Part shown: piece by piece, positions 1-64,000 of the stretch | Layout of the letters: each line of letters starts with the position of its first letter | Position numbering within the stretch: the first letter of the stretch is position 1 | Made by a program: the position numbers and the translations under genes | Notes under the pieces: model-generated | What the model was told of the DNA's origin: nothing | The model's input: only the letters and a program-made list of their open reading frames with translations | The model's database searches: none | NCBI RefSeq assembly: GCF_900163965.1 | Contig: NZ_FULE01000042.1 | Span: 1-64,000 of the forward strand | From: Vibrio ruber DSM 16370 | Lineage (GTDB): Bacteria > Pseudomonadota > Gammaproteobacteria > Enterobacterales > Vibrionaceae | Length of the DNA stretch: 64,000 bases | Reading direction: 5' to 3'

Positions 1-138
1 CTTTCTCAACGTTGCGACTCCAGCTTGTTTGAAGCCTTGCTGAATAAGCTCTGGCGATAGCAACTCGGCATATTTTTCAAAAGTATGGAAGGTATTACAG
101 GACTTAAAGGCTGTGGCTAATTCGCTTTCAAAACGCAT
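1..138 (-). CDS. IS4-family transposase, N-terminal 46 residues (partial)
   Basis: The reading frame starts with ATG at 138 and runs off the left edge without a stop. The product begins MRFESELATAFKSC and continues through YAELLSPELIQQGF to GVATLRK. This resembles the DUF4372-like N-terminal region of IS4-family DDE transposases, in which a TLRKRRLP-type segment usually follows the point where the window ends. The catalytic DDE region would lie beyond the edge. There is no good ribosome-binding site; the only purine-rich stretch (GGATTTT) lies in the 3' arm of a strong hairpin immediately upstream, so translation is probably weak or controlled. Identification rests on N-terminal similarity and on the IS4-like end at 233. 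Confidence 0.75.
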   Translation of the reverse strand, partial: MRFESELATAFKSCNTFHTFEKYAELLSPELIQQGFKQAGVATLRK

Positions 139-142
139 AAAG

Positions 143-176
143 AAAATCCGATATCAGATAACTAATATCGGATTTT
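143..176 (-). promoter_or_regulatory. Perfect hairpin covering the transposase translation start region
   Basis: AAAATCCGATAT (143-154) and ATATCGGATTTT (165-176) are perfect 12-bp inverted repeats with a 10-nt loop. The hairpin ends 4 nt before the transposase ATG and includes the only plausible ribosome-binding purines. In IS10, a member of the IS4 family, read-through transcripts fold to hide the transposase start; this hairpin could act similarly. That function is inferred. Confidence 0.55.
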
Positions 177-274
177 GAAGCCTTTTAAAGATCGGTCAAA
201 TGATCTCGAAAATTTCTTAACTGATCGGCATTACCCTGCGGGGAGCTTTTTTATTATCCATGATAACCCGGTGT

Positions 275-2155
275 TTATACCGCGAAACGCTGACAATCCT
301 CGAAAAGCTCGGTGGAACGCTGATCGACCCCTTTACTGGCTTTTCTGAGTCTTTGATTATTCTCTTCTAAATTTTTCATCGAAGATGAAATCTCCACCAT
401 GTTATCCGCCATTGAATGACTGGTGACCGCCAATTCTTTGATGGATTCAAAAATCATTGCGGTCTGACTGGCAGCTTCATTGGTTTTGTCAGTAATATGA
501 GAAAGTGCCCGTATCGCTTCCAGCCCTTGCTCCTGACCACGTGACATAGAACTTTCAGACTGAGCGATATATTGAATCACTTCTGCACTTTCACGTTTCA
601 TTGTCTCAATGGTTTCGGTTATCTCGGATACCGCATCGACCGTTTTGACCGCGAGATTACGGACTTCATCAGCCACAACAGCAAAGCCGCGTCCCTGTTC
701 CCCCGCACGGGCAGCTTCAATTGCCGCATTTAAAGCCAGTAAATTAGTCTGCTCAGCAATCCCGTTGATAATTTCCATGACAGCATCGACTTTCTCTGAA
801 GCGGACTCAAGTTGCTGAATATGCCCGGCCGCTGATTGCAAAATATTGCCGACATCTTGGATCGACTGAATTGCCGTCTCAATAATTTCGCCCCCTTCAT
901 GTGCTGCTGCAGTGGATGCTTGACTCACATCTGCCACAAATTCAAGTGAGTTACTGACTTCCTGAGTCGTAACACTGACTTGCTCCGTCGCAGAAGCAAG
1001 CAGATCGGTCTGACGCACGATCTGAGTCTGGGAAGACATCAGTTGATCTAAGCCATCATTGAGATCAGCGGCATCACCAGAGAGTGCCTGACTGTTTTTC
1101 TGCACCTGATTCACCAACACGCCTAGATGCTCACAACTATTATTTAAAGCAATGGCCAGTTGATTAAATTCATCCTCGTGGTTTGCCGTGATCGGTAAAC
1201 GCTTTGATAGATCACCTTGAGATAGCGCATCCAAAAATATTTTAGTCTGTGCCAAAGCACGCGTAAGTGACAGTCTCAGGGTAATAAAAATGGTAATCGT
1301 GAGTGCGGCAAGCGCGGCACAGGCAGCCATCACCGACCATAATGTCTGCGTTGCCTCCTGGTGGGCGGTCTGTTGATAATCGTAACTAACCAGTTTTAAC
1401 TGCTCCGAAGCATTCTGAATCAATTGCTGCACGGCTTGCTCTGAGGCCGATAGTTCCATCTCATAGTTTTTTACTTGCTGAGATAATTCACCAACCCGGG
1501 CAAAGGTCTGTTTAAACTGATCAACGTCTGATTGATAGCTTGACAGCGCTGCGTAAAGCTTAGATGTGTTGATAAAGGTTGCCATCGCACGATTGAATAA
1601 CTTGAGATTTTTTTCATTGGGGGCTAGTAAATAATTCTGCTGAGATTTAATCATCGCCCGAAAATCCGAACGAATCGTCACCATTCCGGTTTCTTCAATT
1701 TTTGCTTCAATCTGCGCTGCAAGTTGCGTCAATTCCCCCTTCTTCCCTTCACTGATACTAAATCCCAATTCAGATTTAGTTTTCAGCCAGGGATGCATCG
1801 CGTTTTCAAACCGAGTCATGGCTTCAAAGAGCATCTTGCCTTCACGTTCAAAACCGGCATTCTTAAGAAAACTCACATCCTTATCGATATCTTGACTCAA
1901 TTCAGCCAGCAATTCAGTCACTCGGGAGACATCTTTAATCTGGAGCGCATTTCTTTCCGCGGCCAGAGATAATAATTTTGTCTGAGAGGCAAACAGCTTA
2001 GTTGTCCCCTGAGAAATTCCCCCGCTCAAATCATACTGGGATGTCATCATCGATAACTTCCGAGCAATAAATCCCCCCATGACTAAAAAACCAAAACATA
2101 AAACCACAATAAAAATAGCAATCTTCCGTTTTTGCGATAATTTCAGTACATCCAT
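275..2155 (-). CDS. Methyl-accepting chemotaxis protein
   Basis: This is a transmembrane chemoreceptor that signals through CheW/CheA. Taking the ATG at 2155 as start (626 residues; AAGGATAGGG lies just upstream), one membrane helix spans about residues 11-31. A helical periplasmic sensing region of about 230 residues follows, then a second helix ([18 protein letters not shown]), a HAMP domain, and the cytoplasmic signalling coiled coil. The invariant hairpin tip is present ([20 protein letters not shown] followed by [15 protein letters not shown]). No PAS or Cache motif is obvious; the sensing region looks like a four-helix bundle, so the ligand is unknown. The frame stays open upstream to a GTG at 2209, but no ribosome site supports that start. 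Its terminator appears to have been split by the neighbouring insertion sequence. Confidence 0.93.
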
Positions 2156-2459
2156 GACTACCCTATCCTTCAATCTATCCATCATTAACGAATTTATTAC
2201 ACGCGTCACAAAATTACTACAATTTTATACTGAAATAATCGACTCCTTGTTTCAACCAGCGGGAAAACATCAATCCATCCTTCCGATATACGAATCAGAA
2301 TTAAAAGCATTGAAATACAGGACTATTTTTTAAGCCACACCCTCTCAAAAAATCAGGGGTCAAAAAGTCGCGGATTCGATATTGCCGGGTGAGTTAGGTC
2401 TATATCATTGCATGGAAATGTAATAAAATGACGGGTAAATCCTCCAAAGAGAAATCATC
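2156..2459. other. Divergent intergenic region between the chemoreceptor gene and pflA
   Basis: About 300 bases carry the promoters of two divergent genes. I see no RNA gene and no FNR-type palindrome here. The part next to pflA (2340-2459) has a weak ribosome-binding sequence (AGAGAAA) before the pflA ATG. pflB, which often lies next to pflA in enterobacteria, is not adjacent on this side. Confidence 0.5.
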
Positions 2460-3200
2460 ATGTCAACTCTAGGTCGTATTCATTCTTTTGAGACATGTGG
2501 CACCGTTGATGGCCCGGGCATTCGTTTCATTGTTTTCATGCAAGGGTGCCTGATGCGCTGCATGTATTGCCATAACAGAGATACTTGGGACGTTCATGCC
2601 GGAAAGATGATTTCTGTCGAAGAAATCATTCAAGAAGCAAAATCTTATCGCCATTTTATGAATGCATCCGGTGGCGGGGTGACATGTTCCGGTGGGGAAG
2701 CCATCCTGCAACCTGAATTCGTCAGAGATTTCTTCCGCGCAGCTAAAGCAGAAGGCATGCATACCTGCCTCGATACCAATGGCTATGTCCGCAAACACAC
2801 CCCCGTCATTGATGAACTGCTTGATGTGACCGATTTGGTAATGCTGGATATCAAACATATGCAGGATGAGGTACACCAAAAACTCATCGGTGTATCCAAT
2901 CACCGGACGTTGGACTTCGCCCGCTATCTACATAAAATCGGTCAGACAACCTGGATCCGCTATGTGATCGTTCCCGGATATACGGATGATGAAGATGCCG
3001 CTCATCAGTTAGGGCAATTTATTCAGGATATGAATAATATTGAGAAAATTGAGCTGCTCCCCTACCACAAACTCGGGGCACATAAATGGGAAGCCATGGG
3101 GATCGACTATCCACTGGATGGTGTTCAGCCTCCGTCAAAAGAGACCATGGATAATATTGTTTCGATCCTGAATCAGTACCATTCCAATGTGAAATACTAA
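2460..3200 (+). CDS. pflA: Pyruvate formate-lyase activating enzyme
   Basis: This radical-SAM enzyme generates the glycyl radical on pyruvate formate-lyase under anaerobic conditions. The product has 246 residues, the usual length for PflA. The 4Fe-4S binding motif C-x3-C-x2-C is at Cys30, Cys34 and Cys37 ([11 protein letters not shown]). It is followed by the glycine-rich SAM-binding motif [11 protein letters not shown] and the later radical-SAM core segments. The N-terminus [19 protein letters not shown] is typical. The substrate gene pflB is not next to it; the neighbours are a chemoreceptor gene and yfbU, so it may be transcribed alone here. Confidence 0.95.
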
Positions 3201-3359
3201 CCACAAAAATCAAATTTACCGGGGTGTACAAGGAATGAAACATCTCGGCCATCAAATAATACAAATCAGATAAAAACCCGTATTGAGATCATGTTTCAGG
3301 CACGCAATTCACGTTACTCTACTGATAACAATCTTTTATCATTCGAGTAGGAATTTGCT

Positions 3360-3860
3360 ATGGAAATGACCAATGCTCAACGCCTTATCCTATCCAATCA
3401 ATATTTATTGATGTCACAGCTTGACCCGGCAAATGCTGAAAAGTATAAGCGTTTCAGAACAATTATCGAACGTGGTTATGAATTACACATGCGAGAATTG
3501 AATAAAGAATTTGGCTGTCTGCCAGAAAGTGAATGCAGTGAAATTATCAATATCATGGAAATGTATCATGCGATGCAAGAGTCCTATAAATTGTTGACAG
3601 AAGCAGCTCAAACCCAGATTGATGCAAGACGTCTGCAATTTTTAGGCTTTGATCTATCGACAGAAACACAATTAGTTCACTATGTTCGTTTTCTGGTCAA
3701 CTCCGAAGGGTTGTATACCCAGTTCGAACAGGGTGAGCATCAGTTTAACAGTCAGGTACCCATGCTGGATAAATATCGTCGAATGGCAACGAAATGGCAG
3801 TCATGTCCTCGTCAATACCATCTCTCTGTGTCTGAATTCCAACAGATATTCAACGCTTAA
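3360..3860 (+). CDS. yfbU: YfbU family protein (UPF0304)
   Basis: The product has 166 residues and begins [15 protein letters not shown], followed by [27 protein letters not shown] and [12 protein letters not shown], all characteristic of YfbU. The family is conserved in gammaproteobacteria and is predicted to be a soluble helical cytoplasmic protein; its molecular function is not established to my knowledge. In E. coli it lies upstream of yfbV-ackA; here the downstream neighbour is yeaG, 312 bases away, so cotranscription is unlikely. The start has a fair AGGAATTTGCT ribosome site. Confidence 0.92.
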
Positions 3861-4172
3861 TCTCTCATGTCACTCCGGGCGGCAATCAAAGTGTCGCCCG
3901 AAAACGCTATCAATCGAATTCACCATTCAAACGAAAAATATCTACCTTTCCATCGAGACAATTCGCTCTTCACAACCTTCCGCTAATTTTTGTTAAATTG
4001 ATAAAACATTCATTTAACAAATCATTTAAACATCCAGTATGACGCAGGCCAGATTTTTTGATTAAACACATATTTTTTAAGCAGAATTGCTAATTAGCGA
4101 CTAGTCTTAAAGAGTGTGCGATTTGTGTTGAAGCGTTGACATGTCATTAAGACATTTTAGAGGGAATGAGCT
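3861..4172 (+). other. yeaG: Intergenic region upstream of yeaG
   Basis: About 310 AT-rich bases with no coding region I can support. The yeaG promoter should be here. In enterobacteria yeaG-yeaH is under the stress sigma factor, but I cannot place a convincing -10 element by eye. A GAGGGAATGAG stretch precedes the yeaG ATG as ribosome-binding site. Confidence 0.4.
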
Positions 4173-6107
4173 ATGAGTATATTCGACCATTTTCAAGCGC
4201 GTTATGAAGCAGCGAAGGAAGAAGAGTTATCACTACAGGACTTCTTACAGTTATGTAAAGAGGACAAAAGTGCCTATGCCAACGCTGCCGAGCGTTTACT
4301 ATTAGCCATTGGTGAGCCTAAAGTCATCGATACATCAAAAGATCCCCGTTTGAGCCGTATTTTCTCGAACCGGGTGATCTCTCGTTATGATACTTTTAAA
4401 GACTTTTACGGCATGGAAGAATCCATTGAGCAGATTGTCTCTTATCTGAAACATGCGGCTCAAGGACTGGAAGAACGGAAACAGATCCTCTATTTGCTCG
4501 GTCCTGTCGGCGGGGGTAAATCATCACTTGCAGAAAAACTAAAATCATTAATGCAACAGATGCCCATCTACGTCCTCAGTGCAAACGGGCAACGGAGTCC
4601 GGTGAACGATCATCCATTCTGCCTGTTCGATATCAGTGAAGACGGAGAGCTACTCAAAACAGAATACGGGATTGATCAACGCTATCTCCGGACCATCATG
4701 TCACCATGGGCAGCCAAACGACTGCATGAATTCGGTGGAGATATCACCAAATTCAAAGTCGTCAAATTACGGCCATCCATACTGGATCAAATTGCGATTG
4801 CCAAAACAGAGCCGGGAGATGAAAACAATCAAGACATCTCTTCATTAGTCGGTAAGGTTGATATTCGTAAACTGGAACATTTCTCTCAGGATGACCCTGA
4901 TGCGTATAGCTATTCTGGCGCACTGTGTCGCTCCAACCAGGGCTTGATGGAATTTGTTGAGATGTTTAAAGCGCCCATCAAAGTGTTGCATCCCCTGTTG
5001 ACTGCAACTCAGGAAGGTAACTATAACGGCACAGAAGGTTTATCCGCCTTGCCATTTGAAGGGATGATCCTCGCCCACTCGAATGAGTCAGAATGGCAGG
5101 CATTCCGTAACAACAAAAACAACGAGGCATTCCTTGATCGGGTTTATATCGTCAAAGTGCCTTACTGCCTGCGCGTCTCTGAAGAGGTTAAAATCTATCA
5201 AAAACTGTTGGATCACAGTGAACTCTCTCTCGCGCCTTGCTCACCCAGCACCCTGGAAACGCTGGCACAGTTTAGTGTTCTGTCACGTTTGAAAGTACCG
5301 GAAAACTCATCCATTTTTTCCAAAATGCGAGTCTATGATGGTGAAACGCTGAAAGATACCGATCCAAAAGCGAAGAGCTATCAGGAGTATCGGGATTATG
5401 CCGGGGTTGATGAAGGAATGAACGGACTATCCACACGTTTTGCCTTCAAGATACTCTCCCGAGTATTTAACTTTGATCAGACTGAAGTTGCTGCCAACCC
5501 GGTTCATCTGTTTTATGTCATCGAACAACAGATAGAGCGAGAGCAGTTCCCTCAAGATACAGCCGAACGGTATCTTGAATATCTCAAAGGCTATCTGGTA
5601 CCACGATACGTTGAGTTCATCGGCAAAGAGATTCAGACCGCTTATCTGGAATCTTACTCTGAGTACGGGCAAAACATTTTTGACCGTTACGTCACGTATG
5701 CTGACTTTTGGATTCAGGATCAGGAATACCGAGACCCGGAAACCGGACAACTGTTTGACCGCTCCGCGCTGAATAGTGAGCTGGAAAAAATCGAGAAAAC
5801 AGCCGGTATCAGTAATCCAAAAGATTTCCGCAATGAAATCGTGAACTTTGTTTTACGTGCCAGAGCCAATAATAGTGGTAAAAATCCTGCGTGGACCAGT
5901 TATGAAAAACTGCGGACTGTGATTGAGAAGAAAATGTTCTCCAACACAGAGGAACTCTTACCGGTTATTTCTTTCAATACGAAAACATCCTCTGAAGAAC
6001 AGAGAAAACATGATGATTTCGTCGCACGGATGATGGAAAAAGGTTATACCGAGAAACAAGTCAGGTTGTTATCTGAATGGTATTTACGCGTTCGTAAATC
6101 GTCATAA
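4173..6107 (+). CDS. yeaG: PrkA-type serine protein kinase YeaG
   Basis: This is a cytoplasmic AAA+/serine kinase of the PrkA family, implicated in stress and nutrient-limitation responses. The product has 644 residues, the usual family length. An N-terminal AAA-PrkA domain carries the Walker A loop GPVGGGKSS at residues 110-118. The C-terminal third (about 400-640) is the PrkA kinase-like domain, with KILSRVFNFD and LKGYLVPRYVEFIGKEIQTAYLESYSEYGQN typical of the family. It is followed by yeaH and ycgB on the same strand, the common conserved trio. The gap to yeaH (220 bases) is unusually long and holds three inverted repeats, so expression of kinase and partner could be uncoupled. Confidence 0.95.
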   Translation: MSIFDHFQARYEAAKEEELSLQDFLQLCKEDKSAYANAAERLLLAIGEPKVIDTSKDPRLSRIFSNRVISRYDTFKDFYGMEESIEQIVSYLKHAAQGLEERKQILYLLGPVGGGKSSLAEKLKSLMQQMPIYVLSANGQRSPVNDHPFCLFDISEDGELLKTEYGIDQRYLRTIMSPWAAKRLHEFGGDITKFKVVKLRPSILDQIAIAKTEPGDENNQDISSLVGKVDIRKLEHFSQDDPDAYSYSGALCRSNQGLMEFVEMFKAPIKVLHPLLTATQEGNYNGTEGLSALPFEGMILAHSNESEWQAFRNNKNNEAFLDRVYIVKVPYCLRVSEEVKIYQKLLDHSELSLAPCSPSTLETLAQFSVLSRLKVPENSSIFSKMRVYDGETLKDTDPKAKSYQEYRDYAGVDEGMNGLSTRFAFKILSRVFNFDQTEVAANPVHLFYVIEQQIEREQFPQDTAERYLEYLKGYLVPRYVEFIGKEIQTAYLESYSEYGQNIFDRYVTYADFWIQDQEYRDPETGQLFDRSALNSELEKIEKTAGISNPKDFRNEIVNFVLRARANNSGKNPAWTSYEKLRTVIEKKMFSNTEELLPVISFNTKTSSEEQRKHDDFVARMMEKGYTEKQVRLLSEWYLRVRKSS

Positions 6108-6160
6108 ATCATCTTGCACCATACGCTCGGTGCCGTCGGAGGCAGAACTTCAAAGATGTC

Positions 6161-6299
6161 CCTTTAAAGTGTTGTGATACGGTAACTTTAAAGGCCACAC
6201 TCGAAGATAGCGAGTTGAGGAGAAACGCTGAACGTCAACTCGCTTCTGCTTCCAATCCGGGGGAACCATACAACAACTCATACCCTATCGGGTTGTTGT
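6161..6299 (+). repeat. Three consecutive inverted repeats between yeaG and yeaH
   Basis: First pair: CCTTTAAAGT (6161-6170) with ACTTTAAAGG (6185-6194). Second: GCGAGTTGA (6210-6218) with TCAACTCGC (6235-6243). Third: ACAACAAC (6270-6277) with GTTGTTGT (6292-6299). All arms are perfect and spacers are 14-16 nt. None is followed by a clear T-run, so they do not look like ordinary terminators; they could be processing or stability elements in the yeaG-yeaH mRNA or a degenerate dispersed repeat. Confidence 0.6.
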
Positions 6300-6327
6300 T
6301 CGGTGATGTTAAGTAAAGGGGATATTC

Positions 6328-7599
6328 ATGGCGCAATTTATTGACAGAAGATTAAATGGTAAAAATAAGAGTGCGGTGAATCGCCAACGCTTTCTCCGTC
6401 GTCACAAGCAACAAATCAAAGAGTCGATTGCAGATGCGGTGAATCGTCGCTCAATTACCAATACCGAATCTGGGGAAGACATTTCAATCCCTAGCAAAGA
6501 CATTAAAGAGCCAACATTTCATCAGGGGAAAGGTGGCCTTAAAGAACGCGTGCATCCCGGAAATGACCAATTCATCACGGGTGATAAAATTGACCGTCCA
6601 CAACAAGGTGGCGGCAGTGGCTCCGGTCAGGGAGATGCCAGCGCCGATGGTGAAGGTAGTGACGATTTTGTTTTCCAGATTTCTAAAGATGAATATCTCG
6701 ATATCTTGTTTGACGATTTGGCTTTGCCGAATCTGAAGAAGCAGCAAGTCAATCGGATCGTCGAATGGAAAACCCACCGTTCCGGCTATCAAACCGCTGG
6801 TGTACCAGCCAATATTTCGATTGTTCGTTCACTCCAACAATCGTTGGCAAGAAGAACAGCGATGACTTCCGGTAAACGACGCCTGCTACATGAGCTTGAA
6901 GAAGCTCTGGCAGACATTCAGAATCTGGAACCGGCACAACCACTGGAAGAGAAACGTCTCCAGCAGGAAATATTGGATATTCGTAAAAAAATCGATCAGG
7001 TACCATTTATTGATACCTTCGATTTACGTTATAAAAATTATGAGAAACGGCCTATCCCTTCCAGCCAAGCCGTGATGTTTTGTCTGATGGATGTCTCCGG
7101 TTCAATGGATCAGGCAACGAAAGACATTGCCAAACGTTTTTATGTCTTGCTCTATCTATTTTTAACCCGCACCTATAAAAATGTTGAAGTCGTATTCATC
7201 CGTCACCACACACAAGCGAAAGAAGTGGATGAACATGAATTCTTCTATTCGCAAGAAACCGGCGGAACGATTGTATCCAGCGCACTCAAACTAATGCATG
7301 AAATTGTCGAAGAACGTTACCCGCTCAATCAGTGGAACATCTACGCTGCACAGGCATCTGATGGCGATAACTGGGCGGATGACTCCCCTCGCTGTCGTTC
7401 AATCCTGACTGAAAACCTACTACCGAGCTGTCAATACTATGCATATATTGAAATTACACATCGCTCTCATCAGACACTCTGGCATGAATATGAAAAATTA
7501 CAGGCAAGTTTTGATAACTTTGCGATGAAAAATATTCAGTCCGTGGATGATATTTTCCCCGTGTTCAGGGAATTGTTTCAGAAAGAAACAACAGCTTAG
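6328..7599 (+). CDS. yeaH: YeaH, DUF444 von Willebrand-like protein
   Basis: The product has 423 residues and belongs to the DUF444/YeaH family encoded next to PrkA kinases. The N-terminus is basic ([23 protein letters not shown]). A Gly/Ser-rich, probably disordered segment lies at about residues 92-112. The C-terminal half is a von Willebrand A-like fold with a metal-site motif D-V-S-G-S at residues 255-259 ([16 protein letters not shown]), then [20 protein letters not shown] and [10 protein letters not shown]. Its biochemical role is not established; cooperation with YeaG in stress physiology is inferred from gene linkage. ycgB follows after 13 bases. Confidence 0.94.
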
Positions 7600-7612
7600 G
7601 AGGGACTTTTGA

Positions 7613-9166
7613 ATGGTAACCAAAACAAAGTCGGCACCTGACAAGCACCAAAGTAAACGGCTCCCGGACGGACCGGACTGGACGTTTGATTTACTCGACC
7701 GCTATCACACCGAGATCAAACGGGTTGCAGAGCATTATCGTCTGGATACCTATCCAAACCAAATAGAGGTCATCACATCTGAACAAATGATGGACGCCTA
7801 CTCAAGTATTGGTATGCCCATCAATTACAACCATTGGTCTTTCGGTAAGAAATTCATTCAGACAGAACAGGGCTATAAACATGGTCAGATGGGATTAGCC
7901 TATGAGATTGTCATCAATTCTGATCCCTGTATTGCTTACCTGATGGAAGAAAACACCGTCACCATGCAGGCACTGGTGATGGCTCATGCCTGTTATGGAC
8001 ATAACTCTTTCTTTAAAGGGAACTATCTGTTTCAAGCGTGGACGGATGCCAGTTCGATCATCGACTATTTACTCTTCGCTAAAAACTACATCAGCGAATG
8101 TGAAGAAAAGTATGGGGTCACAGAAGTTGAGGATATTTTAGACTCTTGCCATGCCCTGATGAATTTCGGTGTGGATCGGTATAAAAGGCCGGAAAAAATA
8201 TCGATTACTGAGGAGAAAATTCGCCAAGAACAGCGTGAAATGTATTTACAGTCTCAAGTGAATGAACTCTGGAAAACACTGCCGAAAACCGAACCAAAAT
8301 CAGAGGATGAGCGCATTCGCTTTCCGAGTGAACCGCAAGAAAACATCCTCTATTTCATTGAAAAACATGCACCGTTACTTGAGCCGTGGCAACGCGAGAT
8401 TGTACGAATTGTCAGAAAAATCAGCCAATATTTCTATCCTCAAAAGCAGACTCAGGTGATGAATGAAGGATGGGCAACGTTCTGGCACTATACCATCTTA
8501 AACCACCTCTATGATGAAGGACTGGTCTCGGAAAAATTTATTCTCGAATTTCTGCACAGCCATACCAGTGTGGTCGCTCAGCCATCATACAATAGCCCCT
8601 ACTACAGTGGGATCAACCCATATGCATTAGGCTTTGCGATGTTCAAAGACATTCAGCGGATCTGTCAGGAACCGACGGAGGAAGATAAAGAGTGGTTCCC
8701 GAATTTAGCCGGAACTGATTGGTTGGATGCCGTTCATTTTGCGATGAAAAACTTCAAAGATGAGAGCTTTATCAGTCAGTACCTCTCACCTAAACTCATT
8801 CGAGATTTTAAACTTTTTGCCATCACCGATGATGACCGCAAGAACTTTATTGAAGTCAATGCAATCCATGATGAACTGGGCTATCAGAAAGTCAGAGAAA
8901 AGCTCGCAGCACAATACAACCTGAGCAATATTGAACCCAACATTCAGGTTTACAATGTTGATGTCCGCGGTGATCGTTCTCTCACGCTCCAGTATGTCCC
9001 TCAGGATCGTATTCCACTCGATAAGAGCTATGAGGAAGTTTTAAAACATTTGCATCGTTTATGGGGATTTGAAGTCATTCTGGAGGAAGTCAAAGATACA
9101 GGCAGAAGAGAACGGTTGGCGGTTTGCCCAACCAAGGAGACAACCCAACTCCCGGCAACTCCCTAA
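7613..9166 (+). CDS. ycgB: SpoVR family protein YcgB
   Basis: The 517-residue product is a SpoVR homologue (GPDWTFDLLDRYHTEIKRVAEHYRLDTYPNQIEVI near the start and MNEGWATFWHYTILN in the middle, both hallmarks). In Bacillus SpoVR affects spore cortex; in non-sporulating gammaproteobacteria the function is unknown, but the gene travels with yeaG and yeaH. A strong AGGAGG site precedes the ATG, 13 bases after the yeaH stop, so the two are very probably cotranscribed. A bidirectional terminator follows. Confidence 0.94.
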   Translation: MVTKTKSAPDKHQSKRLPDGPDWTFDLLDRYHTEIKRVAEHYRLDTYPNQIEVITSEQMMDAYSSIGMPINYNHWSFGKKFIQTEQGYKHGQMGLAYEIVINSDPCIAYLMEENTVTMQALVMAHACYGHNSFFKGNYLFQAWTDASSIIDYLLFAKNYISECEEKYGVTEVEDILDSCHALMNFGVDRYKRPEKISITEEKIRQEQREMYLQSQVNELWKTLPKTEPKSEDERIRFPSEPQENILYFIEKHAPLLEPWQREIVRIVRKISQYFYPQKQTQVMNEGWATFWHYTILNHLYDEGLVSEKFILEFLHSHTSVVAQPSYNSPYYSGINPYALGFAMFKDIQRICQEPTEEDKEWFPNLAGTDWLDAVHFAMKNFKDESFISQYLSPKLIRDFKLFAITDDDRKNFIEVNAIHDELGYQKVREKLAAQYNLSNIEPNIQVYNVDVRGDRSLTLQYVPQDRIPLDKSYEEVLKHLHRLWGFEVILEEVKDTGRRERLAVCPTKETTQLPATP

Positions 9167-9212
9167 CAAAATCAAGTCAACAAGGCGTGACTAAACACAT
9201 TGGCACCACAAA

Positions 9213-9238
9213 AAACGGATGGGGTTTCCCATCCGTTT
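9213..9238. terminator. Bidirectional terminator between ycgB and kdsB
   Basis: AAACGGATGGG (9213-9223) pairs perfectly with CCCATCCGTTT (9228-9238) around a GTTT loop; flanking A and T runs let it serve both convergent genes. Confidence 0.88.
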
Positions 9239-9241
9239 CTC

Positions 9242-10003
9242 TTAGTGGTCTTGGGCAATAATCGCTCGAAGGTGAGCCAAATCTGCCTCGGTATCCACAC
9301 CAATCGGTGGTGTTTCCACAGCGACATCAACGTGAATCTTCTCACCGTACCAAAGGACGCGCAGCTGTTCCAGACTTTCAATTTTCTCTAATTGACTTGG
9401 TTCCCACTGGATATAGGTTTGAATAAATCCGGCACGATAAGCATAGAGACCGATATGCCGCAATAATGGTGTGTAAATGTCAGGCTGCTGTTGGCCATAT
9501 CTGTCACGATCCCACGGAATCGTCGCCCGACTAAAATAGAGTGCATATCCCTGATGATCCGTAACAACCTTGACGACATTGGGATTGAACGCTTCTTCAC
9601 GATCCGTAATTTCAACCGCAAGTGTCGCCATCGGAACGTTATGATTTGCCAGATTTTCAGCCACCTGAGTAATAATTGCGGGTGGAATCAACGGCTCATC
9701 ACCTTGAACGTTGACCACAATATGATCATCCGGAATCGACAGTTTTCGCACCACTTCTGCCAGTCGCTCCGTACCGGATTGGTGTTCCGCTCCCGTCATA
9801 CAGACTTGTCCGCCGAAGGATTTAACCGCTTGTTCGATTCTTTCATCATCCGTCGCAACTACAACACGCTCAGCTCCGGACTGAATTGCCTGCTCATAAA
9901 CACGCTGAATCATACTCTTCCCACCGATATCAGCCAGTGGCTTTCCCGGTAACCGGGAAGACTGATAACGCGCAGGAATCACCACAGTATAGGCAGTCGT
10001 CAT
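9242..10003 (-). CDS. kdsB: 3-deoxy-manno-octulosonate cytidylyltransferase
   Basis: KdsB makes CMP-KDO from CTP and KDO, the activated sugar added to lipid A precursors. The product has 253 residues, normal for the family, with the nucleotidyl-transferase motif [20 protein letters not shown] at the N-terminus, VVATDDERI, and [12 protein letters not shown]. The start overlaps the stop of the upstream small gene (TGATG arrangement), so kdsB lies in one minus-strand operon with msbA, lpxK and ycaR. Confidence 0.96.
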
Positions 10004-10182
10004 CAGTGTCCCTCTTCCATCGACATGATTCGGGCTTCAGGCTCCAGCAACACTGGAATTCCCTCTCTGATTGGATAGGCAAGTCGATCAAATTTACAAA
10101 TCAACTCTTGTTGCTCTTTATCATAGGTCAGTTTCCCTTTACATATCGGGCAGGCAACAATTTCAAGCAGACGATGATCCAT
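10003..10182 (-). CDS. ycaR: Trm112-family small protein YcaR
   Basis: A 59-residue protein starting [18 protein letters not shown] and ending in [15 protein letters not shown], the Trm112/YcaR pattern. C-P-x-C at Cys9/Cys12 and a third cysteine in ELICKFD suggest a degenerate zinc ribbon. The longer open frame reaching to 10281 has no homologous N-terminus; the ATG at 10182 fits the family. It sits between lpxK and kdsB, overlapping the lpxK 3' end by 20 bases and the kdsB start by one base. Function in bacteria is unclear. Confidence 0.9.
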
Positions 10183-11170
10183 AGTGTTTAATAACCTCTT
10201 CAATTGATCGTAATATTTTTTGCGCATCCACAGGGCGGAATGTCGCAGATACGGGTAAATACCACCAGTTATCTTGCGCAAAGGGAAGACATTTCACTGC
10301 ATCTTTTTCCGTCATGATAATATGTTCGGCTGCTGCGACAATCCCCTCAATATCACGAGCACTATATTGATAATGATCGGCAAACCCCCGTGTCGCAACC
10401 AGAGACGCGCCTAGCTGCAATAAGGTCTGAAAAAAACGGGATGGGTTACCAATCCCTGCAATGGCGGTTAATTTCCCTAATTGTTCAACATCTCGGCAGA
10501 TACCGGAACAAAGGTGAACGGCTTGCTGAGGTGCCAGCGTCATCGGCATCTCATTCGCTTCGGGTGTTCCGCCATTGTTAATCACAAAGTCAACCGACGC
10601 CAGTCGGTGTAGCGATTCCCGCAACGGGCCGTAAGGAATAAACCGCTGATTACCAAAACGTCGTTGCCCGTCAACAACCACAATTTCAATATCCCGCGCC
10701 AACGCATAGTGTTGTAAACCATCATCGGCAACCACCACATTTACACCTTGCGTCAACAATGCTTGTACCGCATCTGCGCGGTTTGGTGCCACAGCAACCG
10801 GTGCACCGGTTCGCTGATAAATCAGTTTTGGTTCATCACCACAATGGTGAACGGGTGTCTCTTGAGTCAGCAGTAACGGATATTGTGGCGCTTTGCCCCC
10901 ATACCCCCGGGAAATCACCCCCGGTGTCATTCCCATCTGCTGTAATGCTTCCACCAGCCAGACAACGACGGGTGTTTTGCCATTCCCGCCAGCGGTAATA
11001 TTACCGACGACAATCACCGGAACCGGAGCCCGATAGGTTGGCTTACGTCCTTGCTGATAAGCTTTTCTGCGCGCTTCACTGATCCAGCGGTACAGCAGAC
11101 TCAGCGGCCATAAAATCGGTGCCAATAACTTACCGAGAATATGATTTTTAAACCAGATGTCCTCAATCAC
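10163..11170 (-). CDS. lpxK: Tetraacyldisaccharide 4'-kinase
   Basis: LpxK phosphorylates the 4' position of the lipid A disaccharide at the inner membrane. The product has 335 residues, with an N-terminal hydrophobic segment ([16 protein letters not shown]) and the P-loop [18 protein letters not shown] at about residues 55-72, followed by [15 protein letters not shown] and [11 protein letters not shown]. It starts with GTG three bases after the msbA stop, so it is translationally close to msbA. Confidence 0.96.
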
Positions 11171-11173
11171 AAT

Positions 11174-12922
11174 TTAGCTACCAAACTGAGTACGATGGAG
11201 TTGCGCATAAGCACCATGCTTTTCAAGTAATGCTGCATGGTGACCTCTCTCGATGATTTCTCCGTCATCGATAACCAAAATTTCATCCGCTTCTTCAATC
11301 GTTGATAGTCGGTGCGCAATCACTAAGACAGTTTTATTCTTCTGCAACTCAGCTAAAGCTTCCTGAATCGCTCGTTCTGATTCTGTATCCAGTGCCGATG
11401 TCGCTTCATCCAATATCAGCACCGGTGCATCTCTGAGCAGCGCCCGGGCAATGGCAATCCGTTGGCGCTGTCCGCCAGACAGGCTGGCACCATTCTCACC
11501 GATCAAAGTATCCAGACCCGCAGGCATATTATCAATGAATTCCATTGCGTGCGCCTGCCGGGCTGCGTGTTCAACCTGTTCCCGGGTATAAATTCCCTCA
11601 GCTGCATAAGCAATGTTATTTGCGATCGAGTCGTTAAACAGATGCACATTTTGCGAGACCACCGCAAAATGCTTCCTGAGATTTGCCAACTTATAGTCCC
11701 GAATATCGTGCCCGTCTAACTGAATGACACCATCATCGACATCATAAAAACGGGTAAATAAACTGGCAATGGTACTTTTCCCCGACCCGGAACGACCAAC
11801 CAAAGCAACAGTATTGCCTGGTTTGATCACGAAAGAAATATGAGAAAGGGTCGGTTTTTCTTTGCCTTGATAAGTAAATGTCACATCATCGACTTGGACC
11901 AATCCAGTCACAGCATCCGCTTCATAATTGCCGGTATCTTTTTCAGTTTCCAGATCCATCAATGAGAATAATGTCTGGCTGGCAGCCATCCCGCGTTGAA
12001 AATCTGATGTGACATTAGTGAGCGCTTTTAACGGGCGCATCAAACCAAACATGGCAGAAAAAATCACCGTGAATGTACCGGGCGTCAATTCAGAACGAAT
12101 CGAGTCCACACTAGCTAAAAACAACACCGTCACCAACGCCACAGATGCAATCATCTGAATTACCGGATTAGCGATAGCCTGAGCAGCAACCAGCTTCATT
12201 GTCTGTTGGCGCATCCGGTTGCTGACATCATCAAAGCGTTTACATTCGACGTCATGACCGCCATAACTAAGAACAACTTTGTGTCCCTTCAGCATCTGCT
12301 CAGCAGACGAGGTGACCTGCCCCATCGCATCCTGCATATTTCTGGATATTTTCCGAAACCGCTTTGACACAACTCGAATCGCTACAGCAACAACCGGCGC
12401 GACAACGATTAAGACCAGAGATAACTCCCAGCTATTCCAGAACATCAATGCCAGCAGCCCGACGATACTGGCCCCTTCACGGACAATACTGACCAAAGCC
12501 CGGCTTGTGGCACCGGCAACCTGTTCCGTGTCGTAGGTAATCCTTGACAATAATCCACCGCTGGATTCCTGATCAAAGAAACTCACTGGCATATGCATGA
12601 AATGGTTAAAGATTTTCCGTCGCATCATCATCACGACATTCCCTGAAACCCAGCTCAAACAATAAGATGACACAAATCCACTGAGCCCGCGGACCAACAT
12701 CATAGCTAAAATAATAAACGGCAGAATTTTCAGAAAATTAGATTCAGCGGAACCGAACCCTTCATCCAACAGTGGCTTGAGCAGGGAAACCATGTAGGTA
12801 TCCGAGGCAGCATTAATAATCAGAGCAATAACGGCAACAAACAAACCTGACTTATATAAGCGGATATAAACCCAAAGACGCTTAAAAGTTTGCCAAGTTG
12901 TTTCATCATTTATATTTGACAT
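11174..12922 (-). CDS. msbA: Lipid A export ATP-binding/permease protein MsbA
   Basis: MsbA flips core-lipid A across the inner membrane. From the ATG at 12922 ([17 protein letters not shown]) the product is 582 residues, the length I recall for E. coli and V. cholerae MsbA; upstream in-frame starts would overlap comEC. An N-terminal six-helix exporter domain is followed by the ATPase domain with Walker [10 protein letters not shown], the signature [16 protein letters not shown], and Walker [13 protein letters not shown]. It lies 17 bases after the comEC stop and is followed directly by lpxK. Confidence 0.95.
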
Positions 12923-12939
12923 AGATACCATGGTACTTT

Positions 12940-15207
12940 TCATCGAGAATAACCGCGCCATTCTACCTGTTTACGCAGCATCTGCCTATACCATGGCGAG
13001 AAGGTGTGTTTACGCATCGTCTTGACCTCACGTTTTCTGCCTGAAAAGACAATCTCTACCTGACCGGATATGGCGGTATCCAGCCATTGTGTTCCGTTTT
13101 GCTGATACCGCTTCACCACACCGGCATTCGGCAAATGCCAAGCATTAATCCCGGCCAGAGAAGCAATCGCGACCTGAGCCCCCACCCGCTTCACCCATAG
13201 TAAGGAAGACGATGTATAGCTGCCATGGTGAGGCACAATGACCACATCGCTACTGAGCGGTAGATTCTGTTGTAACATTTGCCGTTCACTGCCCTTTTCA
13301 ATATCACCGGTTAACAGGACAGAATGTCCGGCATCATCGGAAATCCGAATCGTACATGAGTCATCATTATCTGCTTTATCAACGCGTTTCGGCGGCCATA
13401 GCACCTCAAACATTAGTGCTTGCCACAGCCATGAGTCGCCTTGTACACAGGGCTGATATCCGCTCATCAACGCACTGGCTCGTTTGAATCGGGGGTGCCA
13501 GTTTTTTTCAACATCAAAACGACCACCGGCATGATCATTATCCGAATGACTGAGAATCAACCCATCCAGATGCCGAACCCCTCGCTGCCTTAAAACCGGG
13601 GTTACCACCGACTGAACCATACTCCCGCCCGGCCAGCTTTTCCCGGTATCGTAGAGAATGTAGTGTCCATTTTTCTCAATCAAAATCGACAAACCATGAC
13701 CGACATCCAGAATATCAATCTGCCAGCCGGTTGTTGTATCACGACCAACCGAGAACCCACACATCATGACCAGAAAAAAGCCGATACTGCGGGGGGATAG
13801 AATCGGCCACAATAACACCACCACAGCCGCAATCATTAAAAGATAAATCAGGGAAGACGGTGTAAACAGCCAAGCAGGAGCAGCAAAACCGGCTGCCCAC
13901 ATTACCGGTTCAAGTAACACATGGATCATCTGCCATATCAGTATCGCCGAGCCACCACAACTTGTTATCCCCAAGCCGATAAAAATCAACGGCACGATCA
14001 GCACACTAAACCAAGGAATAAATACGATGTTATACAGCGGCGCCACCAAGCTCACACCACCGAAAAAATAAGCACTGACCGGCAACATGCCGAGCATCAA
14101 TACAACATGCCCTTTTATCTGCCGTATCAGTTTCCGGATGCGGTCACGGTGTAGCGCATCTCTCTCCTGACTGACCAGATAAAGTACCAAGAAAACTGCC
14201 GCAAACGACATCCAGAAACTGGCAGAAACACCGGCAAACGGATGAATGGTTAATATGCCGCTTAATGTGAGTAAGAATCGATCTTTGAGACTCATTCGAA
14301 TATGGCTCAGCCTCAATACAATATGGATGAGTAACATCAGCATCGCCCGTTGAGTCGGTAGTGAAAAACCGGCTAACCATGCGTAAGTCAAAGCAGAACA
14401 TCCGCCGAAGATAACCGAGAGCCATAGCCAGCGACGCCCGAACCGAGAGATAGGTATCCCCAGAAAGAAGCCAAATGAATAAGCAATCCCGATGTGCAAA
14501 CCGGAGATAGCGATCAAGTGTGCTAAACCACTCTCTTTGAGAATCCGCCACTGTTGATCGGTTAACTCATTGCGGTTTGCAAAAGAGAGCGCAAGGATGA
14601 TCCCTTTCAACGGGTCGTCTTCGAGTTGTCGGGCGACTCGTTGAAACAACCGGTAACGCCAAGAGTCTTCCGACTGCTGCACCTCAATATCTGAACGGGC
14701 AAATACTTTCGCAACAATACCCTGACTGAAAAAATAGCGCTCACTATCAAATCCCGCCTCATTGAGTAACCCTGTAATTGGTTTGGCGGTGGCCGACATT
14801 TTCAATATATCACCGGGGTGGTATTCAGTGGTTGTATATAGCTTGACTTTTGGTTGCATCCACCACCTAATAGATGTGTTATTTATCGATAACACGTGCG
14901 CTTGCACACTATAGCCAAAACTATTTTGTGTAAAAAAGCTGTCAACTTTAACGTTTATGGTAATATCGTGTTCAAACTGAAATAAAATGTCAGATTGTCG
15001 TTTGAGTATGTTTCCGTACAATAATATCAACACCAAGGCGATACATATACCGATGGTGTGCCATAATTGCATAATCCGGAGAGCAAAAAACAACAGTAAG
15101 ACACCCCACCAGCAATAAATCATACCGGGCATCTTCGGCCAGTAGGGTGATGATAATAATGTTAAACAATAAGAACTGATTAACCAGTTGTTTTTTATAA
15201 GAGCCAT
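12940..15207 (-). CDS. comEC: DNA internalization protein ComEC/Rec2
   Basis: ComEC forms the inner-membrane channel for single-stranded DNA during natural transformation. The 755-residue product has an N-terminal hydrophobic region and soluble OB-like segment, the Competence domain with [19 protein letters not shown], many membrane helices (about residues 225-480), and a C-terminal metallo-beta-lactamase domain ([42 protein letters not shown]). The metal-binding H-x-D-x-D-H pattern appears as [10 protein letters not shown]. comEA lies in the same window at 54.4 kb. Its start codon is only 8 bases from the divergent DUF2062 gene. Confidence 0.95.
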
Positions 15208-15215
15208 CGTTTTAT

Positions 15216-15725
15216 ATGCCTAAAAAATTAATTAAGCGATTCTTACCGGACAGGGAACTCATCAAACGGCAAAAAGCCCTGAAGATTTTCGGTAACGTGT
15301 TGTACAACCCGAATCTATGGTGTCTGAACCGCCGTTCGGCTGCCGGTGCTTTTGCCGTGGGCTTATTTATGGCATTTGTGCCACTCCCCAGCCAGATGAT
15401 TATGTCTGCTGGCCTGGCTATCGCATGTGGTGTCAACCTTCCGCTTTCTGTCGCATTGGTTTGGGTAAGTAACCCAATCACCATGCCGGTTCTGTTCTAT
15501 TTTGCTTATAAGCTTGGCGCTTGGGTTCTCCATGAACCACCGCAACATTTTCACTTTGAATTGTCTTGGAGCTACATCACTCAACAGATGTCGACTATTG
15601 CACCCTCACTGGTGGTCGGATGTTTAATCTGTGGTGTTGTCTGCGCCCTTCTCGGCTATTTTGGGATCCATGGTTTATGGCGTTACTCCGTTGTCAGAAG
15701 CTGGCAAAAGCGACAACTAAAGTAA
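15216..15725 (+). CDS. DUF2062 membrane protein
   Basis: A 169-residue inner-membrane protein of the DUF2062 family, recognised by LNRRSAAGAFAVGLFMAFVPLPSQM followed by VNLPLSVALVWVSNPIT. Hydrophobic helices lie at about residues 45-70, 75-105 and 125-155. The function is not known. It is divergent from comEC with only 8 bases between start codons, so its promoter must lie inside the comEC 5' coding region. The N-terminus (MPKKLIKRFLPDRELIKRQKALKIFG) is family-typical, supporting this start. Confidence 0.88.
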   Translation: MPKKLIKRFLPDRELIKRQKALKIFGNVLYNPNLWCLNRRSAAGAFAVGLFMAFVPLPSQMIMSAGLAIACGVNLPLSVALVWVSNPITMPVLFYFAYKLGAWVLHEPPQHFHFELSWSYITQQMSTIAPSLVVGCLICGVVCALLGYFGIHGLWRYSVVRSWQKRQLK

Positions 15726-15892
15726 CCGGATAACAAGAGAGCGTCTTGAAAAGTGGCTGTGATTACGAGGCGACAGACATAAAGGTGTGAAATCCTCGAT
15801 ATCAATCAGTGGCAGTCTTCGCTTCACTTCAAACTTTTATGTATTTCAGATATTTCATGAGATGCGACACTATCAGCGTCGGAAAGAATAAC

Positions 15893-15938
15893 GGAAGCGA
15901 CTTCAGCATGGTTGATAGCCGGTGGTCGCTTCCTGTTT
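15893..15938 (+). terminator. Hairpin between the DUF2062 gene and lolE
   Basis: GGAAGCGAC (15893-15901) pairs with GTCGCTTCC (15925-15933), followed by TGTTTTATT on the plus strand. The loop is long (23 nt). It sits between convergent genes. A tandem repeat of ATTGAAAGGAAT follows at about 15941-15963. Confidence 0.6.
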
Positions 15939-15963
15939 TATTGAAAGGAATATTGAAAGGAAT

Positions 15964-17211
15964 CTAGCGGGCAGAAAGAACAGTTGCCGGATTGAGACGA
16001 CTTGCCTTCAGGGCGGGATAGAATGTGGCTGCCAAGCTCAATAAGATCGCAGTCACAGACACCAGCACGACATCCTGAACCTCCACTTGAGATGGCAGGA
16101 AATCGACGAAATAGATATCACCGGATAAAAAGTGGTGTCCGATGAGTGATTCAAGCTGTTGAATCAGCCCTGTCAGATTCATCGCTACCAATACCCCAAT
16201 CACACTGCCACACAGACTGCCTAAAACACCGGAAAAAATCCCCTGCCACATGAACACTTGCCGAATCAGACGATCTGAAGCGCCCATGGTTCGCAAAATC
16301 GCAATTTCTGCAGCACGGTCTTTCACCGCCATCATCAAAGTTGAAACAATATTAAAACTTGCTACACCAATCACGAGCACCATCACCAGATACAACATGG
16401 TACGAACCAACTGAATATCGCGGTAAAGATAGCCGTATTGTCGTTGCCAGCTCCGCAGATAAACATATTGATTGAGCTGATTACCCACCTGACGAACAAT
16501 TTGCTCTGCGCGGAACACATCCCGAACTTTGACTGACACTCCGGTAACCGATGAACCAATCCCGGTATATTGTTGCGCGTCTGCCAGCGGAATCAGTGCC
16601 AGATTGTGGTCGATCTGACCATGCAGTGCCAACACACCAACCAGTGTGACTCGAATCCGCTGAGGTGCTTTCAGTGACTTCGCGCCACCGGACATATTCG
16701 GCACCATCAACGTTAAAGCATCACCGATGTCAACTCCCAAACGTTGTGCGACGCCCTGCCCGAGAATCACTTGATGTTTCGCGGCAGAGCCCTTGGTAAA
16801 CATCTGCCCTGAAATATAACGGGAAAGCTCAGATACTTCGCCCTCCATCTCCGGGTCAATCCCTCGGACTTCAATCGCTTTTAGCTGTTGCCCTCTTTCT
16901 GCCAGCGCGGTGAACCGGACATAAGGTGCGGCAGCAACGATCTGAGGGAAAGAGGTCACTTTCTTCATCATAGCCGGCCATGCCTGAATTGGTCCTTCAA
17001 CCCCTTCAAATTCGCCATGCGGAATGACTGACAGCACCCGGTTATTTAACTCTCGTTCAAACCCATTCATCGCTGACAAACCAATCACGATCACAGCGAC
17101 TCCGAAAGCAATCCCCAGCGTTGAAGACATGGAAATGAAAGAAACCAATTTGTTTCTTTTTTTGGAACGGCTGAAACGACGGCCAATCATCAGAGATAAT
17201 GATGAAATCAC
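15964..17211 (-). CDS. lolE: Lipoprotein-releasing system transmembrane protein LolE
   Basis: LolE is one of two permease subunits of LolCDE, which extracts outer-membrane-sorted lipoproteins from the inner membrane and passes them to LolA. The 415-residue product starts at a GTG with GGAG upstream. It has an N-terminal helix (VSFISMSSTLGIAFGVAVIVIGLSAMNGFE), a periplasmic domain, and three C-terminal helices in an FtsX-type fold. It is third in the minus-strand order lolC-lolD-lolE, 12 bases after lolD. Confidence 0.93.
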   Translation of the reverse strand: MISSLSLMIGRRFSRSKKRNKLVSFISMSSTLGIAFGVAVIVIGLSAMNGFERELNNRVLSVIPHGEFEGVEGPIQAWPAMMKKVTSFPQIVAAAPYVRFTALAERGQQLKAIEVRGIDPEMEGEVSELSRYISGQMFTKGSAAKHQVILGQGVAQRLGVDIGDALTLMVPNMSGGAKSLKAPQRIRVTLVGVLALHGQIDHNLALIPLADAQQYTGIGSSVTGVSVKVRDVFRAEQIVRQVGNQLNQYVYLRSWQRQYGYLYRDIQLVRTMLYLVMVLVIGVASFNIVSTLMMAVKDRAAEIAILRTMGASDRLIRQVFMWQGIFSGVLGSLCGSVIGVLVAMNLTGLIQQLESLIGHHFLSGDIYFVDFLPSQVEVQDVVLVSVTAILLSLAATFYPALKASRLNPATVLSAR

Positions 17212-17223
17212 TTTATGCGCTCC

Positions 17224-17898
17224 TTATGACGTCAGTAAGCCATCTTGCATCGTCAGAATACGATTGGTTTTACCCGCAAGTTCCTGATCATGCGTGACCA
17301 CTAAAAATGCAGTTTGGGAATCCTCATTGAGCTCTCTCATTAACTCATAGACAGCCAAAGCGGTCTGATGATCGAGATTACCGGTCGGTTCATCGGCTAA
17401 TACCAGAGAAGGTTTGTTCACCAACGCCCGGGCAATCGCAACCCGCTGCCGTTCTCCTCCCGAAAGTTCATTCGGACGGTGAGCCAGCCGATGGTCAAGC
17501 CCGACACGGGCAAGCCACTGTTTTGCACTATGAGTCGCATTTGCGACCGATTGGCCGCCAATCAGTAACGGCATCGCCACATTTTCTAATGCCGTAAAGT
17601 CCGCCAGTAAGTGATGAAACTGATACACAAAGCCAATGTGTTGATTGCGGATTTTTGCCTGCTGCGCAGATCGAAGCTGCAACATATCATGACCTAAAAA
17701 CGTCACATCGCCGCTGGTGGGTTGATCGAGTGCGCCTAAAATGTGTAACAGGGTACTTTTTCCCGATCCGGATGAACCGACAATCGAAGCAAATTCTCCG
17801 GGCTGCATCGAAAAACTGACACCTTGTAAGACATGTGTTGCAAGCTCACCTTCCCGATAAGTTTTGGTAAGCTGGCGACATTCAAGGAGATTATTCAT
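17224..17898 (-). CDS. lolD: Lipoprotein-releasing system ATP-binding protein LolD
   Basis: LolD is the ATPase subunit of LolCDE. From the ATG at 17898 ([18 protein letters not shown]) the product is 224 residues. It carries Walker [14 protein letters not shown], the ABC signature [16 protein letters not shown] and Walker [13 protein letters not shown]. The start overlaps the lolC stop by 8 bases (ATGAATAA), indicating coupled translation. Confidence 0.95.
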
Positions 17899-19099
17899 AG
17901 CGTAAAGCCTCTGCTGGATGGACGGACGATGCACGGAACGAAGGATACAGGGTAGCCAAAAGGCTCAAAGCAATGGTCAACAACTCCACTACGATGACCT
18001 GCCCGGGACGAATCATTACGGGCAATGAACCGCCCATTGCCATCAAATCAACCCCCAGTATCTGTAAAATCGAATTCAGGTGACTTGCAATCAGGATACC
18101 GAGAATGCCACCACTCAGCGCACCGGCAATCCCACTACTTGCTCCCTGTACAATAAAGACCAGTAATATCTGCCGGTTCGTCATGCCCTGCGTTTTCAAA
18201 ATTGCCACTTCTGACTGTTTTTCCATCACAACCATGATCAATGCAGAAATAATATTGAAGGCTGCGATGGCAATAATCAGTCCCAACATCAGTCCCATCA
18301 TATTTTTCTCCATCCGCACAGCCTGAAACAATTCACCACGCTGATCCCGCCAGTCACTCCAGTGCCAGCCTTGAGGGAGTGGTGTTTTCGCCAGTGCAGA
18401 CACCACAAAAGGATCGGCAAATGACAGTCGCCAACCGGAAATCGTTTTCTCCGGCAGACGCAATAGCCGCTGTGCATCATGGATATGGGTAATCATCAGT
18501 TGAGCGTCGATATCAGAACCAGTATTAAAGATACCGGCGACCGTAAAGTTGCGCTGACTGGGAATTCGCCCCAGTGGTGTAAACTGGCTGGCTTGGGTTA
18601 CCATCAGCCGAACTTTATCTCCCAAAGAGACATTAAGTTGTCTCGCTAACTGATGGCCGAGAAAGAGTGTATAATCTCCGGCTTGTAAATCTTGCATAGT
18701 GCCGATGATCAGATACTGAGCAAGCGGATCGTTATTCTGAGGCTGAATGCCTAACATAATGCCTGCCGATAACTCGCTCGCACTCTGAACGACCGCTTCA
18801 CTACGAACAATCGGTGCGGGAGAAACCTGCGCGGGAAACTGTTTAAGAAAGGCCGGAGGCGTTGACTGCCATTGGGTTCGTTCATGTCCCTGATAAACCA
18901 CAGCATGAGGTAAAACCCCGAGAATCCGGTTCTTCAGTTGAGACTCAAAGCCATTCATGACCGATAAAACCGTGACCAGTGCTAACACCCCGATCGTAAT
19001 ACCGACGGTTGAAATACGGGAAACAAAACGGCTGAACCGATCACCTGACTGTCCTCGTAAATATCTGAACCCTATAAATACCGAAACAGGACGAAACAT
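17891..19099 (-). CDS. lolC: Lipoprotein-releasing system transmembrane protein LolC
   Basis: LolC is the second permease subunit of LolCDE; its periplasmic loop recruits LolA. The ATG at 19099 gives 402 residues beginning [27 protein letters not shown], which matches family N-termini better than the longer frame to 19126. One N-terminal helix, a large periplasmic domain, and three C-terminal helices follow ([30 protein letters not shown]). First gene of lolCDE. Its promoter must lie in the 164 bases shared with the divergent PilZ-like gene. Confidence 0.93.
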
Positions 19100-19263
19100 A
19101 CTATAAACCAATAAAGACAATTGCACGGTACTTTAACGATAAACTGACTCAGGTTGTAGCATTAATTTGCCAATTCATTGTTAAATCATACAAATGACAG
19201 CTCTATACCTTGATTAGTTCATTCGTATAGCGATAATCAACATGCAAAGATGAGGAATGAACC

Positions 19264-19830
19264 ATGGTCGAACAAGAGTTTTTTACAGTGCAACATGCAC
19301 TCACAATCAATATTGAGCCGTTGGAGAGAGGGGCATCATTCCCGTCTGAAGAGGTATTTGAAAGTGAAATCCCTGTACCATTTATTGTTGCATGTGAATT
19401 CAGTCATCTTGACCAGCTCGGTGATGTAGCCCGGCAGGAACTGAAAAATAATGACTTTAAAAATCTGATTCAGTTACTCGACAGTCAAAATACCAAGTTA
19501 AATATGCTGTTGAATTTTATGTTGTCACAACAGGATGACCCCAAACAGCGCCACCAGACTGAATCGTTTGGCGCCAGTCAGTTTACCTATGTCAGTCATC
19601 ATCCGCTCGAAGCCGGTACTTTACTCAGGGTCAAACTGTTTCTGGATAACCCTCCTGCCGCAATTTATTGCTATGCACATGTTGTTAGCTGTCAGACTGA
19701 AGATGAGCACTCTCTTATCACTGTGAAATATGATCTCCTGAGGGAGTCGGATCAGGATTTACTCATTAAAGCCGCACTACATCAACAACAGAAACTACTC
19801 CGTCGTCGCTCTCTTGAAAGAAATAAATAG
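19264..19830 (+). CDS. PilZ-domain-like protein upstream of mfd
   Basis: The product has 188 residues and no signal peptide. Position immediately upstream of mfd corresponds to the V. cholerae PilZ-domain protein PlzB (from memory). The C-terminal half (FVSHHPLEAGTLLRVKLFLDNPPAAIYCYAHVVSC region) fits a PilZ-type beta barrel. The RxxxR and D/NxSxxG motifs that bind cyclic di-GMP in active PilZ domains are not visible, so it may not bind that ligand. The ATG has GAGGAATGAACC upstream. It is probably cotranscribed with mfd, 7 bases downstream. Confidence 0.7.
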   Translation: MVEQEFFTVQHALTINIEPLERGASFPSEEVFESEIPVPFIVACEFSHLDQLGDVARQELKNNDFKNLIQLLDSQNTKLNMLLNFMLSQQDDPKQRHQTESFGASQFTYVSHHPLEAGTLLRVKLFLDNPPAAIYCYAHVVSCQTEDEHSLITVKYDLLRESDQDLLIKAALHQQQKLLRRRSLERNK

Positions 19831-19837
19831 CAAACTC

Positions 19838-22800
19838 ATGACCAGCTTGAATTCCATTCTATCGCTTCCGGCATCTCAAAATGCGGGAGATAAAAAACAA
19901 ATCGGTAACCTGACGGGTGCCAGTCTCGCGCTGGTGGCAGCGGAGCTGTCCCACCGCCATCAACATCATACGCTGCTCGTCACTGCTGACCCGCAGATGG
20001 CATTAAAATTACAGCAGGAAATTGAACAGTTCTATCCAGCGGACATCATGTTATTTCCTGACTGGGAAACACTGCCTTATGACAGTTTTTCTCCGCATCA
20101 GGATATTATCTCCGATCGGATCTCGCGGCTCTATCATCTGCCCAAACAAACAGGCGGAATCACGATTATTCCGGTCACAACCTTACTGCAAAGGCAGTCA
20201 CCGCGCGATTTTTTGCTGCAACATACTCTGATCGTCAAACAGAGAGACCAATTTTCTTTAGTCAAACTCAGAGAACAGCTTGAAAACGCAGGATACCGCC
20301 ATGTCGATCAAGTTTTTGGTCCGGGTGAATATGCCAGCCGGGGCGCAATTCTCGATCTGTTTCCAATGGGCAGTGACCTTCCCTATCGTTTCGACTTTTT
20401 CGATGATGAGATTGATACCATCCGCACCTTTGATCCGGAAAATCAGCGTTCGATAGAAGAAATTCAAGAAGTTCGCCTCCTGCCGGCTCATGAATTTCCG
20501 ACCACAGCCACGGCAATTGAAGCGTTTCGGAACCGTTGGCGTCAACGGTTTGATGCTTCCAGAGAGCCTGAATCCGTCTACATGCAGGTCTCAAAGGGGC
20601 TGTGGCCGGCAGGGATTGAATACTGGCAACCTTTGTTTTTCGATCACACCGAAACCCTCTTCGATTATTTGCCGTCAGAAACGCAACTGATTGTCGTCGG
20701 GGACATTGAACCATCAATCGATCGTTTTCTGAATGATGTCGGTGAGCGTTATGAGCAGAGACGAGTCGATCCATTACGTCCACTGCTTGAGCCTGCCGAA
20801 TTGTGGCTGCAAAAAGATGAACTTTTTGCCATGCTGAAACCTTTCGCACAATTTCAGCTGCGGAGTGAGCCGGTCACCGAAAAATCTGGCCGGTTGAACC
20901 TTCAGGTTTCACCCCTACCGGAAATTCAGGCTCAGCATCAGCATAAAGAACCACTCTCTGCACTGCGTCAGTTTGTTGAATCCCATACAGGACAGATTAT
21001 ATTCTCCGTCGAATCAGAAGGACGGCGAGAGGCGCTGCTTGAACTGCTCCAACGGATCAAACTACGCCCCACGCCCCTGCCATCTTTTCAGGATGCTTGC
21101 CTGAGCGATGAAAAATATGGGCTGATTATCGGAACCGCTGAGCATGGGTTCATTCTTAATGAACAGCAAATTGCCTTGATTTGCGAAAGCGATTTGCTTG
21201 GTGATCGGGTTGTTCAACGGCGTAAAAAAGATAAACGGGTCACCAACAGTGATGCAGTCATCCGCAATCTTGCCGAACTGAAACCCGGCCAGCCGGTAGT
21301 GCATATTGATCATGGTATCGGACGCTATATCGGATTACAGACACTGGAAGTCGGTGGCATTACCACAGAATATGTCACCTTGGAATATCAGGGAGAAGCC
21401 AAACTTTATGTCCCGGTTTCCGCACTTAATCTGATTAGCCGCTATTCCGGGGGAGCCGATGAAAATGCTCCGATTCATAAACTGGGCGGGGAAAGTTGGA
21501 CTAAAGCGCGACGCAAAGCAGCAGAGAAAGCCCGGGATGTCGCAGCCGAACTGCTGGATGTCTACGCCAAACGAGAACTCAAACCCGGCCATGTTTTCGC
21601 GCTGGATCGCGAACAGTACGCGACGTTTAAGGCCAGCTTCCCGTTTGAAGAAACCGATGACCAGTCAATGGCTATCAACGCGGTTCTCTCAGATATGTGC
21701 CAAAACAAGGCCATGGATCGCTTAGTCTGCGGAGATGTCGGTTTCGGTAAGACAGAAGTTGCCATGCGTGCAGCCTTTGTCTGTACCGACAACAGCAAAC
21801 AGGTCGCCGTTTTGGTGCCGACAACCCTGCTTGCTCAGCAGCATTTTGAAAACTTCAGAGACCGCTTTGCCAATCATCCGATTCGGGTTGAAGTTTTATC
21901 CCGCTTTAAAACCGCCAAAGAACAGAAACAGATTCTTCAGGACGTCGCGGACGGTAAAATTGATATTCTGGTCGGTACTCATAAGCTACTCTCCAGTGAG
22001 TTGAAATTTAAAGATCTCGGGTTGCTGATTGTCGATGAAGAACACCGCTTTGGGGTGCGTCAGAAAGAGAAAGTCAAAGCGATGCGGGCAGATGTTGATA
22101 TCCTCACGCTGACGGCAACACCGATCCCCAGAACGCTGAATATGGCGATGAGCGGAATGCGGGACTTATCGATCATTGCCACCCCGCCCGCACGGCGGTT
22201 AGCGGTAAAAACGTTTGTCCGGCAAAGTGATCAGACGATTATCCGGGAAGCGGTGCTACGGGAAGTCATGCGTGGCGGACAGGTTTACTATCTGCATAAT
22301 CAGGTTGAAACAATTGATAAAGTCGCTGCCGATCTTGAGAAGCTGATCCCCGAAGCCCGGATTACTGTGGCACACGGTCAGATGCGTGAGCGTGAACTGG
22401 AACGCATCATGAACGATTTTTATCATCAGCGTTTTAATCTACTGGTTTGTACCACCATCATTGAAACCGGTATCGATATCCCGACGGCAAATACCATCAT
22501 CATTCACCGGGCTGATACTCTGGGGCTCGCGCAACTGCATCAGTTACGGGGTCGGGTTGGCCGTTCACACCACCAAGCCTATGCTTATCTGCTGACACCG
22601 CCCCCCAAGGCTATGACTAAAGATGCCATCAAACGCTTAGAGGCATTGGCTTCGCTGGAAGATCTCGGTGCCGGGTTTACGCTCGCAACTCATGACCTCG
22701 AAATCCGCGGTGCAGGTGAACTACTCGGTGAAGAGCAAAGCGGACAAATTCAGTCAGTCGGTTTTACCTTGTATATGGAAATGCTTGAGCAGGCTGTCGA

Positions 22801-23302
22801 TGCATTGAAATCCGGCAAAGAACCTTCTCTGGATGACTTGCTGAAAACGCAAACGGAAGTTGAACTCCGGTTACCGGCTCTGCTTCCCGATGATTATATT
22901 CCGGATATTAATACCCGCCTGTCGATGTATAAACAGATCGCCAGTGTTTCGCATCCTGATGAACTGAATGAATTGCGGGTCGAATTGATTGACCGTTTTG
23001 GCAAGCTGCCGGATGCTGCTCTCAATTTATTAGAAATTAGTCGGTTGAAATTGGAAGCCGCTGCACTGAAGATTAAGAAAATTGAAGCGCACAGTAAAGG
23101 CGGTTACATTGAATTTGATCTTAATGCTAGTATTAATCCGGCATATTTGGTGCAGCTCTTGCAATCTCAGCCGAAACAATACGGCATGGACGGCCCAACG
23201 AAGTTTAAGTTTACCCTGCCGCTGGAAGAACGAAACCAGCGACTTGGGTTTATCCGAGATATGCTGAATGAATTTCAGCAAAATATACTACCGGCTTCCT
23301 GA
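19838..23302 (+). CDS. mfd: Transcription-repair coupling factor Mfd
   Basis: Mfd removes stalled RNA polymerase from lesions and recruits UvrA. From the ATG at 19838 (MTSLNSILSLPASQ) it has 1154 residues, close to the E. coli 1148. Visible parts in order: UvrB-homology region (FPDWETLPYDSFSPHQDIIS), RNA polymerase-interacting domain (GQPVVHIDHGIGRYIGL), helicase motifs with Walker A CGDVGFGKTEVAMRAA, DEEHRFGVRQKE, LTATPIPRTL, TTIIETGIDIP and QLRGRVGRSHHQAYAYL, and the C-terminal D7 domain. A TTG at 19814 could be an alternative start overlapping the upstream gene. Confidence 0.97.
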   Translation: MTSLNSILSLPASQNAGDKKQIGNLTGASLALVAAELSHRHQHHTLLVTADPQMALKLQQEIEQFYPADIMLFPDWETLPYDSFSPHQDIISDRISRLYHLPKQTGGITIIPVTTLLQRQSPRDFLLQHTLIVKQRDQFSLVKLREQLENAGYRHVDQVFGPGEYASRGAILDLFPMGSDLPYRFDFFDDEIDTIRTFDPENQRSIEEIQEVRLLPAHEFPTTATAIEAFRNRWRQRFDASREPESVYMQVSKGLWPAGIEYWQPLFFDHTETLFDYLPSETQLIVVGDIEPSIDRFLNDVGERYEQRRVDPLRPLLEPAELWLQKDELFAMLKPFAQFQLRSEPVTEKSGRLNLQVSPLPEIQAQHQHKEPLSALRQFVESHTGQIIFSVESEGRREALLELLQRIKLRPTPLPSFQDACLSDEKYGLIIGTAEHGFILNEQQIALICESDLLGDRVVQRRKKDKRVTNSDAVIRNLAELKPGQPVVHIDHGIGRYIGLQTLEVGGITTEYVTLEYQGEAKLYVPVSALNLISRYSGGADENAPIHKLGGESWTKARRKAAEKARDVAAELLDVYAKRELKPGHVFALDREQYATFKASFPFEETDDQSMAINAVLSDMCQNKAMDRLVCGDVGFGKTEVAMRAAFVCTDNSKQVAVLVPTTLLAQQHFENFRDRFANHPIRVEVLSRFKTAKEQKQILQDVADGKIDILVGTHKLLSSELKFKDLGLLIVDEEHRFGVRQKEKVKAMRADVDILTLTATPIPRTLNMAMSGMRDLSIIATPPARRLAVKTFVRQSDQTIIREAVLREVMRGGQVYYLHNQVETIDKVAADLEKLIPEARITVAHGQMRERELERIMNDFYHQRFNLLVCTTIIETGIDIPTANTIIIHRADTLGLAQLHQLRGRVGRSHHQAYAYLLTPPPKAMTKDAIKRLEALASLEDLGAGFTLATHDLEIRGAGELLGEEQSGQIQSVGFTLYMEMLEQAVDALKSGKEPSLDDLLKTQTEVELRLPALLPDDYIPDINTRLSMYKQIASVSHPDELNELRVELIDRFGKLPDAALNLLEISRLKLEAAALKIKKIEAHSKGGYIEFDLNASINPAYLVQLLQSQPKQYGMDGPTKFKFTLPLEERNQRLGFIRDMLNEFQQNILPAS

Positions 23303-23356
23303 TATCAGGAAGCAATCATGATGAAGAATCGCCTGCTAGGTCATAATGGAGTCATA

Positions 23357-24139
23357 ATGAATAAGCTGATCCCACTGCTAATGTTATTAATTGCCATGCC
23401 TTCTTGGGCACAACGCCAATTTGACATTGAAGTGATCATATTTAAGCGCGTCGTGAATGCAGAACAAACCAATGAGACATGGCCCAATGTACTCCCGCCG
23501 ATCGATTACCAAAATACCGGTAGCCTGAGTTCTCAGGCCTATTTAAACCAGAAAGGTGTCACCCGGCTACCGGCCTCGGAATACAAGCTGGACAAACAGG
23601 AAGAGAGCTTGAGAAATCATGCCGGCTTTCAAGTGCTGTTACATACAGCTTGGCGCCAGAATGATGAAGGCAAGTCAAATGCTCCGGCTTTTCATCTCTT
23701 AGCCGGCAAAGATTATTCATCTCAATTTCATCCGGATGGTCGTGAAATCAACCCATCAACGGCCACGCAGCAATCTCCGATAGAAGATACCGTTGAAAAA
23801 GCGGTGCCAAAACCCCTTTATGAACTCGATGGAAAACTACAGGTTTACGTACAACATTACCTCTACGTGGACGCGCTTTTGGATCTCAAGGAACCGAGTG
23901 TCCGGGATATTGAAGTGGAAGAAACACCGGTCGATTTTTCACAAAATACCACCGACGGCGACGATAATGTTCAGTTTGGTCATCTTCAAGCGATCTCTCC
24001 GACGGTGACGGAAGAGCGTTTTCTGAAGTCATATCGACTGGATCAAAAACGCAGAATGCGCAGTGGTGAGACTCTCTATTTTGATCATCCCCTGATGGGT
24101 ATTATCTTACAGGTCAGAAAAGTTCCGGATGCATCGTAA
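23357..24139 (+). CDS. csiV: CsiV-like peptidoglycan-binding protein (DUF2803)
   Basis: The ATG at 23357 has GGAG 6 bases upstream and begins a clear signal peptide (MNKLIPLLMLLIAMPSWAQ), so the 260-residue product is periplasmic. The segment RQFDIEVIIFKRVVNAEQTNETWP is typical of the CsiV/DUF2803 family. In V. cholerae CsiV, encoded next to mfd, binds peptidoglycan and is needed for PBP1A function through LpoA. The C-terminal motif RMRSGETLYFDHPLMGIILQVRK is the conserved end. It lies 54 bases after mfd on the same strand. Confidence 0.88.
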   Translation: MNKLIPLLMLLIAMPSWAQRQFDIEVIIFKRVVNAEQTNETWPNVLPPIDYQNTGSLSSQAYLNQKGVTRLPASEYKLDKQEESLRNHAGFQVLLHTAWRQNDEGKSNAPAFHLLAGKDYSSQFHPDGREINPSTATQQSPIEDTVEKAVPKPLYELDGKLQVYVQHYLYVDALLDLKEPSVRDIEVEETPVDFSQNTTDGDDNVQFGHLQAISPTVTEERFLKSYRLDQKRRMRSGETLYFDHPLMGIILQVRKVPDAS

Positions 24140-24176
24140 CGAAACCAACCATCAGTAAGTGATTTGCACGACCATA

Positions 24177-24204
24177 AAAAATGCCCGCTCAGGCGGGCAT
24201 TTTC
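24177..24204. terminator. Bidirectional terminator between csiV and ndh
   Basis: AAAAATGCCCGC pairs with GCGGGCATTTT around a TCAG loop (core arms 24181-24188 and 24193-24200), with A and T tracts on both sides serving the convergent genes. Confidence 0.92.
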
Positions 24205-24225
24205 ATAACAAACGAATCGTCTGAT

Positions 24226-25515
24226 TTAATGAAGTTTCAGATTCGGCCGAAGCACGCGGTTAATCCGGCCAACCAATAGCATCAACGCTGTTTTAAACAT
24301 CCCGTGTAGCGCCATCTGATGCATTCGATACAGAGAAATATACACCACGCGGGCAATTTTCCCTTCAACCATCATTGAACCTTTCGTGAGATTTCCCATC
24401 AGGCTTCCGACCGTTGAAAATCGACTTAATGACACCAGAGAACCATGATCTTTATAGACATAAGGCTTCATATCCCGATCATTCAGTTTAGCGACAATAT
24501 TTTTAAATGTCCGACTTGCCATTTGGTGGGCGGCTTGCGCACGTGGCGGGACAAATGAACCGTCAGGCTGGGTACATTGAGCCAGATCACCAATGACAAA
24601 AATGTCTTCATCCCGGGTGGTCTGTAAGGTGTTCGTCACCACCAGTTGATTAATCCGGTTGGTCTCAAGACCAGCGATATCTTTCATAAAATCAGGGGCT
24701 TTAATACCCGCGGCCCAGACCATAATTTTCGCGGGAATTTTTTCACCGTCTTTGGTCGTCAGGCCGTCTTCTTCAACTTTTGTAACCATCGTTGATGTAC
24801 GGACATTCACACCCAACTTCGTGAGTTCATGATGGGCTGCAGAAGAAATTCTCGGTGGCAAAGCAGGCAGAATCCGCTCACCGGCTTCAATTAAGTGGAC
24901 ATTCAATTTATTTGAATCCAAATCACCGAAACCGTAATTGCGCAGTTCTTTTACTGCATTGTGTAGCTCTGCAGACAGCTCGACACCTGTCGCACCGGCA
25001 CCGACAATCGCAATATCAACAGTACCATGCCCATTCTTGGCATGCAGTTTCAGGAACTCGTTGTTCATCTCAGTGCGGAATAGATTGGCCTGCTCAGGGC
25101 TATCTAAAAAGATACAGTGCTCTTTCACGCCCGCAGTATTAAAGTCATTCGATGTGGACCCAATCGCCAGTACCAGAATATCGTATTCGACTTCACGGCG
25201 TGGGATCAGCAGTTCACCATGCTCATCTTTCAGCTCGGCCAACGTAATAACTTTCCTGTCGCGATCGAGCTCTTCCAAATTTCCCATCTGAAAATCAAAG
25301 CTATGGTTTCTCGCATGAGCCCGGTAACTCAACGCGTCTACGCCTTCATCCATGGAACCTGTTGCCACTTCGTGCAATAACGGCTTCCATAAATGACTGG
25401 CATTTCTGTCCACTAATGTGATTTGGGCTCGCCCTTTTCTTCCTAATGTGTGGCCTAATTTAGTGACAAGCTCTAAACCGCCTGCACCGCCACCAACAAC
25501 AACAATACGAGTCAC
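24226..25515 (-). CDS. ndh: Type II NADH dehydrogenase
   Basis: Ndh oxidises NADH and reduces quinone at the inner membrane without proton pumping. The 429-residue product starts at GTG with the FAD-binding Rossmann motif [15 protein letters not shown], followed by the NADH-binding motif [21 protein letters not shown] and the [11 protein letters not shown] segment. The C-terminal amphipathic region (about residues 385-425) is the usual membrane-binding part. A perfect FNR box lies upstream, which agrees with anaerobic repression known for E. coli ndh. Confidence 0.96.
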
Positions 25516-25701
25516 AACAAACTATCCTCAAAATGAATAAAACATGATATAGCCCGGAGTAACGACTCCGGACTAAAAAAATAGGACGGGTAAAGCAAAT
25601 TGAAAGTCACTTTGTCTGCGAGACGCACTGTATAGATAAAGCATCACTTTACTTCTATTTCACATAAACTGTCGTCAGGTTGTCCCTGCTCTCATTTTAT
25701 T

Positions 25702-25715
25702 TTGATATTTATCAA
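25702..25715 (-). promoter_or_regulatory. ndh: FNR-type box upstream of ndh
   Basis: TTGATATTTATCAA is an exact match to the FNR consensus TTGAT-N4-ATCAA. It lies about 190 bases upstream of the ndh start. A possible -10 (TATACA, minus strand, 25629-25634) would put the box near -86, comparable to the upstream FNR site of E. coli ndh. Repression under anaerobiosis is inferred. Confidence 0.75.
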
Positions 25716-25773
25716 ATTTTGATCTGATAGGAAACATTATAAGGAGCAAATCAAGTCATGCAAGCCAAGATTG

Positions 25774-25808
25774 CAAGAAATACCGCCCCTTCGCGATGGT
25801 ATTTCTTG
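25774..25808. terminator. Hairpin downstream of ycfP
   Basis: CAAGAAATACC (25774-25784) pairs with GGTATTTCTTG (25798-25808) around a 13-nt loop. It lies about 40 bases after the ycfP stop and about 260 bases upstream of the ndh start. No long T-run follows on either strand, so terminator function is likely but not certain. Confidence 0.5.
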
Positions 25809-25847
25809 GCTGGCAAGCAACAATTTAATCTATTGAAAAATATAAAA

Positions 25848-26387
25848 TTATTTATTTTTGAACTGACGAATCGTCTGAAGATGTTGAGATATCTTCTTGA
25901 ATTTATGACTTTCTGTTTCGTCCCAGACAATATCGTAGTAATTTTCCAGCTCTTCAGCCGTTTTCCGGCTATCTAATGCTTCATCATGTGTTGACAGCAC
26001 GACCAAGCAACGCTCTTTATTCTTTAATCGAAATTGAGAGACACACTTCGTTGCAATATCGTCATACTCTTCCGGACGATCAATTTTTCCCTGCATATTG
26101 TCTTCAGGATGCAGATTCGGATTGAATAATACCTGTTTAATGCCGCATAAAAAGCCAATCCGTTCAGACCAGTACCCACCCAGTCCGACACCACAGATCA
26201 TCGGGTGTGGGTCATCACTCAGCTCAATGGCTTTGTGTACTTCTTTCAGAAGATGCTGCATATCGTGTCTGGGGTGAAGCGTGCTATAACTGATAAAACG
26301 CACATCATCATCAATAAATTGTAATTGCAGCACTTTTTCATGATTCCCCGGGCTGGTTGAATCAAATCCATGTAGATAAATAATCAT
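25848..26387 (-). CDS. ycfP: YcfP, UPF0227 alpha/beta-hydrolase-like protein
   Basis: The 179-residue product begins [18 protein letters not shown], the signature of YcfP. A degenerate nucleophile elbow is seen as [11 protein letters not shown], where classical hydrolases have G-x-S-x-G; here leucine replaces the serine. Function is unknown. A GGAAAGGG ribosome site precedes the ATG. In E. coli nagZ lies between thiK and ycfP; it is absent from this spot. Confidence 0.92.
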
Positions 26388-26534
26388 AACAATACCCTTT
26401 CCAACATACAGAATGAACCTAGCATGAAATGCACAGGCGATACAGTGAGTGTGATATGAAAATAGTCAATCTATTTCCCCCCACTTCCTTTTGCCAGGTA
26501 CTGAACTCAGCGTAAGTCCCGGCTTCTTCTGTTA

Positions 26535-27404
26535 TCATTTGAACTCGTTGTCTAGCTGCATTTTTATCCGTTCAGCCGCTGCTTGCATCTCTTTATTTTC
26601 CCATAACTGAAAAGCAATCAAATACCATAACATTGCAAGCATCCGAACTCTGGGTATCCAGGCTTTCACCCCTTCGATCCATAAATCAAGTTCATTGATA
26701 TTCCGATGCTGGCAATATTGACCGACAGCCGTGAGTAAATTGCTATCGGACATGTCTATCGTCATCGCTAAATCCATTCTGGGATCAGCCAGAGATGCAT
26801 ACTCCCAGTCAATCACTTTGATCCCTTGAGATGTTTTGATCAGATTGTGACATCCCAGGTCGAAGTGGCAAAGTGAGAGTGGAACTTCAGAGATATTAGG
26901 GAGTGTTCGCCAGGTTTTATAGAGTGATTCAATGGCTCCCAGCTCAGCAGACATCGCCTGTAACTGAAACCAATAGTGATCGATTCGTGCTGTATAAACA
27001 AAAGGAACAATCGGTAGTTTCGTTACCGGAAATTGGTGAATCTGGCTTAGCAGCCGTGTCATGACCTCAATATCATTTGCAACAACGCGCTCACCTTCAA
27101 TCCACTGTACCAGTAACCCCTGCTCATTGATATGAAGCGGTTCAGGAGAAATTTGTACCGCTTGATCTTTTAACGCAGACAGGATGTGGAATTCTTGATG
27201 ACGAGAGATGGAAAACGCTTGTGTGACATCCGTTGAAGGACGCCACACTGCGGAAGGAGACTCAGGAATGTCTATCTTCCAACAACGATTCGTTAAGCCG
27301 CCAGCCAATGTTTGTGCGACTGTCGGCGTTTCCCGAAAAAAATGAGTCAAAGACGCCAGAGAGGGATCTAATTGACATGCTTCGGACCATGACATACGTG
27401 CCAT
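26535..27404 (-). CDS. thiK: Phosphotransferase of the choline/thiamine kinase family
   Basis: An aminoglycoside-phosphotransferase/choline-kinase fold protein in the position of E. coli thiK (thiamine salvage kinase), downstream of lpoB. The ATG at 27404 has TGAGGA 9 bases upstream, giving 289 residues. Visible motifs are AGGLTNRCWKI (nucleotide loop), the catalytic SLCHFDLGCHNLI (Brenner motif HxDxxxxN) and VIDWEYASLADPRMDLAM (metal-binding D). Thiamine as substrate is inferred from synteny; another small alcohol substrate is possible. Confidence 0.8.
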   Translation of the reverse strand: MARMSWSEACQLDPSLASLTHFFRETPTVAQTLAGGLTNRCWKIDIPESPSAVWRPSTDVTQAFSISRHQEFHILSALKDQAVQISPEPLHINEQGLLVQWIEGERVVANDIEVMTRLLSQIHQFPVTKLPIVPFVYTARIDHYWFQLQAMSAELGAIESLYKTWRTLPNISEVPLSLCHFDLGCHNLIKTSQGIKVIDWEYASLADPRMDLAMTIDMSDSNLLTAVGQYCQHRNINELDLWIEGVKAWIPRVRMLAMLWYLIAFQLWENKEMQAAAERIKMQLDNEFK

Positions 27405-27428
27405 CGCTGACGTCCTCAACTCAGTGGA

Positions 27429-28019
27429 TTAAAATCCCAAAAAGCTCTTTTCCTGCTCTTTGCGAATTTCAGTTTCATCAGCCCATTCGATGAGCCCTGA
27501 ACGTAAATCCATCAGACGCATCGTCATTTTATAGTACACATCTTTATCGCTGCCGGTATCTTTGACGATACTTGATAAATTGCCGTATAACATGTACTGA
27601 GCGCCAACCATTTTACCAAACTGGATCGAACTGCTCTTATCGACCAATGCATCATTATTCTGGAAATCTAACTGCTTTCTGACCGCTTCGATCCGTGTCA
27701 TATCCACAAATCGAAACTTCCCGGAGTTCAGCATCTTGGTACTGATTGTGTCCGTAATTGATTCGGTATCGATATGTTCACTGGTTTTGTTTTTGATACC
27801 GTCCACAAATACGATCGGACGTGAATTTCGAGTGATGGCGGCCACAGAACCAGACATCATCATGCTATCAACCATATCCGCAGCAATCTTTTGTAAATCT
27901 GTCGAACCAAAATCAACTGTTTTCGTTTCTACGGCTTGTGCATCCCCGTAAGAAACCTTATTTGCACAACCACTCATGAGAGCAGCCAATCCCAACACGA
28001 GGATTATACTTTTTTTCAT
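27429..28019 (-). CDS. lpoB: Penicillin-binding protein activator LpoB
   Basis: An outer-membrane lipoprotein that activates the peptidoglycan synthase PBP1B from outside. The 196-residue precursor has a lipoprotein signal peptide (MKKSIILVLGLAALMSGC) with the lipidated cysteine at residue 18. The LpoB fold region includes PIVFVDGIKNKTSEHIDTESI and YMLYGNLSSIVKDTG. The proline-rich linker of E. coli LpoB is very short here. It follows ycfL with 18 bases between, in one minus-strand group of lipoprotein genes. Confidence 0.92.
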   Translation of the reverse strand: MKKSIILVLGLAALMSGCANKVSYGDAQAVETKTVDFGSTDLQKIAADMVDSMMMSGSVAAITRNSRPIVFVDGIKNKTSEHIDTESITDTISTKMLNSGKFRFVDMTRIEAVRKQLDFQNNDALVDKSSSIQFGKMVGAQYMLYGNLSSIVKDTGSDKDVYYKMTMRLMDLRSGLIEWADETEIRKEQEKSFLGF

Positions 28020-28037
28020 AAAGACTCACCTTGTCAC

Positions 28038-28427
28038 TTACTGATTCAATTCTCTAATCTGTACTCTGAAATTCACAGCTTCCGGAGCAACAGCCACTTC
28101 AGATAACGAAACTTCATCCATCCCTCTAATAATGGCTTGTCGCCACGGCCCCGGACGAGTATTTACGTCCAGCCCCTGTTGATCATACCAAGAAAAGCGG
28201 TATTGAATATGCTGATCTGAGGCGGTTTTATTTTTTACTCTGACCACACCGCGAGTATGATCGTTCACTTCAGCGGTCGAAATATCTTTCACTTCAACTT
28301 CAGAAGCGAGAACTTTGTCACCATACAAAATCCGTTGGTACTCACTCTCAACGGTCAAGCCGGCAGTCTGTGTACTGGAACACCCTACCAAGGCAAGTGC
28401 CATAAAACTAAATAGCCATTTACTCAT
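28038..28427 (-). CDS. ycfL: YcfL-family lipoprotein
   Basis: The precursor begins MSKWLFSFMALALVGCSSTQTAG, a lipoprotein signal with lipobox ALVGC. I chose the second of two adjacent ATGs because it is 5 bases from GGAAGG. The mature part (VRVKNKTASDQHIQYRFSWYDQQGLDV) has the immunoglobulin-like DUF1425 pattern of YcfL. Function unknown; the location between the COG3014 lipoprotein gene and lpoB suggests an envelope role. The start overlaps the upstream stop by one base. Confidence 0.87.
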   Translation of the reverse strand: MSKWLFSFMALALVGCSSTQTAGLTVESEYQRILYGDKVLASEVEVKDISTAEVNDHTRGVVRVKNKTASDQHIQYRFSWYDQQGLDVNTRPGPWRQAIIRGMDEVSLSEVAVAPEAVNFRVQIRELNQ

Positions 28428-29830
28428 CATAACCTTCCCAACTGTTTGTGCCAAATAACGGCATTTTCCCCCTGACGGGAAAGCCATACAAATGTTGTTC
28501 CTTGTGCAGGAACATTGAATGTATACGACTGCTGCCCCACGGAGAGCGTCTGCTCACCGGCGGAGACAATCTTGGTCGCACTGAACACGGTACCGGGCAA
28601 AGTAATCCAGCTGCGGGTATCCGGCTGTTCAGTCAATGTGTTCCATACATTAAGCACCAAATTTGCGACTTCAGCACCGTTATTATCATCTTTCGTAGTT
28701 TCCTTACGCAGCGCATTCTTTAATGTTAGGCGTAATATCTGACGAAAAACAATCGATTTAATTCTTTCGTTCAACTGTTTTCTTGCCATTAGATTGGTAT
28801 CAACTAATCGCTGTCCTGCAACTGTAACACCATCCAACATCACCGGGAGCGCATCTGATGGCTGGTAAGCCGAATAATAGGGTAACGCCAGAGAATAAAG
28901 ATTCATTCTGCCAAGGCTATCGTAGATCGGTAAAGACAGTTGCCACCCTTTCAGTTGATCAACAATCCCTTGCTCCTGAATCATAATAATCCGCCCCTGA
29001 TTCTGACCCAACCGCTGCAAATGACCATATTTCTTGCGAAGCGAGACCAGATCCTGATCCATACCCAGCTTTTGCGCGCATCGGAGGGTACTCTGAGCAA
29101 CGCTGGTATTCTCAGGCGCAACAGCAAGCGCACGCCGATAATCGACATAGGCATCATTCAAGTCACCACTGGCTTCATATAACAACCCGGACAGATAAAA
29201 CAGATAACCATTCTGAATTGACTGAAGCGTACTTCCCGTACTTGGATAACGCGCCATTAACCCGCCAAGATTAGGCTGAATCCCCTCTTGCTTGAGGCGA
29301 TCACGCTCTTTGAGCAACTCATCCTCCCGCTGGTTACGCGCTTTTTCCTGAACCTGATTCGCCCGTCTCAGTTCAACCAACGCATCTTCGAGCTGATTCT
29401 TATAAACATACGAGAGCGCGAGATAAAGATGTAAAAAACCAAGCTCGTAATCTGCCGGAACGTATTCCCTTAAATTATCATTCGCCAATAAACTTCCGGC
29501 ACTGCTAGCCTCACGGCTGATGGAAATAATGGCTTGATCCTGCTGTCGCCTGACCGCCTGATCGCTCTGCTCCAGAAATGACTGACTTTCAGGCACATCT
29601 TTATTGAGAAAATAGACCCGGCCTTTCTCCATATTATCGAGAATCTTTCCCCCGATACCATCAGGCAGTTCCTCACTCGCCTTCTGATAGTCACCTTGCT
29701 TAACAGCTCGATACATCTTCCGGTTTTGTTCAGAATAATGGCTGAATAAGTTGCCAGCCGAAAAATTTGCGCAAGCACTGCTTCCCAGTGCCATCCATAT
29801 CACCGCAATATATCGTATCCGTATTCTCAC
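28427..29830 (-). CDS. COG3014-type lipoprotein with TPR-like repeats
   Basis: A 467-residue precursor starting with GTG (AGGAACG upstream). The N-terminus RIRYIAVIWMALGSSAC is a lipoprotein-like signal, though S-S-A-C is not an ideal lipobox. The region from residue 30 to about 270 is helical with TPR-like units (GFLHLYLALSYVYKNQLEDALVELRRANQ; LYEASGDLNDAYVDYRRALAVAP). The C-terminal part is beta-rich. It belongs to the uncharacterised COG3014 group commonly found upstream of ycfL-lpoB in Vibrio. A function in cell-wall synthesis is only suggested by the neighbours. Confidence 0.82.
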   Translation of the reverse strand: MRIRIRYIAVIWMALGSSACANFSAGNLFSHYSEQNRKMYRAVKQGDYQKASEELPDGIGGKILDNMEKGRVYFLNKDVPESQSFLEQSDQAVRRQQDQAIISISREASSAGSLLANDNLREYVPADYELGFLHLYLALSYVYKNQLEDALVELRRANQVQEKARNQREDELLKERDRLKQEGIQPNLGGLMARYPSTGSTLQSIQNGYLFYLSGLLYEASGDLNDAYVDYRRALAVAPENTSVAQSTLRCAQKLGMDQDLVSLRKKYGHLQRLGQNQGRIIMIQEQGIVDQLKGWQLSLPIYDSLGRMNLYSLALPYYSAYQPSDALPVMLDGVTVAGQRLVDTNLMARKQLNERIKSIVFRQILRLTLKNALRKETTKDDNNGAEVANLVLNVWNTLTEQPDTRSWITLPGTVFSATKIVSAGEQTLSVGQQSYTFNVPAQGTTFVWLSRQGENAVIWHKQLGRL

Positions 29831-29899
29831 AACGTTCCTGTGTCCGCCTGTATCTATTATTTACATCATCGAGATTGACTCATCAGATACCCACATTCG

Positions 29900-30250
29900 T
29901 TAGTTCATCAGGAGCGGCCCCAGTGGTTTTCCTCCCAAAAGATGCATATGAATGTGATAAACTTCCTGACCGCCATGCGCATTGCAGTTCATAATAAGCC
30001 GATAGCCATCTTGAGCAATTCCTTCTTGCTCAGCCAACTTTTTCGCCACGGTAAAAAGACGGCCTAAGGCAGCTTCATCTGCATCTTCAACGTCATTCAC
30101 TGTCGGAATCAGTTGATTTGGCACAATCAGGATATGACTTGGTGCTCTTGGATTAATATCCCGAAATGCAGTGACCAACTCATCCTGATAAAGAATTTCT
30201 GCTGGGATCTCTTTGCGAATAATCTTACTAAAAATTGTTTCTTCGGCCAT
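29900..30250 (-). CDS. hinT: HIT-family purine nucleoside phosphoramidase HinT
   Basis: HinT hydrolyses purine nucleoside phosphoramidates. The 116-residue product has the catalytic histidine triad in [17 protein letters not shown] and the N-terminal [30 protein letters not shown] precedes the ATG. It heads the minus-strand group leading to lpoB and thiK, as in E. coli. Confidence 0.95.
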
Positions 30251-30606
30251 ATAACGTCTCTCTATTATTTATCGCACATGTGTGAAATCAGACTCACAAT
30301 CCGCTTAGTTTTACCATATCTCCGTACCCGATGTATTTTAAGCACTTTTTTCATTCTAAATACAGTAGAATGTTACGGATGTTTGACTTCATAATGACAT
30401 CGCATCTTTCTGTCAATGTCTGAGTGAATCAGAGCCGAATTCAAATTCTAAGTAGGTGATAGGTAAAGATACCGTCATATTTCACCCTGTAATAGATATT
30501 TATCACCAGCTAACCTTGTTTTTTACTCCGGAGACCTTTATATCCTAGTCTACATCGCTTGTCTTTTTCCTTCCGACTCCGACAAGCGAAAGCACGAGGA
30601 TAATTT
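30251..30606. other. Divergent intergenic region between hinT and the CARF-like nuclease gene
   Basis: About 355 bases without a supportable gene. No CRISPR repeats, tRNA or obvious structured RNA is visible. The promoters of hinT (minus) and of the nuclease gene (plus) should lie here. GAAAGCACGAGGA before the plus-strand ATG is a good ribosome-binding site. Confidence 0.5.
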
Positions 30607-31770
30607 ATGACCATTCATGTTGGCATCCTTGACGACGATCCGGTTCGTCTGATAACTCCGTTGCTTGATCACCGTATCATCGGCTCTCATACCGTACTTA
30701 TCGGTGACGCTTCACAAAAAATCATTTACACCCGGTTGCACAATGTTTTAGAACAACATGGTATTAGTAGTGAGTTTTACGAGATTCCATCAGGTTCAAG
30801 TGTGGCATTAATTAAACACTCGATTTATCAACTGGCCCATGATCTGAAAAACAGGAATCAGGATATTCAGCTCAATGCAAGCTGTGGTCTTCGGCATCGT
30901 CTCCTTTCCATTTATGAAGTGTTCAGAACGTTCCAGTGGCCAATCTTTGTGGTTGAGCCCAATTCAGACTGTCTGTGCTGGCTATATCCGGATGACTGCC
31001 AGGATACCCAAGTTCAGGATCGGATTACCATCTCTGATTATTTAACCATATTCGGTGCCCGGGGAGAGTTTGTTGAACGGGACACCCCGCCTGAACTGGA
31101 TACAAAACTCTGTAATATCGGTGCATCATGGGCAAGTCATGCACTCGAACTCGGCCCGGGGCTGGCAACGCTGAATTATCTGGCAACAACATGCAGAAAA
31201 GAGCAATGTCTTGATGTTGCGTTATCAGAGAAGCAGCAAGGCTACAAAGAACTCAGTCTGTTAATCCAAGACCTCGTCGATGCAAAGATTGCGACCTATG
31301 AACACGGTATACTGACATTTGCCGACGAAGATGCCAGACGATTCGCCAATGGAGAATGGCTGGAAACGCTGGTACACAGCATTGTCAGAAAAATTCAGTG
31401 CAACATGCCGACAATTCAGGATCGTTCTTTAAACGTTCAAGTCTATCGTCAGTTGGGTGAGCGCGAAGTACGAAATGAGCTGGATGTTGCCACCGTGGTC
31501 AATAACAAACTGCATATTATTGAATGTAAAACCAAAGGAATGAGAGATGACGGTGATGATACCTTGTATAAACTTGAATCCCTGAGAGACTTACTCGGTG
31601 GCCTTCAGGCAAGAGCAATGCTGGTCAGCTTCCGCCCTCTCCGGCAAAACGATATTACCCGGGCACAGGATCTGGGGTTAGCCTTAATCGGCCCCGAAGA
31701 ATTAAAAGCGTTAGAAACACATTTATCACACTGGTTCACTCAAGCCGGTGGCCGGGAGAATCTCTCTTAA
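30607..31770 (+). CDS. DUF1887 protein: CARF-like domain fused to PD-(D/E)xK nuclease
   Basis: The 387-residue product matches the DUF1887 family, whose V. cholerae member VC1899 has a solved structure (from memory, PDB 1XMX). The N-terminal Rossmann/CARF-like domain includes the ligand-loop motif LNASCGLRHRLL (residues 89-100). A helical/winged region follows. The C-terminal PD-(D/E)xK nuclease has NGEWLE (Glu250, Glu253), N-E-L-D-V with Asp293, and I-E-C-K-T with Glu306 and Lys308. Related CRISPR-linked Can2/Card1 proteins are cyclic-oligonucleotide-activated nucleases. No CRISPR array or cas gene is in this window. The gene is single and ends at a strong terminator. Confidence 0.9.
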   Translation: MTIHVGILDDDPVRLITPLLDHRIIGSHTVLIGDASQKIIYTRLHNVLEQHGISSEFYEIPSGSSVALIKHSIYQLAHDLKNRNQDIQLNASCGLRHRLLSIYEVFRTFQWPIFVVEPNSDCLCWLYPDDCQDTQVQDRITISDYLTIFGARGEFVERDTPPELDTKLCNIGASWASHALELGPGLATLNYLATTCRKEQCLDVALSEKQQGYKELSLLIQDLVDAKIATYEHGILTFADEDARRFANGEWLETLVHSIVRKIQCNMPTIQDRSLNVQVYRQLGEREVRNELDVATVVNNKLHIIECKTKGMRDDGDDTLYKLESLRDLLGGLQARAMLVSFRPLRQNDITRAQDLGLALIGPEELKALETHLSHWFTQAGGRENLS

Positions 31771-31800
31771 GTCAATAGTAAATAGCGCGTCAAAAACAAC

Positions 31801-31822
31801 AAAAGGGCCATTCGGCCCTTTT
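31801..31822. terminator. Bidirectional terminator between the nuclease gene and fadR
   Basis: AAAAGGGCC (31801-31809) pairs with GGCCCTTTT (31814-31822) around an ATTC loop, between two convergent genes. Confidence 0.93.
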
Positions 31823-31864
31823 GTAATTCTTAAGCAGTTCACCAATGATGACAAACAGATTTGA

Positions 31865-32710
31865 TCAGCAATCATCTTCCGTAAAACTTGTCGGCAATGA
31901 GCGCTTCATTTCATTCCAGATTTGTCGGCTTTCAATCCCGTACTGACGGATGCAAGCGGAAAGATGCTCTAACTTATCGGTTCCGTTTGAGCAGATCGAT
32001 AATAAATCCTTATAAAATTCCAGCGCCAGCACACGTGCTTTGGGGTTCGAAAAGTAGTAACTACCGACACGATCGTACAATTTTTTCAAACCGTTAAAGA
32101 TCAAACCATAGATTTGATTGCCGGAGTGGAAAGCCAAACGCTGGAACAACATGTAATCATAGAAATTGAAAGTCTTCGCCAGTAGCTTCTGCTCACGAGC
32201 TTCCTTGTCACCCTCGCCATCATCTTTCACATGCTGTGAAATCTTTTCTGAATAGGGTGAGTCAGCCATGAATTGCTCCCATGAGTCAGCATCCAGTAAT
32301 GCCTCACATGATCCAATCACTCGCTTGATGGTTTTCTCAGACTGAGCCTGATTCAGCCGAAATGCGTAACGCATAAAAATCGGACTGATGTTAGTTCTTG
32401 CCGCCAGCAAGTCTTCTACAATGCTGGTTGCATTCTCAGCATCCAGCGTCATTAAAGTATCAAGGATATGCAACCCTGAGGTTTCCATAAACTGATTCAC
32501 TTTTGTCGGCTTACCATGCTGTATTGTCAACCAACCATCACGGGCCAGCCGTTGCAGCACTTCCCTTAATGTCGTTCTGGTAACACCAATCAGTTCAGAC
32601 AATTCTCTTTCTGCCGGAAGAATCGAGCCCGGCGCAAACCGCCCATTCCAGATACTTTCAATAATATACTTTTCTGCAAAGCCTGCTGGGCTTTTCGCCT
32701 TAATGACCAT
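31865..32710 (-). CDS. fadR: Fatty acid metabolism regulator FadR
   Basis: FadR is a GntR-family regulator that represses fatty-acid degradation and activates unsaturated fatty-acid synthesis; acyl-CoA releases it from DNA. The N-terminal winged helix includes [24 protein letters not shown]. The product has 281 residues against 239 in E. coli. The extra stretch lies at about residues 140-185 ([20 protein letters not shown] onward), corresponding to the Vibrio-type insertion reported to add ligand-binding capacity in V. cholerae. nhaB is divergent. Confidence 0.96.
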
Positions 32711-33336
32711 TCAATACTTTTCCAGTTTTGTTTATTTACCAAATCAGGTGGCATTCATCATATCACCAGTTTGTACACTGCGAAAATATTCAATATTCAA
32801 CTTGCCACACAAGCCAAATTATTACGTCAATGCACAACAAGTATCTTATGTGCTTTTTGATTTAGCTTAAGATTACCATTCTGAAATTTGCATAAAATAT
32901 AAAGGAAATTTAGTACGATGGACAGGTGAAAAACATAAAATTTTCCATAGTAAACTTACAGATATGTCATATTATTTCACATAATCACTGTTGACATGGT
33001 TATCGATGAAAATGTTATTTTCGACATTCTTGCCAGAGTTGTGAAGTCACAATGATTTTATATGAATTATGGTCATATTATGGGCTACTTTTATGTAAAA
33101 ACTTCAAGGGAACTCTCACTAAGAACTTATTGTATTTCATGAAATAATTAACCTCATGTAGAGTTTCCGGCAAACACCCATGTCGATACATGAATCAGGG
33201 AGCAATAATCATCAGGCATCACTGATGATTATTTGCTGGGATGTATGTAACTTTGAATGGATATCTTTCGTAAATAGTTACGAAAAAGAAGTGATGGATA
33301 TCAGTGTCTGTTCATAACAACTATAGAGTCATCATC
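32711..33336. other. Long fadR-nhaB intergenic region
   Basis: About 625 bases with no coding region I can support. The half next to nhaB carries two perfect inverted repeats (33204-33233 and 33266-33285) and a direct repeat of ATGGATATC (near 33257 and 33293), so a long structured nhaB leader is likely. The fadR-proximal side contains AACTGGT on the minus strand near 32770, resembling half of a FadR site, but no full operator is evident. Confidence 0.5.
33204..33285 (+). promoter_or_regulatory. nhaB: Structured leader candidate upstream of nhaB
   Basis: Hairpin 1: AATAATCATCAG (33204-33215) with CTGATGATTATT (33222-33233), loop GCATCA. Hairpin 2: TTTCGTAA (33266-33273) with TTACGAAA (33278-33285), loop ATAG. 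Neither is followed by a terminator-type T-run. They lie 50-135 bases before the nhaB ATG, so they could be a regulatory RNA leader or protein operators. Which of these is unknown. Confidence 0.5.
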
Positions 33337-34917
33337 ATGCCGATTTCGTTAGGAAACGCGTTTATTAAAAATTTTCTGGGTAAATCACCAGATTGGTACA
33401 AAGTGGCAATTATTGCTTTTCTCGTTGTGAATCCAATTGTCTTTTTCACAATAAGCCCCTTTGCCGCAGGTTGGTTATTGGTTGTTGAATTTATATTCAC
33501 ACTTGCAATGGCTTTAAAATGTTATCCGCTTCAACCCGGTGGGTTACTTGCAATCGAAGCAATACTGATAGGGATGACGAGCCCGGAACAAGTCAAACAT
33601 GAGTTAGTCGCAAATATTGAAGTGCTCTTACTCCTGATGTTTATGGTCGCGGGTATCTACTTCATGAAGCAGCTGCTTCTGTTTATTTTCACTAAAATTC
33701 TTTTAGAGATACGCTCTAAGGTTATCTTATCTTTAGCATTCTGTGTCGCTGCTGCATTTCTCTCTGCATTTCTCGACGCCCTTACGGTTATTGCTGTCAT
33801 TATCAGTGTTGCCGTTGGGTTTTACGCTATCTATCATAAAGTTGCCTCCGGTCAGGGCGACCATACACAGGACGACCATTTGTCAGATCTGACCCGGGAA
33901 GATCTGGAAAACTACCGGGCTTTTCTGCGCTCACTACTCCTTCATGCGGGGATCGGAACAGCACTTGGCGGTGTCATGACAATGGTTGGTGAACCACAAA
34001 ACCTGATTATTGCCGATCAGGCCGGCTGGCATTTCGGTGAGTTTTTAATTCGTATGTCACCGATCACCGTCCCTGTGTTTATCAGTGGGATTTTCACCTG
34101 TATCGCTGTCGAAAAACTGAAAATTTTTGGCTACGGTGCCCGGCTTCCAGACCCCGTCCGCCAAATTTTGCGTGATTTTGATCGGACACAAACACAAAGC
34201 CGTACCAATCTCGACGTCGCAAAACTATGGATTCAGGGATTAATTGCGATTTGGCTGATTGTCGGACTGGCACTTCATCTTGCATCGGTCGGTCTGATCG
34301 GGCTCTCCGTGATTATTCTGGCAACCACATTCAGTGGGATTACCGAAGAACACGCACTTGGTAAAGCGTTTGAAGAAGCATTGCCCTTCACGGCATTACT
34401 CGCAGTATTCTTCTCGATTGTTGCTGTCATTGTCGATCAGCACTTATTTAAACCCGTTATTGATGCCGTATTACACCTGCAGAATGCAGATCTCCAACTC
34501 GCGATGTTCTACATAGCTAACGGATTGCTTTCTATGGTTTCGGACAATGTATTTGTCGGGACTGTCTATATCAACGAAGTGAAAACAGCACTGGCAGAAG
34601 GCATTATCTCACGCGATCAGTTTGACTTGTTAGCGGTTGCGATCAATACCGGGACCAATTTACCTTCAGTCGCAACGCCCAATGGACAGGCTGCCTTTTT
34701 ATTCCTGTTGACCTCAGCACTGGCGCCGCTTATCCGACTCTCTTATGGACGAATGGTGATGATGGCACTGCCATATACCATTGTCTTAACACTTGTCGGG
34801 CTGGTCGGTATCATCTTTTTCCTTGAACCGGCAACAGCGAGTTACTATGATCTGGGTTGGTTATCACATCATGTCCCAAATGCACTCAAACATGCATCCG
34901 CATCACTGGGTCATTAA
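33337..34917 (+). CDS. nhaB: Na+/H+ antiporter NhaB
   Basis: NhaB expels Na+ in exchange for protons at the inner membrane. The ATG at 33337 ([22 protein letters not shown]) gives 526 residues; the frame is open to a GTG at 33304, but the shorter start matches the family. At least ten hydrophobic helices are visible, with conserved segments [44 protein letters not shown] and [16 protein letters not shown]. dsbB follows on the same strand after a hairpin terminator. Confidence 0.95.
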
Positions 34918-34949
34918 TAATAGATTGAGTCTACAACAGTTTCGCGTTA

Positions 34950-34974
34950 AAAAGCTCTGTAGAACAGAGCTTTT
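34950..34974 (+). terminator. Hairpin between nhaB and dsbB
   Basis: AAAAGCTCTGT (34950-34960) pairs with ACAGAGCTTTT (34964-34974) around AGA, followed by a short T-rich stretch. It lies 21 bases before the dsbB start, so it may only attenuate read-through. Confidence 0.8.
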
Positions 34975-34995
34975 ACTTTATAAGGATGCCCCATA

Positions 34996-35529
34996 GTGAT
35001 CTTTGCCAAACTCAACAAGTTTTCTCAGTCCAGAAGTGCCTGGGTCTTATTGCTGTTATCTATTCTGTTTTTTGAAATGTGCGCGCTCTTTTTCCAACAT
35101 ATTCTGATGCTCGCCCCTTGTGTTATGTGTATTTATGAAAGAGTGGCGATGCTGGGAATCGGTGGTTCCGCACTGCTGGGACTCATCGCCCCCCAGTTGG
35201 CAGTGTTCCGTTGGTTAGGTCTTCTTTCGTGGGGATATACATCATATTCGGGGCTGTTACTGGCGCACCAACATGTGGAGTATCAGTTTCATCCTTCACC
35301 GTTTGCAACGTGTGATGCTTTTGTTCAGTTTCCACAATGGGCACCGCTCAATCAATGGATGCCCTGGATGTTCGAAGCATATGGGGACTGTAGCAAAATC
35401 GTATGGCAGTTTTTAACTTTATCGATGCCACAATGGTTGGAAATCATCTTTGCAATTAACCTTTTTGTTGCCTTTATTTTCTTGATTGCTCAATTTTTCA
35501 AACCGAAAAGACGTGGCTTATTTGAATAA
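34996..35529 (+). CDS. dsbB: Disulfide bond formation protein DsbB
   Basis: DsbB reoxidises DsbA and passes electrons to quinone. The product has 177 residues and begins at GTG (GTGATCTTTGCC; AAGGATGCC upstream). Four membrane helices are visible. The first cysteine pair is in LAPCVMCIYERVAM (C-V-M-C); the second pair lies in the second periplasmic loop (FATCDAFVQF and YGDCSKIVWQF). Sequence and length fit DsbB well. Confidence 0.95.
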   Translation: MIFAKLNKFSQSRSAWVLLLLSILFFEMCALFFQHILMLAPCVMCIYERVAMLGIGGSALLGLIAPQLAVFRWLGLLSWGYTSYSGLLLAHQHVEYQFHPSPFATCDAFVQFPQWAPLNQWMPWMFEAYGDCSKIVWQFLTLSMPQWLEIIFAINLFVAFIFLIAQFFKPKRRGLFE

Positions 35530-35533
35530 CGAC

Positions 35534-35559
35534 AAAGGGAGACCAGATGGTCTCCCTTT
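35534..35559. terminator. Terminator between dsbB and ftsK
   Basis: AAAGGGAGACC (35534-35544) pairs with GGTCTCCCTTT (35549-35559) around AGAT, with A and T tracts on both sides, between convergent genes. Confidence 0.92.
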
Positions 35560-35581
35560 TACTTTTCAATCAACGTCAAAT

Positions 35582-38350
35582 TTACTCTCGGATCGGCGGT
35601 GGCGCTAAAACTTCCCGATTACCATTATGACCAGGAGCACTCACAATTCCCTGAGCTTCTAACTGCTCAACAATTCTGGCCGCGCGATTATAACCAATTT
35701 TGAAACGTCGCTGCACGCCGGAAACCGACCCTCTTCGTGTTTCAACAACATGCTCAACAACCTGGTCAAATAATGGGTCGATATCTTCATCATCGTCGAG
35801 TTGTTCTCCCGGTAACAATGCTTCCGGTCCTTGATCTCCGCTGACAATTTCAGAAATATAGTTGGGTTGACCTCTGGCCTTCCAGTTGTTGACGACGGCA
35901 TGAACATCATCATCGGAAGCAAATGCCCCATGAACACGGACGGTATGACTGGAGCCGGGCGGCAGATAAAGCATATCTCCCATTCCCAACAGAGATTCAG
36001 CACCGCCCTGATCAAGAATGGTGCGAGAATCCGTTTTGGTTGAAACGGTAAAGGCAACCCGGGTCGGGATGTTCGCTTTAATCAAGCCTGTAATGACATC
36101 AACCGAAGGACGTTGAGTTGCCAGAATCAAATGAATACCGGCAGCCCTTGCTTTCTGTGCCAGACGGGCTATCAGCTCTTCGACTTTCTTACCAACGACC
36201 ATCATCAAATCGGCAAACTCATCGACCACCACTACAATAAACGGTAATTTTTCCAGTAACGGTGGCTCTGCATCCATACTATCTCCCTCTTTCCAGAGTG
36301 GATCATGAATCGGATGTCCTGCCTTGGCTGCCATATCCAGCTTTTCATTGAACCCTTTAATGTTCCGCACGCCAACAATTGACATCAGTTTGTAGCGGCG
36401 TTCCATTTCTGCCACACACCAACGTAATGCATTCGCGGCATCTTTCATATCTGTCACAACTTCTGACAGAAGATGAGGAATCCCTTCGTACACTGAAAGT
36501 TCCAACATTTTCGGGTCAATCATGATGAATCTGACTTCTTCCGGTGTCGCCTTATACAGCATACTGAGAATCATCACATTCACACCGACAGATTTACCTG
36601 ACCCGGTCGTCCCCGCAACTAAGACATGAGGCATTTTTGCTAAATCGGCAATCACCGCATCACCGGCAATATCTTGACCGAGTACAATTGTCGTCGGAGA
36701 TTTTGAGCGCTTAAACTTGTCACTGCTCACGACATCAGAAAGGTAAACCGTCTGACGGCTCAGGTTCGGTAACTCCAGACCAACATAAGGTTTTCCCGGA
36801 ATCACCTCGACAACGCGCACCGCGGGCGTAGACAGAGAACGAGCCAAATCAGTCGATAATCCGGAAATCCGACTCACCTTCACGCCGGGGGCTAAATCAA
36901 GTTCAAACCGAGTGATGACCGGACCGGGATAAATCCCCACTACACTGGCCTGAATTTTATAATCCAATAATTTAGACTCAACCAGCCTTGCGACTTCTGT
37001 CAGCATATCCTGGTCAATAAAATTGTCTCTCTTTTCGGGATGATATAACAACTCTAACGTCGGCAACGGCTCTGTCGGGGTCGGCAAATCGACCGTCGGT
37101 TGTACCAGAAACGGATTCTGTTTTGCCTGTTCAGTTTTCTTAGCTTCGGACACTAAGTTTTGGAAAGCCACAACATCGTCATCTGCATCATCTTTCGTCT
37201 CAGTGAGGTCATGCTCATCCAGCGTATCCAGATCAGAAATCGATGGTTCGTTTTCATGAATATCAATATCAAACGAGCCAAAGGAATGGCCGGGCTCGAT
37301 ATCAGACGATGCGTCCCCGATTGAATCATCATCCCAACCGCCTTCAGCAAAATCATCATTTTGCTGTGCTGCTTTATCCAATTCTTCTATCGTTGCGGAA
37401 AATTGCTGACTCCGTTCAGGCTGCTCAGCATGAGTTTCTTCAACGGGTTGTTGATAGGCATCGTCCTCCGCGCTTTGTTCACTCTGAGGGATGTGGATAT
37501 TAAAGCGACGAACAGTGTCGTTAGAAGAACTGCCGTTAGCAGGATGGTCGTTGTTAGAAGAATAGTCAGCAGAAGAATCGCTGACAGGCATTGATGCGGT
37601 GTCTGTGATATCCGATTCAGTCGGTGATAACCGGCTTTGAATGTCACGTTCAAGTAAGGCAGCAGATGCTTCAATCCCCGGAGAAAGAAGAGTCTCCTTC
37701 TCATCCTTGCGGAACAGTGCGACACATTTCTGTGCAAATGCAATGGCTTGATCCCCGATCCACTCAACAATCGTTAACCATGAAATACCTGTCAATAATG
37801 TAAAGCCAGCTCCCCAGAGAAACAGAAAAATCAATGTACTGCCTAAGACATTAAACGTCGGTAGCGCCAGACTACTCAAAACATCGCCAACAACACCACC
37901 AGAAGAGAAATACCACAAATCATCAAAATTGATATCGGCCAAACCGCAACTGGTCAACAGAATCACCACGAAACCAAGCAGACGAGTCCCCCAAAGCATA
38001 AAATCGAAGGGTTCATCATCACGGGTACGAAGTCCGCCCCATGTAATGAGGGTAATCACCAGCGGGAGCGGGTATGCCAGAGATCCAAAAATAAAGAAGA
38101 GCGTATCGGCGATCCAAGCTCCGATATATCCACCGGCATTATGTAGCTCTCCTCCCCACGCGGTCTGAGACCAAGACGGATCTGCGGGGTTAAATGTCAA
38201 CAACGCCACGGAGAAAAAAACGGATAGGAGGACAGCCAAAATCAAAACACTTTCTTTCAGCCGCTGAACGCCATTTAAGCGAGGTGAAGCCGTCCCCTCT
38301 GCTCTGGTTTTGATAATGGTTTCGACTTTACTTTTGTTCTCTTTGAACAT
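35582..38350 (-). CDS. ftsK: DNA translocase FtsK
   Basis: FtsK anchors at the septum and pumps DNA to allow dimer resolution at dif. The ATG at 38350 ([19 protein letters not shown]) gives 922 residues and fits homologues better than the frame to 38374. An N-terminal membrane domain with several helices (residues about 35-210) is followed by an acidic, Ser/Gln-rich linker of about 230 residues, then the RecA-like motor with Walker [15 protein letters not shown], Walker [15 protein letters not shown] and [20 protein letters not shown]. The C-terminal gamma winged helix ([27 protein letters not shown]) recognises KOPS-type sequences. Confidence 0.96.
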
Positions 38351-38415
38351 AACCAACTTTTGCCTGAACCTCATGTTAAAGCATTATGCACAACATGAAT
38401 TGAAATAAAAACAGT

Positions 38416-38440
38416 CCGAGCGGCTCAAGCCGCTCGGTTT
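38416..38440 (-). terminator. Terminator between lrp and ftsK
   Basis: CCGAGCGGCT (38416-38425) pairs with AGCCGCTCGG (38428-38437). On the minus strand it is followed by ACTGTTTTTATTT, so it terminates lrp transcription before ftsK. Confidence 0.85.
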
Positions 38441-38524
38441 ATGTTGAGATTTAATCATAACATCAGCCAAAACCCAATGTCGTTAAGTCAGAATACAGAA
38501 AGATATTCGAGACTTGATATCCGA

Positions 38525-39019
38525 CTAACGAACTTTAATGACTAACTGATTGGTTTGCTTCACTTCTTCCATCACCACATAGGTTCGAGTATCGTTAACG
38601 CCGGGCAGTCGTAGTAACGTATCACCTAAAAGCTTACGATATGCGCCCATATCCGATACCCTGGTTTTCAACAAATAATCAAAATCCCCTGAAACCAGAT
38701 GACATTCCTGAATATCATCTAGTTTTTGTACCGCTGTATTGAATTGTTCAAATACATCCGGTGCACCACGATTCAGTGTTATTTCGACAAAAACAAGTAA
38801 TGATGCATCAAGATACTGCGGATTCAGAAGTGCTGTGTATCCGGTAATATAGTTCTGACGCTCCAGTCGTCTCACACGCTCCAAGCAGGGCGTCGGAGAC
38901 AATCCAACACGTTTGGATAACTCTACATTTGAAATCCGGCCATCTTTCTGCAATTCATTCAAAATGTTGCGATCGATCCGGTCTAAATCCTTGGACGGCT
39001 TTTTATAGTTGTCTGCCAT
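38525..39019 (-). CDS. lrp: Leucine-responsive regulatory protein Lrp
   Basis: Lrp is a global regulator of amino-acid metabolism. The 164-residue product has the AsnC/Lrp helix-turn-helix (LDRIDRNILNELQKDGRISNVELSKRVGLSPTPCLERVRRLE) and the C-terminal RAM domain (GDFDYLLKTRVSDMGAYRKLL). Length and sequence match enterobacterial and Vibrio Lrp. GGTGGAATAAAC precedes the ATG. The divergent position, normally ald in Vibrio, is here a pseudogene. Confidence 0.96.
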   Translation of the reverse strand: MADNYKKPSKDLDRIDRNILNELQKDGRISNVELSKRVGLSPTPCLERVRRLERQNYITGYTALLNPQYLDASLLVFVEITLNRGAPDVFEQFNTAVQKLDDIQECHLVSGDFDYLLKTRVSDMGAYRKLLGDTLLRLPGVNDTRTYVVMEEVKQTNQLVIKVR

Positions 39020-39172
39020 GTTTATTCCACCTTATTTACTTCCTTGCAAAAACATACAACAATTTTTTAACACAAATATCTCAAGTTACAGGACTAACAT
39101 GCTACTAGTCATATATTCGATATATTATACAAACACCCAGTGAATACAACCAAATACAAATGAGGGGTCAGA

Positions 39173-39516
39173 ATGATGATTGGCATACCGAAAGCGATCA
39201 AACATCATCAGTACCGTATCGGTATAACTTCATCCCGTATATAAAAGAAGCAATACCTCAAGGCCACTAACATAATGTCGAAACCAACACCGACAATGGC
39301 ATCACCGTAGGCGCATCCATTCTTCCTACTGCTGACAATATATTTGCGAAAGCAGGCATGATTGTAAAGGTCAAAAGACCTCTGAACGTCAAACGTGAAA
39401 AACTCCCAAAAGAACAAATATTATCTACCTATTTGCTCCTTACACCAAATTTTCCACAAACTGACGACTGAATCAAGAGCAAAACTAGCTCTATTGCTAA
39501 TGAAACAGTCATAATC
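39173..39516 (+). pseudogene. ald: Alanine dehydrogenase remnant (N-terminal part, broken)
   Basis: From the ATG pair at 39173 (GAGGGG site upstream), codons read MMIGIPKAIKHHQYRIGITSSR and then hit TAA at 39242-39244. In another frame the similarity resumes as VETNTDNGITVGASILPTAD, IFAKAGMIVKVK, and ILSTYLLLTPNFPQTDD, then TGA at 39469-39471 and IKSKTSSIANETV. This follows the N-terminal third of alanine dehydrogenase (MIIGVPKEIKNHEYRVG ... VETNAGAGIGF ... GASILP ... VKVKEP ... TYLHLAPDFPQT). The segment between VETN and VGASILP is shortened and the C-terminal two thirds, with the NAD domain, are gone. It lies divergent to lrp, the usual Vibrio location. Confidence 0.85.
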
Positions 39517-39755
39517 CGCTGAATTATTGACGACTTCTGGAACCTGATTCTGAAAATTCAGGCGTAAATATACAAACTAAGGCATATAATTTCTTGAAAC
39601 AATCACATACAGGCTAGACGGAGTGTCTCAGATAGAATCTGATGTTATATCGGCCGCCGCTCTTCCATAAAGGACTAACAAGACGCAACCGACGTAATTG
39701 TTTTCTGGGAAAACAGACAACACCAAGCAGATAGCAGATGTAGGAACATCCGCAA
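39517..39755. other. Non-coding debris between the ald remnant and cysB
   Basis: About 240 bases with no supportable gene. Short open frames exist on both strands but none has a ribosome site or recognisable product. This is probably decayed sequence left after loss of the ald 3' part. Confidence 0.5.
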
Positions 39756-41032
<1,277 letters not shown>

Positions 41033-41794
41033 ATGAGTATAGGATTAATCATTGCCTTGGTTGGCGTATTGCTCCTTCTGATTTTGGGCTACAACATTAT
41101 GTTGCAGTATAAAGTCAAAGTCGAAACAGCAAAAAAACACGAGTCTACTCGTTATGTCGCAATCATTGATGCCACCGAGGATCTAATTGGTAACGCCCAC
41201 CACGTCCCTTATAGTAAGGACTTGTTGCTGTGTTTGAATAACCGGATTCTGGATGCACTACAAAACATGTACGAGTTAGATCCCAAAAATAAACAACTTG
41301 CACATCGTATCGAAAACATGCAGGGACAAGTGAAAAACCTGCGTGAAAACCAGCCGAATCAGGACAGTACAACATTCAAATCGCCGACCAACGACAAACA
41401 AGCGATTACAATGCTCAAGCTCGTAAAGCGACTGAGAGATACGATTCGGAGCGAACATAACAAAGGGCGCCTGGACACCCAGACCTATGTGACAGAAAAT
41501 GCGCGTCTGGAAATGATTCAGATACGCATCAATATTGAAAATGTCATCAAACGAGCGAATGAGTCGATTGTCCGTGGGCAACCGGGAACGGCTATTCAGC
41601 TACTGAAGAAAGGTATTGATGTCCTCAGTACAAAAAATGATGCTTATTCAAATCAAGCGCGGGAAAAGCTGCAAGCCATGTACGATGAACTCGAGAACAA
41701 GCGTCAGCAGAAGAAAACCCCGGTTGAAGCTCAGGGCGACCGAGAACGGGATGACGATATGGAAGCCCTCTTCGGCGAAAAGAAAAAGTGGTAG
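41033..41794 (+). CDS. Unrecognised membrane-anchored coiled-coil protein
   Basis: I do not recognise this gene. The 253-residue product starts with one membrane helix (IGLIIALVGVLLLLILGYNIML) and no cleavage site, then a long charged helical region in the cytoplasm with probable coiled coil (residues about 60-110 and 135-230). It ends in a charged tail DRERDDDMEALFGEKKKW. Repeated pattern IENVIKRANESIVRGQPGTAIQLLKKGIDVL resembles helical-repeat proteins. Composition matches its neighbours, so it is likely a native Vibrio gene. It is divergent from cysB and separated from miaE by a terminator. Confidence 0.8.
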   Translation: MSIGLIIALVGVLLLLILGYNIMLQYKVKVETAKKHESTRYVAIIDATEDLIGNAHHVPYSKDLLLCLNNRILDALQNMYELDPKNKQLAHRIENMQGQVKNLRENQPNQDSTTFKSPTNDKQAITMLKLVKRLRDTIRSEHNKGRLDTQTYVTENARLEMIQIRINIENVIKRANESIVRGQPGTAIQLLKKGIDVLSTKNDAYSNQAREKLQAMYDELENKRQQKKTPVEAQGDRERDDDMEALFGEKKKW

Positions 41795-41837
41795 TTCCCT
41801 ACCTCCCCTTCCTGATTTAATTTTATCGATTTATAAC

Positions 41838-41859
41838 AGGTCGCTCTGGCGACCTTTTT
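41838..41859 (+). terminator. Terminator upstream of miaE
   Basis: AGGTCGC (41838-41844) pairs with GCGACCT (41849-41855) around TCTG and runs into TTTTT on the plus strand. Confidence 0.88.
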
Positions 41860-41872
41860 AAGTTTAAGAACC

Positions 41873-42643
41873 ATGACCAGTAACGACCATTATCAACAAT
41901 TACTCCAACCTATTCATGACTTTTTACAATGTGAAACTCCTGAAGCATGGATTGACGAAGCGAAAAAACCAGAGAATTTAAAAGTCATTCTGATTGATCA
42001 TCTACTGTGTGAATTGAAGGCCGGACAATCCGCCATGTATCTTATCCGTAAATACGCGGTCGATACAGCAAGTGCATCAGCCCTACTCGCATGGTTTAAA
42101 CCCTATGAAGATTTTGCCTATCGTAAATTAGGTTCTCTAACGGGACTGAAAGGCAAAAGCCAACTCTCCAAAACCATCATGGCAAAAGCTGATTCGTCGT
42201 ACAGCCAAGATTTAATCGATAAAATGGTTTTACTGATCAAAGAAGAGCTCCATCACTTCTATCAAGTACTCGAGATAATGGCGAAAAAAGGAATTACCTA
42301 TGAGAATATTCCTGCCGGTCGTTATGCAAAAGGACTATTATCACAGGTCAAAACCTATGAACCGGATGCGCTCATCGATAAATTAATTATTGGTGCCTAC
42401 ATTGAGGCACGCTCATGTGAGCGTTTTGCCAAACTCGCCCCACACATGGATGACGATATAGCGAAGTTCTATATATCTTTATTACGTTCAGAAGCCCGTC
42501 ACTATCAGGACTACCTGACACTGGCTCAGCAAATTGCTCATCAAGATATTTCTCAGCGAATCGATACAATAGGAAAAATCGAAGCAGAACTGATTCTCTC
42601 TCCCGATCCTCGTTTCCGATTCCATAGTGGCATTCCCTGCTGA
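41873..42643 (+). CDS. miaE: tRNA 2-methylthio-N6-isopentenyladenosine hydroxylase
   Basis: MiaE is a diiron enzyme that hydroxylates ms2i6A37 in tRNA. The 256-residue product is helical with the expected carboxylate/histidine ligands in KEELHHFYQVLEIM, GAYIEARSCERF and RSEARHYQDYL. The ATG lies only 13 bases after the previous terminator's T-run, so expression probably begins upstream and depends on partial read-through, or a promoter overlaps the hairpin. It ends convergently with pyrF. Confidence 0.92.
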   Translation: MTSNDHYQQLLQPIHDFLQCETPEAWIDEAKKPENLKVILIDHLLCELKAGQSAMYLIRKYAVDTASASALLAWFKPYEDFAYRKLGSLTGLKGKSQLSKTIMAKADSSYSQDLIDKMVLLIKEELHHFYQVLEIMAKKGITYENIPAGRYAKGLLSQVKTYEPDALIDKLIIGAYIEARSCERFAKLAPHMDDDIAKFYISLLRSEARHYQDYLTLAQQIAHQDISQRIDTIGKIEAELILSPDPRFRFHSGIPC

Positions 42644-42685
42644 GACGCAGAGATCCATTATCTTGCGATAAATCATATTCAAAAA

Positions 42686-42707
42686 AACAGGGGCTAAAGC
42701 CCCTGTT
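42686..42707 (-). terminator. Terminator of pyrF
   Basis: AACAGGGGC (42686-42694) pairs with GCCCCTGTT (42699-42707) around TAAA. On the minus strand it is followed by TTTTT, which suits pyrF; on the plus strand the T-run is poor. Confidence 0.9.
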
Positions 42708-42736
42708 CTATTGCCAGCAATCTTACTTGAGCAGCT

Positions 42737-43438
42737 CTACGACAAAAGAATTGAGTGATTGATACGCTTTAAAACCGATGCCGGTTCTTGTGCCTGAGTA
42801 ATCGGTCTGCCGATAACCAAATAATCAGACCCCTCTGAAATAGCTTCTTGAGGGGTCATAATTCGCTGTTGATCACCGACATCACTGCCCTCAGGGCGAA
42901 TTCCCGGTGTCACCAACTGAAATGACTGACCCAATTGCTCTTTGAGCTGACGAGCTTCCTGAGCAGAACATACCACCCCATCCAAGCCTGAATTTTTTGT
43001 CAATGTTGCAAGACGAAGTACTTGTTCTTGAGGGGTAACATTCAGGCCGATATCGGCCAAATCATGTTGCGACATACTGGTTAAGACCGTCACACCAATC
43101 AACAGCGGTCTGTCTGTACCATAAGGTTCAAGAATTTCCCGAGCGGCATTCATCATCCGCTCACCACCACTGGCATGAACGTTCACCATCCAGATACCCA
43201 GTTCAGCCGCAGCTCTCACCGCTTTGGCACAAGTATTGGGGATATCGTGAAATTTCAGATCCAAAAAAACAGAGAAGCCACGTTGGTGTAATGCGCGAAC
43301 AAAATCAGGCCCGAATAACGTGAACATTTCTTTCCCGACTTTCAACCGGCAATGCTGAGGATCAATTTGATCAACAAAACGTAACGCTTCGGCTTGATTC
43401 TCATAATCCAGTGCTACAATAACTCTCGGCTCGCCCAT
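42737..43438 (-). CDS. pyrF: Orotidine 5'-phosphate decarboxylase
   Basis: PyrF converts OMP to UMP, the last step of pyrimidine synthesis. The 233-residue product has the catalytic motif [16 protein letters not shown] with the D-x-K-x-x-D residues, VALDYENQ near the N-terminus, and the phosphate-binding end VTPGIRPEG and [26 protein letters not shown] precedes the ATG. It follows lapB after 68 bases, the same arrangement as lapAB-pyrF in E. coli. Confidence 0.96.
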
Positions 43439-43506
43439 TTCTTCTCCTCTGTTTTATGTCGTAATGATCTGAATTCAATTCTTGTTTCAGGTGTTTCGGA
43501 GCATGT

Positions 43507-44676
43507 TTACTCGCCATCCAAACCCCGAATCGGTTTAACCTCTCCCCAGCTCTTACACGATGGACAGTGCCAATATAATGAATGAGAGGAGAAACCGCAT
43601 TTCCGGCAACGATAATGAGGCTTTATCCTCATCTGTTCTCCGACCATGCTTTGCAATGCAGATAAACTTTTTTTCGCCCGCCCTTCCTCAGCTTCCGCTA
43701 AGTGGTAATCCATTAACCGATAAAACCCTTTCATGGTCGGATTCTTCACCAACTGCTTCGTCAGTAAATCTAGTGCAGCCCCCACGCCTTCATGGTGAGC
43801 AACCAGCTGGGCCAGCATCAATTCAGCTGAAGCACCGGCTTGCTGGGCAATACATTTCCTTAAAAAATCAATCAGTCCCTGTTCATGACCGGAACGGTGA
43901 TAACATTCAGCAAGTGTCGGCAAAATTTCACCGACATAATCGACATCCTGCTCAAGCACCATCTCCATATAACGAATTGTATTGCGATAATCTTCTTTCT
44001 CTAAATAAAGCTTTCCTAAACCAATGCTTGCTCTGACACATTTCGGATCTTCCGACAGCGCTTTCTTGTATATTTGTATCGCTTTCATATCATCACGCAT
44101 CGATTGCGCATCCGCTGCAAGCTCACACCAAAAGTACGCAATACTCTTACGCATCTTCTTGCGGCCAAGTTTAACCAAGGCATGAGCACAATCGATGGCT
44201 TTCATCCATTCCCGGGTTTGCTGATAAATCGAAGTTAATTGAATTAACGCTGATTCCCGATGCTCGGGTTCTTCAATGAGTTGCTCGAAGATCCGCTCGG
44301 CTCGATCCAAAAAACCGGCAACCATATAGTCTTTTGCTAATTGTTGCAGTGAAAGGTTCTTTTGATCGATGGTCAACCCTGAGCGAGAGATCAGATTCTG
44401 GTGAATCCGAATTGCTCGGTCAACTTCGCCCCGGGAACGAAATAAGTTACCGAGAGCCAAATGCGTATCAATCGTCTCATCATCGACTTGGAGTAATTCG
44501 ATAAAGTGATCAACCGCCTTATCTGATTGATCAGATAACAGCAAGTTAAGTCCCGTGACATATTGACGGGAAATCTGGTGAGAGTGTTTCTGCTTGTCCT
44601 GCTGAGCACTGCGGTGACCCATATACCAACCATAGGCAGCAGCGATCGGCAATAACAAGAAGAGTATTTCTAACAT
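43507..44676 (-). CDS. lapB: Lipopolysaccharide assembly protein LapB
   Basis: LapB (YciM) is a membrane-anchored TPR protein that coordinates LPS synthesis and FtsH-dependent LpxC degradation. The 389-residue product has an N-terminal helix (MLEILFLLLPIAAAYGWYMG), about nine TPR units, and a C-terminal rubredoxin-like metal site with two C-x2-C pairs (YRCRKCGFSSHSLYWHCPSCKSWG). It lies 9 bases after lapA. Confidence 0.95.
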   Translation of the reverse strand: MLEILFLLLPIAAAYGWYMGHRSAQQDKQKHSHQISRQYVTGLNLLLSDQSDKAVDHFIELLQVDDETIDTHLALGNLFRSRGEVDRAIRIHQNLISRSGLTIDQKNLSLQQLAKDYMVAGFLDRAERIFEQLIEEPEHRESALIQLTSIYQQTREWMKAIDCAHALVKLGRKKMRKSIAYFWCELAADAQSMRDDMKAIQIYKKALSEDPKCVRASIGLGKLYLEKEDYRNTIRYMEMVLEQDVDYVGEILPTLAECYHRSGHEQGLIDFLRKCIAQQAGASAELMLAQLVAHHEGVGAALDLLTKQLVKNPTMKGFYRLMDYHLAEAEEGRAKKSLSALQSMVGEQMRIKPHYRCRKCGFSSHSLYWHCPSCKSWGEVKPIRGLDGE

Positions 44677-44685
44677 CGAGCTATA

Positions 44686-44970
44686 TTATCCGATATTCAG
44701 TTTCTCTTTCGCAACTGAGCGCTGAGCCTCACTCTTGTTCAGTTGCTTATTCAAACGACGAATCTGTAGTTTTGCTTTGAGATGCAAACTACCAAAGATA
44801 AGCCACGCGATGGCAAAACCTGTGACAAAAACTGCTCCCAAAAGCCAAGATAAATGGAACTCACCTTTTGCTAACAAATAGTTGAATGTGACAACTTCTT
44901 GGTTTTGAGCGCCCAAAGCTAAGGCAACAAGGAAGAGAACGAGAAGAAAAATGATTTTTAGGACTCTCAT
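44686..44970 (-). CDS. lapA: Lipopolysaccharide assembly protein LapA
   Basis: LapA (YciS) is a small inner-membrane partner of LapB. The ATG at 44970 (MRVLKIIFLLVLFLVALALGAQNQEVVTFNYLL) gives 94 residues with two membrane helices (about 1-21 and 40-63) and a short coiled-coil tail. The frame remains open to 45000 but the shorter start is family-typical. A terminator separates it from ihfB. Confidence 0.93.
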   Translation of the reverse strand: MRVLKIIFLLVLFLVALALGAQNQEVVTFNYLLAKGEFHLSWLLGAVFVTGFAIAWLIFGSLHLKAKLQIRRLNKQLNKSEAQRSVAKEKLNIG

Positions 44971-45064
44971 AATGGGAAAACCTGCATCAGTTATTGGCAT
45001 CCCTGATTATGCAAGAAAATCACCATCCATACCATGATAATTGATAATATCGTATCCAAAAAAA

Positions 45065-45086
45065 CGGCATATCGAATGATATGCCG
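45065..45086 (-). terminator. Terminator of ihfB
   Basis: CGGCATATC (45065-45073) pairs with GATATGCCG (45078-45086) around GAAT. The minus strand continues in TTTTTTT, so it ends ihfB before lapA. Confidence 0.92.
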
Positions 45087-45106
45087 CACAGATTCGTTTG
45101 CAAAAA

Positions 45107-45391
45107 TCAGATCGCACCATTAACGCGCTCTCTGAGCTCTTTGCCAGGTTTAAAGTGAGGGACATACTTACCATCCAATTCAACTTTTTCACCTGTTTTA
45201 GGGTTGCGTCCCGTGCGAGGCTCACGATAATGCAGAGAGAAACTGCCAAAGCCACGAATCTCTATTCTGTCACCCTGCTCCAACGATGTCGCCATATGCT
45301 CGATAATATCTTTTACGGCATCTTCGATTTCTTTCGCGGACAGATGAGTTTGCTCTGCGCACAATCTTTCAATCAATTCAGACTTCGTCAT
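45107..45391 (-). CDS. ihfB: Integration host factor beta subunit
   Basis: IHF-beta pairs with IHF-alpha to bend DNA. The 94-residue product has the family sequence [27 protein letters not shown] and the DNA-arm segment [56 protein letters not shown] precedes the ATG. It follows rpsA after a hairpin, the conserved rpsA-ihfB order. Confidence 0.97.
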
Positions 45392-45439
45392 AGTTTCCCT
45401 CTTCTTACTTGCAATATGAGCATCAAAATCCTAACTAAA

Positions 45440-45467
45440 AAAAAGGAGCCAAAGCGGCTCCTTTTTT
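45440..45467 (-). terminator. Terminator between rpsA and ihfB
   Basis: AAAAAGGAGCC pairs with GGCTCCTTTTT around AAAGC. A and T tracts on both sides; on the minus strand it follows the rpsA stop within 12 bases. Confidence 0.9.
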
Positions 45468-45477
45468 GCGAATTACA

Positions 45478-47148
45478 TTATTCGCCTTTAGCAGCCTTGA
45501 AAGCATCAGCCATAGCATTACCGAACGCGCCTTCTTCTTGCTTGTTCAGTGAAGCCATTGCTTCTTGCTCTTCTGCTTCATCTTTCGCTTTGACAGATAA
45601 GTTGATAACACGGTTCTTACGGTCTACACCAGTAAATTTCGCTTCAACACTATCACCAACGCTCAGGATGAGAGATGCGTCTTCAACTCGGTCACGAGAT
45701 ACTTCAGAAGCACGGATGTAACCTTCAACGCCATCTTCTAGTTCAATTGTAGCACCTTTCGCATCAACTGCAGTAACAGTACCATTGACTAGTGTGCCTT
45801 TTTTGTTGTCAGCAACATATGCGTTGAATGGGTCGTTTTCCATTTGCTTAACGCCAAGAGAAATACGCTCACGCTCTGCGTCAACAGCAAGAACAACAGC
45901 AGAGATTTCATCGCCTTTCTTGTATTCACGAACCGCTTCTTCTCCAGGAACATTCCAAGAGATATCAGACAGGTGAACCAGACCGTCGATGCCACCATCC
46001 AGACCGATAAAGATACCGAAATCAGTGATAGACTTGATCTTACCTGTAACTTTGTCGCCTTTCGCCTGAGCTTCAGCGAACTGTTGCCATGGGTTAGCTT
46101 TACACTGTTTCAGACCCAGAGAAATACGACGACGCTCTTCATCGATATCCAGAACCATTACTTCAACTTCGTCACCGACGTTGACAACTTTAGATGGGTG
46201 GATGTTCTTATTCGTCCAATCCATTTCTGAAACGTGAACCAGACCTTCAACGCCTTCTTCGATTTCAACGAAGCAGCCATAATCAGTCAGGTTAGTCACA
46301 CGACCAGTCAGCTTGTGACCTTCTGGGTAACGTTTTGCAATTGCAACCCATGGATCTTCACCTAGCTGTTTCAGACCAAGTGATACACGTGTACGATCAC
46401 GATCGAACTTAAGCACTTTCACTAAGATTTCGTCACCAACGTTGACGATTTCAGATGGATGCTTAACACGTTTCCAAGCCATATCAGTGATGTGCAGAAG
46501 ACCATCAACACCACCTAAATCAACAAACGCACCGTAGTCAGTCAGGTTCTTAACGATACCTTTAACTTCTGTGCCTTCTTGTAGTGTCTCAAGCAGTTCA
46601 TCACGCTCAACACTGTTTTCAGATTCGATAACAGCACGGCGAGAAACAACAACGTTGTTGCGTTTCTGATCCAGCTTAATTACTTTGAACTCTAGCTCTT
46701 TGTTTTCCAGATGAGCGGTGTCACGAATTGGACGAACGTCAACCAGAGAGCCAGGAAGGAAAGCACGAATACCGTTCAGTTCAACAGTAAAACCACCTTT
46801 AACTTTACCATTGATAATACCAACAACAGTTTCAGCTTCTTCGTATGCTTTCTCAAGAACGATCCAAGCTTCGTGGCGTTTCGCTTTCTCACGAGAAAGT
46901 TGAGTTTCACCGAAACCGTCTTCTACTGCATCCAGCGCGACATCGACTTCAGAACCGACTTCAACTTCAAGTTCGCCAGCAGCGTTCTTGAACTGTTCAG
47001 CAGGGATTGCAGATTCAGACTTCAGACCTGCATCAACAAGAACAAAACCGTTCTCGATAGCAACAACGGTACCTTTAACGATAGTACCAGTCTGGAATTC
47101 AGTTTCGTTTAGAAACTCTTCAAAGAGTTGAGCAAAAGATTCAGTCAT
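45478..47148 (-). CDS. rpsA: 30S ribosomal protein S1
   Basis: S1 binds mRNA leaders and helps unfold them for translation. The 556-residue product contains six S1 domains, recognised by repeated patterns such as [49 protein letters not shown] and [25 protein letters not shown]. There is no Shine-Dalgarno sequence before the ATG (TTTGAAGATGAAATAAATG), as in E. coli rpsA, whose leader structure drives high translation and autoregulation. A hairpin with a GGA loop lies just upstream. Confidence 0.97.
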
Positions 47149-47175
47149 TTATTTCATCTTCAAAATATTAAACTT

Positions 47176-47197
47176 CCACGGGTATCCTACCGCGTGG
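47176..47197 (-). promoter_or_regulatory. rpsA: rpsA leader hairpin with GGA in the loop
   Basis: On the minus strand CCACG-C-GGTA and TACC-CGTGG form a stem with a one-base bulge and the triloop GGA, ending 27 bases before the rpsA start. Structured leaders with GGA-type loops are known for gammaproteobacterial rpsA autoregulation; the same loop would also suit CsrA. Function here is inferred. Confidence 0.6.
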
Positions 47198-47265
47198 GGT
47201 TATGAATTTCGCCGATCATCATCCTTGACACCGACGTTCCGCACTGACGATTGCTTAGCACACGG

Positions 47266-47949
47266 CTAGCGAACCGCCAGTTTAGATTCTATATATTGTA
47301 GCGATGTTTCGAGAACCTGCTCGATAGACATAGACGTAGAGTCAAGAACCAATGCATCATCAGCAGGACGTAATGGCGCAACGGGACGATTTCGGTCTCT
47401 TTCGTCACGCTCACGAATTTCGCTTAAAAGGTCATCAAATTTAACATCAACCCCTTTAAGTTGCAACTGGTTATAGCGTCTTTTTGCCCGCTCCTCCGAG
47501 CTGGCATCCAAGAATATTTTGACTTCTGCATCAGGGAAAACAATCGTCCCCATATCTCGGCCATCAGCAACGAGTCCGGTTTCTTTGACAAACGCACGTT
47601 GACGTCGCAAAAGCGCCTCTCGTACCCGGGGGAAAGCAGCCACTTTAGAGGCAGCCATGCCCGTTTCTTCCTTACGGAGTTCTCCGGAGACATCCTCACC
47701 TTCCAGAATGACTTTGACCAAATCTCCTTCAGCAATAAATTCAACATCCAAATGCGTTGCTAAAGGTACCAAAGCATCTTCAGATTCGGTATCAACACCA
47801 TGATGAATCGCAGCCAAAGCCAGGACACGATACAGTGCGCCGGAATCCAGCAAATCAAACCCCAACGCTTTAGCGATACACATACACAGCGTACCTTTCC
47901 CGGCGCCACTTGGTCCATCAACGGTAATCACCGGTGTATAAGAAGACAT
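47266..47949 (-). CDS. cmk: Cytidylate kinase
   Basis: Cmk phosphorylates CMP and dCMP. The 227-residue product has the P-loop [15 protein letters not shown], the NMP-binding region ([14 protein letters not shown]), and [22 protein letters not shown] with R-D-E-R-D-R-N-R later. GGAGTAAGAC precedes the ATG. It lies upstream of rpsA as in other gammaproteobacteria. The AT-rich quorum-sensing block begins immediately upstream of it. Confidence 0.97.
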
Positions 47950-48256
47950 GTCTTACTCCACTATTCAAATGATTGCGGCTAAAATCCGCACCTTGCCGGT
48001 GCCGCATTATAAAGACTCAGCGGCTCAGGAGCCATAGGGGATTTCAGAAAGTTATTAAGTAGTAGATTCCTCATTTAAACAGCAATATCACGAACACCCA
48101 TCGAAATAACAAATTCATCAATTAAATTCTCACTATAACCATAATAAAAATTGATGAAAATGGCTTTTATTTGTATCCATTCATCTGAATTTATCTTACA
48201 CTCTTGACTGAAAAATCAAGATAATTATTCAATTAATACATGAGGTGTAATTTAAC
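47950..48256. other. Intergenic region with left boundary of the AT-rich block
   Basis: Base composition drops here: by hand count 28 of 60 G+C at 48001-48060, then 20 of 60 and 12 of 60 in the next two lines. An inverted repeat, TTCATCAATT (48114-48123) and AATTGATGAA (48149-48158), lies about 100 bases before the next start codon. No tRNA, integrase or direct repeat is visible at the boundary. Confidence 0.6.
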
Positions 48257-50350
48257 TTGATCACTCAATTATTGAACTATATCGCTTATCCTAAAGCTTT
48301 ATTACTTCTCTTTGCATCAATAGGTGGAGCCTGTTGGCTATCTTATTTTATTATTTATTTATCGACTAAAAAACCTAAAACTTCCGGTTCTATAAAAAAC
48401 CTCTATTACTCATATTCAACATGCGTTTTTTTTATCATCTTGTGGATTGCCAGTAATGCATACTTTCATACAGATTTACTTGTTATATTCGGTGAAAGCA
48501 GTGCTATATATATGGCAAAAATGGCAAACATATTTTCATACATGTCATTAACATTCGCATTTATCTATTCATGTTATCTGACATCAGCTATACAAGAAAA
48601 TAAATTTAAGCTTTGGGAAATCATAACCATAGCTATAATGACTATATATGCATTTTATGTAAACTTTATATCTGGATATACTATAACTGGAGTTATTATT
48701 AAAGGCCCTAGTGATTTCACCATTACTTTTGGTCAAGCGACACCCTTTTTCTTTCTATCACTATTCATATACACATTTCTAACTTTATTTAAATTAACAA
48801 AATCAATAAAAACAAACCATGTAAAAATAAAACAATTAAAATCAATATATACAGTGCTAGGAATGATTATATATCTAGTCTCAACAGCAACACTTCATTT
48901 AATCATAACCTTTATATATGATGATTTCTCATTAACTTGGATTCCTCCATTCTTAGCAATAATTTGTTTAAGCGTTGTTGGATATGCTTCTATAAATTAT
49001 AGATTCTATAGTTGGAAATACTTAATATATTCTGCTATAAAAACAGCCACAACTCTACTATTTTATATAGTCCCTATTACAATTTTATCTGTAAAATTAA
49101 ATATGCCATTAAGTTTTATTCTCATTATATTATGGTGTTTTATTCATACATATCATTGGAAAAAAATAGCAAAACTATCTACTAAAATAGCCAGTCTATT
49201 AGTATATAAAGAACCATCAACTCCTATTGAGCAAATCTACACTACATCTAAAAATGTTCATAATTCTTTACAAGATTTAATAGACACAGTTTCCCAATCT
49301 CTAAAACTTGATGGCAAACTATCCATCATATCATTAGATAATGAGTTAACTTCGATCTATAAAGAGTATTCACATGGTCAAAATTCGGCTTTAATTTTAG
49401 ATGAAATAGAATACCAATTAGATAATAAAGAGCATGATTATTTAAAAAAAATACATTTCAAGATGATTGAAAACAACTCAGCAGCAATACTTCCCATTTT
49501 TGACAATAATAATTCTATAGCCCAACTGTTATTATTACCTAGGAAATTAAATGGACTTTTATATTCAAACGAAGAAATTTATGCAATACAATGCATATTG
49601 AAAGAAATCAGTTTTTTCCTCCACTGTGAAAATAAAATAAAACAATCTCAAAAAGCAGCCATATCTATTGCTTATGAAATGAAAACTCCTTTAAAGAATG
49701 TTCAATCATATATTTCAAAAATAGAGTCCCAAATAAATAATACAGAAAAAACCACATCATTACTAAGTAATATAATAGACATACGTAAAGCCATAAAAAA
49801 TGGACATCAAATAATTAACACTTCACTCAATGATGTTGATTGTATTTCAGAATCCAATAATGATGAATATATAGATATAAGTACTCTAGTCAAGGAATCT
49901 GTTAATGATCATGCTTATGACAACCAAAAAAGTATAGATAGAATATTTATAGACATTAAAGATAACTTTACTATACACGCTAATAAAACAAAAATAACAT
50001 TTGTTATTTTTAATTTATTGAAAAACGCTATTTATTATTTCGATTCACATCCTAAAAGCATAATAGAGATAAAAACGAAATCTGAAAAATCATGCAATAA
50101 GTTATATTTTAGAGATTATGGACCTGGTATAGAAGAAAAAATAATAGATAGTATATTCAGTGATTTCTTTACTTACAAAAAGCACAATGGAACAGGACTT
50201 GGATTGAGCTATTGTAAGCGAGTAATGAAGTCTATAAAAGGAGATATTCATTGTGAGTCTATATATGGTGAATATACTGAGTTTGTTCTTGTTTTTCCGA
50301 ATGTAGGTCATTCAAGGAGCATCACAAATCATATGAAAAGAATTGAATAA
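48257..50350 (+). CDS. LuxN-like receptor with defective histidine kinase (His to Tyr) and no receiver domain
   Basis: The 697-residue product is homologous to the autoinducer-1 receptor LuxN. About nine membrane helices occupy residues 10-305, with LuxN-type segments WIASNAYFHTDLL (63-75), ATPFFFLSL and TATLHLIITFIYDDFSLTWIPP, the region holding ligand-contact residues in V. harveyi LuxN. The dimerisation helix reads SIAYEMKTPL: Tyr473 (codon TAT, 49673-49675) replaces the phospho-accepting histidine. The ATP-binding domain keeps N-A-I-Y-Y-F (Asn590), D-Y-G-P-G-I (Asp620) and N-G-T-G-L-G-L-S. The frame stops right after this domain, without the receiver domain of LuxN. It starts with TTG, with GAGGTG 9 bases upstream. 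G+C is about 25% in sampled lines. It could modulate LuxN as a partner subunit; this is inference. Confidence 0.88.
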   Translation: MITQLLNYIAYPKALLLLFASIGGACWLSYFIIYLSTKKPKTSGSIKNLYYSYSTCVFFIILWIASNAYFHTDLLVIFGESSAIYMAKMANIFSYMSLTFAFIYSCYLTSAIQENKFKLWEIITIAIMTIYAFYVNFISGYTITGVIIKGPSDFTITFGQATPFFFLSLFIYTFLTLFKLTKSIKTNHVKIKQLKSIYTVLGMIIYLVSTATLHLIITFIYDDFSLTWIPPFLAIICLSVVGYASINYRFYSWKYLIYSAIKTATTLLFYIVPITILSVKLNMPLSFILIILWCFIHTYHWKKIAKLSTKIASLLVYKEPSTPIEQIYTTSKNVHNSLQDLIDTVSQSLKLDGKLSIISLDNELTSIYKEYSHGQNSALILDEIEYQLDNKEHDYLKKIHFKMIENNSAAILPIFDNNNSIAQLLLLPRKLNGLLYSNEEIYAIQCILKEISFFLHCENKIKQSQKAAISIAYEMKTPLKNVQSYISKIESQINNTEKTTSLLSNIIDIRKAIKNGHQIINTSLNDVDCISESNNDEYIDISTLVKESVNDHAYDNQKSIDRIFIDIKDNFTIHANKTKITFVIFNLLKNAIYYFDSHPKSIIEIKTKSEKSCNKLYFRDYGPGIEEKIIDSIFSDFFTYKKHNGTGLGLSYCKRVMKSIKGDIHCESIYGEYTEFVLVFPNVGHSRSITNHMKRIE

Positions 50351-50641
50351 TAACAACATACTTAATGGTTCGATAGTAAGTTAAGTCCAGAATACAAACT
50401 TAATGAATTAATTGCTGATGATAATCATATAAAGTCACATCAAGTCAACTGAGGAAGTACGTTATAACCCTTAGACATCTATCTAGATAAGGTATATCGA
50501 TATAACACAATAGATGTAACCGAAAAAATTCAACAAAATATCATTTACAATAATCTCTTATCAAATATTAAGATATTGAATAATTGACACCAGGGTGATA
50601 TAAGTGTCAATTATACGATATAGATATTAGGGTAGAGTATT
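50351..50641 (+). other. Spacer between the LuxN-like gene and luxM
   Basis: About 290 AT-rich bases. Codons at 50408-50425 read L-I-A-D-D-N, like the start of a receiver domain, followed by stops; this may be a decayed receiver remnant of the upstream gene. Two palindromes are present, TATCTAGATA (50480-50489) and TATATCGATATA (50493-50504), and the inverted repeat at 50580-50614. Confidence 0.45.
50580..50614 (+). promoter_or_regulatory. luxM: Inverted repeat ahead of luxM
   Basis: ATAATTGACAC (50580-50590) and GTGTCAATTAT (50604-50614) are perfect 11-bp arms with a 13-nt spacer, ending 27 bases before the luxM TTG. The left arm contains a consensus -35 hexamer TTGACA. It may be an operator overlapping the promoter or an mRNA hairpin near the ribosome site. 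Confidence 0.6.
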
Positions 50642-51823
50642 TTGGATGTGATATTATCAACATCAGCGTATAACCAGCAGACAAGTCAATGGGACTCTCA
50701 GCAGAAAATATTTTTTTTCCAAACAGTCCAACGCGTACTACTTCAAGAGTTACCCACTTCAAATTTTGCTGATTTAGTTAACCTACGACAAAAGAATATT
50801 CTCTATTCTTACCCTTACTCTGACGGTGATCTTGCTTCAATATTTGAATCATCTCAAGCTATTAAACATATTCTGTCCACTCCAATGGCAGATTGCCCTA
50901 CAAACTGGCACTCTATTGAAATTTCTGCAATTGAACTATTTGGAAGTCTTCTTGCTGGGTGGGCTGAATATGAGAGATACCTGATTTTACAGAAAAATCA
51001 AGCTTTGGATTCTATAGAACTTAATATTATGTCTCTCTCATTAGATGAGAAAAAATACTATTCTGAATACGTCAGTAATATAGAAAAAGACACAAGATAT
51101 TTTACTACACTACATTGTAGTATCCCTCTTCCCCTTGCTGATGCGATTTCTCTGATAAACCTTGATACCTTTGTCATAGAACAGAAATGGTATGAAATAC
51201 TTTTTACACTTCATTTATCGCAACAAGGGAGCCATGTCTTAGTGTTTTATCACGATAAAGACTTCTCCCCAATACTAGTATCAACAGCGTTGATTCAACA
51301 TTGGCATAAGCGTGAAAACTGGCTCAGCTTTGATCCCTTCTTTAAAAATCCTAAGTGGCAAAACTGCCTAGTGAAGGATTCAGTTAAGTATCTTTATCAA
51401 ACCGGAGTTTTCAGTGAAAAAATTTTTGATGCAAAACTATATAATGATTCTATCATTGAAGACAATCTATCAGATACAGATGCTGTTTGTGAGATTTTAA
51501 GGTTAACAGTTAGCGGTCGCCATAGATTTCGTATTTTCTTGATCTTCTTATGCCAGAAACATCTAGCGAAGCAACTAATTGCAATAGGTAAAAAACTCTC
51601 ATATACTATTATAGAATCACCATTAATGCTTGACTTGTATGATTTTTTTGGCAAAGAATGTTATCTAAATCATTCTTGCTATGACATTAACAATAGTAAT
51701 ATAAAAACTTATAAAGGATTTTGGAATAATCAGGAAATAAATAACAAGTTTAAAAATATTAACTATGAAGAATATAAATTAATAATGAAGTATTACAAAA
51801 TCAGGAGAGACTCGTTTGAATAA
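50642..51823 (+). CDS. luxM: Acyl-homoserine-lactone synthase LuxM
   Basis: LuxM makes the acyl-homoserine-lactone autoinducer-1 from S-adenosylmethionine and an acyl donor; it is unrelated in sequence to LuxI. The 393-residue product matches the LuxM/AinS/VanM family best in the C-terminal domain: CEILRLTVSGRHRFR (283-297), the QKHLAKQL segment, YTIIESPLMLDLYDFFGKE (321-339), CYDINNSNIKTYKGFWN (346-362). It begins at TTG. G+C is about 35% through most of the gene but falls to about 20% in the last 200 bases. The stop overlaps the luxN start by 8 bases, so synthase and receptor are translationally coupled, the usual luxM-luxN order. Confidence 0.9.
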   Translation: MDVILSTSAYNQQTSQWDSQQKIFFFQTVQRVLLQELPTSNFADLVNLRQKNILYSYPYSDGDLASIFESSQAIKHILSTPMADCPTNWHSIEISAIELFGSLLAGWAEYERYLILQKNQALDSIELNIMSLSLDEKKYYSEYVSNIEKDTRYFTTLHCSIPLPLADAISLINLDTFVIEQKWYEILFTLHLSQQGSHVLVFYHDKDFSPILVSTALIQHWHKRENWLSFDPFFKNPKWQNCLVKDSVKYLYQTGVFSEKIFDAKLYNDSIIEDNLSDTDAVCEILRLTVSGRHRFRIFLIFLCQKHLAKQLIAIGKKLSYTIIESPLMLDLYDFFGKECYLNHSCYDINNSNIKTYKGFWNNQEINNKFKNINYEEYKLIMKYYKIRRDSFE

Positions 51824-54440
51824 TTTTATTCTTATAATAGGAGAACTTTTCTATACCAAATCTCTTCTACTATTATTTATTGCTAGTCTTGTGTTAGTTT
51901 GGCTGATTTATTTTTTTATAAAATTGAATAAACAGGGCGTTTCTCCATTTAAAACAATCTACTCTTCATACATATTTTATTCTATATTTATTATGCTGTG
52001 GATTATTTCAAACTCATATTTCCACTCTGGACTACTAACAGCTTATAGTCCTCAATATGCAATTATAATAGCAAAGGCTGCTAATGTTTTCTCATATATG
52101 GCATTTGCTTCAGCCTTTCATTTTTCTTGTGGAATTACATCTAAAAAACCGAATAATAATTTAAATTATTGGCAATGTTTAATTCTTATTACCTTCACTA
52201 TTTTTGCTTTATATACAAATTTATACTCTAATTACACGATTGTAAGCATAGATATATATGCTCCTAGTCAATTCATCATTCATTTTGGCAAATTAACATC
52301 ATTATTCTTTCTTTCAGTTATTATATTGACGTGTATCACTCTCCTCAATCTAATTCAATTAATTAAAGGAGATGATAAGTTAAAAAAACTAAAATCTATT
52401 TATATGATAATCGGTATCATTACATTTATGCTATCGACTGCTATTATACATACCTTTGTAACATATATTTTTAATGATTTTTCGTTGACTTGGCTTCCAC
52501 CAGCATTGTCCGTAACTGAACTATTATTTATGGGTTACGCTGTTCTTTATCATAGATTCTATAGCTGGCGTTATCTTGTATACACAACACTTTGTATGAT
52601 TATGACAGCAGTTATCTATATAACTCCTATATTTGTTCTTCAGTCATGGTTAGTAGAAAGTAAAAATCACATTTTTATCATCTCTTTCTGGTGTCTTCTA
52701 TGTGGCTTAACCTGGAGAAATGTTTGGCAATTTTTTTCTCAATATGCAGGCCTATGGATATACGGGGATAGAAAGCCACCGGTAGAAAGGATCCTGTCTT
52801 TAGTAGATGATTTTCAAATCTCGTCACAGCAAGCTATAACAAAACTTGAACGTTTACTTAATTTAAAACAATCTATCTTAGTTTCTGACATCAATTCAAA
52901 TAGTATTTATATTAATTATTTTCAAAAAAATTACTCCGTTTTACTTATTGAAGAGGTCGAACAATACATCAATAATAATCATAATAAAAGACTTCGTCAG
53001 ATTCGAGATCTAATGTCAAAGAACGAAAGTGCAATGATTCTTCCTATATATGATCATCATAACACTTTATCTCAATTACTTATATCTCCTAAAAAAAATG
53101 ATGGCTCTCTATATTCAAATGAAGAAATCAATGCAATTCAATTGCTTTTAAAAAAAGCACAAATTTATATCCATTATGAAACCAAAATTCACCAATCTCA
53201 AGCAATGGCAAAGTCTATTGCTCATGAGATGAGAAATCCCCTATCCCAAATTCAATTTCATCTAGAGAAATTAGATGATATTATCATTAATAGTCAACTA
53301 CCTCAAAACTTAAGAGATGAAATTCAAAAAGGAAAGAATGCTGTCCAGCATGGAAGCCAACTAATTGATATTATTTTACATGAAGTCAATCAATCTATAA
53401 TAAGTCAAGATAGAATGGAAATATTTTCCATAAAAAATCAAATAACACAGATTATTAATAGATTTGCTTATAGTTCTAGTCTATTCAAAAATCGCATAAT
53501 AATAAAACCATCCTGTGATTTTAATATATGTGTAAATAATACCTTATTCGATTTCATTATTTTCAACTTATTAAGAAATGCAATTTATTATTTTGATAAT
53601 TATTCTGATAGTAATATTGAGATATCTCTTGAAGCTGGATATGAATATAATAAACTTATTTTTATTGACTACGGCCCGGGGATTGAACCACAAATTGTAC
53701 ACAGGATCTTTGATGAATTCTTCACCTACCAAAAAAAGGGAGGCAGTGGTTTAGGCTTAAGCTACTGTAAAAGAGCAATGAAACTCTTCGGGGGGGATAT
53801 TCAGTGTCACTCAGTTTACGGTGAATACACAAGGTTTACCCTCACCTTTCCTCACGTTAAACAAGAAGAGCAACTGACACAACCAAAAATTGATGTGGCA
53901 GAATCACCATCACCCGAACGACTGAAATCAACACATCCTGTCCCTGCGAGTCAGAAACAAAAAATCGCGTTGGTTACTGATGATAATTCAACACAGCGAG
54001 CGCTGGCAAAACTCTATTTGGAATCCCTCCAGTTTACCGTTTATGAAGCGGAAAATGGCGCAGAAGCCGTTGAGATGGTTCGTCATCATGCTATTGATAT
54101 TGTTTTCATGGATGTTCAAATGCCTGTTATGGATGGATTAAAGGCATGTACCATCATTAAAGAAACTCACCCGATGCTGCCAGTTATTGCTCTGTCAGGA
54201 GAATCGGGTGATGATGAAGTTGCTCAGATAAAAAGAATAATGGATGGGTGGTTGATTAAACCCACCACCAAACAGTTATTACAGCAAACCATCCTCAAAT
54301 GGCTGGCGGTGGATACTCTTCAAGCGATAGAGCCTATCAAGATATCAAAACCTCAAACTGATACGACAGACTCTCTGTCACCGACTCACCAAGATAAAGA
54401 ATCCGTCATTAGTCATAAAACGGTGTTATCCGAATCGTGA
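51816..54440 (+). CDS. luxN: Hybrid sensor histidine kinase LuxN
   Basis: LuxN senses the LuxM product: without ligand it acts as kinase feeding phosphate through LuxU to LuxO, with ligand as phosphatase. The 874-residue product starts at TTG with GGAGA upstream. About nine membrane helices span residues 10-310, including WIISNSYFHSGLL and TAIIHTFVTYIFNDFSLTWLPP. The H-box SIAHEMRNPL has His470. N-A-I-Y-Y-F, D-Y-G-P-G-I and G-S-G-L-G-L-S follow. The receiver domain (about 715-830) has V-T-D-D-N, phospho-acceptor Asp766 in FMDVQMPVMDG, and Lys815. A 40-residue polar tail ends the protein. Base composition changes from about 23% to about 43% G+C near 53.67 kb, within the ATP-binding domain. It is convergent with comEA, 3 bases apart. 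Confidence 0.93.
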   Translation: MNNFILIIGELFYTKSLLLLFIASLVLVWLIYFFIKLNKQGVSPFKTIYSSYIFYSIFIMLWIISNSYFHSGLLTAYSPQYAIIIAKAANVFSYMAFASAFHFSCGITSKKPNNNLNYWQCLILITFTIFALYTNLYSNYTIVSIDIYAPSQFIIHFGKLTSLFFLSVIILTCITLLNLIQLIKGDDKLKKLKSIYMIIGIITFMLSTAIIHTFVTYIFNDFSLTWLPPALSVTELLFMGYAVLYHRFYSWRYLVYTTLCMIMTAVIYITPIFVLQSWLVESKNHIFIISFWCLLCGLTWRNVWQFFSQYAGLWIYGDRKPPVERILSLVDDFQISSQQAITKLERLLNLKQSILVSDINSNSIYINYFQKNYSVLLIEEVEQYINNNHNKRLRQIRDLMSKNESAMILPIYDHHNTLSQLLISPKKNDGSLYSNEEINAIQLLLKKAQIYIHYETKIHQSQAMAKSIAHEMRNPLSQIQFHLEKLDDIIINSQLPQNLRDEIQKGKNAVQHGSQLIDIILHEVNQSIISQDRMEIFSIKNQITQIINRFAYSSSLFKNRIIIKPSCDFNICVNNTLFDFIIFNLLRNAIYYFDNYSDSNIEISLEAGYEYNKLIFIDYGPGIEPQIVHRIFDEFFTYQKKGGSGLGLSYCKRAMKLFGGDIQCHSVYGEYTRFTLTFPHVKQEEQLTQPKIDVAESPSPERLKSTHPVPASQKQKIALVTDDNSTQRALAKLYLESLQFTVYEAENGAEAVEMVRHHAIDIVFMDVQMPVMDGLKACTIIKETHPMLPVIALSGESGDDEVAQIKRIMDGWLIKPTTKQLLQQTILKWLAVDTLQAIEPIKISKPQTDTTDSLSPTHQDKESVISHKTVLSES

Positions 54441-54443
54441 ACC

Positions 54444-54782
<339 letters not shown>

Positions 54783-54834
54783 TTATCCTATCGAAGCCTG
54801 CTAAAAATACGATGCTGACTGATACAAATTAAAA

Positions 54835-54854
54835 CGGGCTACAAAAGTAGCCCG
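54835..54854 (-). terminator. Terminator of ppiD
   Basis: CGGGCTAC (54835-54842) pairs with GTAGCCCG (54847-54854) around AAAA; the minus strand continues TTTTAATTTG. Confidence 0.88.
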
Positions 54855-54886
54855 CCTCAACAAACATATCAATTACATCCTGTTTA

Positions 54887-56740
54887 TCACTGTGTCGCAA
54901 GATAGTATTCAATATCGGTTTGCTCTCTGAGGATATTCAAAAGCCCAGTGAGATCCTGCTGACGATTCAGACGCTGCATCTGAACAGCCAACTGCTGAGT
55001 GAGTTGTTTATCCGGTGTCGATTCAACTTTGGTTAACTCGACTAAGACAATGTTTCCTTGACGATCTTTCGTCTGTCCATAAACTGGCTGACCATTCTGC
55101 GGTTTTTGCATTGCAAAGACTGAACGTGCCAGTGGCGAACTCCGATCAATCATCGTTAACTCACCAAATTTGAGCTTGTTGCTCTCAAGTGCTGTCGTAT
55201 CACCCTGTTTTAAACCAGCAAGTACCTTTTCAGCAATCGCTTCTGTTTGTTGCTCAGCCTTCACTTTAGACAGCGCCTCAACAACCTGCGATTTCACGGT
55301 ATCGAAAGGCAGTAATGTTTCCGGACGGGTCTCTTCAATACGGACGACCACAACATCTTCAGGTGCAACTTCAACCACAGAAGAATTCAAACCTTCATTT
55401 TTGACTTCCGGGTTATCCAACGCTTTCTGAACGGGTGCAGACTGCAAAATTTCCGGTAAATCAGTCAACGACACAAAATCAGTCGTATGAACCTTTTCCT
55501 GGACAGCTTTGGCAGCTTCGTCGAGAGAATCGGGGCTTTCAAAAGCAACTTTTTCAAGATCACTCTGTAATTGATAAAAACGATCAAGTGCCCGTTCATC
55601 CCGAATAGAAGCGATGACATCATCTTTAACTTCTGCAAAAGGTTTGACTTTTGCGGGTTTCATCGCATCTAGCTTGATAATGTGATATCCAAAATTCGAT
55701 TTCACAACATCAGAGAGATCACCGACATTTTTCAAGGCAAATGCCGCTTCTTCAAACGCAGGATCCATAACACCTTTTTCAAACCAATCCAGCTCACCTC
55801 CCTTGGTAGCACTACCCGGATCCTGAGAATCCTCTTTGGCCAGTTTTGAGAAATCAGCACCGTCTTTCAGTTGCTTCAGAATAGCATCGGCCTGCTTCTC
55901 ATCATTCACAAGAATATGGCTGACTTTACGCTGTGCTTTGGTTGAATATTGGTCTGCATGTTCCTGATAATATTTTTCAGCTTCCTCATCTGTGACTTTA
56001 ATTGATGATTTCAATTTGTCTGCTGAAAGCTCAAGGTAGGAGATTTTAAATTGCTCCGGACGCATGAAATTGTCTTCATGAGATTTGTAATATGCTTGCA
56101 AATCATCATCATTGAGTTGAATCTTCTTGGCATAATCTTCTGTCGCAAGCTTAATGGTTCTGATTTCCCGCTTCTGAGCGAATAATGCAGCCTGAGCCTC
56201 AATTTCACTGTCCAATGTAAAGTCACTCGACTGAACAGCCGTCAGAAGCTGGTTACGCAATAAATCACTTCTCAGGAATGTTGCAAACGAATCCGGAGAA
56301 AAACCAGCACGACGTAATGCTGTCTGATAAATATCCTGATCAAACTTACCTTCTGACTGGAACTGCGGCATCTCGACAATTGCCTGACGAACCTGTTCGT
56401 CACTAATTCTTAAACCCAGTGCTTCGGCATGTTGTTCAAGCAGAACATCGTTCACCATTTTATCTAATACAGAACGACGGAATGATGCAACATAACTCGG
56501 ATCAGCAAGTAGGTTTGAGAAGTAATCACCTAACTGTGATTGCATTCGGTTTCGCTCATTTTGATAAGCTTGCTCGAACTCTGCCCGGCCTATCTTTGTG
56601 TCTCCAACCTTTGCTGCTGCATTATTACTACCACCGACAAGGTAGCTACTGACTCCCGCAAATACAAATGACAAGATTATCAACCCAAGGATAATCTTAA
56701 TCGCGATGCTATTCACACCCTCGCGCAACCGATCCATCAT
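54887..56740 (-). CDS. ppiD: Periplasmic chaperone PpiD
   Basis: PpiD is an inner-membrane-anchored chaperone near the SecYEG exit. The 617-residue product begins MMDRLREGVNSIAIKIILGLIILSFVFAGVSSYLVGG, one membrane helix with the bulk in the periplasm. A SurA-like N-terminal region is followed by a parvulin domain (KVSHILVNDEKQADAILKQLKDG ... GGELDWFEKGVMDPAFEEAAF ... VVKSNFGYHIIKLDAM) at about residues 270-360. It is downstream of hupB as in E. coli. Confidence 0.95.
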   Translation of the reverse strand: MMDRLREGVNSIAIKIILGLIILSFVFAGVSSYLVGGSNNAAAKVGDTKIGRAEFEQAYQNERNRMQSQLGDYFSNLLADPSYVASFRRSVLDKMVNDVLLEQHAEALGLRISDEQVRQAIVEMPQFQSEGKFDQDIYQTALRRAGFSPDSFATFLRSDLLRNQLLTAVQSSDFTLDSEIEAQAALFAQKREIRTIKLATEDYAKKIQLNDDDLQAYYKSHEDNFMRPEQFKISYLELSADKLKSSIKVTDEEAEKYYQEHADQYSTKAQRKVSHILVNDEKQADAILKQLKDGADFSKLAKEDSQDPGSATKGGELDWFEKGVMDPAFEEAAFALKNVGDLSDVVKSNFGYHIIKLDAMKPAKVKPFAEVKDDVIASIRDERALDRFYQLQSDLEKVAFESPDSLDEAAKAVQEKVHTTDFVSLTDLPEILQSAPVQKALDNPEVKNEGLNSSVVEVAPEDVVVVRIEETRPETLLPFDTVKSQVVEALSKVKAEQQTEAIAEKVLAGLKQGDTTALESNKLKFGELTMIDRSSPLARSVFAMQKPQNGQPVYGQTKDRQGNIVLVELTKVESTPDKQLTQQLAVQMQRLNRQQDLTGLLNILREQTDIEYYLATQ

Positions 56741-56916
56741 AATTTAATCATTCTCCGGCTTAATGGCCACTTACTCAGTAAAATACTCTGTTTCTCAAAA
56801 CTATCCTTTCAGAAATCAATGAGTTTACTCATCAAAAAACTTTCACTATTGATAGTTTTCAGAACCAACTATATTCAAATTCAAAGCGAATGACGCGATA
56901 ATATCAGAAAAAAGAA

Positions 56917-56939
56917 ATGCGCATCAGTATGATGCGCAT
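56917..56939 (-). terminator. Terminator of hupB
   Basis: ATGCGCATCA (56917-56926) pairs with TGATGCGCAT (56930-56939) around GTA; the minus strand continues TTCTTTTTTC. Confidence 0.85.
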
Positions 56940-56996
56940 ATTTTCAAAACGTTTGACTTAATTTTGCCTCAATTAGCAAAATTCTGTGCAACTAAA

Positions 56997-57269
56997 TTAG
57001 TTACACGCGTCTTTCAGTGCTTTACCAGCTTTGAAAGCAGGTACTTTTGCTTCAGGGATTTGGATCTCATCCCCAGTTTTCGGATTCCGGCCAGTACGGG
57101 CTGCGCGAGTACGAACACTAAATGTTCCAAACCCAACCAGAGCAACTTGCTCACCAGACTCAAGTGTACCACTCACTGCATCAATGAATGCATCAAGAGC
57201 ACGGCCCGCAGACGCTTTAGAGATTTCAGCATCTGACGCAATTTTATCAATTAATTGTGTTTTATTCAC
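56997..57269 (-). CDS. hupB: DNA-binding protein HU-beta
   Basis: HU-beta is an abundant nucleoid protein. The 90-residue product starts at GTG (AAGGGGAATCACA upstream): [32 protein letters not shown], with the DNA-binding arm [44 protein letters not shown]. It lies between lon and ppiD as in other gammaproteobacteria. Confidence 0.96.
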
Positions 57270-57338
57270 TGTGATTCCCCTTTCTTCACCTATCGTTATA
57301 TTTAAAGGTGATTTTTTGTTCCATTAAGTCCGAAAAAT

Positions 57339-57389
57339 GGCTTAAAGCCTTGTTGTATCAAGGCTTAAGCCATAGTCAGTAACTATGGC
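57339..57389 (-). repeat. Two stem-loops between lon and hupB
   Basis: AAGCCTTG (57345-57352) pairs with CAAGGCTT (57359-57366), flanked by GGCTT/AAGCC; immediately after, GCCATAGT (57369-57376) pairs with ACTATGGC (57382-57389). They lie beyond the lon terminator in the hupB upstream region. Confidence 0.55.
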
Positions 57390-57392
57390 CTT

Positions 57393-57432
57393 CAAAAAAA
57401 ACGCTGACAAGCCTTTTTATGCGAATCAGCGT
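57393..57432 (-). terminator. Terminator of lon
   Basis: ACGCTGA (57401-57407) pairs with TCAGCGT (57426-57432); on the minus strand the stem is followed by a run of eight T. Confidence 0.8.
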
Positions 57433-57461
57433 AAACTTTTAGTTATTTTTGCTGTACATCA

Positions 57462-59813
57462 CTATTTTTGGGACTCAAACTCAACCCCTAACGGAGCACG
57501 TTCCAGCGCCACATTCAGAACATCATCAATCCATTGCACAGGGATGACTTTCAGATCAGCAATCACATTTTCTGGGATTTCTTCCAGATCGCGTTCATTA
57601 TCTTTCGGGATCAAGACGGTTTTTATTCCGCCCCGATGAGCAGCAAGTAATTTCTCTTTCAAGCCACCAATCGGTAACACTTCGCCCCGTAATGTAATTT
57701 CACCGGTCATTGCAACTTCCGCTTTTACCGGGTTGCCGGTCAGACAAGACACTAAAGCAGTACACATCGCCGTTCCGGCACTTGGGCCATCTTTCGGCGT
57801 CGCCCCTTCAGGAACGTGCACATGGATATCGCGTTTTTCGTGGAAATCGCTATTAATCCCCAGTTTGTCAGCACGAGAACGAACAACTGTCATTGCCGCT
57901 TGAATCGACTCTTGCATCACATCACCCAGTGAGCCGGTCTGAGTCAGTTTCCCTTTACCGACCATCGACTGTGCTTCAATAGTCAACAGATCGCCACCGA
58001 CTTCCGTCCAGGCAAGGCCTGTCACCTGACCAATCCGATTACTTTCTTCAGCTTTACCATAATCAAAACGCTGTACACCTAAGAATTCTTTCAGATTGTC
58101 CTGTGTGACCGTCACAAGCTTGATATCTTTATTGAGCAGAATGTTCTTCACGGCTTTACGACAAATCTTTGAAATTTCCCGTTCTAAATTACGTACGCCA
58201 GCCTCTCGGGTGTAGTAACGGATAATGCCAATGATTGCCGAATCATCAATCTCAATTTCTGCCGGCTTCAGACCATTGCGTTCAACCTGTTTAGAAACCA
58301 GATGACGTTTAGCAATATTTAGTTTCTCATCTTCGGTATATCCCGAGAGCCGAATGACTTCCATCCGGTCAAGCAGAGGCCCGGGAATATTCATTGAGTT
58401 TGAGGTTGCGACGAACATTACGTCAGACAGATCATAATCCACTTCCAGATAATGATCGTTAAATGCGTTATTTTGTTCCGGATCAAGCACCTCAAGCAAT
58501 GCAGATGACGGGTCTCCCCTCATATCTGATGACATCTTATCGATTTCATCCAACAAAAAGAGTGGATTTTTCACGCCAACCTTGGACATTTTTTGTATCA
58601 GCTTACCGGGCAGTGAGCCAATGTAGGTACGTCGGTGGCCACGAATTTCAGCTTCATCACGAACCCCACCTAATGCCATCCGGGTATATTTTCGTCCGGT
58701 TGCAGCCGCAATAGAACGCCCCAGCGATGTCTTACCAACGCCCGGAGGACCAACCAGGCAGAGAATCGGACCTTTCAATTTCTGAATCCGGTTTTGAACC
58801 GCAAGATACTCTACAATACGCTCTTTCACTCGCTCCAGTCCGTAGTGATCTTCATTTAAAATCACTTCCGCTTTCGCCAGATCTTTTTTCACTTTTGAAC
58901 GCTTCGACCAAGGAACGCTTACCATCCAATCGATATAGCTGCGCACCACAGTTGCTTCAGCAGACATCGGAGACATCATCTTCAATTTCTGAAGTTCCTG
59001 CTCGGTCTTTTCACGCGCTTCTTGAGGCATCTTAGAATCTTCAATTTTCTTCTTCAATGTCTCAAATTCATCAGGCGCATCATCCATCTCACCCAGCTCT
59101 TTCTGAATGGCTTTCATCTGTTCATTCAGATAATACTCGCGCTGGGATTTTTCCATCTGCTTCTTCACCCGGTTGCGAATACGCTTTTCAACCTGGAGCA
59201 AATCAATTTCAGATTCCATCTGGCCCATTAGGAATTCCAGACGTTCAACAACATCAATTATTTCAAGAACTTGTTGCTTATCCGCTAACTTCAAAGGCAT
59301 ATGGGCAGCAATGGTGTCAGCCAAACGAGCTGCTTCATCAATACCATTTAAAGCCGTTAAAACTTCTGGTGGAATTTTTTTATTGAGCTTAATAAACCCT
59401 TCAAACTGATTAATCGCGCTGCGAACAATCACTTCTTGCTCTTTTTCATCCAGTTCAGGGGTTACTAAGTAACGAGCTTGCGCAGAGAAAAAATCACCTT
59501 CAACAAAAGATTCAACCTGTGCTCGCTGTTGGCCTTCAACAAGCACTTTAACCGTACCGTCCGGTAATTTCAGGAGTTGTAAAATCGTCGCAACTGTGCC
59601 GACATCAAACAAATCATCAATGGTCGGCTCATCCGTTTCTGCTTTCTTTTGAGCGACTAAAAGAACCTGCTTGTCATTGTCCATTGCAGCTTCAAGACAT
59701 TGGATTGATTTTTCACGACCAACAAATAAAGGAATAACCATATGTGGATAAACCACAACGTCTCGCAGTGGCAATACGGGGATCTCTATACGCTCGGAAC
59801 GTTCCAAGTTCAT
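57462..59813 (-). CDS. lon: ATP-dependent protease Lon
   Basis: Lon degrades misfolded and regulatory proteins. The 783-residue product (E. coli 784) has the N-terminal substrate-binding domain (IEIPVLPLRDVVVYPHMVIPLFVGREKS), AAA+ Walker A VGPPGVGKTSLGRSIA, Walker B LFLLDEIDKM, and the C-terminal protease with the catalytic serine in KDGPSAGTAM and lysine in GGLKEKLLAAHRGG. A sigma-32 type promoter is visible upstream. Confidence 0.97.
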   Translation of the reverse strand: MNLERSERIEIPVLPLRDVVVYPHMVIPLFVGREKSIQCLEAAMDNDKQVLLVAQKKAETDEPTIDDLFDVGTVATILQLLKLPDGTVKVLVEGQQRAQVESFVEGDFFSAQARYLVTPELDEKEQEVIVRSAINQFEGFIKLNKKIPPEVLTALNGIDEAARLADTIAAHMPLKLADKQQVLEIIDVVERLEFLMGQMESEIDLLQVEKRIRNRVKKQMEKSQREYYLNEQMKAIQKELGEMDDAPDEFETLKKKIEDSKMPQEAREKTEQELQKLKMMSPMSAEATVVRSYIDWMVSVPWSKRSKVKKDLAKAEVILNEDHYGLERVKERIVEYLAVQNRIQKLKGPILCLVGPPGVGKTSLGRSIAAATGRKYTRMALGGVRDEAEIRGHRRTYIGSLPGKLIQKMSKVGVKNPLFLLDEIDKMSSDMRGDPSSALLEVLDPEQNNAFNDHYLEVDYDLSDVMFVATSNSMNIPGPLLDRMEVIRLSGYTEDEKLNIAKRHLVSKQVERNGLKPAEIEIDDSAIIGIIRYYTREAGVRNLEREISKICRKAVKNILLNKDIKLVTVTQDNLKEFLGVQRFDYGKAEESNRIGQVTGLAWTEVGGDLLTIEAQSMVGKGKLTQTGSLGDVMQESIQAAMTVVRSRADKLGINSDFHEKRDIHVHVPEGATPKDGPSAGTAMCTALVSCLTGNPVKAEVAMTGEITLRGEVLPIGGLKEKLLAAHRGGIKTVLIPKDNERDLEEIPENVIADLKVIPVQWIDDVLNVALERAPLGVEFESQK

Positions 59814-59848
59814 ATTCTTCTCTCTTCCGCTTTTGTCTATATGGCAGT

Positions 59849-59877
59849 ATATGGGGTCTAAACAATGGGATTCAATC
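59849..59877 (-). promoter_or_regulatory. lon: Heat-shock (sigma-32) promoter of lon
   Basis: On the minus strand GATTGAA (59871-59877) and CCCCATAT (59849-59856) are separated by 14 bases, close to the sigma-32 consensus CTTGAA/CCCCATNT. E. coli lon has the same CCCCATATA -10 element. It lies about 36 bases before the lon ATG. Confidence 0.88.
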
Positions 59878-59890
59878 GTAGAATAAAAAA

Positions 59891-59912
59891 AAGGAGGTAA
59901 TCATACCTCCTT
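59891..59912 (-). terminator. Terminator of clpX
   Basis: AAGGAGGTA (59891-59899) pairs with TACCTCCTT (59904-59912) around ATCA; the minus strand continues in a T-run. It sits just upstream of the lon promoter. Confidence 0.9.
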
Positions 59913-59929
59913 CGTGAGACTTTGCTGAA

Positions 59930-61204
59930 TTATTCGGCACCAGCGGCCTGATTCTCATTGTTAGAATAGATCAGTAATGGCGCAGATTCACCATTAATCA
60001 CTGATTCATCAATGACAACTTTACTGACATCGTTGACCGACGGTAATTCATACATCGTTTCTAACAACACACTTTCCAGAATCGAACGTAATCCGCGAGC
60101 ACCGGTTTTACGAGTCATTGCTTTTTTGGCAATCGCACGTAACGCATCTTCTCTGAACTCTAAATCAACATCCTCAAGTTCGAAAAGCGCACCGTACTGC
60201 TTGGTCAACGCATTCTTCGGTTCACAAAGAATCTGGATCAATGCTGCTTCATCCAGTTCTGTCAACGTTGCCGTCACTGGCAGACGACCAATGAATTCAG
60301 GGATTAACCCATATTTCACTAAGTCTTCCGGTTCAACCTGCGTAAACAGCTCACCGACAGTCTTGATTTCATCTTTGGAGCGAACTTCAGCACCGAAGCC
60401 AATTCCCGTTCCTGTCGCAACACGCTGCTCGATGACTTTATCCAGTCCGGCAAACGCACCACCACAGATAAACAAGATTTTTGACGTATCAACTTGCAAA
60501 AATTCTTGTTGCGGGTGCTTTCTGCCACCTTGAGGCGGAACAGAAGCAACCGTCCCTTCGATGAGTTTCAACAGAGCTTGTTGCACCCCTTCACCGGATA
60601 CATCCCGAGTGATCGATGGGTTTTCAGATTTGCGTGAGATCTTATCGATTTCATCAATGTAAACAATCCCGCGCTCTGCCTTGGCTACATCGTAATCACA
60701 TTTTTGCAGTAGCTTCTGGATAATGTTTTCAACGTCTTCCCCGACGTAACCTGCCTCGGTCAGTGTTGTTGCATCTGCCATTGTAAACGGCACATCCAAA
60801 AAGCGAGCCAGTGTTTCAGCCAATAAAGTTTTACCACTACCCGTCGGCCCGATCAGCAGGATATTACTCTTACCTAATTCAACACCTTCACTCGTCTTAT
60901 CACCATTACGCAAACGCTTGTAGTGATTATAAACAGCGACCGCAAGCACTTTTTTCGCGTGCTCTTGACCAATCACATAGTCATTAAGATGATTCCGAAT
61001 CTCATGCGGCGTCGGTAATGCCGTTGACTCTTTCTTCGGAAGTGCATCCTTAATTTCTTCTCGTATAATGTCGTTACATAGATCGACACATTCATCACAA
61101 ATGTAAACAGAAGGACCTGCGATCAGTTTGCGAACTTCGTGTTGGCTTTTGCCACAGAAAGAGCAGTACAACAGTTTACCACTCTCTTTGCTTTTATCTG
61201 TCAT
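59930..61204 (-). CDS. clpX: ClpX, ATPase subunit of the Clp protease
   Basis: ClpX unfolds tagged substrates and feeds them to ClpP. The 424-residue product has the N-terminal zinc domain with C-x2-C ... C-x2-C ([24 protein letters not shown]), Walker [18 protein letters not shown], Walker [12 protein letters not shown], the pore loop GYVGEDVE and the ClpP-contact IGF loop in [10 protein letters not shown]. It follows clpP on the minus strand after 86 bases. Confidence 0.97.
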
Positions 61205-61290
61205 TCGCTAACCTCTTAGCCTTTATCCATATGCTGAGTTTATATCAATTTGTATCAAATTGCGCTATTCAAATGATGAGCACTCGCAGC

Positions 61291-61917
61291 CTATTTGCCT
61301 CGATGCGTCAATACTGCATCTACCAGACCATAATCGACAGCCTGCTGCGCAGACATAAAATTATCCCGATCTGTATCACGTTCAATTACATCCAGTGGCT
61401 GCCCGGTATGTTTGGCAAGAAGGTCATTCAATTTTTGTTTAATCTTCAAAATTTCCTGCGTATGAATCTGAATATCAGATGCCTGACCACCAAAACCACC
61501 CAACGGTTGATGAATCATCGCACGTGCATTTGGCAGCATGAAACGTTTTCCCGCCGTGCCACCCGCAAGTAAAAAAGCGCCCATAGAACATGCCTGACCC
61601 ATACATACTGTACTCACATCAGGTTTGATAAACTCCATGGTATCATAAATCGACAATCCGGCATCAACACTTCCTCCCGGAGAATTGATATACAAGAAGA
61701 TATCTTTATCCGGGTTTTCTGATTCCAGGAACAGGAGCTGAGCCACGATAAGATTTGCCATCTGATCTTCAACCTGACCAGTTAAAAAGATAATACGCTC
61801 TTTCAGCAGACGGGAATAGATATCGTAAGAGCGCTCTCCCCGGGAGGTTTGCTCTACCACCATTGGTACTAAGGCGTTCAGGATTGACGACATTTCATTT
61901 TTTTCTTGGTAGCTCAT
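61291..61917 (-). CDS. clpP: ATP-dependent Clp protease proteolytic subunit
   Basis: ClpP forms the barrel-shaped peptidase. The 208-residue product has the catalytic serine in [16 protein letters not shown], histidine in [16 protein letters not shown] and aspartate in [12 protein letters not shown]. The N-terminal propeptide-like stretch [33 protein letters not shown] is typical. It lies 106 bases after tig. Confidence 0.97.
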
Positions 61918-62023
61918 ATTCTTATATCCCTAAAATAAATGGCCCGGATGACGGGTATCATACGGACCATTGTTATCAGAATCGTTAACCTTTAGTCAAC
62001 CTTCTATGATATATATTGCCTAA

Positions 62024-63328
62024 TTAAGCAGCGTTCTGAGAATTCATCAGCTCGTTGAAGCTTACGTCTTTCTCAGAAACTTTTGCTTTAGCAAGGATAG
62101 CATCAATCGCTTGCTCTTCAAGCGCAACGTTACGCATGTTATTCATGAGCTCTTCATTCTGCTCATAATAAGTCACAACTTCTTGTGGGTCTTCATAAGC
62201 AGTTGCCATATCTTCGATCAGCGCTTTCACTTTTTCGTCATCCGCTTTGAGGTCATCTGCTTTGATAACTTCACCCAGCAACAGACCAACCACAACGCGA
62301 CGTTTTGCCTGTTCTTCAAACAGTTCGCGAGGCAGTTGTGCCGCAGCTTCAGGATTACCGCCAAAACGCTGTGCCGCTTGCTGACGCAGTACTTCGATTT
62401 CCTGATCAATCAGTGCAGACGGAACGTCAATGTCATTCTCTTTGACCAGACCATCAATCGCTTGCTGCTTGATACGCTGTTTCACAGCTTGCTTGAGTTC
62501 GCGTTCCATATTCTTACGCACTTCAGCCTGAAGCGCTTCAAGACCACCTTCGCTCACGCCGAATTTAGCCACGAACTCATCGTTCAATTCCGGTAATTCG
62601 CGTTCTTCAACTTTGCTGATCTTAATAGCAAATTTTGCCGCTTTACCTTTCAGGTTTTCAGCATGATAGTCTTCAGGGAAAGTTACGTCGATTTCAAACT
62701 CCATTCCTGCAGTTTTGCCAACGATACCATCTTCAAATCCAGGGATCATACGGCCAGCGCCCATTTCCAGAGCGAAGTCTTCAGCTTTACCGCCTTCGAA
62801 AGCTTCCCCATCAATTGTACCGACGAAATCAAGTGTGACACGCTTGCCTTCTTCAGCAGCTGCATCAACTTCTTTCCATGTTGCCTGCTGCTTACGCAGT
62901 GTTTCAAGCATCTCTGCCACATCTTCATCTTTTACCGCAACGTTCGGCTTTTCGACTTCGATATTTTCCAAGCCTTGCAGTTCAACTTCAGGATAGACTT
63001 CAAACGTCGCGTTAAAAACTAAATCTTTATTCTCTTCGTTTTCAACAGGAGTAAATGTTGGCGCGCCAGCAGGGTTCACTTTTTCTTGGATAATCGCTTC
63101 GATAAAATGACGCTGCATCACTTCACCAAGGATATCCTGACGTACTGCTTTGCCATACATCTTAGCAACCATTTTCATCGGCACTTTGCCTTTACGGAAA
63201 CCATCGAAACGACGGTTTTTTGCGATGTTACGCAGTTCTGCTGTCACAGCATCTTCGATGTTGGCAGCAGGAACAGTAATATTCAGACGGCGTTGTAGGC
63301 CTTCTAGCGTTTCAACAGTAACTTGCAT
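62024..63328 (-). CDS. tig: Trigger factor
   Basis: Trigger factor is the ribosome-bound chaperone with prolyl isomerase activity. The 434-residue product has the ribosome-docking motif [17 protein letters not shown], a central FKBP-type domain ([22 protein letters not shown] ... [17 protein letters not shown]), and the C-terminal chaperone arms. GAGGTTTATATAGA precedes the ATG. First gene of the tig-clpP-clpX-lon-hupB-ppiD-comEA series. Confidence 0.97.
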
Positions 63329-63829
63329 TCTATATAAACCTCAAAACTGGCTCAGTTCTTCTGAGCATCATGAGCCTAGATCGCATTCGCTAATCTTGGC
63401 TGCATCCATGTTCCGTACTCTTTCAGAGTACATCTATAACGAAATAAAATAGTGAGCAGTGATGTGAAGTAATCTTCGCTCCACGACGAGTGATACTCCA
63501 GATATGCTCCTATCAGACTCAGGACATACTTTTCAGACGCGACATTCTAACGACCAGAGCTACACCTGTCGAGTCTATCTCAGCAGACGAACACCTGATG
63601 CCTAGAATTTATTCTCCTGCCTGACAAAAAATTCATCGGTATTGTTCCGTAGATTGACAGGATGGGGGTAAAATTATGCTTTTCAAGGCAAAAGCCGCTT
63701 TTTTTCAGTGAAATATTGAAAAAGAGATCCTGATCTTACTTTTTCGCTCTCCCCGAAACCGTTTATCACCGTTCTGATAACAAACCAGTAAAATAAAGCA
63801 CTGGCTCTTCTTACCGATTAAGTACAACG
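63329..63829. other. Divergent intergenic region between tig and the DctB-like gene
   Basis: About 500 bases without a coding region I can support. No tRNA or clear structured RNA is visible. The composition resembles that of neighbouring intergenic DNA. The tig and dctB-like promoters should lie here. Confidence 0.4.
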
Positions 63830-64000
63830 ATGTTATCTAAGTTCCGTTTCAATCTTATTTTTGTTGTCATTTTCATAGTGACGACAGCATACGGCGCACA
63901 TCTTGTATGGCAGTATAGCTATCAGAGCTTGCTCAGCGAACATCAGGCACAGCTAGAACGTTTTGCCAGTCATGTGGTCACCAAACTAGATAAGTTCGCG
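63830..64000 (+). CDS. DctB-like sensor histidine kinase, N-terminal 57 residues (partial)
   Basis: The frame starts at ATG 63830 and runs off the right edge. The product begins MLSKFRFNLIFVVIFIVTTA, an N-terminal membrane helix, followed by the start of a periplasmic region with QLERFASHVVTKLDKFA, the pattern at this position in DctB-type C4-dicarboxylate sensors. In V. cholerae a putative DctB/DctD pair lies next to tig (from memory). No kinase part is in the window. Confidence 0.65.
   Translation, partial: MLSKFRFNLIFVVIFIVTTAYGAHLVWQYSYQSLLSEHQAQLERFASHVVTKLDKFA

Follow-up and report, generated by a model that had tools for sequence, protein, structure and literature searches.

A receiver-less LuxN paralogue with tyrosine at the phospho-histidine site, upstream of luxM and luxN in Vibrio ruber: a possible pseudokinase modulator of LuxN

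The window, a stretch of 64,000 nucleotides of contig NZ_FULE01000042.1 from Vibrio ruber DSM 16370 (genome G000), carries a second LuxN homologue, designated psiLuxN, upstream of luxM and luxN on the same strand. psiLuxN has Tyr in place of the phospho-His and has no receiver domain, and its ATP-binding boxes are intact. Read from its sequence, psiLuxN may be a second AHL-type receptor that turned into a pseudokinase and still modulates the output of LuxN; this is the most probable of the explanations considered, if slightly less likely than not.

The psiLuxN gene (697 aa, 48,257–50,350, + strand) starts with TTG, preceded by a Shine-Dalgarno-like GAGGTG (48,242–48,247). A spacer (50,351–50,641, +) separates it from luxM (50,642–51,823, +), which encodes an AHL synthase of the LuxM/AinS family (393 aa; PF17327, 290 bits). 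The luxN gene (51,816–54,440, +) encodes an intact hybrid receptor kinase of 874 aa, in which HisKA, HATPase_c and Response_reg were found and whose catalytic residues were placed by alignment at His470 (codon 53,223–53,225, +) and Asp766 (codon 54,111–54,113, +). The 8-base overlap of luxM and luxN reported in the initial annotation was confirmed, and was the commonest spacing among 120 luxM-adjacent LuxN receptors (range −26 to +17). The three genes are flanked by cmk (47,266–47,949, −) and comEA (54,444–54,776, −); these names, like those of rpsA, ihfB, ppiD, hupB and lon, were read from the translations and are presumptive. Predicted promoters and terminators were as frequent as in shuffled background (42 vs 41.5 and 2 vs 1.9, respectively), Rfam gave no match at gathering scores in 40,000–60,000, and a tblastn search upstream of psiLuxN found no luxM remnant (best E 0.1).

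The annotation had called the upstream gene a LuxN homologue, and the NCBIfam model LuxN_Vibrio (NF041945) matched residues 6–686 of its 697 with E 2.2e-173; the equivalog cut-off of this model, 1550 bits, was missed by psiLuxN (578.5) and by the full resident LuxN (873.3) alike. The two proteins shared 41% identity over 683 columns (E 8e-167). The sensor and ATP-binding domain ascribed to psiLuxN, and the lack of phospho-His and receiver, were likewise found. AlphaFold2 predicted nine long helices ahead of the cytoplasmic part (mean pLDDT 83), the nine-helix sensor comprising residues 1–325 (48,257–49,231, +). Pfam detected HATPase_c, the CA domain, at residues 578–681 (49,988–50,299, +; E 3.9e-16) with intact N, G1 and G2 boxes, and at E 0.01 detected neither HisKA nor Response_reg. 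Alignment with LuxN showed that the H box was IAYEMKTP, with Tyr473 (codon TAT, 49,673–49,675, +) at the phospho-His position, vs IAHEMRNP with His470 in LuxN. Foldseek with the psiLuxN model recovered the general histidine kinase core; DivL (4q20), at rank 44 among many histidine kinase matches, gave no sign of kinship.

A column counted as conserved when the same residue stood in at least 95% of 85 non-redundant LuxN sequences, taken from 143 full-length ones. psiLuxN retained 27/30 of them in the sensor, 9/11 in the linker, 8/13 in DHp and 34/36 in CA, vs lowest fractions of 0.87, 0.55, 0.85 and 0.83, respectively, among ordinary receptors. Only in DHp (and the receiver) is psiLuxN beyond the ordinary LuxN range, the changed DHp columns being H470, R473, N474, E484 and E523. 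The marks of a functional LuxN, phospho-His and receiver Asp, are both missing, and the sequence marks of a histidine pseudokinase (kinase core, a residue other than His at the His site, ATP boxes kept) are present. The disrupted ORF and neutral evolution that define a pseudogene were not found, disruption being limited to the receiver part.

A LuxM-family synthase was present in 102 of 227 Vibrio genomes and a LuxN-type sensor in 117 of them (153 of 329 genomes in the family). LuxN ORFs from the fetched loci were merged when their last 120 residues were identical, which reduced 166 ORFs to 155 from 113 Vibrio and 22 other genomes. The latter were 22 of 36 matching non-Vibrio Vibrionaceae genomes; four of the 117 matching Vibrio genomes (G015, G143, G151, with a broken copy, and G204) dropped out of the alignment, presumably through merging. 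The phospho-His column held 148 His, two Tyr (psiLuxN of G000 and of a second species, G061), two Asn (G100 and G101) and three gaps, and the receiver-Asp column 146 Asp and nine gaps.

LuxN was counted as luxM-adjacent when a luxM ORF ended from 60 nt inside to 300 nt before its start, and as a sole orphan when it was the only LuxN of its genome and had no luxM next to it; the comparison leaves aside four fragments and one ORF whose upstream sequence was not visible. His or the receiver was lost in 7 of 14 extra copies, in 0 of 120 luxM-adjacent copies and in 0 of 16 sole orphans (Fisher p 2.6e-8, which overstates the significance because the seven losses fall in about three lineages and are not independent). 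These lineages are psiLuxN, a short receiver-less type with His kept (G024, V. bivalvicida; G047, V. europaeus; G218) and an Asn type with receiver (G100; G101, V. neptunius S2394). The short type resembles psiLuxN as an extra receiver-less copy at the luxM locus, but it lies downstream of luxN and belongs to another clade; the Asn type, also an extra copy without phospho-His, differs in its Asn, its receiver and its location away from luxM. Of the 14 extra copies, ten belong to a luxM locus; the other four are found away from one, two of them in G168 and a single one in each of G100 and G101. The statement in the initial annotation that known systems have one receptor per LuxM was therefore wrong, the more so since passages of PMC11837519 describe tandem luxN1/luxN2 with about 46% mutual identity at the luxM locus of V. 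coralliilyticus (OCN008, BAA-450). Those two homologues, like psiLuxN and LuxN, share one locus with luxM, but in BAA-450 (G037; L075/L249) both follow luxM and neither has lost His or receiver, unlike psiLuxN.

psiLuxN was found in 2 of the 329 Vibrionaceae genomes searched, G000 and G061. The G061 protein (698 aa, H box ISYEMKTP) was 70% identical and retained 26/30 conserved columns in the sensor, 9/11 in the linker, 7/13 in DHp and 34/36 in CA; psiLuxN, luxM (80%) and luxN (85–86%) occur there in identical order at the identical cmk/comEA site. The intergenic region ahead of psiLuxN showed 76.8% identity to G061 over 310 columns, with a similar start context. A sequencing or assembly artefact was rejected, since gene, Tyr and order recur in G061. 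Restriction to one strain, a lack of transcription and a lack of purifying selection had together been proposed as refuting the interpretation, and the first and the last were not observed: the second species rejects the first, and selection was evident as follows.

Selection was estimated by the Nei-Gojobori method between G000 and G061, with TM1-7 (V. harveyi residues 1–235) and the domain limits set by hand; because only these two genomes have psiLuxN, its constraint is known from one pairwise comparison. Omega of psiLuxN was 0.20 (0.15–0.25) over 694 codons, a time-averaged value for this one pair in which a recent loss of function would stay hidden; by domain, it was 0.21 (0.11–0.36) in CA and 0.36 (0.18–0.70) in DHp. 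Values for other genes were 0.18 (luxM), 0.09 (luxN), 0.29 (comEA), 0.06 (ppiD) and 0.04 (cmk), and dS was 0.84 in psiLuxN, 0.57 in luxM, 0.75 in luxN and 0.74 in ppiD, with a lower value, 0.34, in cmk. No stop was seen in the psiLuxN ORF, where neutral simulation expects about 6 at d=0.05 and 31 at d=0.42, the latter being half of the synonymous distance between the two species. Given the intact ORFs of 697 and 698 codons and the omega value, a plain pseudogene is unsupported. Because a second species has psiLuxN and selection acts on it, a working modulator is more likely than junk.

Within psiLuxN, the ligand-binding TM1-7 part evolves under as much constraint as in LuxN, in contrast to a relaxed kinase part. 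Amino-acid differences in TM1-7 numbered 41/236 in psiLuxN (dN 0.087) and 39/235 in LuxN (dN 0.088); beyond TM1-7, dN was 0.15–0.29 vs 0.01–0.07, or about 3–15 times higher, and the ratio of differences in TM1-7 to those downstream was 41:160 vs 39:46 (p 2e-5). TM8-9, which couples sensor and kinase, had 53% identity between the two psiLuxN. The short type of G024/G047 was also least diverged in TM1-7 (dN 0.13, downstream 0.18–0.35), vs 0.09 and 0.03–0.11 in its luxM-adjacent partner, with dS saturated. The Asn type had 10 differences in CA and 0 in DHp between G100 and G101, a pair too close to judge (dS about 0.02–0.11).

Control copies argue against a rate pattern special to psiLuxN. At the cmk/comEA site, G201, G131 and G153 (Vibrio sp. 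MEBiC08052) have luxM-luxN_A-luxN_B, both receptor copies with His and receiver. Between G201 and G131, TM8-9 of these A and B copies was fast too (dN 0.15 and 0.24); in the A copy TM1-7 (dN 0.039) was slower than CA (0.078), and in the B copy dN was 0.15 in 321–450. The psiLuxN DHp (dN 0.15) and CA (0.22) were only about 2–3 times faster than in these controls, and dN of TM1-7 fell within the A/B range of 0.039–0.113.

This pattern bears on an explanation in which only the ligand-binding half matters: psiLuxN would act as a signal sink or decoy that binds autoinducer without signalling and so delays the response. TM1-7 has the lowest dN within psiLuxN, and the equivalent of H210, the residue for C3-hydroxyl recognition in the relevant passages of PMC5007282, is His in both copies. 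Against this stand the purifying selection on CA and the 34 of 36 conserved columns kept there, unexpected for a pure sink, and the recurrence of the TM1-7 contrast in an A copy with intact catalytic residues, so that it is not peculiar to psiLuxN; a membrane receptor would also be a poor trap for a freely diffusing small AHL. A sink is accordingly rather improbable, and a role in protein contact is favoured over it because the ATP-binding domain is also under purifying selection. Antagonist, heterodimer subunit and sink, the three roles first suggested for psiLuxN, are inseparable by sequence, and the TM1-7 constraint fits all of them.

Behind psiLuxN in G061 lies an out-of-frame, receiver-like stretch that aligns with the receiver of LuxN at 39% identity over 130 columns (E 1.7e-30). 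The 369-nt match keeps the phospho-Asp, has DG for DD in the acid pocket, and contains one stop in 123 codons, near its end. With the altered acid pocket, the stop and the frame, a separate working receiver protein is unlikely. In G000 about 20 codons are left, in the psiLuxN frame yet behind stops; the spacer segment 50,370–50,429 matches the start of the G061 remnant. The decayed receiver in G061 indicates that psiLuxN was once a full hybrid kinase, and the Tyr common to both copies is most simply older than the species split. In the neutral simulation, the probability of at most one stop in a stretch of this size was 0.76 at d=0.05, 0.17 at d=0.2 and 0.04 at d=0.42, which favours, without proving, a receiver that was intact at the split and then lost separately in each lineage. 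On this first reading the intermediate would have been a His-less LuxN with receiver, the state found in V. neptunius. In a possible alternative order, both lineages inherited an early stop in the linker, after which the receiver decayed slowly.

Two rounds of trees, a quick one with 151 receptors and careful ones with 19, placed psiLuxN within LuxN, together with the receptors of G201, G131, G153 and G060 and two orphan LuxN (support 1.0 in the quick tree; 95/93 for the sensor and 98/96 for the kinase part in the careful trees). The best sensor tree joined psiLuxN with the A copy of G201/G153/G131 with support 47/62, and for the kinase part this grouping was not rejected (AU p 0.20); a grouping with the B/resident LuxN group was not rejected either (p 0.33 and 0.20). 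psiLuxN could be that A copy moved upstream, or kin of the B/resident group. The psiLuxN stem branch is long (1.25 and 1.46 changes per column), which, together with receiver loss in both lineages, points to relaxation.

G060 has luxM-luxN only at the cmk/comEA site. Its upstream flank matches that of G000 (94.6%) up to window position 48,048, and it is 97.2% identical to G061 up to about 210 nt ahead of psiLuxN. Between G060 and G061, LuxM identity was 43%, LuxN sensor identity 50%, and LuxN identity from codon 301 onward 97–99%, with a break at codon ~300 from 0.43 (codons 271–300) to 0.97 (301–330). The LuxN sensor half (codons 1–300; 51,816–52,715, +) differs jointly with luxM (and psiLuxN) between close relatives. 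Because G060 differs here between near-identical flanks, we infer that psiLuxN, luxM and the LuxN sensor were exchanged as one block, a cassette that would include the region upstream of psiLuxN (48,049–48,256, +). As the psiLuxN version common to G000 and G061 has diverged between them to an extent similar to the genes nearby, G060 probably replaced it.

These results bear on whether psiLuxN has any present function. It could be a remnant in decay, left from a duplicated luxMN system whose receptor lost first His and then the receiver domain. Both lineages have lost the receiver, which is decaying in G061, and share the His loss; the DHp omega, the long stem branch, the apparent exchange of luxM and LuxN sensors in the clade and the lack of psiLuxN at the locus in the close relative G060 fit such decay. 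Opposed to it are both intact ORFs, the low overall omega, TM1-7 constrained as in LuxN, the intact ATP boxes, and the retained start context with an upstream region 77% identical, and the remnant explanation is unlikely, though less so than a sink.

According to passages of PMC5007282, V. harveyi LuxN also uses L166 for chain length. The H210/L166 equivalents are His/Leu in psiLuxN and His/Val in the resident LuxN, and both psiLuxN have Lys at the N176 equivalent and His at the S184 equivalent, vs Asn and Asp/Asn in the resident LuxN. Ligand binding by psiLuxN is plausible from these residues, and may differ because Y55, N178 and E235 (LuxN numbering), conserved in the family, are changed in both copies. 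LuxO (864 bits, cut-off 800) and LuxU (151 bits, cut-off 140) were found in the G000 genome. The genome also has a kinase beside an ORF that we read as CqsS-like and CqsA-like, respectively; no CqsS model matched.

With pocket positions unlike those of the resident LuxN and agreeing between the two psiLuxN, and with a presumed CqsS-like kinase beside a CqsA-like ORF in the genome, psiLuxN might instead be an independent receptor for another signal whose ATP domain acts on another kinase (e.g. the CqsS-like one) or on another His protein. Its location, and the fact that it occurs together with a single luxM/LuxN-sensor type, argue for the local pathway, and an independent receptor is the least probable of the explanations considered.

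A modulator of LuxN, the reading given at the outset, could work as follows. psiLuxN would bind the LuxM product or a close analogue and pair with LuxN through the dimerising helices, which would shift the kinase/phosphatase balance feeding LuxU and LuxO. In place of two phosphorylatable His and two receivers, a heterodimer would contain one of each, and the simplest prediction is therefore less LuxN kinase output; this would lower the signal threshold for exit from the low-density state, and ligand on psiLuxN would gate the drop. In V. harveyi, passages of PMC5394107 report, sensitivity to HAI-1 is set by LuxN copy number, and LuxN phosphatase activity is not under ligand control. The working mode may be akin to that of DivL on CckA, RetS on GacS or the FasB/FasC pair.

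Among known systems, LuxN of V. harveyi/campbellii, the HAI-1 receptor, has homologous sensor, DHp and CA, the same luxM locus type, nine helices and the H210 equivalent, but psiLuxN differs in Tyr for phospho-His, the lack of a receiver, the position upstream of luxM, its status as an extra copy and Lys at N176. DivL of Caulobacter, as described in passages of PMC4211667, has Tyr550 at the phospho-His site, keeps the histidine kinase fold, lacks kinase activity in vitro and acts on the pathway of the hybrid kinase CckA; unlike psiLuxN, it has PAS domains, senses DivK~P instead of an autoinducer, and is homologous to LuxN in the kinase core only. RetS/GacS (PMC5992135) and FasB/FasC (PMC12675982) are, according to excerpts of both papers, cases of a sensor kinase that modulates a second one or forms a pair with it. 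RetS lowers GacS signalling through three mechanisms, but it has a degenerate ATPase, keeps its H box and is not a LuxN. For FasB/FasC, the findings agree with a heterodimer that relies on the His of FasC and can do without the FasC kinase domain, but these are streptococcal proteins and not LuxN.

Tandem luxN and pseudokinase partners are already known as general ideas. Among the matches listed in the literature search, which covered titles, abstract starts and passages, no description of a His-less or receiver-less LuxN was found, nor, in the literature searched, an earlier description of the combination, of its confinement, in this set, to extra copies or of co-exchange with luxM. A broader proposal, which we regard as possible but more doubtful than the modulator reading itself, is that extra LuxN copies repeatedly become kinase-dead or receiver-less co-receptors that retain their ligand-binding half and tune the resident LuxN, here within an exchangeable pherotype cassette of psiLuxN, luxM and the LuxN sensor. 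If so, signal, receptor and built-in modulator would be inherited and swapped together. The apparent exchange at the sensor/kinase border provides natural chimeras for mapping ligand specificity.

The usual view of LuxN is that of a single receptor serving a single signal. A conserved partner without His and receiver would bring receptor pairing into Vibrio quorum sensing, and psiLuxN would allow the effect of kinase-dead subunits on threshold and gain to be tested in a natural setting. It would also bear on why, in this set, catalytic parts disappeared from extra LuxN copies in about three lineages and from none of the luxM-adjacent ones.

Base composition analysis showed that the locus of psiLuxN, luxM and luxN lay in an AT-rich stretch of the window (48257-54437). 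The GC content was 27% in psiLuxN, 33% in luxM and 30% in luxN codons 1-690, all lower than that of the whole window (43%); the remainder of luxN after codon 690, the receiver part, had 43% GC.

Other arrangements were found among the compared loci. A second LuxN with the phospho-His present and the receiver absent was located downstream of luxN in V. bivalvicida, V. europaeus and genome G218 (L072 6922-9039; L073 3015-5123; L074 3036-5153). Vibrio sp. AND4 (G148) carried a full luxM, a shorter luxM-like ORF (289 aa) and luxN in succession (L087 2322-7668), with an additional luxM-luxN locus (L088). Outside the Vibrionaceae, Celerinatantimonas diazotrophica had two neighbouring LuxN-like ORFs (L217 7710-10172 and 10272-12758).

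V. neptunius and a near relative encoded a full-length LuxN with Asn at the phospho-His position (IANEMQSP; L083 2638-5139, minus strand; L085 3904-6405, plus strand) and no luxM alongside. The receiver was present and 22 of 24 conserved columns were kept; this protein is possibly a phosphatase-only receptor.

Sixteen genomes (L071, L057 and 14 more loci) each had one intact LuxN without an adjacent luxM, defined as no luxM end within 300 nt before LuxN. G057 and G171, each with a sole LuxN, were absent from the 102 Vibrio genomes with a luxM match; these may be eavesdropping receptors.

Alignment of the G061 locus (L077) with that of its close relative G060 (L091) showed strong divergence in luxM and the LuxN sensor, up to codon ~300 of LuxN (window equivalent of the sensor part, 51816-52715), and near-identical flanks and kinase halves. 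This pattern resembles pherotype switching.
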